The notes beneath the pieces are model-generated. The model ran no database searches. It was not told where the DNA came from and was given only the letters and a program-made list of their open reading frames with translations. A stretch of DNA of 36,953 nucleotides from Ramlibacter sp. (GTDB lineage: Bacteria > Pseudomonadota > Gammaproteobacteria > Burkholderiales > Burkholderiaceae_C): NCBI GenBank assembly GCA_028292105.1, contig JAQGMY010000223.1, positions 1-36,953 on the forward strand, given 5' to 3'. A program made the translations under genes and the position numbers. Positions 1 through 36,953 of the stretch are shown here, one piece after another (positions within the stretch are counted from its first letter, which is position 1; every line of letters starts with the position of its first letter).

Positions 1-2
1 CG

Positions 3-1034
3 GCCATCGTGCTCGCCCTCCTGCTGGCCGCCTCCACGCTGCTGGTGCCGGCCGGACTGATGGCGCGGCGGCTGGCGCAGGGGGCCGCCGCCGACCGGCT
101 CACGTGGGTCGGCATGCTGTTCATGGGGCTGTTCTCCTCGCTGCTGGTCCTGACCTTGCTGCGCGACCTGCTGCTGGTGGGCCTGGGCCTGGCCGGTGCG
201 ACGCCCGCGGGCCTGGCCGCCGACAGCGCCATCGCCGTCCCCTTGCTGGCGCTGGCCTCCTCGCTGGTGGGCTTCTTCAACGCCCGCCGGCTGGCGCGGG
301 TCAAGACGGTGCAGGTGCCGCTGGCCGGCCTGGACCCCGCGCTGGAGGGCTTTCGCATCGTCCAGATCAGCGACATCCATGTCGGCCCGACCATCAAGCA
401 TGGCTACCTCGAAGCCATCGTGGAGCGGGTCAATGCCCTGCATCCGGACGTGATCGCCATCACCGGCGACCTGGTCGATGGCTCGGTGCCGGAGTTGGCG
501 GCACACGTGGCACCACTGGCGGCGTTGAAAGCGCGCCATGGCGTCTTCTTCGTCACCGGCAACCACGAGTACTACTCCGGCGTGCACGGCTGGGTGAAGG
601 AAATCCAGCGCCTCGGCATCCGCGTGCTGCACAACGAACACGTGGTGCTGCAGCATGGCGGCGCCTCGCTGGTGCTGGCCGGCGTGCCCGATTACACCGG
701 CCATCTCTTCGACTCCGCGCACAAGAGCGATCCGGCTGCGGCATTGGTCGGGGCTCCGGCGGGACTGCCGCGCGTGCTTCTGGCGCACCAGCCGCGTACC
801 GCCGCGGCCGCCGCGAGTGCCGGGTTCGACCTGCAGATCTCCGGCCATACGCACGGCGGGCAGTTCCTGCCGTGGACCTTGTTCGTGCCGCTTCAGCAGC
901 CGTACGTGGCGGGCTTGCACCAGCTCGACGGTTTGCGGGTCTACGTCAGCCGTGGGACCGGCTATTGGGGTCCGCCCAAGCGCATCGGTGCACCATCTGA
1001 AATTTCCGAGCTCCGGCTGGCCCGGTACGGCTGA
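3..1034 (+). CDS. Membrane-anchored metallophosphoesterase (YkuE-like), 5' end cut by window
   Basis: Calcineurin-like phosphoesterase probably acting at the membrane; the substrate cannot be told from sequence. Numbering from the GTG at position 9, hydrophobic segments lie at about residues 1-20, 33-62 and 73-90. The metal-site motifs then follow in order: SDIH (D122, H124), TGD (153-154), GNHE (184-187), H260 and GHTHGGQ (279-285). The reading frame is open to the left edge and the first hydrophobic segment is abrupt. The true start is therefore probably outside the window, and the in-frame GTG at 9 is only nominal. The C-terminus is complete. A 65-nt gap separates it from the next plus-strand gene. 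Confidence 0.88.
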   Translation, partial: AIVLALLLAASTLLVPAGLMARRLAQGAAADRLTWVGMLFMGLFSSLLVLTLLRDLLLVGLGLAGATPAGLAADSAIAVPLLALASSLVGFFNARRLARVKTVQVPLAGLDPALEGFRIVQISDIHVGPTIKHGYLEAIVERVNALHPDVIAITGDLVDGSVPELAAHVAPLAALKARHGVFFVTGNHEYYSGVHGWVKEIQRLGIRVLHNEHVVLQHGGASLVLAGVPDYTGHLFDSAHKSDPAAALVGAPAGLPRVLLAHQPRTAAAAASAGFDLQISGHTHGGQFLPWTLFVPLQQPYVAGLHQLDGLRVYVSRGTGYWGPPKRIGAPSEISELRLARYG

Positions 1035-1099
1035 GTCCTACAGGCCGGCGAGGCGGCGTCCGACAAGGATGAGCTTGAGGGGCGGCGAACACTGACCGG

Positions 1100-1822
1100 A
1101 TGGCACGCGCAGCTTTCCTTCCGTTCTCCCTCGCCGGTCCCGCCGCATCCAACGTCATCTACCTCGGAGCGGCGCATTGCCGCCGCAAATTCGAACTTTT
1201 CTACCCTTACGGCTTCGACGACGAAACCTATCAGGTCGCCGAGCGTTCGGGCAAGGAGCGCGCCCGGCTCGAGTGGGAAAACGAGCTCGGTCCCGCCGCC
1301 TTCCGCAAGCTGCTGGCACGCGGCGAGTTTCGCGCCATCGGCGATGCCGCAGTGCGCATCGAGTCGCGCTCCAACCTGCTGTCCTCGTTCGAACGCATGG
1401 CCTTGCGCGATGCGTTGAAGTCGCCGGCCGGCGCCCGCCTGTTCGCCACCGAGCTCTACGCCTTCCTCTACGGGGCCGGCACCACGCAGCGCAAGTTCAT
1501 CGACTGGATCGAAGCGCTGGCGGACCTGCCGGTGCGCAAGAGCCCGGTGCTGACGTGGCCGGTCGCCACCGTGTTCGGCTTCGTGGCGCGCCCTGACCGC
1601 CACCTGTTCTTCAAGCCGCGGGCGACCCGGCGGGCGGCGCACCTGTACGGCTACGCCTTGGCGTACAGCCCGACGCCGTCGTGGGCCGGCTACCAGGACC
1701 TGTTGACCTTCGCCGCCGTGATCCGCCGCGACCTCGACCGCAAAGCCGGATTCAAGGCGCGCGACATGATCGACCTGCAGTCCTTCATGTGGGTCCAGGG
1801 CGCCCCGGAGTACGAGGCCTGA
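1100..1822 (+). CDS. Conserved hypothetical protein (240 aa)
   Basis: No function recognised. It is a soluble, charged protein with no signal peptide or long hydrophobic segment. Its conserved-looking core begins near residue 29 (RKFELFYPYGFDDE) and is rich in aromatic and Arg residues. The ATG at 1100 has no clear Shine-Dalgarno sequence, so a start a few codons downstream cannot be excluded. It lies just after the phosphoesterase on the same strand and overlaps by 38 bp, tail to tail, with the membrane protein gene on the minus strand. Coding is supported by frame-specific third-position G/C and by the absence of a better frame. Confidence 0.7.
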   Translation: MARAAFLPFSLAGPAASNVIYLGAAHCRRKFELFYPYGFDDETYQVAERSGKERARLEWENELGPAAFRKLLARGEFRAIGDAAVRIESRSNLLSSFERMALRDALKSPAGARLFATELYAFLYGAGTTQRKFIDWIEALADLPVRKSPVLTWPVATVFGFVARPDRHLFFKPRATRRAAHLYGYALAYSPTPSWAGYQDLLTFAAVIRRDLDRKAGFKARDMIDLQSFMWVQGAPEYEA

Positions 1823-2363
1823 GGGGGCGGGCGCGCAGGCAGCGCACGGTTTCTTCCGCCAGCGGCAACAGGTTGAGCACCACCACGGCGGTCGCCATCC
1901 CCAGCAGGTACTCGCCCGGCCACGGTTCCAGCTTGCTGCGCACGGTGAAGTCAGGCCGGCCGACGCCGAACAGCGCCAGCACGTCGTCCCAGCGCACGAC
2001 GGCCAGCAGCGCCAGGATCACCAGCGGCAGGATCTCCATGAAGCTGTGCACCATCTGCTCGAACGGACCGACCCGCCGCAGCGGCACGGTGTAGCGCAGC
2101 TCCACATAAGTGGTGGCCTCGTGCGCGACGAAGGCCGCGAACACCAGCAGCAGCACCGCCGCATTGGCCTCCAGCAAGGCCACCGCCAGCAGCGCCACCC
2201 CGCCCTCGGCGATCAGCACCCAGTGGAAGATGTTCTCGGGCAGCCCGCTGGTGCGCTCGATGCCGGTGCGACGGTGGCACGTCCAGTCCAGGAAACCGGC
2301 CAGCAGCCAGAGCGGGATCACCGCATACATCAACAGGATGTCGGCGACTTGCGGGGTCGTCAT
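1785..2363 (-). CDS. Integral membrane protein, last gene of the ExbB/ExbD operon (192 aa)
   Basis: No named family recognised. Several hydrophobic segments are visible, at roughly residues 7-23, 46-62, 64-82, 108-125 and 148-168. Conserved-looking His, Glu and Thr residues occur between segments (EATTYVELRY). The ATG at 2363 overlaps the stop of the upstream exbD gene as ATGA, so translation is probably coupled. This start is preferred over the much longer open frame upstream, which merely runs antisense-like through exbD. Position in the operon suggests a partner or accessory of the proton-driven ExbBD motor, but that is inference. Its tail overlaps the convergent gene ending at 1822. Confidence 0.75.
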   Translation of the reverse strand: MTTPQVADILLMYAVIPLWLLAGFLDWTCHRRTGIERTSGLPENIFHWVLIAEGGVALLAVALLEANAAVLLLVFAAFVAHEATTYVELRYTVPLRRVGPFEQMVHSFMEILPLVILALLAVVRWDDVLALFGVGRPDFTVRSKLEPWPGEYLLGMATAVVVLNLLPLAEETVRCLRARPLRPRTPGRPGPT

Positions 2364-2782
2364 GGCGCGAACTGCTCCGTGCCCACCAGGCCGATCTTGG
2401 CCAGGCCGTAGCGCTGCGCGCTGGTGAGGGCAGCAGCGACCGCGTCGTACTTGGCGCGCCGGTCGGGCCGCAGGTGGATTTCGGGTTGCTCCGGTTGCCG
2501 CGCGGCTTCGGCGAGCCGCGCCTCCAGCGCGGCCCGGTCCGGCAAGGCTTCGCCGTTCCAGAGATAGCGGCCGCCGGCGTCCACCTCCAGTTGCACCACC
2601 ACGGGCACGGACGGCGGCGGCGGGCTGTTGCGGCCCGGCATTTCCAGGCTGACCGCGTGCAGCTGGATGGGGATCGTGATGATCAGCATCACCAGCAGCA
2701 CCAGCAACACGTCCACCAGCGGCGTGGTGTTGATGTCGACCATCGGTTCCGGATCGGGCTCGGTGCCGGCGCGGATGTTCAT
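2360..2782 (-). CDS. exbD: ExbD/TolR-family biopolymer transport protein (second copy)
   Basis: Stator-type component of a proton-motive-force-driven motor with ExbB; inner membrane with a periplasmic C-terminal domain. 140 aa, normal length. A short cytoplasmic N-terminus is followed by the family motif INTTPLVDVLL, with the membrane aspartate at D24. One transmembrane helix spans about residues 22-42, and a periplasmic domain follows. It overlaps the preceding exbD by ATGA and the following membrane protein gene by ATGA. ExbD and TolR cannot be separated by sequence alone. The absence of TolA, TolB or Pal genes nearby favours an ExbBD-like (TonB-type or other) system. Confidence 0.9.
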   Translation of the reverse strand: MNIRAGTEPDPEPMVDINTTPLVDVLLVLLVMLIITIPIQLHAVSLEMPGRNSPPPPSVPVVVQLEVDAGGRYLWNGEALPDRAALEARLAEAARQPEQPEIHLRPDRRAKYDAVAAALTSAQRYGLAKIGLVGTEQFAP

Positions 2783-3204
2783 CGGTTCGGCGGCTCCGTG
2801 AGGAAGCCGATGCGCGCCAGGCCGGCCTGCTGCGCCGCCAGCACCACCCGGCCGATCGACTCGTAGTCGGCGCGGACATCGCCACGGATGTGCAGTTCCG
2901 GCTGCGGCTGCATCGCGGCGATCTTCGCCAGCAGCTCGGTCAGCGCCTTGGCATCGGGCAGCCGCGTTTCGAACCAGTAGATCGCCCCCTGGGCGTCCAC
3001 CGTGACGATCACGTTTTCCTGCTGCGCGTCGCGGGCCAGGTTCTGCTCGCGCGGCAGGCTGACGGCGATGGAGCTGTTCACCACCGGGATCGTGATCAGG
3101 AAGATGATCAGCAGCACCAGCATCACGTCCACCAGCGGCGTGGTGTTGATCTCGGCGATGAGCGCGTCCTCGCCCTCCTGCTGCGCCGCGTAGCGGATGC
3201 CCAT
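2779..3204 (-). CDS. exbD: ExbD/TolR-family biopolymer transport protein (first copy)
   Basis: Same family as the gene immediately downstream. 141 aa with the motif INTTPLVDVML, the membrane aspartate at D26, one transmembrane helix at about residues 24-44, and a periplasmic domain. It starts at an ATG that shares one base with the exbB stop (TGATG) and ends in an ATGA overlap with the second exbD. Two non-identical ExbD proteins with one ExbB is a known arrangement in some proteobacteria and fits a heteromeric ExbD dimer. No tonB gene is visible in the window. Confidence 0.9.
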   Translation of the reverse strand: MGIRYAAQQEGEDALIAEINTTPLVDVMLVLLIIFLITIPVVNSSIAVSLPREQNLARDAQQENVIVTVDAQGAIYWFETRLPDAKALTELLAKIAAMQPQPELHIRGDVRADYESIGRVVLAAQQAGLARIGFLTEPPNR

Positions 3205-3950
3205 CAGGCGCCCTTCCCGCCGGTCGCGAGCAGCACCGTATGGAGGTCCGACCCGAAGGCCCGCACCGTGTCCATCGCCACCTTGTTGCGCCGCACCAGC
3301 CAGTTGTAGCCGAGCACTGCCGGGACCGCCACCGCCAGGCCGATCGCCGTCATGATCAGCGCCTCACCGACCGGGCCGGCCACCTTGTCGATCGAGGCCT
3401 GCCCGGAGACGCCGATGCGCACCAGCGCGTTGTAGATGCCCCAGACCGTACCGAACAGCCCGACGAAGGGCGCGGTGGAACCCACCGTGGCCAGCACGGC
3501 CAGCCCTTCCTGCGTGCGGCTGTGCACCGTGCCGACCGCGCGCTCTATGCTTTGGCCGACCCAGGTATTGAGGTCCACCTTGCCGATCAGGCCGTCGTGC
3601 TTGCGGGTGGCTTCGAGCGCCGCCTCGGCGATGAAGCGATAGGGGCTGCCGGCCTGCAGGTCGCCGGCGCCCTGCTGCACCGAATCGGCCTTCCAGAAAC
3701 TGGCGTTGGCCGCCTTGCCCTGGCCGCCCAGGCGCGACTGCGCCAGCAGCTTGCTGACCAGCACGTACCAGCTGGCGAGCGACATCACCACGAGGATCAC
3801 GATGGTGGCGCGCGACACGATGTCGCCCTGCCCCCACAGCGCGCCGAGTCCGTAGGGATTGGCGGCGGCGGGCGCCTGGATCGGCGGCAGCCGGGACTGG
3901 CCGAGGGCGGCGAAGGGCAGGGCAAGCAGCGCGAGAAGGAGGCGGGGCAT
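3204..3950 (-). CDS. exbB: MotA/TolQ/ExbB proton channel family protein
   Basis: Proton-channel subunit of the ExbBD motor in the inner membrane. From the ATG at 3950 it is 248 aa. It begins with a signal-peptide-like stretch (residues 1-18, ending ALGQ), then a membrane helix at about 43-65, a cytoplasmic region, and the conserved paired helices with TVGSTAPFVGLFGTVWGI and GEALIMTAIGLAVAVPAV. The chosen ATG gives a clean signal peptide but has no obvious Shine-Dalgarno sequence. An ATG at 4007 in the same frame would overlap the divergent Nudix start and is less likely. It heads a four-gene operon with 1- to 4-nt overlaps throughout. Confidence 0.9.
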   Translation of the reverse strand: MPRLLLALLALPFAALGQSRLPPIQAPAAANPYGLGALWGQGDIVSRATIVILVVMSLASWYVLVSKLLAQSRLGGQGKAANASFWKADSVQQGAGDLQAGSPYRFIAEAALEATRKHDGLIGKVDLNTWVGQSIERAVGTVHSRTQEGLAVLATVGSTAPFVGLFGTVWGIYNALVRIGVSGQASIDKVAGPVGEALIMTAIGLAVAVPAVLGYNWLVRRNKVAMDTVRAFGSDLHTVLLATGGKGA

Positions 3951-3994
3951 GGATCGGGCGGGGGCGGGCGACGCCACATTCTGCTGAAGAACAA

Positions 3995-4000
3995 GATAAT
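3995..4000 (+). promoter_or_regulatory. Possible -10 element (gataat) for a leaderless Nudix mRNA
   Basis: GATAAT ends 6 nt before the ATG at 4006, which would place transcription initiation at or next to the start codon. No Shine-Dalgarno sequence is visible upstream of that ATG and no convincing -35 was found. A similar arrangement (GACAAT, 4513-4518) precedes the LysR start at 4528. Confidence 0.3.
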
Positions 4001-4005
4001 GCGCC

Positions 4006-4488
4006 ATGGACAATGTTTGGCGACCCAGTGTCACCGTGGCCGCAGTGATCGAGCGCGACGGCCGTTTCCTGCTGGTGGAGGAAGAAACCTCGCACGGGCT
4101 GCGCCTGAACAACCCCGCCGGCCACCTGGAGCCGGGCGAGTCGCCCGCCGAGGGCTGCGCCCGCGAGGCGCTGGAAGAAACCACCTGGCATTTCAAGCCG
4201 ACGGCCTTGCTGGGCATCTACATGTCCCGCTTCATCAAGAAGGCGACCGGCGAGGACATCACCTACTTGCGCTTCGCCTTCACCGGCGAGCTGGGCCGAC
4301 AGGATCACAGCCGCCAGCTCGACATCGGCATCGTGCGCACGCTCTGGATGACCGCCGACGAGATCCGCGCCAACGCCGACCGGCTGCGCAGCCCGCTGGT
4401 GCTGCGCTGTGTCGACGACTTCCTGGCGGGCGTGCGCATGCCGATGTCGGCCGTGTATTCGGATCCGAGCATTTACGCGCCGGAGTAG
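4006..4488 (+). CDS. nudJ: NudJ-type Nudix hydrolase
   Basis: Hydrolyses nucleoside di/triphosphates or thiamine pyrophosphate derivatives in the cytoplasm (NudJ family knowledge). 160 aa, full length. The Nudix box runs from G39: G39-x5-E45-x7-R53-E54-A-x-E57-E58, so the metal-binding Glu residues are present. The usual Gly near the end is Thr60 and is followed by Trp61. The C-terminal NudJ-like LRSPLV motif is also visible. It is divergent from exbB with a 55-nt gap, and 39 nt precede the LysR gene on the same strand. Start choice rests on the position of the conserved VTVAAVIERDG strand near the N-terminus. Confidence 0.88.
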   Translation: MDNVWRPSVTVAAVIERDGRFLLVEEETSHGLRLNNPAGHLEPGESPAEGCAREALEETTWHFKPTALLGIYMSRFIKKATGEDITYLRFAFTGELGRQDHSRQLDIGIVRTLWMTADEIRANADRLRSPLVLRCVDDFLAGVRMPMSAVYSDPSIYAPE

Positions 4489-4527
4489 GTCGGCTCTCCG
4501 GCCTTCCTGCGCGACAATGGCCGCGCC

Positions 4528-5457
4528 ATGGACTTCAAGCAGCTGCAGACTTTCCTCGCGATTGCCGAATGCGGCAGTGCGACCAAGGCTGCGCAGTTGC
4601 TGAACATCGTGCAGCCGGCGATCTCGCGCCAGATGCGCCTGCTGGAGGAAGACCTCGGCACTCCGCTGTTCCTGCGCGAGCGCAACGGCATGGAGCTGAC
4701 CGAAGCCGGCCGCGCGCTGCTGGAGCGCGCCCGCCGCGTCATGCGCGAACTGGAAGAAGCGCGCGCCGAAGTGAAGCCTTCCAACGGTGTAGTCTCCGGC
4801 TTCGTCAACGTGGGCATGCCTTCGAGCATCTGCGACCTGCTCGCCGGCGACCTGGTGGCCACCATCAAGCGGCGCCATCCGCAGATCCGCATGCGCCTGC
4901 ACAGCGGCTACGGAGGCCCCCTGCAGCTGGCGATCCAGAACGGCGAGCTCGAAGTCGCCATCGTCAACGACCCCAAGCCGGGGCCGCTGGTGGAAACCCG
5001 CTTCGTGCTGAACGAGCAGTTGTTCCTGGTGGGACCACCGCGGTCCGGGCTGACCCCCGAGCAGCCGCAGCCACTGACCGCCCTGAGGGGGCGACCGATG
5101 GTCTTGCCCAGCGGGCCACACTCCATGCGTACGACCGTGGAACATGCCTGCGCGCTGGAGAACGTGGAGCTCGTCATCGTGGCCGAGGTCAACGCGATGG
5201 ACATGCAGAAATCGCTGGTGCGGCACGGGGTCGGCTGGACGGTGCTGCCCAGCGCCGGCGTGTCGAGCGACCTCTGCGACGGTAGCCTGTCCGCGGCGCC
5301 GTTGGGTGGACCGAACCTGCAGCGCCACCTGGCGCTGTGCCTGCCGACGACGCGCCGCACTTCAGCAGCCGCCCGCTGCGTGACGAGCGCACTGATGGAC
5401 CTGATCCAGGTCACCGTGCGCGAGGGCCGCTGGCCCGGCGCGACCTTGGTCGACTAG
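4528..5457 (+). CDS. LysR-family transcriptional regulator
   Basis: 309 aa, normal length. An N-terminal winged helix-turn-helix (about residues 1-60, with the typical QPAISRQMRLLEEDLGTPLF signature) is followed by a linker helix and a substrate-binding effector domain (about 90-300). The effector is unknown. The gene ends tail to tail with prpF: the two stop codons overlap in the 4-nt palindrome CTAG (5454-5457). It may control the catabolic operon that converges on it, but it does not lie divergent to that operon's promoter, the usual LysR arrangement, so this is a guess. GACAAT sits 9 nt before the ATG and could serve as a -10 for a nearly leaderless mRNA. Confidence 0.92.
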   Translation: MDFKQLQTFLAIAECGSATKAAQLLNIVQPAISRQMRLLEEDLGTPLFLRERNGMELTEAGRALLERARRVMRELEEARAEVKPSNGVVSGFVNVGMPSSICDLLAGDLVATIKRRHPQIRMRLHSGYGGPLQLAIQNGELEVAIVNDPKPGPLVETRFVLNEQLFLVGPPRSGLTPEQPQPLTALRGRPMVLPSGPHSMRTTVEHACALENVELVIVAEVNAMDMQKSLVRHGVGWTVLPSAGVSSDLCDGSLSAAPLGGPNLQRHLALCLPTTRRTSAAARCVTSALMDLIQVTVREGRWPGATLVD

Positions 5458-6626
5458 AACCCGGGCGGCACCAGCACCACGCCGTCCATCAGCCGGCGGG
5501 CCGTGCGGCTGAGACGCACTGCTTTCACCTTTGCGTCATCGCCCGAACCGCTCACCTCGGCGCCCACCTTCAGCAGCCCCGAAGGATGGCCGACTCTCAG
5601 AACCGGCCGCGAGCCAGCGGCGATGGCGCGAGCCACCACGGTTTGCGAAATGGCCGCGGCCGCAGCCGTTGCGACGGCACCAGTGCCGGTCACCGCATGG
5701 TGCAACTTGCCCATGGACAGGATCCGCACCGCCAGGTCGTAGTCGCTGGCCGCCATCTCGCGCCCGCTGGAAGTGCGATAGGCCTGTGGCGACGAGACGA
5801 ACGCGATCTTGGGCGTGGCGGGCCGCTGCGCGGTCGCCTCCTGCGCCGAAGATGCAAGCCCCATGGCCACCGCACCGTGGGCGCGGATCGCCTCCAGTTT
5901 CGCCAGCAGTGCCGGATCGCCATTGACGTCGCCCTGCATCTGCATGCCGGAGAGTCCCAGCGCGTCAGCGCGCACGAAGACCGTCGGATTGCCGGCGGTG
6001 ATCAGGGTGACCTCGATCGCGCCGATACCCGGCACGTCCAGAATCTCGGCAGCGCGTCCCGTGGGGAAGAGCTGCGCCCCCTCGGCATCCGAACCGCCCG
6101 GATCCAGGAATTCCAGCGCGATTTCGGCGCCCGGGAAGGGCACGCCGTCGAGCTCGAAGGAGCCGGTCTCGACCACTGCACCGTCCTGCATGGGCACGCT
6201 GGCGATGATCCGCTTGCCAATGTTGGCCTGCCAGATGCGGACCACGGCGATGCCGTGGCGCGGCGCCTGCACCAGGCCCCGCTGGATCGCGAACGGCCCG
6301 ACCGCGGTCGTGAGGTTGCCGCAGTTGCCGCTCCAGTCAATCAATGGCTGGGTAATGTCGACCGCGCCGAAGAGGAAGTCGACATCGCAGTCCGGCCGCA
6401 TGCTGCGCGAGACCAGCACCACCTTGCTGGTGCTCGAGGTGGCGCCGCCCATGCCGTCGATGTGCTTTTCGTAGGGGTCGGGACTGCCCACCACCCGCAG
6501 CAGCAGCCGGTCGCGCACCTGCGCGTCGTTCCGCGCTGCCGCCGGCAGGTCGTCGGGCACGAAGAACACGCCCTTGCTGGTACCGCCGCGCATGTACGTG
6601 GCGCGGACCTCGATCTGCGCGCTCAT
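5454..6626 (-). CDS. prpF: PrpF/DUF453-family isomerase (methylaconitate or methylitaconate type)
   Basis: Members isomerise 2-methylaconitate (PrpF) or 3-methylitaconate to dimethylmaleate (Mii), with a diaminopimelate-epimerase fold. 390 aa, full length. The N-terminus carries [11 protein letters not shown]; the SSTSK lysine (K68) and the NCGN cysteine (C102) match by context the PrpF active-site lysine and cysteine. The ATG at 6626 overlaps the prpB stop as ATGA. It is the last gene of the long operon. PrpF normally supports AcnD, but the aconitase here is AcnA-like and no prpC is present. A methylitaconate-type reaction is therefore a serious alternative. Confidence 0.88.
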
Positions 6627-7501
6627 TTGGCCACCGCGCTGGCAGGCGCGAACAGCTCGTCGAGGTGCTTCTCGAAAGCGAAGTAGCCGATGGTGTCGTA
6701 CAGCTCCATGCGGGTCTGCATGGTGTCGACCACGGCGCGCTGCGTGCCATCGCGCCGGATGGTGGCGTACACGTTCTCGGCAGCGCGGTTCATGGCGCGG
6801 AAGGCGCTCAGCGGATAGAGCGCCATCGCAACACGGGCGTCTCGCAGATCTTCGACTGTGAACAGCGGCGTGCTGCCGAATTCTGTGAGGTTGGCGAGCA
6901 CCGGAACCTTCACCGCGTCGACGAAGCGGCGATAGGTTTCCAGGCTGGTCGCCGCCTCGGCGAAGATACCGTCCGCCCCCGCTTCGACGCATCGGAGCGA
7001 GCGCTCGATCGCAGCGTCTATGCCTTCGGCGGCGATGGCGTCGGTGCGCGCGATCACGAAGAACTCGGGGTCGGTGCGGGCGTCGACGGCCGCCTTGATG
7101 CGATCGGCCATTTCCTGGCTGGTCACCACCTCCTTGCCCGGACGATGGCCGCAGCGCTTGGCGCCGACCTGGTCCTCGATATGGCACGCGGAAGCGCCTG
7201 CCTTGGCCAGCGACTTCACGGTGCGGGCGATGTTGAAAGCGCTCGGGCCGAAGCCGGTGTCGATGTCCACCAGCAGTGGCACATCGCAGACGTCCGTGAT
7301 GCGTTGCACGTCGATCAGCACGTCGTGCAGGGTATTGATGCCCAGGTCCGGCATGCCCAACGATCCGGCCGCGACGCCGCCGCCTGACAGGTAGATTGCG
7401 CGGAACCCTGCGTGCCTGGCGAGCAGGGCCGTCTGGGCATTGAGGGTACCGACGATCTGCAGCGGGGATTCCTCCGCCAGGGCGCGCCTGAAGCTTTTCA
7501 T
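6623..7501 (-). CDS. prpB: PrpB-type 2-methylisocitrate lyase (ICL/PEP mutase family)
   Basis: Splits 2-methylisocitrate to pyruvate and succinate; the close relative 2,3-dimethylmalate lyase gives pyruvate and propionate. 292 aa, family-typical. Visible signatures: DIDTGFG (D79, D81) and HIED (107-110) for Mg2+, and the catalytic loop KRCGHRPGK with C117. The C-terminal [20 protein letters not shown] and DTMQTR blocks are strongly PrpB-like. GGAGAG lies 7 nt before the ATG. It follows the dehydrogenase gene after 39 nt and overlaps prpF. One departure from the usual FPEA motif is FAEA. Assignment as true PrpB is likely by similarity, but the substrate in this context is open. Confidence 0.9.
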
Positions 7502-7540
7502 TGTTTTCTCTCCAACTCGGGGAAATTCTCGTGGCAGCAG

Positions 7541-8505
7541 CTAGACCAGCGCGTCGGCGGGCGCCCCGCTCCAGACCCTCTGGAAGTTGCCATAGGCGAA
7601 ATCGCCACGCCGGGTCCATGTGTCCCAGGTAGTGCCGGCGCTGTGCGGCGAGAGGACCACGTTGTCCAGGTCGCGCAAGGGACTGTCGCCGGGCAGCGGC
7701 TCCGGGTCGAAAGCGTCGAGCCCCGCCCCGAGGATGCGCTTGGTGCGCAGCGCATCGATCAACGCTGGCTGGTCAACCACTTCGCCGCGGGCGGTGTTGA
7801 TCAGCGTGGCCGTAGGTTTCATCATGGCCAACCGTTCGGCGTTCACCATGCGACGGCTTTGTTCGTCCAGCGGCGTGTGCAGCGACACGATGTCGGAAGT
7901 GCGGAACAAATCGTCAAGAGGCACCCAGCGGACGTTCAGCTCGCGCTCTTCGCCAGCCGCAAGCCGCGTGCGGTTGTGGTACTGCACGTTGGCGTCGAAG
8001 GCCTGGACGCGGCGCGCCACCTTGCGCCCGATGTTGCCCAGCCCCACGATCCCCACCAGCTTGTTGGCCATCTCGTAGGTGTTGGTGCCGTCGATCTCCG
8101 CCTGCCACCGGCCCTGTCGCACCGACGCGTCACCCGCGAACAGGCGCCGGTAGAGCGCCAGCATCGCGAGTACGGCGTGATCGGCCACGGCGTACGAATT
8201 GGCCCCCGCGTTGTTGGCCAGCGGCAGGTTCAGCTCGCGCAGCAGCGGCAGGTCCAGCATGTCGTAGCCGGCGGAGAGCAGCTGCACCAGCCTCGCGCGC
8301 CGCGCGGCGCGAAACACGGAGGCCTTTGGCTTGGCCCGGTAGATCATCAGGAAATCGGCGTCGCGCACGGCTTCGACCTGCGTGTCCTCGGGGGACCTGG
8401 CGTCGATCGCCACGGTCTCGAAGCCCGGCGGGTTGCAGGCGACGATGCACTGCACCAGCCGCGGGTCCAGGCCGTGGAGGAAGACGACGCGCGCTTTCCG
8501 GTCCG

Positions 8506-8509
<4 letters not shown>
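7541..8509 (-). CDS. D-isomer-specific 2-hydroxyacid dehydrogenase
   Basis: Interconverts a 2-oxoacid and a D-2-hydroxyacid with NAD(P)H in the cytoplasm. 322 aa. The nucleotide-binding motif is GLGNIG (156-161); the catalytic residues are R241 (INTARGE), E270 (FDPEP) and H289 (SPHSAG). The residue after the second Rossmann strand is Asn-Arg-Thr (YHNRTR) rather than an acidic residue, which suggests NADP preference (inference). The ATG at 8509 overlaps the aconitase stop as ATGA; an upstream in-frame extension into the aconitase gene is rejected. Its place among carboxylic-acid enzymes suggests it handles a hydroxy-acid intermediate of the same pathway. Confidence 0.9.
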
Positions 8510-11153
<2,644 letters not shown>

Positions 11154-11154
<1 letters not shown>

Positions 11155-11750
11155 CACTGTGCCCGGAAGAAATACAAGAACAATGCGATGGCGGCCGCGC
11201 CGGCGAAGGACGCGCCCATCGCGATCGGCGACGGCAAGGAACGCGTGGGGAGGCTGGCCTTCACCGGCATGGCGACGCTTTCGGCAGGGGCCGGCGCGGT
11301 CACCGCGACCGGCATTTCAACCACGTGCTTGAAGCGGGTGAAGAACTCCGTCGACATCTTGGCCGCGACGCCGTCGATCAAGCGGGCGCCGACCTGTGCC
11401 AGCTTTCCGCCCACCTTGGCGTTGGCCGTGTAACTGAGCATGGTGCCGTAGGCGCTGGGTGCCAGCAGTACGGTAGCGCCGCCCTTCGCGAAGCCGGCGG
11501 CGCCACCGGTGCCTTCGAAGGTCAGCGTATAGCCCTCTTGCGGGCGGATATCCGAAAGCGCGAGCTTGCCGCTGAAGCGGGCCTTCACTGGCCCGACCGT
11601 TGCCAGGACGGCCACGCGATAGGCGTTCTCGCCATCGGGAAGCAAGGCTTCGCACCCGGGAATGCACTGCTGCAGCACCGCCGGATCGTTGAGCGACGCC
11701 CACACCCCGGCCGGATCGCGCCGGATCTCCTGCGTACCTGCGAGTTCCAT
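11154..11750 (-). CDS. CoxG-like SRPBCC protein with C-terminal membrane anchor
   Basis: Carbon monoxide dehydrogenase subunit G family: a START/SRPBCC-fold domain (about residues 1-145, with PGCEAL and FEGTGGAAGFAKGGA) followed by an Ala/Pro-rich linker. A single hydrophobic helix near 176-194 ends in FFRAQ. CoxG proteins accompany molybdenum hydroxylases and are thought to help recruit or mature the enzyme at the membrane. 198 aa. The ATG at 11750 is 7 nt after the deacetylase-like stop, and the stop overlaps the aconitase start. A longer frame upstream would intrude into the neighbouring gene and is rejected. Confidence 0.87.
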
Positions 11751-11757
11751 CGGCCGC

Positions 11758-12594
11758 TTACCGGCTGGCCGCGACGTGGCGGTCAGCGATCTGGCTGCGA
11801 GTGCAAATCCAGGCGTCCCGGCATTCGATGGCCGCTTCGATGATGCGCTCGTGGTAGTAGGCCCCGCGCGGATGACCGAAGATGTGCGCGTGCGAAGTGA
11901 CGTCGATGATCGTCGGTTCACCCGTCTTGCGGGCGATGTCCAGGTTCTGGCGGAAGCTTTCCAGCATGGCTGCCGGCTCCGTGCCGAACTTCATGAAGGG
12001 CATGTCGTTGACGTCGGTGCCGAAAGGGATGCAGACGATGCTCTTGTCGCCGAAGGTCTGCGTGTAGGGCAGGTCGTCGTCGAACACATCGCCGAAGTGC
12101 TGGTAACCGGCCTCCGCCAGCAACTGCGCTGAGCGCACGCTGGGCGTGCCGCGCGGGCTCAACCAACCGCGCACCTTGGTGCCGGCGGCTTCCTCGAGCA
12201 GGGACGTTGTGCGCTTGATGTTGGCGCGCTCGGCTTCTTCGGAGAGCAGCAGCGGCACCACGTCCATGGCGTAGGAATGGCCCATGATCTCGTGGCCGCC
12301 TTCGACGCAGGCGCGAATGGATTCCGGCGCGCGTTCCGCGATCACGCCGTTGACCATCACGCTGGCCTTGGCGTCGAACTTCTTGAACGAGTCCAGCAGG
12401 CGGTAGATGCCGCGCTTCATGCCGTAGGCGGCCCACGAATTCGCCATGGTGTCCACCAGGCCCGGCGTGGGCGGCAGCGGGTTGCCCATCGGGCTGATGC
12501 CGGGGGCCTTGCCGTCGGACCAGCCCTCCAGGCAGACGTTGAAGACCACGGCGATGCGCTTGCCGTCGGGCCAGTTCAGGTTGAATTGCGTCAT
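11758..12594 (-). CDS. Polysaccharide-deacetylase-fold hydrolase, PuuE/cyclic-imidase-like
   Basis: NodB-fold protein of 278 aa. The classical Asp-Asp metal motif is missing; the first motif reads NVCLEGWSDG (E23), like the PuuE/allantoinase-type branch, which includes a known bacterial cyclic imide hydrolase. The second motif is HEIMGHSYAMD (H101, H106) and a late motif is SHAHIFGHPRG. Ring opening of a cyclic amide or imide is therefore more likely than sugar deacetylation (inference from family). Start: the ATG at 12594 has AGGA 6 nt upstream. An ATG at 12615, overlapping the upstream stop as ATGA and adding 7 residues, is the alternative. No signal peptide is visible, so it is cytoplasmic. 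Confidence 0.85.
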   Translation of the reverse strand: MTQFNLNWPDGKRIAVVFNVCLEGWSDGKAPGISPMGNPLPPTPGLVDTMANSWAAYGMKRGIYRLLDSFKKFDAKASVMVNGVIAERAPESIRACVEGGHEIMGHSYAMDVVPLLLSEEAERANIKRTTSLLEEAAGTKVRGWLSPRGTPSVRSAQLLAEAGYQHFGDVFDDDLPYTQTFGDKSIVCIPFGTDVNDMPFMKFGTEPAAMLESFRQNLDIARKTGEPTIIDVTSHAHIFGHPRGAYYHERIIEAAIECRDAWICTRSQIADRHVAASR

Positions 12595-12611
12595 GGGAAG
12601 TCCTGTCTTTT

Positions 12612-13577
12612 TCATTCAGCCGAGATGCCGGCCTGCTTGATCAGCTTGGTCATCCTGTCCAGGTCCGTGCGCAGCATGGCGCCGAACCTTTCGGTCGACT
12701 CGCCGACCGGCTCGTAGCCGGTGGGCACCATCTTTTCCTTGACCTCGGGCGCCTTGAGGATCGCCGCGGTCGCCGCATTGACTTTGGCGATGATGGCCCC
12801 GGGCGTTCCCTTGGGCGCCATCATCCCGATCCAGGTTTCGATCGAGCACTCGCCCCAGCCGTTCTCGCCCAGCGTGGGAATCGTCGGCGTGAGCGCCCAG
12901 CGCCCGTTGCTCGAAACCGCGAGCGCGCGAATGCGGTCCGCCTTGATGAAGCTGCCTGCCGACGCCAGCGTCGTCATCACCGCGGGCACCTGGCCGCCCA
13001 CGACGTCAGCCACGGCCGGCGCACCGCCCTTGTACGGAACGTGTTCCAGCTTGGCGCCGGTGGTCGCCTTCAGGCATTCGGCCACCAGGTGCGCGCCGCT
13101 GCCTACGCCGATCGAACCGTAAGGCAGGGGCTTGGTCTTCGCTGACTCGATCAGCTCCTTGACGCTCTTGAACGGCGAGGTCGGGTGCACAACCAGCACG
13201 CTGGGACCCCGTGCGATCTGCACCACGGGCACCAGTTCATCGAAGCTGTAGCCGGGCTTGGCATACAACGACGGGTTCACCGTGTGGTTGTTGGAGGTAA
13301 TGAGGAAGGTGTTGCCGTCGGGGGCCGCCTTGGCCACGAACTGGCTGGCGATGTTGCCGCCGGCGCCGGGCTTGTTCTCGACCAGCACCGTGCGGCCCAG
13401 GGCGGTGGACAGCCGCTCGCCGACGATGCGTGCGAACTGGTCCGCGGCACCCCCGGGGGCCGTAATCACGATGAGGCGGATCGGCTGGTCGGAGGCGGGC
13501 TGGGCCACCGCCATGTTCACGCTGGCCAGGCACCCTGCCGCGAGCACCGCGAGGCTTTGGGCAAACCGTGTTTTCAT
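12612..13577 (-). CDS. TctC/Bug-family tripartite tricarboxylate transporter substrate-binding protein
   Basis: Periplasmic solute receptor. 321 aa from the ATG at 13577, with AAGGAGA correctly spaced upstream. The signal peptide covers about residues 1-25 (cleavage near AVAQ). The mature start QPIRLIVITAPGGAADQFAR is followed by ENKPGAGGNIAS, VPYKGGAPAVADVVGGQV and a C-terminal Bug domain. The ligand is unknown, most likely a carboxylate that feeds the surrounding pathway. No membrane partner genes (tctA, tctB) are present. It sits between the small molybdenum-hydroxylase subunit (28 nt) and the deacetylase-like gene. Confidence 0.93.
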   Translation of the reverse strand: MKTRFAQSLAVLAAGCLASVNMAVAQPASDQPIRLIVITAPGGAADQFARIVGERLSTALGRTVLVENKPGAGGNIASQFVAKAAPDGNTFLITSNNHTVNPSLYAKPGYSFDELVPVVQIARGPSVLVVHPTSPFKSVKELIESAKTKPLPYGSIGVGSGAHLVAECLKATTGAKLEHVPYKGGAPAVADVVGGQVPAVMTTLASAGSFIKADRIRALAVSSNGRWALTPTIPTLGENGWGECSIETWIGMMAPKGTPGAIIAKVNAATAAILKAPEVKEKMVPTGYEPVGESTERFGAMLRTDLDRMTKLIKQAGISAE

Positions 13578-13605
13578 CTTGTCTCCTTGGGTCTTCTTGA
13601 AATCT

Positions 13606-14112
13606 TCAGGCGGCGCCGACCGGCTGCGAAAGTGCAATGCGGCCGGTTTTGAGCGCGGCGACCTTTACGGCCTGCACGACCTCCGGATAGGTGGCGCAGC
13701 GGCACAGGTTGCCCGACAAGTACGCGCGGGTCTGCTCGTCGGTCGGGTCCGGGTACTTCTCGAGCAACTGCGTCGTCATCATCACGAAGCCGGGCGTGCA
13801 GAAGCCGCACTGGAACGCGCCGCATTCGACGAACGCCTCCTGTACCGGGCTCAGCCGGCCGTCCTTGGCCAAGCCTTCGACGGTGTTGACTTCGGCGCCA
13901 TCGACCAGCGCGGCCAGGTGCAGGCAGGACGACACGGCCAGGCCGTTGACGGTCACCGTGCAGCAGCCGCACAGGCCCTGGCCGCAGCTTTCGCGCGCGC
14001 CGTTCAGGCCGAAGCCGCGCAGGACTTCGATCAGCGACTGGTGCGGCGCCACATGGCCGGACACGGTTTCGCCGTTCAACTTGAACGAAATGAGGGAGCC
14101 CTTGGCGTCCAT
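13606..14112 (-). CDS. Molybdenum hydroxylase small subunit, two [2Fe-2S] clusters (CoxS/XdhC-type)
   Basis: Electron-transfer subunit of the xanthine-oxidase family. 168 aa. The plant-ferredoxin-type cluster is bound by C43, C48, C51 and C63 (ESCGQGLCGCC motif). The helical second cluster is bound by C102, C105, C137 and C139 (QCGFCTPGF and NLCRCATYP). The ATG at 14112 lies 1 nt after the large-subunit stop, with AAGGA upstream. Order in the operon is FAD subunit, Mo subunit, Fe-S subunit, the usual heterotrimer. It passes electrons from the molybdopterin centre to FAD. Confidence 0.95.
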   Translation of the reverse strand: MDAKGSLISFKLNGETVSGHVAPHQSLIEVLRGFGLNGARESCGQGLCGCCTVTVNGLAVSSCLHLAALVDGAEVNTVEGLAKDGRLSPVQEAFVECGAFQCGFCTPGFVMMTTQLLEKYPDPTDEQTRAYLSGNLCRCATYPEVVQAVKVAALKTGRIALSQPVGAA

Positions 14113-14113
14113 G

Positions 14114-16399
14114 TCAGTCCTTTGCGAGGGGGCGGCCCTCGGCTTCGCGCAACGCGCGGAATACGGTTTCGGGGGTGAGCGGCAGCGTCGTCAGGCGCAC
14201 GCCAATGGCGTCTTCGATCGCGTTGGCGATGGCGGGCGAGACGGCGAAGCTCGCCGACTCGCCGACACCCTTGGCGCCGAAGGGGCCGCTTTGCTGGGCT
14301 GACTCCACGATCACGTTTTCGATCACACGCGGGATGTCGTGCATGCCGGGGATCTTGTAATACGCCAGCGAACCGTTGGTGAGTTCGCCTTGCGAGAACT
14401 GCATCTCCTCGGTCATCGCGCCGCCCAGCGCCATGATGGCCGCACCTGACAGTTGCGTGGCGATGATGCCGGGGTTGATCACCTTGCCGGCGTCGGCCAC
14501 GCTCACCAGTCGATTGATGCGCACATGCCCGGTCTGGGTGTCGACTTCGACCTCGACACCCGTGCCGCCCGTCATCCAGTACGGCGTGATGTTGCGCGAC
14601 ATGCCAGTCGCCGGATCGACTGGTTCGTAGCTGGACGTGTAGTTGCCCACGCCGATCACATTGCCGGCGCTCATTCCGTGCTTGCGACGGAACAAGTCGC
14701 CGATCGACGTGTCGGCCGGCAGTTCCAGCGCCTTCGCCATTGCCTGCAGCTGCGCGCGTGCATCCTCGCCCGCCAGACGGACCGCATGTCCCATGTGGAA
14801 GGTCGAGCGCGACCCGAGCGTGCCCATGTCGTAAGGGGTCACGGCCGTGTCCGCACGAACCACCTTGATGCGTTGCAGCGGGATTTTCAGGGTGTCGGCG
14901 GCGATCTGCGACATCGCCGTGTCGCTGCCCTGCCCCATGTCGATGGTGTTGCAGTACAGCGTGGCGCTGCCGTCAGCAGCCACGTTGAGCATGGCCACGG
15001 AGGTGGTCGGCGAGATGGAGGCCTTGATCCCGATCGCGATGCCGCGTCCGCGGCGGATCGTGCCTTCGCTGCGCACGAGCGGCTGCTGCCATTTCATGCG
15101 CTCTCCCAGTTCCGCGAGCACCTGCGGGATTGCGGCGTCGCGCATCACGGTGCCGGTGGCATGCTCCTGCCCCTCCTGAAGCGCATTCAGCTGCCGGAAA
15201 GCGAGCGGGTCCATGGCCAGCGCCCGCGCGATCATGTCGGTGTGGCTCTCGTAGGCCCACACGAGCTGGGGCACGCCGAAGCCGCGCATCGCCCCAGCCG
15301 GCGGCAGATTGGTGTAGATCGCGTACGAGTCGATGTGGACGTGTTCGATCGCGTACGGCCCGGCGGCGGTAAAGCCCGACTTCTGCGTGATGCGCGGGCC
15401 GATGTCAGCATAGGCGCCGCCGTTCCACCAGATCTCGCAGTGGCGGGAGGTGAGGCGGCCGTCGCGCTGCACACCGCTCTTGATGCGAACCGTGGCCGCA
15501 TGGTTGGTGATGGTGTAGAACTGCTCCTCCATCGTGAGCGCGACGCGAACCGCACGGCGAGTCAGTAGCGCCAGCGCGGCGGCCAGCGCCTCCAGCTTGA
15601 TGTAGACCTTGGCGCCGAAGCCGCCGCCCAGCAGGCCGGACTTCACGCGGACCTGGCTCTCGGACCAGCCCAGCAAGCGGGCAATCTCGATGCGCACGAA
15701 GGACGGCATCTGCGTGGCCGAGTGGATCACGATGCCGTCGCCATCCGGCTCCGCCAGCGAAAGCATCGGTTCCAGCGGCGTGTGCATCACCGGCTGCACC
15801 TTGAAGGTGTGCTCGAAGACGTGGTCGGACGCGGCGAAGGCCTTCTCCACGTCGCCGCGGCGCAGGCGGAAATCCAGCGCCAGGTTGGTGTCCTTTCGGC
15901 CCTTCAGGTGCTTCAGATCGGGGAAGGTGCCCGCCGGCCGCAGTTCGTCGTGCACGATCGCTCGTGACTTCAGCGCCTCGACCTCGTCGAAGACCGCCGG
16001 CAGTTCCTCGTACTCCACTTCGATCAGCGCGGCCGCTTCTTCCGCAACGTGCGGGTCGGACGCGAGCACCACGGCCACCGGCTCACCAATGTGGCGCACC
16101 TTGCCCAGGGCCAGGATCGGCTGGTCATGGAAGGCCGGGCCGTAGTACGGATCCGGAATGATGCGCAGCACGTCTTCGCCAGTGAACACCGAGTGCACGC
16201 CGGCCAGGGCCCTGGCTGCGCTCGTGTCGATCGCCACGATCCGGCCATGGGCCACGCGGCTGCGGTGGATCTTCGCGTGCAGCATGTTCGGCAGGCGCAC
16301 GTTGTGCACGTACTCCGCCGCGCCGGTCACCTTGGCGTGGCCCTCGATGCGCGGCACCGCGGTGCCAACGTACGCATCCGGCTTCTTTGATTCGATCAT
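14114..16399 (-). CDS. Molybdenum hydroxylase large subunit (molybdopterin-binding)
   Basis: Catalytic subunit that hydroxylates a C-H bond, often of an N-heterocycle or aldehyde, with oxygen from water. 761 aa. Visible hallmarks are GGGFGAKVYIKLEA, the AMRGFGVPQ loop, MGQGSDTAMSQIAADTL and the C-terminal GAKGVGES with the catalytic glutamate. The CO-dehydrogenase loop AYxCSFR is absent, so this is not a true CoxL; the AMRGFG loop is xanthine-dehydrogenase-like. GGGAG precedes the ATG at 16399, which overlaps the FAD-subunit stop as ATGA. Substrate unknown; the operon context suggests the first oxidative step of a catabolic pathway. Confidence 0.95.
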   Translation of the reverse strand: MIESKKPDAYVGTAVPRIEGHAKVTGAAEYVHNVRLPNMLHAKIHRSRVAHGRIVAIDTSAARALAGVHSVFTGEDVLRIIPDPYYGPAFHDQPILALGKVRHIGEPVAVVLASDPHVAEEAAALIEVEYEELPAVFDEVEALKSRAIVHDELRPAGTFPDLKHLKGRKDTNLALDFRLRRGDVEKAFAASDHVFEHTFKVQPVMHTPLEPMLSLAEPDGDGIVIHSATQMPSFVRIEIARLLGWSESQVRVKSGLLGGGFGAKVYIKLEALAAALALLTRRAVRVALTMEEQFYTITNHAATVRIKSGVQRDGRLTSRHCEIWWNGGAYADIGPRITQKSGFTAAGPYAIEHVHIDSYAIYTNLPPAGAMRGFGVPQLVWAYESHTDMIARALAMDPLAFRQLNALQEGQEHATGTVMRDAAIPQVLAELGERMKWQQPLVRSEGTIRRGRGIAIGIKASISPTTSVAMLNVAADGSATLYCNTIDMGQGSDTAMSQIAADTLKIPLQRIKVVRADTAVTPYDMGTLGSRSTFHMGHAVRLAGEDARAQLQAMAKALELPADTSIGDLFRRKHGMSAGNVIGVGNYTSSYEPVDPATGMSRNITPYWMTGGTGVEVEVDTQTGHVRINRLVSVADAGKVINPGIIATQLSGAAIMALGGAMTEEMQFSQGELTNGSLAYYKIPGMHDIPRVIENVIVESAQQSGPFGAKGVGESASFAVSPAIANAIEDAIGVRLTTLPLTPETVFRALREAEGRPLAKD

Positions 16400-17265
16400 G
16401 CGGCGCTCCCATCCGCCAGCGCGGTGGTGATGACACGCCCGAGGTAAACCTTGAGCAATTCCTTCTTGTAGGCGCCCGATCCCTGGGCATCGCCCAGGAA
16501 CTCGACACCCTCGGCGGCCGCCTCGCCGGCGCGCCGCAGCAGCGCCGCATCGGGAATCTGTCCTGCCAGCACGGCTTCCGCCGCGAGCAACCGGGTCGGC
16601 CGGTCGGTGGCGGCGCCCACGAACAGGCGGCAGTTGCGAACCGCATTGCGTTCCATGGACAGCGAGGCGGCGACGCCCAGCGCCGGCCAGTCGTCGGCCG
16701 AGCGGGTGGTCACCTTGACATAGGCGCTGTGCCGTCCCGCCTGCGGCGGCACCACCAGCGAAGCGATCAGTTCATTGCCGGCCAGGCGGGTCTCGTAGTA
16801 CCCCTTGATCAACGCATCGACCTGGATCCGGCGCTCGCCCGAGGGGCCGACTGCGACCACGTAGGCATCCAGCGCCGACAACAGCGGCGGCAGGTCCATG
16901 TGCGGATCGGCGTGCGCGAGATTGCCGCCCACGGTGGCGACGTTGCGCACCCGCACGTTCGACAGCCGTGTCATGCAGCGCCCGATGGCCGGGGCGGCGC
17001 GCCTGACCGCATCCGAATGTTCCAGTTGCGACATCGTCACCAGCGCACCGATGGCCAGCTCGCCGTTCGGGCGCAGCACGATGTCCCGCAGGTGCGGCTC
17101 GGTCGCTCGCAGGCTGACCAGCGCGCGCGGTCGCAGCACGCCGGCTTTCATCATCAGCATCAGTGCGGTACCGCCACCCATGGGACGGATGTCCGGGGTG
17201 TCGGGATCCAGCAGCGCGGCGGCTTCGCGCAGTGTCGCCGGCGTGAGTAGCTCAAAGGGGCTCAT
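16396..17265 (-). CDS. Molybdenum hydroxylase medium subunit, FAD-binding (CoxM-type)
   Basis: FAD subunit that delivers electrons to an acceptor. 289 aa, normal. FAD-binding motifs are MGGGTALMLMM (29-39) and ATVGGNLAHADPH (110-122). The C-terminal CO-dehydrogenase-flavoprotein domain covers about residues 180-285. It is the first gene of the ten-gene minus-strand operon. No Shine-Dalgarno sequence precedes the ATG at 17265, and a candidate promoter would start transcription about 4 nt upstream, so the mRNA may be nearly leaderless. Confidence 0.94.
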   Translation of the reverse strand: MSPFELLTPATLREAAALLDPDTPDIRPMGGGTALMLMMKAGVLRPRALVSLRATEPHLRDIVLRPNGELAIGALVTMSQLEHSDAVRRAAPAIGRCMTRLSNVRVRNVATVGGNLAHADPHMDLPPLLSALDAYVVAVGPSGERRIQVDALIKGYYETRLAGNELIASLVVPPQAGRHSAYVKVTTRSADDWPALGVAASLSMERNAVRNCRLFVGAATDRPTRLLAAEAVLAGQIPDAALLRRAGEAAAEGVEFLGDAQGSGAYKKELLKVYLGRVITTALADGSAA

Positions 17266-17275
17266 AGGGGGTGGT

Positions 17276-17304
17276 AATCTAAAGTGATGGCCCCCCGGCG
17301 TAAA
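17276..17304 (-). promoter_or_regulatory. Candidate sigma-70 promoter of the molybdenum-hydroxylase operon
   Basis: Reading the minus strand, TTTACG (17304-17299) and TAGATT (17281-17276) are separated by 17 nt in a locally A+T-rich stretch, in the 141-nt gap to the divergent DUF4936 gene. Predicted initiation near 17269 leaves almost no leader before the ATG at 17265. No unambiguous repressor or LysR box was found beside it. Confidence 0.4.
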
Positions 17305-17406
17305 TTAACATTTGCTGATGGCACGGATGCCGCGCCAGCATGGCCATGTGCGGTACAAACGGCGTCCGCCTGATCGCATCGATCAGCCCTGACTCCGGAG
17401 CCGACC

Positions 17407-17685
17407 ATGGACCTGTACGTCTACTACCGCGTGCGCACCAGCGACGCCGAGGCCTTCCTGGCGCGCGCGCGCGGCTACGTGGAGCAGCTGCGGGCGGAGG
17501 AGCGCGTCGACGCATCGCTGAGCCGGCGGCCGGAAAGCACGGACGGCCTCGATACGTGGATGGAAGTGATCCCGCAGGCCGGTGACGCCTGCGAGCACAA
17601 GCTCCTCGAGCGCGTGGCGAGTTCCGGCATCGGCGCCTTCATCCAGGGCGAGCGCCACCTGGAGCGCTTCGAGCGGCTCATCTGA
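17407..17685 (+). CDS. DUF4936 family protein (92 aa)
   Basis: Small soluble protein beginning MDLYVYYRV, with an antibody-monooxygenase or ferredoxin-like alpha/beta look, a conserved WMEVIP stretch (residues 51-56) and a C-terminal HLERFERLI. DUF4936 proteins are common in Burkholderiales and have no established function. CCGGAG lies about 7 nt before the ATG. Its stop shares a base with the ubiX start (TGATG), so the two are co-translated. It is divergent from the molybdenum-hydroxylase operon. Confidence 0.82.
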   Translation: MDLYVYYRVRTSDAEAFLARARGYVEQLRAEERVDASLSRRPESTDGLDTWMEVIPQAGDACEHKLLERVASSGIGAFIQGERHLERFERLI

Positions 17686-18278
17686 TGGCCGCCATCGATC
17701 CCTGCACTCCGGCTCGGGCGCGTCTGATCGTCGGCATCAGCGGCGCCTCCGGGGCCGTGTATGGGCTGCGCCTGCTGGCGATGCTCAAACAGCTGGGGGT
17801 GGAGTCGCACCTGGTGCTGAGCAAGTCAGCGCAGGTGACGCTGGGCCATGAGTCCGAACTGACGGTAGCGCAAGTCAAGGCGCTGGCGGACTACAGCTAT
17901 TCGGCCACCGACATAGCCGCGCGCATTGCCAGTGGCTCCTTCAAAACCCTGGGCATGGTGGTCGCTCCCTGCTCGATCAAGACCTTGTCGGAGATCGCCA
18001 CCGGCGTCACCGGCAACCTTCTTTCGCGCGCCGCGGACGTGGTGCTCAAGGAGCGTCGCCGGCTGGTGCTGATGGTCCGCGAAACACCGCTGCACCTGGG
18101 CCACCTGCGCAGCATGACCGCCGTGACGGAAGCGGGCGCCATCGTGTACCCGCCGGTGCCTGCCTTCTATGCCAAACCGGCCACGCTGGAGCAGATGGTG
18201 GACCACAGCCTGGGCCGCGTGCTGGACCTGTTCGGCTTCGATGCGCAGGCGGTGCATCGCTGGGATCCGATCCATTAG
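17685..18278 (+). CDS. ubiX: UbiX-family flavin prenyltransferase
   Basis: Prenylates FMN with dimethylallyl phosphate to make the prenyl-FMN cofactor of UbiD decarboxylases (family knowledge). 197 aa. Signatures are GISGASGAVYGLRLL (residues 14-28), APCSIKTLSEIATG, the R-E-T-P-L-H loop and RSMTAVTEAGAIVYPPVPAFY. It overlaps the DUF4936 gene by one base and is followed after 42 nt by ubiD, so cofactor maker and user are adjacent. Confidence 0.95.
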   Translation: MAAIDPCTPARARLIVGISGASGAVYGLRLLAMLKQLGVESHLVLSKSAQVTLGHESELTVAQVKALADYSYSATDIAARIASGSFKTLGMVVAPCSIKTLSEIATGVTGNLLSRAADVVLKERRRLVLMVRETPLHLGHLRSMTAVTEAGAIVYPPVPAFYAKPATLEQMVDHSLGRVLDLFGFDAQAVHRWDPIH

Positions 18279-18320
18279 GCACGCTCGACGATTTCAACTT
18301 CCTGGATTCACAAGCAAAGC

Positions 18321-19781
18321 ATGGAGCAGAAAACCGCCGCCAATCCCCTGGACCTGCGCCGCTGGATCGACGAGATGCGCCATCTCGGCGAGATCAGGGA
18401 CGTGCTCGGGGCGGATGCGCACCTCGAGCTCGGCGCCGTCAGCCAGCTGGTGGTCAAGAGGGACAAGCCACCCGCCTTGCTGTTCGACGAGATCGTCGGC
18501 TACCCCAAGGGACACCGTGTCCTCACGTGCAGCACGAGCAGCCCGACGCGGCTGTCGGCCATCCTGCGACTCGGCTTCGAGACTTCGCACCAGGGGCTGG
18601 TGGCGCGGATGCGCGGCAAGCCGGCGCAGTGGCAGGCGATGGCACCGCAGTTCGATCCCGTGCGCGTGAGCGAAGGCCCGGTGCTGGAGAACGTGCTCGA
18701 GGGCGAAGACGTGAACGTGGAAGCCTTTCCCGCGCCGCTGTGGAACGAGAAGGATGGCGGCCGCTTCATAGGCACGGGCTGCTCCATCGTGACGCGCGAT
18801 CTCGAGTCGGGCTGGATCAACGTCGGCACCTACCGCGTCATGGTGGTGGACCGCACGCACGTCACGCTGATGATGATCCCCGGCAAGCACGGGAGCCTCC
18901 AGCATGCCAAGTACATCAAGGCCGGCAAGCCTTTCCCCGTCGCCATCATCCTCGGCGCCGACCCGCTGAACTACCTGATCTCCGGCATCGAGGTTCCTTT
19001 CGAGATGAGCGAGTTCAACTACATCGGTGCGATCCTCGGCCAGCCGGTCTCCGTGGTGCATGGCGCACTGACCGACCTGCCTTTTCCCAGTGCGGCGGAG
19101 GTGGTGCTGGAAGGCTTCGCCTACCCGGGCGAGAAGGCGCCCGAGGGACCCTTCGGGGAATTCCTTGGCTACTACGCCGGCGACGTCGGGGAAGCACCGG
19201 TGGTGCGCATCGAAAGGGTCTATCACCGCCACAACCCGATCCTGGTCGGCAGCCCGCCCTCGAAACCGCCCAACGACTACTCGTACTCCAAGGCCGTGAT
19301 GCGCTCGGCGCTGCTGTTCAACGCCCTCGCCTCCGCCGGCGTGCCGGACGTACAGAGCGTCTGGGCCCACGAGGTCGGCGGTGCCCGCCTCTTCAATGTG
19401 GTCTCGATCAAGCAGCGCTATGCGGGACACGCGCGCCAGGCCGGCCACATCCTGAGCCAGTGCGGCGCGGGAGCGTACATGTCCAAATACACGATCGTGG
19501 TGGACGAGGACATCGACCCGGCCAACCTGCAGGAAGTGATGTGGGCGGTGGCCACGCGCACGGAGCCGGAGGAAGACTTCGACCTGATCAGGCGCGGCAT
19601 GGGATCCAAGACCGATCCGATGTCGATCGCCTACAAGCACTCGGCTACGCTGGCGTCGAAGGCTGTGATCGACGCCTGCAAGCCCTTCGAGTACCTGGCG
19701 AGGTTCCCCGCGGTGGTCGAAGCCAGCCGGGAACTGCAGGAGCAGGTGAAGGCGAAATGGAAGGACCTGTTCCAGGGCTGA
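18321..19781 (+). CDS. ubiD: UbiD-family prenyl-FMN-dependent decarboxylase
   Basis: Reversible (de)carboxylation of an aromatic or alpha,beta-unsaturated acid. 486 aa, full length. Active-site residues recognisable by context are R172 (NVGTYR) and the pair E275/E280 in PEGPFGEFLGYY; their spacing matches the Arg-Glu-Glu set of Fdc1/UbiD. GKHGSLQHAKYIKAG and GADPLNYLISG are typical. It probably serves catabolism and not ubiquinone synthesis, since it sits with Bug and aromatic-degradation genes (inference). Only a weak ribosome-binding site precedes the ATG. A hairpin follows the stop. Confidence 0.93.
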   Translation: MEQKTAANPLDLRRWIDEMRHLGEIRDVLGADAHLELGAVSQLVVKRDKPPALLFDEIVGYPKGHRVLTCSTSSPTRLSAILRLGFETSHQGLVARMRGKPAQWQAMAPQFDPVRVSEGPVLENVLEGEDVNVEAFPAPLWNEKDGGRFIGTGCSIVTRDLESGWINVGTYRVMVVDRTHVTLMMIPGKHGSLQHAKYIKAGKPFPVAIILGADPLNYLISGIEVPFEMSEFNYIGAILGQPVSVVHGALTDLPFPSAAEVVLEGFAYPGEKAPEGPFGEFLGYYAGDVGEAPVVRIERVYHRHNPILVGSPPSKPPNDYSYSKAVMRSALLFNALASAGVPDVQSVWAHEVGGARLFNVVSIKQRYAGHARQAGHILSQCGAGAYMSKYTIVVDEDIDPANLQEVMWAVATRTEPEEDFDLIRRGMGSKTDPMSIAYKHSATLASKAVIDACKPFEYLARFPAVVEASRELQEQVKAKWKDLFQG

Positions 19782-19794
19782 GGGGACAACGCGG

Positions 19795-19827
19795 CGATCG
19801 GGGCGTCGCGTCGCTCCGCCCCGATCG
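19795..19827. terminator. Intergenic hairpin between convergent ubiD and tctC
   Basis: Perfect 11-bp inverted repeat CGATCGGGGCG (19795-19805) and CGCCCCGATCG (19817-19827) with an 11-nt loop, filling the 50-nt gap between two converging genes. There is no T-tract on either side, so intrinsic termination may be weak; its position suits a bidirectional terminator. Confidence 0.55.
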
Positions 19828-19831
19828 GCCT

Positions 19832-20815
19832 TCAGCCCCCGAGCTTCAGGTTCGCGGCCTTGATCACCGGCGCCCAGCGCGCGATCTCCTTACCGAAGTA
19901 CTCGGTGAAGCCCGCCGCATCGAGCGAGTTGGGCTCGATGAATTCGCTTTTCATCACCTCACGCACTTCGGCGCTGCGCATGGCCTTCTGGATCTCGGCA
20001 TTCAGCTTGTTCAGCACGGCCGGCGGTGTGCCCGCCGGCGCCGAGATGCCGCACCAGTTGTTGGTGGTCAGATAGCCATAGCCGAGCTCGGCAAACGTGG
20101 GCACGCCCTCGTGTTCCGCCAGCCGGCGCGACGAGGTCACCGCGAGTAGGCGCAACTTGCCGGTTTTCACCTGCTCCGCCACCGTGCTGAAAGTGAGGAA
20201 GGCTGCCTTGATGTGCCCGCCCAGCAGGTCCGCCGTGGCCGGCCCGCCGCCCTTGTACGAGATGTGCGTGAGCTTCGTGTTCGTTCGGGTGCGGAACAGC
20301 TCGCCCATCAGGTGGTTGTGCGTGCCTGACCCGGGTGACCCGTAGCTCAGCCCGTCCGGCTCCGCGTTCGCATAGGCGATGAACTCCTTGACGTCCTTCG
20401 CCGGCAGGCTGGGATGTACCACCAGCGCCAGCGGCGGGCCGCCCAGCAGCGCCACATGGCTGAAGCTTTTCATGGGATCGAAGGGGGTGGCCCCAGCGCT
20501 CGGCGCGATCACCAGAGAAGCCATGCCCGATGCCAGCAGGGTATAGCCGTCTGCCGGCGCCTTGGCCACGCGGTCGGAACCGATGATGCCGCTGGCACCG
20601 GGCTGGTTCTCCACGATGAACGACTGCTTCATTGATACGGACAACTTGTTCGCCACCAACCGGGTCAGCATGTCGGTGACTCCGCCGGGAGCGTAAGGCA
20701 CGATGATCTTGACCGGCTTGGTGGGCCACTCCTGCGCATGGACGGTGGTACAGAAGGCAAGGACAGCGCCGGCGAGGAGCTGTCCCCACCGCCGGCTGCT
20801 GCGGAGGTACATCAT
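19832..20815 (-). CDS. TctC/Bug-family substrate-binding protein
   Basis: Periplasmic solute receptor, 327 aa. It starts MMYLRSS (ATG at 20815 or 20812), with a signal peptide to about residue 28 (VHAQ). The mature protein opens EWPTKPVKIIVPYAPGGVTD; ENQPGASGIIGSDRV, ISYKGGGPATADLLGGHI and the C-terminal FGKEIARWAPVIKAANLKLG are typical. The longer in-frame extension upstream crosses the HpnE-like gene and is rejected. It converges on ubiD and is divergent from the flavoprotein gene; it may bind the acid that the UbiD enzyme decarboxylates (speculative). Confidence 0.92.
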   Translation of the reverse strand: MMYLRSSRRWGQLLAGAVLAFCTTVHAQEWPTKPVKIIVPYAPGGVTDMLTRLVANKLSVSMKQSFIVENQPGASGIIGSDRVAKAPADGYTLLASGMASLVIAPSAGATPFDPMKSFSHVALLGGPPLALVVHPSLPAKDVKEFIAYANAEPDGLSYGSPGSGTHNHLMGELFRTRTNTKLTHISYKGGGPATADLLGGHIKAAFLTFSTVAEQVKTGKLRLLAVTSSRRLAEHEGVPTFAELGYGYLTTNNWCGISAPAGTPPAVLNKLNAEIQKAMRSAEVREVMKSEFIEPNSLDAAGFTEYFGKEIARWAPVIKAANLKLGG

Positions 20816-20867
20816 GTTTTGTCTCACTTCCAGTAGGGTGCGCGCCATGCGACTGTGGCGCCGGGCC

Positions 20868-20897
20868 ATCTTAGGAGTCGGCCTGTATTGGCGCCAA
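20868..20897 (-). promoter_or_regulatory. Candidate promoter of the Bug gene at 19832-20815
   Basis: On the minus strand TTGGCG (20897-20892) and TAAGAT (20873-20868) are 18 nt apart, giving a leader of about 46 nt. The -35 lies inside a perfect palindrome (20886-20899), the usual geometry for repression. Confidence 0.4.
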
Positions 20898-20899
20898 TA
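20886..20899. promoter_or_regulatory. Perfect 14-bp palindrome, possible operator
   Basis: TATTGGCGCCAATA is fully self-complementary and overlaps the candidate -35 of the Bug gene, within the 157-nt divergent gap between the Bug gene and the HpnE-like gene. The regulator is unknown. Confidence 0.5.
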
Positions 20900-20906
20900 G
20901 AATTGC

Positions 20907-20923
20907 GTGATGCGAGGCATCAC
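20907..20923. promoter_or_regulatory. Inverted repeat GTGATGC-gag-GCATCAC, possible operator
   Basis: Perfect 7-bp arms with a 3-nt spacer, 7 nt away from the TATTGGCGCCAATA palindrome in the same divergent gap. It could be a second regulator site; no cognate regulator gene is adjacent. Confidence 0.45.
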
Positions 20924-20972
20924 AAGGCGTGCGGCGGCCCCTGGAAAAGCGCCGCGCAGGTAAGCTCCCCCG

Positions 20973-22406
20973 GTGCCGGAACCGAAGCCCTTCGACGCAT
21001 TGGTGATCGGCGCCGGAGTGGCCGGCCTGTTTTGCGCCACCGCGCTGGCCGACGCCGGCCTGCGGGTCTGCGTGCTGGAGGGCGCGGCGATACCGGGCGG
21101 CCGGGCCCGCAGCTGGCAGGACCCGACGACGGCCACCGAGATCGACGTCGGCCCGCACGTGGTCAGCACCGAGCACCTGAACTTCCTGCGCATGCTGGAG
21201 CGGCTCGGCACCGCCCGCCATGTCGCCTGGCAGCCGGACACCTTGATCGACCTGTTCGATACCGGCGAGTTGCTCAAGATCGCCAACGTGCGCTGGACGC
21301 CGCCGCTGCACGGGCTGCCGAACATCCCGGTCGCGCTGCGGCGCCTGTCCGTCGCCGATGCGCTTTCGCACACGCGACTCGGCTGGCGGGCGGCGCGCGC
21401 GAACGAGCACACCCTGCGCGAACTCGATGCACAGGATGCGGCGAGCTACTTGCGTGTCATGGGCGTGACAGAACGCGGCATCGACTGGTTCTGGCGCTCG
21501 GCCATGCTCGCCCTGCTCAACGTGCCGCTGGAGCAGTGCTCTGCCGCATCGGCGATGCGCGTGTTCCGGCTGATGCTGGGGCGCAGCGGCTATCACTTCG
21601 GTTTTCCGGCGCTGGGGCTGTCGCAGTTGTACGTTCCCGCCTGCACGGAGGCGATCCGCGCCCGGGGCGGCGAGGTGCGCACTGCAACCGTGGTCCACAG
21701 CCTCCAGGTCGAGGGCGGCGCCTGCCGCGGCGTGCAGCTGCGCGATGGCACGCAGCTGCGGGCGCCGCTCAGTGTGCTCGCCGTTGCGCCCTGGCATGCG
21801 GCGCCGCTGCTGGCACGCACCGGGAATACCTCGCTCACTGCCTTGCAGCGAGCCGCCGCCGGCTTTCGCGGGGCGCCCTATATCAGCACGATGCTGTGGC
21901 TGGACCGACACGTCACCGATCACCGCTTCTGGGCCCGGGTGTGGAATCCAGCCGACCTGAACACGGACTTCTACGACCTCTCCAACATCCGGCCGGAGCG
22001 CGCCGGCACTGGCTCGCTCATCGCCTGCAATGCGATCGGCCCCAACGTTCGCTGGCAGTGGAGCGACGCCCAGGTGATCGCCCGCAGCCGCGCCGAGCTG
22101 GAGGAGTTCGCGCCCGCCGCCCGTGGTGCCAGCCTGCTGCATGCGCGCGTGCACCGCATTCGCGCCGCGATCCCGCAGGCCGCGCCCGGCACCGAGCTGC
22201 TGCGCCCCGGCACGCGCACGCCAGTGGATGGCCTGTTCGTCGCCGGCGACTGGACCGACACGGCCGTGCCGTGCTCGATGGAGAGCGCGGCGCGCTCGGC
22301 CGCCTTGGCCGCCGAGGCGATCTTCGGTGAGGCCCACGCGCTGCCGGCGCCGGAGACCTACGGGCTGGTCGGGCTGCTGCGCTCCCGCCGCAAGACGAAG
22401 AAGTAG
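20973..22406 (+). CDS. FAD-dependent amine-oxidase-type protein, hydroxysqualene dehydroxylase (HpnE)-like
   Basis: 477 aa flavoprotein of the amine oxidase/phytoene desaturase superfamily. The N-terminal FAD motif is VIGAGVAGLFCA (G13, G15, G18), followed by GGRARSW. The C-terminal motif GLFVAGDWTDTAVPCSMESA resembles HpnE and carotenoid desaturases. HpnE removes the hydroxyl of hydroxysqualene in squalene synthesis, normally beside hpnC and hpnD, which are not in this window. Another isoprenoid oxidoreductase role is thus possible. The start is a GTG; TAAGCT 6 nt before it could be a -10 of a leaderless mRNA. Its tail overlaps the convergent gene by 49 bp. Confidence 0.8.
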   Translation: MPEPKPFDALVIGAGVAGLFCATALADAGLRVCVLEGAAIPGGRARSWQDPTTATEIDVGPHVVSTEHLNFLRMLERLGTARHVAWQPDTLIDLFDTGELLKIANVRWTPPLHGLPNIPVALRRLSVADALSHTRLGWRAARANEHTLRELDAQDAASYLRVMGVTERGIDWFWRSAMLALLNVPLEQCSAASAMRVFRLMLGRSGYHFGFPALGLSQLYVPACTEAIRARGGEVRTATVVHSLQVEGGACRGVQLRDGTQLRAPLSVLAVAPWHAAPLLARTGNTSLTALQRAAAGFRGAPYISTMLWLDRHVTDHRFWARVWNPADLNTDFYDLSNIRPERAGTGSLIACNAIGPNVRWQWSDAQVIARSRAELEEFAPAARGASLLHARVHRIRAAIPQAAPGTELLRPGTRTPVDGLFVAGDWTDTAVPCSMESAARSAALAAEAIFGEAHALPAPETYGLVGLLRSRRKTKK

Positions 22407-22876
22407 GGGCGCTCCATGCCCTTGCAGTCCATCAGCCCCAGCACCGCATCGCCCGCGAGCTGCCGGAACACGTCCTGGATCGGCACCTCGTCGTACACCA
22501 TGGTCGCGGTGAGCTCGCCGCGGAACTGCACCAGGCGAAGCCGGGCTTTGGAACGACCGGTGGCCAGGAGCGGCAGCCCGGCGCGCGCGAGGGCGGCGAA
22601 CGGCTGCGACTTCAGCCAGGGCCAGCGCATCACCAGCGGCAGAAAAGGCGCCAGCCAAGCCGGCCGCAGCGACAACGCACCGGCCCAGGTCGCGAACACG
22701 AGCGGATGCACATCCTCGTCGCTGTCGAAACGCTTGCCCGCCCAGTGGTAGGCCTCCAGGGCGCCGTCGAGCGGGTGTCCGGTCGGCAAGCCCTCGCCGC
22801 GCCAGGCCCCGCGCATCGAGTCGATGGCAGCCGGGGCGAGCGAATCGAAGAGGGCGAGGGCTTGCTCGGTGTTCAC
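22358..22876 (-). CDS. GXWXG / DUF4334 domain protein
   Basis: Two-domain uncharacterised family. From a likely GTG start at 22876 it is 172 aa: a GXWXG motif (G23-A-W-R-G27), GHPLDGALEAYHWAGKRF and FATWAGALSL, then the DUF4334 part with VRFRGE-like strands, MVYDEVPIQDVFR and MDCKGMERPYFFVLRR. The start is uncertain: the frame is open further upstream but would run into the divergent cytochrome-fusion gene. The C-terminal 49 nt overlap the flavoprotein gene in antisense. The function is not established; the domains resemble lipocalin-like folds. Confidence 0.78.
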   Translation of the reverse strand: MNTEQALALFDSLAPAAIDSMRGAWRGEGLPTGHPLDGALEAYHWAGKRFDSDEDVHPLVFATWAGALSLRPAWLAPFLPLVMRWPWLKSQPFAALARAGLPLLATGRSKARLRLVQFRGELTATMVYDEVPIQDVFRQLAGDAVLGLMDCKGMERPYFFVLRRERSSPTSP

Positions 22877-22971
22877 GCCCTCGGACGATAACGCAAGCCC
22901 CTGGCTTACCCCGATGATCTTCAGCGCCGCTGCGGCTAGCCTGAGCCGATCACTCGACACCGGAGGCTGCG

Positions 22972-24204
22972 ATGAGGCGAATCGCTTCGATGAAGACGGC
23001 GTGCGCGACCGCGCCGCTGCTGCTGGCGGCAAGCGCCTGGGGGCAGCAGAACCTGCCGGCGGGCCCGGGCCGCGAGCTGGCTGCGTCCAAGTGCTACGCC
23101 TGCCATGTGCTGGAGGCGCGCGTCGGTGGCGGCTATACGCCGGAGGGCTGGACCACGGTGATCCACATGATGACCAACCATGGCGTGCGCCTCACGCCCG
23201 CAGAGATCGCCGAGCTGACGCCTTACCTGGCAAAGACCTTTCCCGAAAAGCCGAAGGCCCCCGCGGTGATCGTGCCCGGTCCGCTGCAGGTCTCCATGCA
23301 GGTGTTCAAGGCAGCCACCCCGGGCGTGCGGCCGCACGACCCCCTGGCCACGCGCGACGGCGCGCTCTGGTACACGGGGCAGATGGCGAACCTGCTCGGT
23401 CGCGTCGATCCGGGGACCGGTGAGGTCAGGGAGTTCACGCTGAAGACCGCGCACTCCGGGCCGCACGGGCTGGTGGAAGATCGCGAGGGCAACATCTGGT
23501 ACACCGGCAACACCGGTGCGCTGGTGGGCAAGCTCGACCCCCGTAGCGGCGCCGTCACCGAGTACAGGATGCCGGACCCCGCCGTCGGCGATCCGCATAC
23601 GTTGGTGTTCGACGCCCGTGGCATGTTGTGGTTCACGGCCCAGAACGCCAACCGGGTCGGCCGCATGAACACCACGACGGGAGAGATCAAGCTGGTCACG
23701 ATGCCGACCGCGGGTGCCCGCCCCTACGGCATGGCGGTGGATTCGAAAGGCACGGTCTTCGTGGTCGAGTTCGGCACGAACGGCGTCGCGGCGATCGATC
23801 CCGCCACCATGGCGGTGCGCGAGTACAAGCTGCCGAACGCCGGCTCGCGACCGCGCCGCATCACCATCACGCCCGACGACCTGGTCTGGTACACGGACTA
23901 CTCGCGCGGGATGCTGGGCCGGCTGGACCCGGCCACCGGTGCAGTGAAGGAATGGCCTTCACCCAGCGGGGCCAGGTCGGCGCCCTATGGCATCTCCGCG
24001 ATCGGCAACGTGATCTGGTACAGCGAGTCGGGAACCGCGCCCAACACCGTGGTGCGCTTCGATCCGGCCAACGAGAAGTTCCAGAGCTGGGCGATCCCCG
24101 GCGGGGGCAACATCGTGCGCAACACGTCGGTCACGGCCGATGGCAACTTCGTGCTCGCCAACAGTCTCGTCAACAGCGTGACCCTGGTGAAGATCCCGAG
24201 ATAG
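22972..24204 (+). CDS. Periplasmic heme c / virginiamycin-B-lyase-like beta-propeller fusion
   Basis: 410 aa. The signal peptide runs to about residue 24 (SAWGQ). A short cytochrome-c-like domain has one CxxCH heme site, CYACH (C41-H45), and a Trp-Thr-Thr-Val-Ile-His-Met-Met stretch resembling quinohemoprotein amine dehydrogenase heme domains. From about residue 110 a propeller of repeated blades follows, each with xGxLWYTG-like and GKLDPxxGxVxEY-like units, as in streptogramin lyase Vgb and SMP-30 relatives. No single-function assignment is possible; a periplasmic redox or lyase role is plausible. CGGAGG precedes the ATG. It ends 9 nt before a convergent gene. Confidence 0.85.
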   Translation: MRRIASMKTACATAPLLLAASAWGQQNLPAGPGRELAASKCYACHVLEARVGGGYTPEGWTTVIHMMTNHGVRLTPAEIAELTPYLAKTFPEKPKAPAVIVPGPLQVSMQVFKAATPGVRPHDPLATRDGALWYTGQMANLLGRVDPGTGEVREFTLKTAHSGPHGLVEDREGNIWYTGNTGALVGKLDPRSGAVTEYRMPDPAVGDPHTLVFDARGMLWFTAQNANRVGRMNTTTGEIKLVTMPTAGARPYGMAVDSKGTVFVVEFGTNGVAAIDPATMAVREYKLPNAGSRPRRITITPDDLVWYTDYSRGMLGRLDPATGAVKEWPSPSGARSAPYGISAIGNVIWYSESGTAPNTVVRFDPANEKFQSWAIPGGGNIVRNTSVTADGNFVLANSLVNSVTLVKIPR

Positions 24205-24213
24205 AGGCCGGCC

Positions 24214-24570
24214 TCAGGACGCGCTGCTCTCGCGCAGCGCCCGGAACCAGCCACCCGACAGCACGAAGCGCGGGAAGGTGACCCACTGCTCCAGCAGGAT
24301 GCGCGAAACGGCATTGGTGCGGCCGGTGAAGGGCTCGGGCGGCACTTGTTCGGCGCCGTGGCCGCGCCCCTGCACCGCGAGCGACACGATCATCGCCAGC
24401 GCCGACGCAAGCGCCAGCGGCCACGACGCTCTGGCGGCCGCCACCAGCAATCCGATGTTCCCTGCCAGGAACATCGGCACCACGACGATGTGCATCAGCA
24501 GGTTGGCGCGCGAGCGGTGGTACCTGGAATAGCCGCTCCACTGCCACTTCAGCAACTCGGCGATGCCCAT
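24214..24570 (-). CDS. Small membrane protein, possibly Mpo1/DUF962-like
   Basis: 118 aa with two hydrophobic segments (about residues 25-42 and 47-67). The N-terminal YSRYHRSRANLLMHIVVVPM has the His/Asn spacing seen in Mpo1/DUF962 dioxygenases, and a GRGHGAEQ motif carries a further His. This similarity is suggestive only. GGAG lies 4 nt before the ATG at 24570; an ATG at 24591 is the alternative start. The longer frame through the beta-lactamase-like gene is antisense noise. It has its own candidate promoter. Confidence 0.72.
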   Translation of the reverse strand: MGIAELLKWQWSGYSRYHRSRANLLMHIVVVPMFLAGNIGLLVAAARASWPLALASALAMIVSLAVQGRGHGAEQVPPEPFTGRTNAVSRILLEQWVTFPRFVLSGGWFRALRESSAS

Positions 24571-24591
24571 GTCGCTCCGATCGAAAAACAT

Positions 24592-24620
24592 AATGTAAAC
24601 GGCCGGTGGCGACGTGTCGA
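24592..24620 (-). promoter_or_regulatory. Candidate promoter of the small membrane protein gene
   Basis: TCGACA (24620-24615) and TACATT (24597-24592) on the minus strand, spacer 17 nt, in the 68-nt gap after the beta-lactamase-like stop. Predicted initiation near 24585 gives a leader of about 15 nt holding the GGAG site. Confidence 0.4.
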
Positions 24621-24638
24621 TGCGGCCGTGCTCGGTCG

Positions 24639-25652
24639 CTATTCGGTGACGCAGGCCTGCAGCCAGCCGACCGCCGGGTGTTCTCCCGGGAGCGCGGCGC
24701 GCACCAGCGGCTCGATGAGGCGCAGGCCGGTGTTGCTGTTGGTGAGGATCACCAGGCCCAGTTGTTCGGCGATGCTGCCCATCGCGAAGGCGCGCACGCC
24801 GTCGAGCTTGCCCCACTGGAAGAAGGTGCCGGCCGCGGGCTCCAGCCCCCAGCCCAGGCCCCAGGCGATGCGCGGGTCGGTGACCGGGGGCGTGCCGCGC
24901 AGGTGCACGACGGCGTCCTTGGGCACGCTGGCGTGGGCCATCAGCCATTGCCGCCGGGTGGTCTGGCGCAGACGGTCGCCGCGCAACACCGCGGCCATGA
25001 AGGCAGCGTAGTCGCCGGCCGTGGTCTGCAGCGAGTACGAGGCGCTGGCGGCCGGGGGAAAGTGCTTGTCGATCGGCTTGCCGCGTTGGTGCGGCACCGC
25101 CAGGTTGGCGCGGAAGCGGTCCTGCCATTCGAAGCTGGAGGAACGCATGCCCAACGGATCGAACACATGCCGCTTCAGCGTGGCCTCCAGCGGCTCGCCA
25201 GTGCGCGCTTCAAGGGCGGTCTGCAGCAAGGCGAAGCCCACGCTGGAATAGCTGAACCAGGCCCCGGGCGGGAAGTACAGCCGCAACGGATCGCGGCCGC
25301 GCTGGTTCTGCAGGCCGGCGGTGTGCGAGAGCAGCTGGCGCATGGTCATGCCGGCAGCAGCCGGATCTTGCGCCAGCGGCTGCGGGAGGAGCGCGCCGAG
25401 CGGCTGGTCCAGGTCGACCACGCCGCTGTCGGCCAGTTGCAGCACGGCGTACGAAACCACGGTTTTGCTCAGGGACGCGGCGTCGAAGACCGTGTCGGCA
25501 TCGACCGGCTCGCCCGTTTCCCGGTCGCGGCAGCCGGCCGCCGCCACCTCGATGGCGCCGGGCTGGACGAGCGCCACGCATGCGCCTTCCACCGCGCAGG
25601 CCGTGGTGAGGTGGGCAAGCCGGCTTTGGAGGGAGGAAGAATGGGCGGCCAT
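24639..25652 (-). CDS. Class C beta-lactamase-like serine hydrolase
   Basis: 337 aa of the beta-lactamase/EstB/D-aminopeptidase superfamily. The SxxK motif is S60-L-S-K63 (DAASLSKTVVSY). The second motif is Y135-S-S where true class C enzymes have Y-x-N. LLSHTAGLQNQ and a C-terminal FQWGKLDG take the place of the KTG box. No signal peptide is seen, so it is probably a cytoplasmic esterase or amidase-type enzyme and not an antibiotic resistance protein (inference). The start is the ATG at 25652. It is downstream of and co-oriented with the FmdB gene. Confidence 0.85.
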   Translation of the reverse strand: MAAHSSSLQSRLAHLTTACAVEGACVALVQPGAIEVAAAGCRDRETGEPVDADTVFDAASLSKTVVSYAVLQLADSGVVDLDQPLGALLPQPLAQDPAAAGMTMRQLLSHTAGLQNQRGRDPLRLYFPPGAWFSYSSVGFALLQTALEARTGEPLEATLKRHVFDPLGMRSSSFEWQDRFRANLAVPHQRGKPIDKHFPPAASASYSLQTTAGDYAAFMAAVLRGDRLRQTTRRQWLMAHASVPKDAVVHLRGTPPVTDPRIAWGLGWGLEPAAGTFFQWGKLDGVRAFAMGSIAEQLGLVILTNSNTGLRLIEPLVRAALPGEHPAVGWLQACVTE

Positions 25653-25693
25653 GTTCGCGGGTGGGCCCGGACTTTAGCCTGAGCCGTCCGCGG

Positions 25694-25927
25694 TCAGCAA
25701 CAACTGCAGCCGCCAGCGTGCCGCATGCGCGGATAGCCGCCCTCGGCCGCCGTGCGCGCGCTGGCCCGGCGCACGTCACCTTCCATGAAGCCGAGCCGCG
25801 GCGCCGACACCAGCCGCGTGGCCGGCCGATCGCAGACAGGGCACTGGGTCGGCTCGTCGCGCGCGGAGATGCGCTTCATGGCGGCGAAGCTGCCGCAGTC
25901 GGCGCAGTCGTAGTCGTAGGTGGGCAT
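25694..25927 (-). CDS. FmdB-family zinc ribbon protein
   Basis: 77 aa. It starts MPTYDYDCADCG; the zinc ribbon is formed by C8, C11, C29 and C32. The C-terminal tail ends GGCSCC. Family members are putative regulators, often found next to amidase or transport genes; the real role is unclear. It is followed after 41 nt by the serine hydrolase gene. The 200-plus nt upstream hold a hairpin repeat and a pseudogene scrap and no intact gene. Confidence 0.87.
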   Translation of the reverse strand: MPTYDYDCADCGSFAAMKRISARDEPTQCPVCDRPATRLVSAPRLGFMEGDVRRASARTAAEGGYPRMRHAGGCSCC

Positions 25928-26033
25928 GGCTTGACCCCGAAGATACGTCAGGGGGCGGCACTCGTGTGTCGGCGAGGGGAACAGGATTGTAGGAAAGGGT
26001 GAACTCGGCTGCCGCGGAGCGCCGCCATCCCAG

Positions 26034-26057
26034 CCTTCCCCCGGCGGGGGGAAGGCG
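26034..26057. repeat. REP-like G+C-rich hairpin
   Basis: GCCTTCCCCC (26034-26043) pairs with GGGGGAAGGC (26048-26057) around a GGCG tetraloop, a perfect 10-bp stem. The flanking CCATCCCAGCC and the G-rich arms resemble repetitive extragenic palindromes seen in many G+C-rich proteobacteria. It lies in the non-coding stretch between fmdB and the Bug pseudogene (25928-26141), which otherwise shows nothing recognisable. Confidence 0.5.
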
Positions 26058-26141
26058 TAACTGCCGAGGTCCTGACTCGACGCGCAACCTGGGCCGTGGG
26101 CCGGCCCGGATGGCGGCACCGGGGCCCCTATCTCTATCGAG

Positions 26142-26327
26142 TCATGTCACCCGCATGTTGGATGCCTTGACGATCGCGCCCCAGCGCGGGGCGTGGTCGG
26201 CATAGCAAGGCGCCCTCGCCTGCGAGCTGTTGTGCCACCGCGGCGGTGCCGAGCACGCGATTGAGTTCGGCGTTCACCTTCTGCACCCGCGCGGCCGGGA
26301 CGCCGGTCGGCGCGCACTCCCAACGAA
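26142..26327 (-). pseudogene. C-terminal remnant of a TctC/Bug-family gene
   Basis: Translated from about 26327 downwards, one frame reads WECAPTGVPAARVQKVNAEL and then NRVLGTAAVAQQLAGEG, the classic late part of a Bug protein. After GEG the homology jumps to another frame: YADHAPRWGAIVKASNMRVT followed by TGA (26144-26142), the usual Bug C-terminus. About 10-15 residues are missing at the jump and the whole N-terminal two thirds is absent. AGGAGA (26334-26329) sits just before the remnant, as if a deletion had joined a ribosome-binding site to the gene's tail. It lies directly downstream of an intact Bug gene. Confidence 0.75.
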
Positions 26328-26400
26328 ATCTCCTGTGATCTTTGGCCGGCTGGCTTGCTTCGCCCGACGCCAGGCGCAGATCTTCTGCCGGCCGCTCGGG

Positions 26401-27378
26401 TCAGTTGACGTCGACCTTGCCCGACTTCACGAAGTCTCTCCAGCGCCTCGAGTCCTCTTCCACCAGGCGTGACAGCTGCTCGCCGGATCCCGGCAACGGA
26501 TCGAACCCGTCCTTGATCAGGGCGGCCTTGATGTCTTCCCGGTTCGCGATCTGCTGGAACCATTGCGACAGCTTCTGTGCGATCGGCCTCGGCGTCTCTT
26601 TCGGAGCCCAGACACCGAAGAAGGTCGCGTACTGGTAGTTCGGAATCCCGGCTTCGGCCATGGTCGGGATGCCGGGTTCGATGGCAACGCGCCGCTCTGG
26701 CGTGACGGCCAGGATCTTCACCCGCCCGCCGCGCGCCTGGCTGACCGCCAGTGTCATGTCGGTGAAGGAGAAATCGATGTTGGGGTCGCTCGCCAGCCCG
26801 AGGATGGCCTCGGTGGTGGCCTTGTAGTTGACCCGGGCGGCGTCGACGCCCGCGGCCTGCTTGTACAGCTCGGACGCCACGGCCATCGCATTGTTGGAAG
26901 AGGCATAGAAGCCTGCACCCTTCTTCTGTTTCAACAGCGCGCTCAGGTCCGCCACCGATTTTGCCGGCGAGCTGGCGTTTACCACCAGGGCGAAGCCGAC
27001 CTGGGACAAGGTCGCGATCGGCACCAGGTCCTTCGCCGGATCGTAGGAGGCTTCACGCACCGTGAACGCGTTACCCACAATGGCAGAGCTCGCGTGGAGC
27101 AGCAGCGTGTAGCCATCCGGCTTGGCGGTGAGGGCCGCGCGCGTGCCCAGAAGTGCACCGGCGCCGACGCGGTTGAGGACGACGACAGGCTGCCCGGCAA
27201 GCTTCTCGAGCTCCTTGGCAAAGAGGCGTGCCAGTTTGTCGCTTCCGCCCCCCGGGGCGCTCGGACAGATGATCTGAATAGGCGCAAGCGGGTACTCCTG
27301 CGCCAGCGCGGGGGTGAATCCGCAAGCCGTGATGGCCGCGGCGAGAAAGAGTCGGCGAAACCGATTCGGGGCGTGCAT
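26401..27378 (-). CDS. TctC/Bug-family substrate-binding protein
   Basis: 325 aa from the ATG at 27378 (AAGGAA upstream). The signal peptide runs to about residue 26 (ALAQ) and the mature start is EYPLAPIQIICPSAPGGGSD. LNRVGAGALLGTRAAL and a C-terminal WFQQIANREDIKA/RWRDFVKSGKVD close the fold. Pro-Ser-Ala-Pro-Gly-Gly replaces the more usual PFAPGG. It is the last intact gene of the gentisate operon, 29 nt after the FAD monooxygenase gene. It probably binds an aromatic or other carboxylate; the ligand is unknown. Confidence 0.92.
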   Translation of the reverse strand: MHAPNRFRRLFLAAAITACGFTPALAQEYPLAPIQIICPSAPGGGSDKLARLFAKELEKLAGQPVVVLNRVGAGALLGTRAALTAKPDGYTLLLHASSAIVGNAFTVREASYDPAKDLVPIATLSQVGFALVVNASSPAKSVADLSALLKQKKGAGFYASSNNAMAVASELYKQAAGVDAARVNYKATTEAILGLASDPNIDFSFTDMTLAVSQARGGRVKILAVTPERRVAIEPGIPTMAEAGIPNYQYATFFGVWAPKETPRPIAQKLSQWFQQIANREDIKAALIKDGFDPLPGSGEQLSRLVEEDSRRWRDFVKSGKVDVN

Positions 27379-27407
27379 TGTGGGTTCCTTGGTCGAGCGA
27401 GCGGTCG

Positions 27408-28640
27408 TCACGGGATGGCGACACGGGTGGCGTCGTAGCCGTAGACCCAGTCGTAGCGGTCATTGACCACTTGCCCCTGGGCGTATTCCTTGGCGATGTG
27501 CTGCTCCGCCAGCGCCGGGTCGCTCAGTGCCGGGTGGGTGTTGCGGCCAAGCTGGTCGGTCGAGGCCTGGACGATGCGGGTGGTACGTTCCAGGCGCAGC
27601 GTCTGGTAGCTCTCGAGTCCCGCCTGCAGGTCATCCGCATACGCTTCCAGGCACCGGGCCAGGAGATAGCCGTCCTCGATCGCCATGTTCGCGCCTTGCG
27701 CGAGCAGTGGCAGGGTGGAGTGACAGGCGTCCCCCAGCAAGGTGGCGCGCCCGACGGTCCATTGCGTCAGGGGCTCCCGCACGATCAATGCCCACTTGTA
27801 GGGCGTCGCAATGCCGCGCACCATCGCGTGCACGTCGTCGTTCCAGCCTTCGAAGTCCTTCAGGCACTCTTCAGTGGTTCCGCGCGCGGTCCAGGATTCC
27901 ACCTGCCAGTCATCGCGGTTCACAATCCCGATGAAATTCAGCAGCTCCCCCCGGCGCACGGGGTAATGCACGATGTGGGCACCAGGCCCGAGCCAGAAGA
28001 CCCCGCCCGTGCGGGTGACCGTCGATGGCAGCTGGTCGACGGATACCAGGCCGCGCCAGGCCATGCAGCCGGTGAACTTCGGTCGATCCGCGCCGAACAG
28101 CGCCTGGCGGATGCGCGAGTGCACGCCATCGGCGCCGATGAGGGCATCACCCGAAGCGGCGGCACCCCCTTCGAGCTCCAGCAGCACCTTGTCGCCGTCC
28201 TGCTTGCAGCCGACAGCTTTGCATCCGAGATGAAAGGTGTCCGGCTTGAGGCGCCGGATCGCGGCGACGAGCGCCTCGTGCAGGTCCGCCCGGTGCAAAG
28301 TGAAATATGGAGCACCATAGCGCTCGACGGAGGTGGCACCCAGGTCGATCAGCGGCCAGGTCCGTCCGCTGCTCCAGAGACGGATCTCCTTGCCGGTGAT
28401 GTTGGTGCCGATGCGTTCCAAGGCATCGTTCATGCCCAGGTCCTGCAGCAGCCGCGTCCCGTTCGCGGCGATCTGCACCCCTGCCCCGATTTCTCCGAGC
28501 GCACTGGCCTGTTCATAGACCTCGACGTCGAAGCCTTTGCGCAGCAGCGCCAGCGCCGCGGTGAGCCCTCCAAGGCCGCCGCCTGCAATGAGGATACGTC
28601 TGCCTCTGCCGGCCTTCTCTATTCCTTCGCTCGTTTTCAT
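27408..28640 (-). CDS. FAD-dependent aromatic-ring hydroxylase (3-hydroxybenzoate 6-hydroxylase / salicylate hydroxylase type)
   Basis: Single-component flavoprotein monooxygenase, 410 aa. FAD motifs are IAGGGLGGL (G20-G25), the ALIGADGVHSRIR DG motif (D171-G172) and LLGDACHSTLPLLAQGANMAIEDG with GD at 303-304. The HSTLPxLAQGANMAIED block is typical of salicylate, 3-hydroxybenzoate and 6-hydroxynicotinate hydroxylases. With a gentisate dioxygenase in the same operon, making gentisate (for example from 3-hydroxybenzoate) is the most economical role (inference). The ATG at 28640 overlaps the upstream Bug gene's stop as ATGA. Confidence 0.88.
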   Translation of the reverse strand: MKTSEGIEKAGRGRRILIAGGGLGGLTAALALLRKGFDVEVYEQASALGEIGAGVQIAANGTRLLQDLGMNDALERIGTNITGKEIRLWSSGRTWPLIDLGATSVERYGAPYFTLHRADLHEALVAAIRRLKPDTFHLGCKAVGCKQDGDKVLLELEGGAAASGDALIGADGVHSRIRQALFGADRPKFTGCMAWRGLVSVDQLPSTVTRTGGVFWLGPGAHIVHYPVRRGELLNFIGIVNRDDWQVESWTARGTTEECLKDFEGWNDDVHAMVRGIATPYKWALIVREPLTQWTVGRATLLGDACHSTLPLLAQGANMAIEDGYLLARCLEAYADDLQAGLESYQTLRLERTTRIVQASTDQLGRNTHPALSDPALAEQHIAKEYAQGQVVNDRYDWVYGYDATRVAIP

Positions 28641-29632
28641 TCCGGCTCCACCCTGGCTTCACGTACCAGCTTCGCCCACTCGTCCCTGTCGTCCTTGAGG
28701 AACTGCGCAAAGGCGGCAGGGGCTAGCGCATGCGGGACGAGTCCACGCTCCGTGAGTTCCTTCTGCAGGGCGGGCGAAAGCATGACCTTCGCCCATGCTG
28801 CGCTTAGCCGGGCAACGACATCGGTCGGCACGCCCGCTGGCGCGAGCAGGCCGGACCATGTGGTCACCTTGTAGCCGCGCACCCCGGATTCGCTCACCGT
28901 CGGGGTATCCGGAAGCAGTGGCACGCGGTGGTCTGAATCCGTCGCCAGCACCTTCAGCTTGCCGCTGCGGATGTGGGGCAGCGTGGGGGAGATGCCGTTG
29001 AACATCAATTGCACCTGGCCGCCGAGGAGGTCCGTCATGGCCGGCGCACTGCCCTTGTAGGGAATGTGGACGAGGTGAATGCCGGCCATGCGCTTCAGCA
29101 GCTCCATGCCGAGGTGTTGGGAGCTGCCGGCCCCCACCGACGCGTAACTGAGCTTGCCAGGATTGCGCCTGGCGTAAGCGAGCAACTCCTTCATGCTGTT
29201 GACCGGTACCGAGGGGTGGGCCACCAGGACGAATGGATGCAGCGCCGCCGAACCGATCGGAACGAAACTGCGCAGCGGGTCGTACGGCAGTTTCTTCATC
29301 AGCGACGCGTTGGCGGTCAGGGCGCTGGACGTGAACAGCAGGGTGTAACCATCAGGGGCGGCACTCGCCACTGCCTCCGTGCCGATCACCGTGGCAGCGC
29401 CGGCCCGGTTGTCGAAGACGATCGGCTGCTTCAATTCGGCTGACAGGTGTGGGCCGACGAGGCGGGCAACGATGTCGGTGCCGCCGCCGGCAGGGAAAGG
29501 GACGACGATGCGCAACGGCCGATCCGGATAGGGCTCGGCGGCCAAAGCGGGCGCTGCCGCCGTCGCGCCGAGCAGGGCGAGCGCCATGCGCCGGCTCATG
29601 CGGGTTGCACGGAAGTCGGGGATCTCGTACAT
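28637..29632 (-). CDS. TctC/Bug-family substrate-binding protein
   Basis: 331 aa. The ATG at 29632 has AGGAGA 7 nt upstream and gives MYEIPDFRATRMSRRMALALL, a signal peptide ending near ALAAE at about residue 32; an internal Met at residue 12 is an alternative start. The mature part has YPDRPLRIVVPFPAGGGTD, FDNRAGAATVIGTEAV, IPYKGSAPAMTDLLGGQV and WSGLLAPAGVP. It sits between gentisate dioxygenase and the ring hydroxylase and shares 4 nt with the latter, so it belongs to the aromatic operon. Confidence 0.93.
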   Translation of the reverse strand: MYEIPDFRATRMSRRMALALLGATAAAPALAAEPYPDRPLRIVVPFPAGGGTDIVARLVGPHLSAELKQPIVFDNRAGAATVIGTEAVASAAPDGYTLLFTSSALTANASLMKKLPYDPLRSFVPIGSAALHPFVLVAHPSVPVNSMKELLAYARRNPGKLSYASVGAGSSQHLGMELLKRMAGIHLVHIPYKGSAPAMTDLLGGQVQLMFNGISPTLPHIRSGKLKVLATDSDHRVPLLPDTPTVSESGVRGYKVTTWSGLLAPAGVPTDVVARLSAAWAKVMLSPALQKELTERGLVPHALAPAAFAQFLKDDRDEWAKLVREARVEPE

Positions 29633-29673
29633 CGTTTGTCTCCTGTGAATTTGATTTGTATGCGCCAGGGTTC

Positions 29674-30639
29674 TCAGCCGATGCGTTCTTGGCGATAGAA
29701 GCCAAGCAGTCGCTGCACCGGCTCGTCGGATACCTCAAGCAACCGGGCGCCTTGATCGGCCGTGAACCGGTGCGTCTTCCAGATCGGCACCGCGATCACG
29801 TCACCGCGCTGGCAGGTGAATGTCTCGCCGTCCACCTCCAGGCTGCCGCTGCCGGTGATCACCGCGAACATGCGCGAGGCGGCATCGCGGCGTGCGGGCA
29901 GCCGCCCTTGCGACGCGAACTGGTGCACGGTGAGTGCGACCGTGCGCATGGATGGCGCCGAGAGGCGCGCGCAGCGCGCCCCCTCCGTCTCACGGGCATC
30001 GGCCAGCAAGCGGTCCTGGTCGGCTGCACTGAAGCGAAACGGCGACACGGCCGGCGTCGATTCGACGGTCTGGAAATGGTCAGGATGCGCTTCGAAGAAC
30101 ATGGACTCGAGGCGGTGAACCAGCGGCACATCGAGGAAGTCGATCCAGTACGCGTCATCCAGGCCGCGGTCGAAGTGGCTGTGCCAGGTCCACCCCGGTG
30201 TGAGGAGGACGTCGCCTGGCACCATCGGCAGTTGCACGCCGTCCACCACCGTGTAGACATCGGCGCCGGCATCGAGCACCAGCCGCAGCGCATTGGGCGT
30301 GTGCCGGTGCGCCGAGGCGTGTTCGCCGGGCCGGAGCATCTGGTAGGCCGCGACCAGGTTCGGCAGTGACGCGTAGTCGTTGTCGCCGACAGGATTGAAC
30401 ATCAGCAGGTTCCGCCGCTCGGCCTGCTCCGTGCTGATCCACCGGGCGGCCAGGTCGATATGCCGCCGCGCCTCCGCGTAGCGCCATTGGCGCGGCGCGA
30501 ACGGCGTGCGCGGCTCCTTCCACAGCGAAGGTCGCGCCTTGTGCCAACCGGCGGTGTAGCACTCGCGATTCAGCACGGGATACAGCTCGTCGAGGCTGCC
30601 GATCGGGTCCAGGGCGCCTGGCATGGTCTGAGTGGGCAT
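29674..30639 (-). CDS. Gentisate 1,2-dioxygenase (bicupin)
   Basis: Opens the ring of gentisate (2,5-dihydroxybenzoate) between C1 and C2 to give maleylpyruvate, using Fe(II). 321 aa, slightly shorter than the usual 340-370. The N-terminal cupin bears H111 and H113 (HRHTPNALRL) and W-H153-S-H155 in TPGWTWHSHFD, the likely iron ligands. The second cupin (about 255-300) has GSGSLEVDGETF and VPIWKTHRF. The block LLMFNPVGDNDYASLPNLVA is characteristic. The ATG at 30639 has AAGGAGAG at good spacing. Salicylate or 1-hydroxy-2-naphthoate dioxygenases are close relatives, so the exact substrate is likely but not proven. Confidence 0.87.
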   Translation of the reverse strand: MPTQTMPGALDPIGSLDELYPVLNRECYTAGWHKARPSLWKEPRTPFAPRQWRYAEARRHIDLAARWISTEQAERRNLLMFNPVGDNDYASLPNLVAAYQMLRPGEHASAHRHTPNALRLVLDAGADVYTVVDGVQLPMVPGDVLLTPGWTWHSHFDRGLDDAYWIDFLDVPLVHRLESMFFEAHPDHFQTVESTPAVSPFRFSAADQDRLLADARETEGARCARLSAPSMRTVALTVHQFASQGRLPARRDAASRMFAVITGSGSLEVDGETFTCQRGDVIAVPIWKTHRFTADQGARLLEVSDEPVQRLLGFYRQERIG

Positions 30640-30652
30640 GGGTCGCTCTCCT

Positions 30653-31537
30653 TCAGCTTGCGCGCACGAATTCGTAGGGCTTCTCGAACACCACGTTGGC
30701 ACCGCGAGTGCCTTGCACCACCTTGATTTCCATCCGGCCGATGTGCTCCACTTCGATCGTCACGACGTCTCCGTCGCGAACCGGCCCGACGCCGGCCGGG
30801 GTTCCGGTGGCGATCAGGTCCCCGGGGTAAAGGGTGGATGCCGAGGATGCGATCGCGACCATCTGCGGGATGTCGACGATCAGGTCCCGGGTATTCGCCT
30901 GCTGCCGAAGCTCGCCGTTCACCCACAGCTTCATGTTGATGTTGGCCGAATCCGGCACCTCATCAGCCGTGACGATCCATGGCCCCACGGGCGTGAACGT
31001 GTCGTACGACTTGCGAAAGACCCGTTCTTCCTTGCCGCGGATGGTCATGTCCAGCAGGCACGCAAAGCCGAAGACGTGCTCCAGAGCCTTGCCGGCGGGG
31101 ATCTGGCGCCCCTCTTTGCCGATGACCAGCGCGATCTCGCACTCGTGATGCACTTCGCGCCCGGCGAGCGCAGGCAGCTCGATGGGATCCGCGGGCCCGC
31201 AGAGCGAGGAGTTCGACTTCAGGAAGTAGCCCTGCACGTTGGCCAATCCGCGGGATGCCATCTCTACCGCGTGGTCGTGATAGTTCACCGGGTAGGCCAT
31301 CAGCTTGTTCGGCCAGGGCACCGGAGTTTGCAGCCGGACCGCCTGCAACGGCACCGAAGCACCGGTCGCCAGGCGCGTGGCGATCGCCGGACGAAAGCTG
31401 TCGAAGTCCCGGATGACCCGGCAGATGTCAGTGGGAGGCCATGCCTGCGGATCGGCGCCGACGATGTCAGTGACGTCGAACACGCGCTCGCCGTCGACGA
31501 TGCCGACGCGTCCCTCGTTGAAGCGAATGAGTTTCAT
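30653..31537 (-). CDS. Fumarylacetoacetate hydrolase family protein (fumaryl/maleylpyruvate hydrolase candidate)
   Basis: 294 aa. An N-terminal domain (1-70) is followed by the FAH catalytic fold with metal ligands E132, E134 (HHECEIALVIG) and D163 (LLDMTIRGKE). KSYDTFTPVGPW, YPGDLIATGTPAGVGP and the C-terminal IEVEHIGRM are typical. In the gentisate pathway such an enzyme cleaves fumarylpyruvate to fumarate and pyruvate, or maleylpyruvate directly. Since no isomerase gene is visible here, either is possible. AGGA precedes the ATG at 31537; a longer upstream frame overlaps the monooxygenase and is rejected. It lies 13 nt before the dioxygenase gene. Confidence 0.9.
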   Translation of the reverse strand: MKLIRFNEGRVGIVDGERVFDVTDIVGADPQAWPPTDICRVIRDFDSFRPAIATRLATGASVPLQAVRLQTPVPWPNKLMAYPVNYHDHAVEMASRGLANVQGYFLKSNSSLCGPADPIELPALAGREVHHECEIALVIGKEGRQIPAGKALEHVFGFACLLDMTIRGKEERVFRKSYDTFTPVGPWIVTADEVPDSANINMKLWVNGELRQQANTRDLIVDIPQMVAIASSASTLYPGDLIATGTPAGVGPVRDGDVVTIEVEHIGRMEIKVVQGTRGANVVFEKPYEFVRAS

Positions 31538-31559
31538 GTGTTGTCCTGGCGTGGGGTGA

Positions 31560-33215
31560 TCAGGTGGGAGCGCGAAAGCCGGCCACCACGTCCCAAATCG
31601 CATTGGCGTCCGCGGGCGGGCTGTCGCCACGCCAGCACACGGTGCCGTCCGGGCGGACGAGTACCAGTGCTTTCTCGTACAGCGCGCGGGCCCGCTCGCC
31701 GACGTCGGCGCGCTTGAACGGGATTCCGCGTTCGACGGCCGTTTGCGCGAGCACCGCCGCTTCCGGCGCACCCGGCAGGGCGACCAGCACGTAGCCGGCG
31801 CCGTCGAACAAGTCCAGTGTCGACTTGCCCGGTTCAAGCCACACGTGGGGCGCGCGGCAACCCGGCCAGGTGGACTGGGTCACGATGCGCGGGTCGTCTG
31901 GTGGTTCGGGCGAACGCTCCGGCACCACCAGGAAGGAGTCGGCGTACCGGTATCCCAGGTGCAGCCCGGCCGTATTGAATTGCTTGGACGTTTGACGCAG
32001 GCGCCGGCCGAACTGCCGGCGCAACTCTTCGGCCGCCGGTGTGTCCGCCTCCAGTCCGGCGGGAGTCACCTTCATCATCGCGTCGATGCGATCGGCATTG
32101 TTGGCGGCCGCGATGGTGTTCCGAACGGCTACTGCCCGGCGTTCCCACTCATAGCTGTCCAGAAGTTGCGGCCCGCCCCAGCCGTGCAGCAATGCCGTGA
32201 GCTTCCAGCCGAGGTCGAACGCATCCGCGATGCCCGTGTTCATCCCGATGCCGCCGGTCGGGCAGAACAGGTGCGCAGAATCGCCGACCAGGAAGACGTT
32301 GCCGTCCCTGAAACGATCGGCCACCGACTGGTGGTGCGACCAGTGCATCACTTGCAGGATCTCGAACGGGAAGTCAGCGCCCATCGCGTCCCGGATCTGT
32401 TCTGACGGGTTGCGTTCGCTGCCTTCGGCCTCGCCGTCCAGCACGTAATTCTGGTAGTTCCAGATCTCTCCGCCGTTGATGTTCGTGAACACCCCGAAAG
32501 CGCCGGGTCGGAAGATGAAGTACAGGTTGGCCCAGCCAGCTGTCGTGGCATGTTCCAGGAATGCCTTGCTGCGAAACAGATAGCTGACGTTGCGACGCAT
32601 CGCGCCGCGGCCGGTGTAAGGAATGTCCAGCGTGCTGCGCACGATGCTGCGACCACCGTCGCAGGCCACCATGAAACGGGATCGCACCTCGCATTCGCGG
32701 CCGCTATCCAGGTCGCGGATCACCGAGGTCACACCGCCGGCGTCCTGCTCAAACGAAAGGAACTCCGTTCCGTACCGCACTTCGGCGATACCCTTTTCCA
32801 CGACCCAGCGCTTGACGATCGGCTCGAGCGCATGCTGGCCGATCTGCACCTTGTAGTAAGGGGTCCATGCCGACTCCGGGACGTCCGTACGCATCTCGCG
32901 GTGCGCCGCCATGTAGTCGTTGGGCGATGCACTGTCGTGCGCGTAGAGAAGCTTGCCGGACAGGCGGGTGGCGAACACGATGCGGTATCCGCGCTCGCGC
33001 GGCAGGCTGCTCCTCACGATCTCGGCGTCGAGCCCCAGGCGCCTGTAGTACTCCATCGAACGCGACCCCAGCAGGGTGGCTCTGGGGTGATCGGTGGGTT
33101 CCGTGCGGGTCTCCACGACCATCGACTTCACGCCTTTGGAGGAAAGGTCCGCCGCCAAGGCGAGTCCGGCCGGCCCGCCCCCGACGATGAGTACGGGTGT
33201 CTCAACTCTCTCCAT
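31560..33215 (-). CDS. MhpA-like FAD-dependent monooxygenase
   Basis: 551 aa of the aromatic hydroxylase class with a C-terminal thioredoxin-like extension (as in phenol hydroxylase and MhpA). FAD motifs are IVGGGPAGLAL (G12-G17), the CDGGRSIVR DG motif (D186-G187) and FLVGDSAHLFCPTGGIGMNTGIADA with GD at 311-312. It is the first gene of the gentisate operon, so it may hydroxylate the primary growth substrate before or in parallel to the second hydroxylase. Substrate unknown. GAAGGA lies upstream of the ATG at 33215, and a candidate promoter with twin palindromes precedes it. Confidence 0.9.
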   Translation of the reverse strand: MERVETPVLIVGGGPAGLALAADLSSKGVKSMVVETRTEPTDHPRATLLGSRSMEYYRRLGLDAEIVRSSLPRERGYRIVFATRLSGKLLYAHDSASPNDYMAAHREMRTDVPESAWTPYYKVQIGQHALEPIVKRWVVEKGIAEVRYGTEFLSFEQDAGGVTSVIRDLDSGRECEVRSRFMVACDGGRSIVRSTLDIPYTGRGAMRRNVSYLFRSKAFLEHATTAGWANLYFIFRPGAFGVFTNINGGEIWNYQNYVLDGEAEGSERNPSEQIRDAMGADFPFEILQVMHWSHHQSVADRFRDGNVFLVGDSAHLFCPTGGIGMNTGIADAFDLGWKLTALLHGWGGPQLLDSYEWERRAVAVRNTIAAANNADRIDAMMKVTPAGLEADTPAAEELRRQFGRRLRQTSKQFNTAGLHLGYRYADSFLVVPERSPEPPDDPRIVTQSTWPGCRAPHVWLEPGKSTLDLFDGAGYVLVALPGAPEAAVLAQTAVERGIPFKRADVGERARALYEKALVLVRPDGTVCWRGDSPPADANAIWDVVAGFRAPT

Positions 33216-33255
33216 TGCTTGCGTGTCCTTCAGTAACTGGGTGGGGCGAGGCCCG

Positions 33256-33284
33256 ACAATAGAACGCGTTCCGCATCTTCAGAA
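33256..33284 (-). promoter_or_regulatory. Candidate promoter of the gentisate operon
   Basis: On the minus strand TTCTGA (33284-33279) and TATTGT (33261-33256) are 17 nt apart, giving a leader of about 34 nt to the ATG at 33215. One operator-like palindrome overlaps the -35 and the other lies between -35 and -10. Confidence 0.45.
33262..33271. promoter_or_regulatory. Operator-like palindrome GAACGCGTTC (site 1)
   Basis: Perfect 10-bp palindrome within AGAACGCGTTCC, inside the spacer of the candidate promoter. Its half-site (AGAACG) is the same as that of site 2, about two helical turns away, so one regulator, presumably the divergent IclR protein, could bind both. Confidence 0.5.
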
Positions 33285-33294
33285 CGGCGTTCTG
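33280..33294. promoter_or_regulatory. Operator-like palindrome CAGAACGGCGTTCTG (site 2)
   Basis: Perfect inverted repeat of CAGAACG and CGTTCTG around a single central G. It overlaps the -35 of the candidate gentisate-operon promoter. The size and G+C-centred symmetry fit an IclR-family operator (family knowledge); binding is not shown. Confidence 0.55.
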
Positions 33295-33385
33295 CAATAC
33301 GAGAATGATATATTGAAATGCTGCGCTCATCGGAAGTTCGGTGCAGTCGCAGCGTTTCCTACCGCGGATCAGAGGGGGTTGCCGA

Positions 33386-34135
33386 ATGGCAGTTGAAGAA
33401 AAGGAAGACCGCGGCGTCGCCACGCTGGAGCGCGCGCTGGCGATCCTCGGCACGTTCGAGTCCAGTCCCAGCCAGTCTCTGGCAGAAATGTCGCGCCGGA
33501 CCGGGCTGTACAAGAGCACCCTGCTGCGCCTGCTGGGGACGCTGGAGAAGTTCGGGTATGTCGGCCAGCAAGCCGATGGCAGCTACCACGTCGGCGTGGC
33601 GGCGCTGCACTTGGGCAGCCTCTACCAGCGTTGGGTCAAGCCGGCGGAACTGATCGACCCCGTGCTCCGCAAGCTGGTGGAACAAACGGGCGAGAGCTCG
33701 TCTTTCAATGTGCAGGAGGGTGACGTGCGGGTGTGCGTGTACCGCGTGGACTCGCCTCAGAAAATCCGCGATCACGTCCGTGTCGGGGACCTGCTGCCAT
33801 TGACGCGTGGAGCCGCCGGGAAGGTGATGCTGGCGTTCGGTGACGAGGCGGGCGAGCCGCGCTGGAAGGAACTGCGCGAAAGCTGTTTCTGCTGCACCAA
33901 GGGCGAGATCGAGGCGGACACGGCGGCAATCGCGGCCCCGGTGTTTGCCGCCGGTGGTGTCCTCGAGGGCGCACTCGCCATCACCGGGCCGGGTTTCCGG
34001 TTCTCTGACGAAAAGGTGGAATCCATGCGGCTGGCCCTGTTGCGGGCCGCGTGCGCACTCAGCCGAGACTTCGGAGGCAGCACCGCAGCACTGGATGCAG
34101 CGGTTCACCGAGCTCAGCTGACGACTTCAGCCTGA
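33386..34135 (+). CDS. IclR-family transcriptional regulator
   Basis: 249 aa from the ATG at 33386, preceded by GAGGGGG; an ATG at 33341 would add 15 residues but lacks a good ribosome-binding site. An N-terminal winged helix-turn-helix (about residues 10-70, SLAEMSRRTGLYKSTLLRLL) and a C-terminal effector-binding domain (about 80-235, with RVGDLLPLTRGAAGKVMLAF) are clear. It is divergent from the aromatic operon across a 170-nt gap with two palindromes, so it most likely controls that operon and itself in response to an aromatic acid (inference). Confidence 0.92.
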   Translation: MAVEEKEDRGVATLERALAILGTFESSPSQSLAEMSRRTGLYKSTLLRLLGTLEKFGYVGQQADGSYHVGVAALHLGSLYQRWVKPAELIDPVLRKLVEQTGESSSFNVQEGDVRVCVYRVDSPQKIRDHVRVGDLLPLTRGAAGKVMLAFGDEAGEPRWKELRESCFCCTKGEIEADTAAIAAPVFAAGGVLEGALAITGPGFRFSDEKVESMRLALLRAACALSRDFGGSTAALDAAVHRAQLTTSA

Positions 34136-34247
34136 GCGGGCGATCGTCGCTGGCGGGCTGCTGAAGTTCATCGTCCGTGCTGGCGCCATGGGTCACGCGG
34201 GGTTTTTCGATGGATGCGGGTTTGCTGGCGCTCGTCCCATCATTTCC

Positions 34248-35234
34248 TCAATCCGCCTTGATCTGCGCGCGCCTGACGATGTCCTTCCAGATCCCCTGTT
34301 CGCGGCCGATGAAGGCGGCGAACTCCGCCGAGGGGCCGCCGCCGCCGACGGCGTTGTCGGTGGCGAAACGCTCGGTGACGGCGCTCGAGCGCAGCGCCTT
34401 GTACGACTCCTCCTGGAGCCGCTTGACGATCTCGGGCGGCGTGCCGGCGGGGGCGAGGATGCCGTACCACTGCGAAGTCTCGAAATCCTTGTAGCCCATC
34501 TCCTGCACGGTAGGCACGTCCGGCAGTGCCGCGATGCGTTCGTGCGTTCCCACCGCGATCGGGCGCAGCTTGCCCGAGCGGATATGGGCGCCCAGCGCCG
34601 GCATCCCGGCCGATGAAGCCTGCGTGCGGCCCGCCAGCAGGTCCGTGAGCTGCGGGCCGGTGCCGCGGTAAGGAATGTGCGTGATGAACATGCCGGTCAC
34701 CAGCTTGAGGTACTCCATCGCCAGGTGGCCCGCGCTCGCGTTGCCGGCGGAGCCGTAACTCAGCTTGCCCGGGTTGGCCTTGGCATAGGCCACGAACTCG
34801 CGGAAATTCTTCGCCGGCACCTCGGGATGGATCACGAACACGTTGGGCACCTTGGCCAGCAAGGTGACGGGGATGAAATCCTTGTTCACGTCGTAGGGCT
34901 GGTGGGCCAGCATGTACGGATTGACCGCCAGCGTGCCGACGTGGCCGAGGATGATGGTGGAGCCGTCGGGCGTCGCCTTCGCCGCTTCGGCCATCGCCAC
35001 CACGCCGGCGCCACCCGGCTTGTTCTCGACGAACACGCTCTGCCCCAGCTGCCTGGTCAGTTCCGCTGCCACCGAGCGCGCCACGATCTCGGAGGTGCCG
35101 CCCGGTGCGAAGGGCACCAGGAAGCGGATCGGCTTGGACGGCCAGGCCGACTGCGCCCGCAGCGCCGGCAGCGCCACGAGGGCGGCGGCACCGACCACCA
35201 GCTGGCGGCGGCGAAGGGAAACGACTGCGCTCAT
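34248..35234 (-). CDS. TctC/Bug-family substrate-binding protein
   Basis: 328 aa from the ATG at 35234 (AAGGAG upstream). A twin-arginine-like n-region (SLRRRQLVVGAAALVAL) leads into a signal peptide ending at about residue 28 (LRAQ). Next come AWPSKPIRFLVPFAPGGTSE, ENKPGGAGVVAMAEAA, IPYRGTGPQLTDLLAGRT and WYGILAPAGTP. It follows the SDR gene by 40 nt on the same strand and converges with iclR; the 112-nt gap to iclR shows no clear terminator. Ligand unknown. Confidence 0.93.
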   Translation of the reverse strand: MSAVVSLRRRQLVVGAAALVALPALRAQSAWPSKPIRFLVPFAPGGTSEIVARSVAAELTRQLGQSVFVENKPGGAGVVAMAEAAKATPDGSTIILGHVGTLAVNPYMLAHQPYDVNKDFIPVTLLAKVPNVFVIHPEVPAKNFREFVAYAKANPGKLSYGSAGNASAGHLAMEYLKLVTGMFITHIPYRGTGPQLTDLLAGRTQASSAGMPALGAHIRSGKLRPIAVGTHERIAALPDVPTVQEMGYKDFETSQWYGILAPAGTPPEIVKRLQEESYKALRSSAVTERFATDNAVGGGGPSAEFAAFIGREQGIWKDIVRRAQIKAD

Positions 35235-35274
35235 TCACGACTCCTTGTCTTGCGAGCAGCTTAGACGCGCGTCT

Positions 35275-36030
35275 TCAGAACTGGTACCGGCGCAAACCCC
35301 CATCGACCGGGATCACGGCGCCGGTGATGTAGCTCGCCCGCGGGGAGGCAAGGAAGACGACCAGGTCGGCCAGTTCCTCCGGTTCGCCGTAGCGGCCGAC
35401 GGGGATCTCGTTCTCCGATTGCCAGGCCCGGTACTCGGGGCTGTAGTTGCGCAGGATCTGTTCGGAGTGGATGCGGCCCGGCGGGATGCAGTTCACCGTC
35501 ACGCCGTTCTTGCCGACCATGCGCGACAGCCCCTTCGCCCAGCTGTGGATGCCCGCCTTGGCGCAGAACGCGCCGTTGATGTGCTCCGGCTCGCTCTTGC
35601 CCGTGATGCAGACGATGCGGCCCCAGCCGCGCTGCACCATGCCGTCGATCAAGGCGTCGGCCAGCTGCCGCGGGCGGTGGAAGTTGAGCGTCATGGCTTC
35701 CTGCCAGGCTTCTTCGCTGACATGCAGCTCCTTGAAGCTGCGCGAGCCGCCGGCGTTGTTGACCAGGATGTCGACCTGGCCGAGCGCGTCGACGGCGGCA
35801 CGGGCCAGATGGCGCGACGCATCTTCTTCGTAGAGGTCGCTTCGGATCAACACCGGACGCGGGCCGCCGGCGACGACGATCTCCTGTTCGAGCTCCTGCA
35901 GCTTGTCCAGGCGGCGCGCCGCCGCGGCAACGCGCACGCCTTCGGCGGCCAGCGCCCGCGCGATGGCGCGGCCGATGCCGACGCTGGCGCCCGTGACCAG
36001 TGCCGTCTTGCCAGTGAGTTTCAAGTCCAT
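35275..36030 (-). CDS. SDR-family protein lacking the catalytic tyrosine
   Basis: 251 aa classical-size short-chain dehydrogenase/reductase. The cofactor motif is TGASVGIG (13-20) and the NNAG motif is at 91-94. The active-site region reads ITGKSEPEHINGAFCAKAG: lysine K158 is present, but the position four before it, where the catalytic Tyr should be, is Ala154, and the upstream Ser position is also not conserved. The C-terminal ASYITGAVIPVDGGL is typical. It may bind NAD(P) without normal SDR chemistry, or belong to a divergent subfamily. CAAAAGGAGACGAGAAC carries a good ribosome-binding site before the ATG. Confidence 0.87.
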   Translation of the reverse strand: MDLKLTGKTALVTGASVGIGRAIARALAAEGVRVAAAARRLDKLQELEQEIVVAGGPRPVLIRSDLYEEDASRHLARAAVDALGQVDILVNNAGGSRSFKELHVSEEAWQEAMTLNFHRPRQLADALIDGMVQRGWGRIVCITGKSEPEHINGAFCAKAGIHSWAKGLSRMVGKNGVTVNCIPPGRIHSEQILRNYSPEYRAWQSENEIPVGRYGEPEELADLVVFLASPRASYITGAVIPVDGGLRRYQF

Positions 36031-36054
36031 GTTCTCGTCTCCTTTTGATTTTCT

Positions 36055-36201
36055 TCAGGCCGGCGGACCGGCGACGTTGTGCAGCCCGGTGAAGGCCACG
36101 ACCACGCGCACGGGCCGGTTGGGATAGTCGGTCGATTGCGCGAAGGCGGCCGGGAGCGCCAGCACGGTGGCGGCGGTGGCGGTGAACTGGCGTCTGCGCA
36201 T
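36055..36201 (-). pseudogene. N-terminal stub of a TctC/Bug-family gene
   Basis: A 48-codon frame with AAGGAG 8 nt before the ATG at 36201. It encodes an intact Bug-type signal peptide (MRRRQFTATAATVLALPAAF) and the mature start STDYPNRPVRVVVAFT. It then breaks into GLHNVAGPPA and a TGA at 36057-36055, so about 270 residues of the receptor are missing. The deletion has left the stub 24 nt upstream of the SDR gene. It could still be translated as a secreted fragment, but more likely it is debris that now serves only as leader for the SDR gene. Confidence 0.75.
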
Positions 36202-36222
36202 GCGATGACTCCTTGTCTTCTC

Positions 36223-36284
36223 GTAGGGTGTGCAGCTTGCTGCGCACCTGCACCGACGGTGCGCAGCAAAGCTGCACACCCTAC
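36223..36284. repeat. Long inverted repeat (26-bp arms, one bulge)
   Basis: The left arm (36223-36248, GTAGGGTGTGCAGC...) and right arm (36258-36284, ...GCTGCACACCCTAC) are complementary along their whole length, apart from one extra A (T in the paired strand) in the right arm. The loop is 9 nt, TGCACCGAC. It begins 7 nt after the stop of the aldolase pseudogene and may act as a terminator or be a dispersed REP/MITE-like element. No transposase is nearby. Confidence 0.75.
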
Positions 36285-36290
36285 AAAGCC

Positions 36291-36706
36291 TCACTCGGCA
36301 TAACTCCCATCCCTGCGATCGAGCTTGCGCAAGAGCGCCGGCCACTCCATCTGGCCGTACGGACGCCGCGTGCCGGCTGGTAGTTGTTCCAGGTTTCCTC
36401 CAGCTCCTGTTGCGGCACCGCGTGCAGCGGCAGGCGAGTTCGAGCCGGTGCGTCCAGGTGAAGGCCTCGCCGATCGTGCGACCGACCACCAGCGCCCCGG
36501 ATCTCCTCGTACATCATCCCGTAGGGGTTGATCAGGAAGGCGCCCTCCTCGTCCGGCACGCGCATCGAGATGTGGTTGGCCATCATGTCCGACATGCCGT
36601 AGATATCGACCAGCCGGTAGCAGGCGGCCAGGTCGATGCGAGCCTGCCATTCTTGCGGCGAACACCGTTCCTTCATGGATGGGAAGGACAAGACACCGTT
36701 CTTCAT
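36291..36706 (-). pseudogene. Frameshifted, internally deleted class II aldolase/adducin-family gene
   Basis: From an ATG at 36706 with GAGGAGA upstream, the first about 70 codons read as a class II aldolase N-terminus (RIDLAACYRLVDIYGMSDMM, FLINPYGMMYEEI). Homology then jumps between frames: VGRTIGEAFTWTHRLELACR, then PQQELEETWNNYQPA, then TRRPYGQMEWPALLRKLDR ending SYAE and TGA (36293-36291). The central part, with the metal-binding His residues, is absent and at least two frameshifts are present. A normal gene would be about 250 codons. The intact ribosome-binding site and N-terminus suggest recent decay. Confidence 0.8.
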
Positions 36707-36724
36707 CTTCTGATCTCCTCACGG

Positions 36725-36953
36725 TTAATCGGCGCCGAGTTGCAAACGATTCGGCTGTCGCCGTTCGATGGCCCATTTCAACAACGCTGCCGTGCGGTAC
36801 ACAGCATGGGCAAATTTACCGTAAGGCAGTGTAAGGAACAGCGCCATCACCGTGCCAAGGTGCACAGCGAGCAACAGCCCCATTGCGCCCGTGTCACGCA
36901 GCATCAGCAGTGCCACGCCGGTCACGCTGGTCGCGAACAGCAGGACGATAAAC
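36725..36953 (-). CDS. tcuB: TcuB-like protein (citrate/tricarballylate utilization), C-terminal part only
   Basis: The 75 visible C-terminal residues are open to the right edge. A membrane helix pair is followed by [20 protein letters not shown] and [17 protein letters not shown], the characteristic end of the TcuB 4Fe-4S/b-type cytochrome membrane protein, which reoxidises the FADH2 of TcuA. Everything upstream is outside the window. It ends 18 nt before the aldolase pseudogene on the same strand. Assignment rests on a short match, so other membrane-bound redox subunits are possible. Confidence 0.7.

What the first reader, a model, noticed from the sequence alone, without database searches (positions are those of the whole stretch)
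5454..17265. Ten-gene operon joining a molybdenum hydroxylase to an isomerase-hydratase-lyase module without PrpC
Seen: FAD, Mo and Fe-S hydroxylase subunits, Bug receptor, PuuE-like hydrolase, CoxG-like protein, AcnA-type aconitase, D-2-hydroxyacid dehydrogenase, PrpB and PrpF in one strand with overlaps or short gaps. Known: in Eubacterium barkeri nicotinate fermentation, a molybdenum nicotinate dehydrogenase starts the route. A PrpF-family methylitaconate isomerase, an aconitase-family dimethylmaleate hydratase and a PrpB-family dimethylmalate lyase end it with propionate and pyruvate. Inference: this operon may be an aerobic betaproteobacterial pathway of similar logic (ring or C-H hydroxylation, amide/imide hydrolysis, then hydratase and lyase steps) for an unidentified heterocyclic or branched carboxylic acid. 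A plain methylcitrate cycle would need PrpC, which is absent here.
Basis: partly seen in the sequence, partly recalled or inferred. Interest (0 to 1): 0.8.

Follow-up and report, generated by a model that had tools for sequence, protein, structure and literature searches.

The report
Nitrogen-ring degradation operon with methylisocitrate lyase
A bacterium carries a cluster of about twelve genes that looks built to oxidise, decarboxylate and open an unidentified nitrogen-containing ring and then to cut the resulting acid with enzymes of propionate and citric-acid metabolism type, a combination for which I found no description.

Summary
The ten-gene operon is real (5454-17265, minus strand, gaps of at most 39 bases). 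PrpB, PrpF and AcnA are of methylisocitrate-lyase, methylaconitate-isomerase and AcnA type, not AcnD and not the E. barkeri dimethylmaleate types. No PrpC was found in the 83.5%-complete genome. So the substrate is probably a (hetero)aromatic carboxylate, not a branched acid. In a second genome all ten gene classes plus UbiD lie within about 22 kb; in a third AcnA-PrpF-PrpB adjoin PuuE and the dehydrogenase; two more have pieces on separate contigs. Best reading: Mo hydroxylation, UbiD decarboxylation and PuuE-type ring opening give an aconitate-type acid that PrpF, AcnA and PrpB split to succinate plus a 2-oxo acid. Substrate unproven; an isonicotinate/citrazinate-type pyridine acid fits best. 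The E. barkeri comparison holds as logic only. New variant of a known kind; interest 0.55.

The parts
16396..17265 (-). FAD subunit of xanthine-oxidase-family Mo hydroxylase
   Evidence: PF00941 135 bits, PF03450 67 bits
14114..16399 (-). Mo (molybdopterin) subunit of the hydroxylase
   Evidence: PF02738, PF20256, PF01315; PDB best hits 4-hydroxybenzoyl-CoA reductase, 6-hydroxypseudooxynicotine dehydrogenase
13606..14112 (-). 2Fe-2S subunit of the hydroxylase
   Evidence: PF01799, PF00111
12612..13577 (-). TctC/Bug substrate-binding receptor
   Evidence: PF03401 230 bits; start
11758..12615 (-). PuuE-like hydrolase (inferred cyclic imide/amide hydrolase); start may be 12594
   Evidence: PF01522; TIGR03212 PuuE 108 bits, under its cut-off 424.6; PDB PuuE allantoinase
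11154..11750 (-). CoxG-family protein
   Evidence: PF06240 101 bits; start inferred
8506..11157 (-). AcnA-type aconitase paralogue (about 50% identical to two other AcnA of the genome)
   Evidence: TIGR01341 1169 bits, cut-off 945; AcnD model 819, cut-off 1420; paralogues
7541..8509 (-). D-2-hydroxyacid dehydrogenase
   Evidence: PF02826 207 bits, PF00389; start
6623..7501 (-). PrpB, 2-methylisocitrate-lyase type
   Evidence: TIGR02317 411 bits, cut-off 354; PDB; compared residues kept
5454..6626 (-). PrpF, methylaconitate/aconitate isomerase type
   Evidence: TIGR02334 517 bits, cut-off 441; K73 and C107 positions kept
4528..5457 (+). LysR-type regulator, convergent, candidate regulator
   Evidence: PF03466, PF00126
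17266..17406 (.). intergenic region between the operon and the divergent DUF4936-UbiX-UbiD unit; presumed promoters
   Evidence: sequence; no promoter scan was run
17407..17685 (+). DUF4936 protein, first gene of the divergent unit; role unknown
   Evidence: PF16290
17685..18278 (+). UbiX flavin prenyltransferase
   Evidence: TIGR00421 241 bits, cut-off 109
18321..19781 (+). UbiD-family (prenyl-FMN) decarboxylase, inferred to belong to the same pathway
   Evidence: TIGR00148 273 bits, cut-off 245; housekeeping UbiD model 159, cut-off 788; 66-71% identical to UbiDs beside PuuE

Best explanation
A dedicated aerobic catabolic locus for an N-heteroaromatic carboxylic acid, consisting of the ten-gene operon plus divergent UbiX-UbiD. 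Inferred steps: the Bug protein binds the substrate; the Mo hydroxylase (assisted by CoxG) puts oxygen on ring carbons next to N; UbiD with its UbiX-made cofactor removes a ring carboxylate; the PuuE-like enzyme opens the resulting cyclic imide/lactam; an amidase encoded elsewhere frees ammonia; PrpF moves the double bond or changes cis/trans geometry to give a cis-aconitate-type acid; AcnA hydrates it to an isocitrate-type acid; PrpB cleaves that to succinate (or a homologue) plus a 2-oxo acid; the dehydrogenase reduces the 2-oxo acid. If the acid is aconitate, products are succinate + glyoxylate; if 2-methylaconitate, succinate + pyruvate. Shown here: gene content, enzyme classes, recurrence of the linkage. 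Inferred: every reaction, and the substrate. My best guess of substrate, at about 0.25, is a pyridine acid with a 4-carboxylate (isonicotinate/citrazinate type, with a further carboxylate removed by UbiD), because opening such a ring gives aconitate.
For: Families. Second genome (G501 contig C1, CANCUP010000001.1): in about 22 kb DHA 55%, UbiD 71%, PuuE 65%, Bug 54%, split TPP enzyme, LysR, CoxG, FAD 47%, Mo 63%, FeS 61%, AcnA 48%, MmgE/PrpD, Bug, PrpF 59%, PrpB-family 38%. G507: AcnA-MmgE/PrpD-Bug-PrpF-PrpB-family on one contig with PuuE 62% and DHA 56%; G506 has the same pieces, the module and PuuE-DHA on separate contigs. G503: Mo 70% and PuuE 64% on one contig, PrpB 75%-AcnA-PrpF 66% with no citrate synthase gene in the stretch on another. 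Mo at >=55% identity lies in the fetched locus (at most 10 kb either side) with PuuE in 12 of 43 loci of the >=54% PuuE group and 0 of 37 of the rest (L170, a 54% locus whose PuuE frame was lost, counts among the 37). UbiD >=55% lies by the Mo genes in 11 of 16 order-level loci and about 7 kb from them in P. caribensis MBA4. UbiD is accessory: 4 of 58 other genus genomes have a match at E<=1e-70, the best 46% identical. Chemistry in print: PrpF interconverts cis/trans-aconitate and isomerises 4-methyl- to 2-methyl-cis-aconitate, AcnA hydrates 2-methyl-cis-aconitate (PMC5690661, passages); PrpF-superfamily TarA/TbrA are aconitate isomerases (PMC11495376, abstract and passages); HxnM, a cyclic imidase related to PuuE, opens the ring in a hydroxylase-started nicotinate pathway (PMC9304392, passages). 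A Mo hydroxylase 59% identical lies beside genes annotated tcuAB (tricarballylate dehydrogenase), with a second Mo hydroxylase and an amidase in the same stretch of Alicycliphilus plasmid pDP3.
Against: No amidase in the operon, though imide opening leaves an amide. The lower module is not universal: of 14 PuuE-bearing genomes searched, PrpF at 61-67% occurs in 4; 0 of the 7 with alphaproteobacterial titles has a PrpF at E<=1e-40; and G499 and G500, which have Mo, PuuE and UbiD, have only 37-40% PrpF relatives on other contigs and no AcnA at E<=1e-150. None of 16 Mo loci has PuuE or the trio nearby. Controls: 0 of 20 PrpF loci (fetched from 20 of 87 other matching genomes) and 0 of 15 AcnA-clade loci (all listed) hold such a Mo subunit, PuuE or UbiD, so the union is rare. 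The AcnA of G501 and G503 resembles this genome's C443 AcnA (54%, 56%) more than the operon's AcnA (48%, 52%). PrpB of G501 and G507 is another subfamily (276 and 285 bits, under the 354 cut-off), window PrpF does not branch with theirs, and their module has MmgE/PrpD, which the window lacks. No transcript, growth or enzyme data.
Confidence: 0.6

Rival explanations
1. Two pathways sit in one operon: a heteroaromatic acid pathway and an independent use of trans-aconitate/tricarballylate (Bug uptake, PrpF aconitate isomerase, AcnA, PrpB acting as an isocitrate lyase).
For: AcnA and a PrpF-domain protein beside tcuAB on Shinella pShin-03 and AcnA-PrpF beside a Bug gene in L237, L238; PrpF isomerises aconitate (PMC5690661, passages); the Mo loci occur without the trio, 16 of 16, and G499/G500 have Mo-PuuE-UbiD without it.
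Against: The trio is linked to PuuE and the dehydrogenase again in differently ordered clusters of two genomes, G501 and G507, with the same pieces on separate contigs in G506; CoxG, AcnA and the dehydrogenase are continuous with the ring genes in the window.
Confidence: 0.17
2. E. barkeri-type lower pathway: methylitaconate to dimethylmaleate to dimethylmalate to propionate + pyruvate, in an aerobic setting.
For: Same enzyme superfamilies in the same chemical order; Mo hydroxylase at the start.
Against: PrpF, PrpB and AcnA score far better as methylaconitate isomerase, methylisocitrate lyase and aconitase than as the methylitaconate or dimethylmalate types. No enamidase or B12 mutase was recognised among the window genes annotated.
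Confidence: 0.1
3. It is the genome's methylcitrate cycle, with prpC in the unassembled part or served by another citrate synthase.
For: PrpB and PrpF meet the NCBIfam cut-offs of the methylcitrate enzymes; genome is 83.5% complete.
Against: AcnD is replaced by AcnA, and PMC5690661 (passages) concludes that the S. enterica aconitases only do the rehydration step. No PrpC-type synthase found. 0 of 9 PrpB loci fetched from other genomes of the genus has a citrate synthase gene in the stretch. It would leave Mo, UbiD and PuuE unexplained.
Confidence: 0.06
4. Purine/ureide catabolism: xanthine dehydrogenase plus PuuE allantoinase, glyoxylate handled by the dehydrogenase.
For: The superfamilies fit.
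Against: The Mo-subunit matches to xanthine dehydrogenase models and the PuuE model lie far under cut-off (XdhA 516 under 780; PuuE 108 under 425). UbiD, AcnA, PrpF and PrpB have no place in it.
Confidence: 0.02

Closest known systems
AcnD/PrpF variant of the 2-methylcitrate cycle (prpBC-acnD-prpF)
   Same: PrpB and PrpF of the same types; an aconitase-superfamily hydratase between them
   Different: AcnA instead of AcnD, no PrpC found, fused to a ring-degradation operon
Eubacterium barkeri nicotinate fermentation (recalled and from the finding; no paper found)
   Same: Mo hydroxylase start, then isomerase, aconitase-superfamily hydratase and PrpB-superfamily lyase
   Different: PrpF, PrpB and AcnA here score as other branches of those families; UbiD present
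Aspergillus nidulans hxn nicotinate pathway (PMC9304392, passages)
   Same: Hydroxylase-started pyridine acid degradation with a PuuE-related cyclic imidase opening the ring
   Different: No UbiD step in the passages read; ends in hydroxyglutarate, no aconitase/lyase module
Isonicotinate degradation via citrazinate (recalled from literature; no paper found)
   Same: Mo hydroxylations then opening to an aconitate- or tricarballylate-type tricarboxylate would fit the lower module
tar trans-aconitate operon (TarA of the PrpF superfamily; PMC11495376, abstract and passages)
   Same: PrpF-superfamily isomerase feeding cis-aconitate to central metabolism
   Different: That operon holds an isomerase and a transporter; no ring enzymes

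Membership tests
2-methylcitrate cycle (AcnD/PrpF type) | PrpB methylisocitrate lyase | tested here: met
   TIGR02317 411 > 354; compared residues kept (residue names recalled)
2-methylcitrate cycle (AcnD/PrpF type) | PrpF methylaconitate isomerase | tested here: met
   TIGR02334 517 > 441
2-methylcitrate cycle (AcnD/PrpF type) | AcnD | tested here: not met
   TIGR02333 819 < 1420; AcnA model met
2-methylcitrate cycle (AcnD/PrpF type) | PrpC in operon or genome | tested here: not met
   genome 83.5% complete, so absence is not proven
E. barkeri nicotinate module | 3-methylitaconate isomerase | tested here: not met
   264 bits to 3g7k against 469 to PrpF
E. barkeri nicotinate module | two-subunit dimethylmaleate hydratase (two-subunit build recalled) | tested here: not met
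   single-chain AcnA, 1169 > 945
E. barkeri nicotinate module | 2,3-dimethylmalate lyase | tested here: not met
   145 bits to the only dimethylmalate lyase listed (3fa3) against 448 to methylisocitrate lyase; the E. barkeri enzyme itself was not compared
E. barkeri nicotinate module | enamidase and B12-dependent methyleneglutarate mutase (recalled) | tested here: inconclusive
   not recognised among annotated window genes; genome not searched for them
Xanthine-oxidase-family Mo hydroxylase | FAD, Mo and 2Fe-2S subunits | tested here: met
PuuE allantoinase | equivalog score | tested here: not met
   TIGR03212 108 < 424.6; family-level kinship met
UbiD family decarboxylase | subfamily score and UbiX partner | tested here: met
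   TIGR00148 273 > 245; UbiX 241 > 109
Housekeeping ubiquinone UbiD | PRK10922 score | tested here: not met
   159 < 788
Isonicotinate/citrazinate route | activity on citrazinate | not testable with these tools
   no enzyme data

The most novel reading that the evidence does not exclude
An undescribed aerobic pathway for a pyridine (or pyrrole) polycarboxylic acid in which Mo hydroxylation, UbiD decarboxylation and PuuE-type imide opening deliver aconitate or 2-methylaconitate to a PrpF-AcnA-PrpB module recruited from the methylcitrate cycle, giving succinate plus a 2-oxo acid without citrate synthase.
Probability: 0.4. Interest if true: 0.72.

Novelty: new variant of a known kind. Interest (0 to 1): 0.55.

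Why it matters
It would show that the isomerase-hydratase-lyase end of the methylcitrate cycle is a portable module used for ring degradation without its synthase, would offer an explanation for prpB, prpF and acnA genes found outside prp operons in Bug-rich Burkholderiales, and would name a testable substrate class for a recurrent Mo hydroxylase-UbiD operon.

Tried and rejected
Literature searches for an isonicotinate/citrazinate gene cluster, a PuuE-type imidase cluster, a UbiD + xanthine-dehydrogenase-family + aconitase + PrpB cluster and the E. barkeri genes listed no paper describing a cluster of this make-up; the library lacks most subscription journals, and apart from the three papers cited only listings were seen. 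The one paper listed for Ancylobacter ZM13 was not read. A suspected PrpB active-site change (FPEA to FAEA) proved common in PrpBs beside a citrate synthase gene (L089, L091, L096, L097) and was dropped; one search used a numbering off by one, and I shifted the offset so that the recalled residue names matched. A plasmid search with the dehydrogenase gave only four records, the best 39-46% identical. PuuE relatives at 46-50% identity in G071, G105 and G130 lie in other gene neighbourhoods. Structure prediction and promoter scans were not run.
Full report
Observation. With the most plausible starts the junctions are overlaps or gaps of at most 39 bases. Downstream, a LysR gene converges and overlaps the prpF stop by four bases; upstream, a DUF4936-UbiX-UbiD unit starts divergently from a 141-base intergenic region.

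What the lower enzymes are. PrpB passes the methylisocitrate-lyase cut-offs and matches solved 2-methylisocitrate lyases at up to 448 bits, against 145 for 2,3-dimethylmalate lyase. At 17 positions recalled as E. coli active-site residues it has the same residue (names recalled, offset set so that they match). PrpF passes the methylaconitate-isomerase cut-off and matches the solved PrpF at 469 bits, against 264 for 3-methylitaconate isomerase and at most 182 for oxalomesaconate isomerase; the lysine and cysteine that PMC5690661 names (K73, C107) align with identical residues. The aconitase passes the AcnA cut-off and falls far under the AcnD one. It is a third AcnA in this genome, about 50% identical to the other two. 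These are enzymes for aconitate-type tricarboxylates rather than for the dimethylmaleate branch.

PrpC. Three citrate-synthase-family proteins were found; only GltA meets a synthase model and none meets the PrpC-type model. The genome is 83.5% complete, so absence is not proven. In the genus, 9 of 58 other genomes have a PrpB relative at E<=1e-60, and none of those 9 loci (11 to 20 kb each) has a citrate synthase gene in the stretch, so PrpB outside a prpC operon is common among them.

UbiD belongs to the set. The window UbiD is not the ubiquinone enzyme. It is 71% identical to the UbiD right after PuuE in L130 and 66-68% in L128, L129 and L131. Only 4 of 58 other genus genomes have a match at E<=1e-70, the best 46% identical. 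When the Mo subunit was searched in 399 genomes of the order, 16 including the own genome matched at E<=1e-200, at 17 places; I fetched the other 16 places and 11 of 16 carry a UbiD at 68-70% beside the Mo genes. Some of the five without it lie on short contig ends (L284, L288, L294). Paraburkholderia caribensis MBA4 has a 66% Mo subunit, a CoxG and a 67% UbiD within about 12 kb. A decarboxylase of this family points to a (hetero)aromatic acid.

PuuE and the linkage. A profile of five PuuE sequences found 271 relatives, of which the best 80 were kept. In the group at 54% identity or more, 12 of 43 loci have the Mo subunit at 55% or more, against 0 of 37 in the rest; Fisher p is 0.0003, but related genomes inflate it. 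One locus, L170, listed at 54%, fell into the second group because its PuuE frame was lost in my gene picking. Fifteen of 43 (alpha) and 16 of 43 (beta) also have a split thiamine-diphosphate enzyme resembling sulfopyruvate decarboxylase, under the curated cut-offs.

Independent recurrence of the whole. I searched 14 PuuE-bearing genomes for AcnA and PrpF; 9 of 14 and 6 of 14 had matches at the thresholds used, PrpF at 61-67% in 4. In G501 (contig CANCUP010000001.1, 84,960 bases) the dehydrogenase, UbiD, PuuE, Bug, CoxG, FAD, Mo, FeS, AcnA, MmgE/PrpD, PrpF and PrpB-family genes lie within about 22 kb. In G507 AcnA-MmgE/PrpD-Bug-PrpF-PrpB-family is followed on the same contig by a dehydrogenase, Bug, PuuE and the 56% dehydrogenase; G506 has the same pieces on separate short contigs. 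G503 has Mo 70% with PuuE 64% on one contig and PrpB 75%-AcnA-PrpF 66% on another; its Mo and PrpB are among the nearest to the window's in the trees. I did not test G506 or G507 for Mo, nor G503 for UbiD or the dehydrogenase.

Against. In 20 PrpF neighbourhoods (20 of the 87 other matching genomes) and 15 AcnA-clade neighbourhoods no such Mo subunit, PuuE or UbiD occurs, and none of the 16 Mo loci has PuuE or the trio. G499 and G500 have Mo, PuuE and UbiD but no close PrpF and no AcnA at the threshold. The AcnA of G501 and G503 is nearer to this genome's C443 AcnA than to the operon's. So the full union is rare, and because PrpB subfamily, AcnA and gene order differ between the window and G501 it was probably assembled more than once. 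That favours a functional reason but also leaves room for two pathways sharing an operon. The operon lacks an amidase; one lies beside PuuE in L142 and a 44% identical one in the gene group on pDP3.

Mechanism. PrpF interconverts cis- and trans-aconitate and turns 4-methyl- into 2-methyl-cis-aconitate, and AcnA hydrates the latter with 40- to 50-fold lower efficiency than cis-aconitate (PMC5690661, passages). So the trio suffices, in principle, to turn an aconitate-type acid into succinate and glyoxylate or pyruvate. A PuuE-related cyclic imidase, HxnM, opens the ring in a hydroxylase-started nicotinate pathway (PMC9304392, passages). Opening a doubly hydroxylated pyridine-4-carboxylate would give aconitate; this is my inference, and isonicotinate degradation through citrazinate is recalled, not read. 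The pDP3 plasmid, where a 59% Mo hydroxylase stands beside genes annotated for tricarballylate, agrees with it.

Verdict. The finding is sound and was extended by two genes. The nearest description is a heteroaromatic-acid degradation locus with a methylcitrate-type lower module: a new combination of known parts. The substrate is open. On re-checking, G506 no longer counts as a linked cluster; the odds were set with its pieces on separate contigs and are unchanged.

Noticed in passing
window 26401-33215 (-): A second catabolic gene group: two Bug receptors, two FAD monooxygenases, a cupin protein and a fumarylacetoacetate-hydrolase-family gene, with an IclR regulator at 33341-34135.
   Followed up: no
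window 20973-24204 (+): Flavin amine oxidase beside a Vgb-lyase-family protein with a quinohemoprotein-amine-dehydrogenase haem-binding domain.
   Followed up: no
L281, L282, L285-L287, L289-L293, L295: Mo hydroxylase genes beside a UbiD at 68-70%, often with Bug genes and a small CoxG-like gene (CoxG by my reading of the sequence), a recurrent gene set of unknown substrate in the order searched.
   Followed up: partly
L224, L225, L226, L228, L229: A clade of AcnA at 59-65% identity to the operon's next to a PrpB-family lyase of another subfamily, in L225 with a carboxyltransferase and a CoA-transferase-like gene: another hydratase-lyase pair outside prp operons.
   Followed up: partly
L112-L120: PrpB relatives (56-77% identity) in the same genus, most with Bug genes in the stretch, without citrate synthase genes nearby.
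   Followed up: partly
L130, L133, L144, L146, L150, L154-L156 and others: Split sulfopyruvate-decarboxylase-like TPP enzyme, scores under curated cut-offs for the L130 pair, recurrent beside this PuuE group.
   Followed up: partly
G000:C286:6317-7321 (L002): Citrate-synthase-family protein with an apparent N-terminal helix-turn-helix region (my reading of the sequence) that matches no NCBIfam model at E<=1e-30.
   Followed up: no
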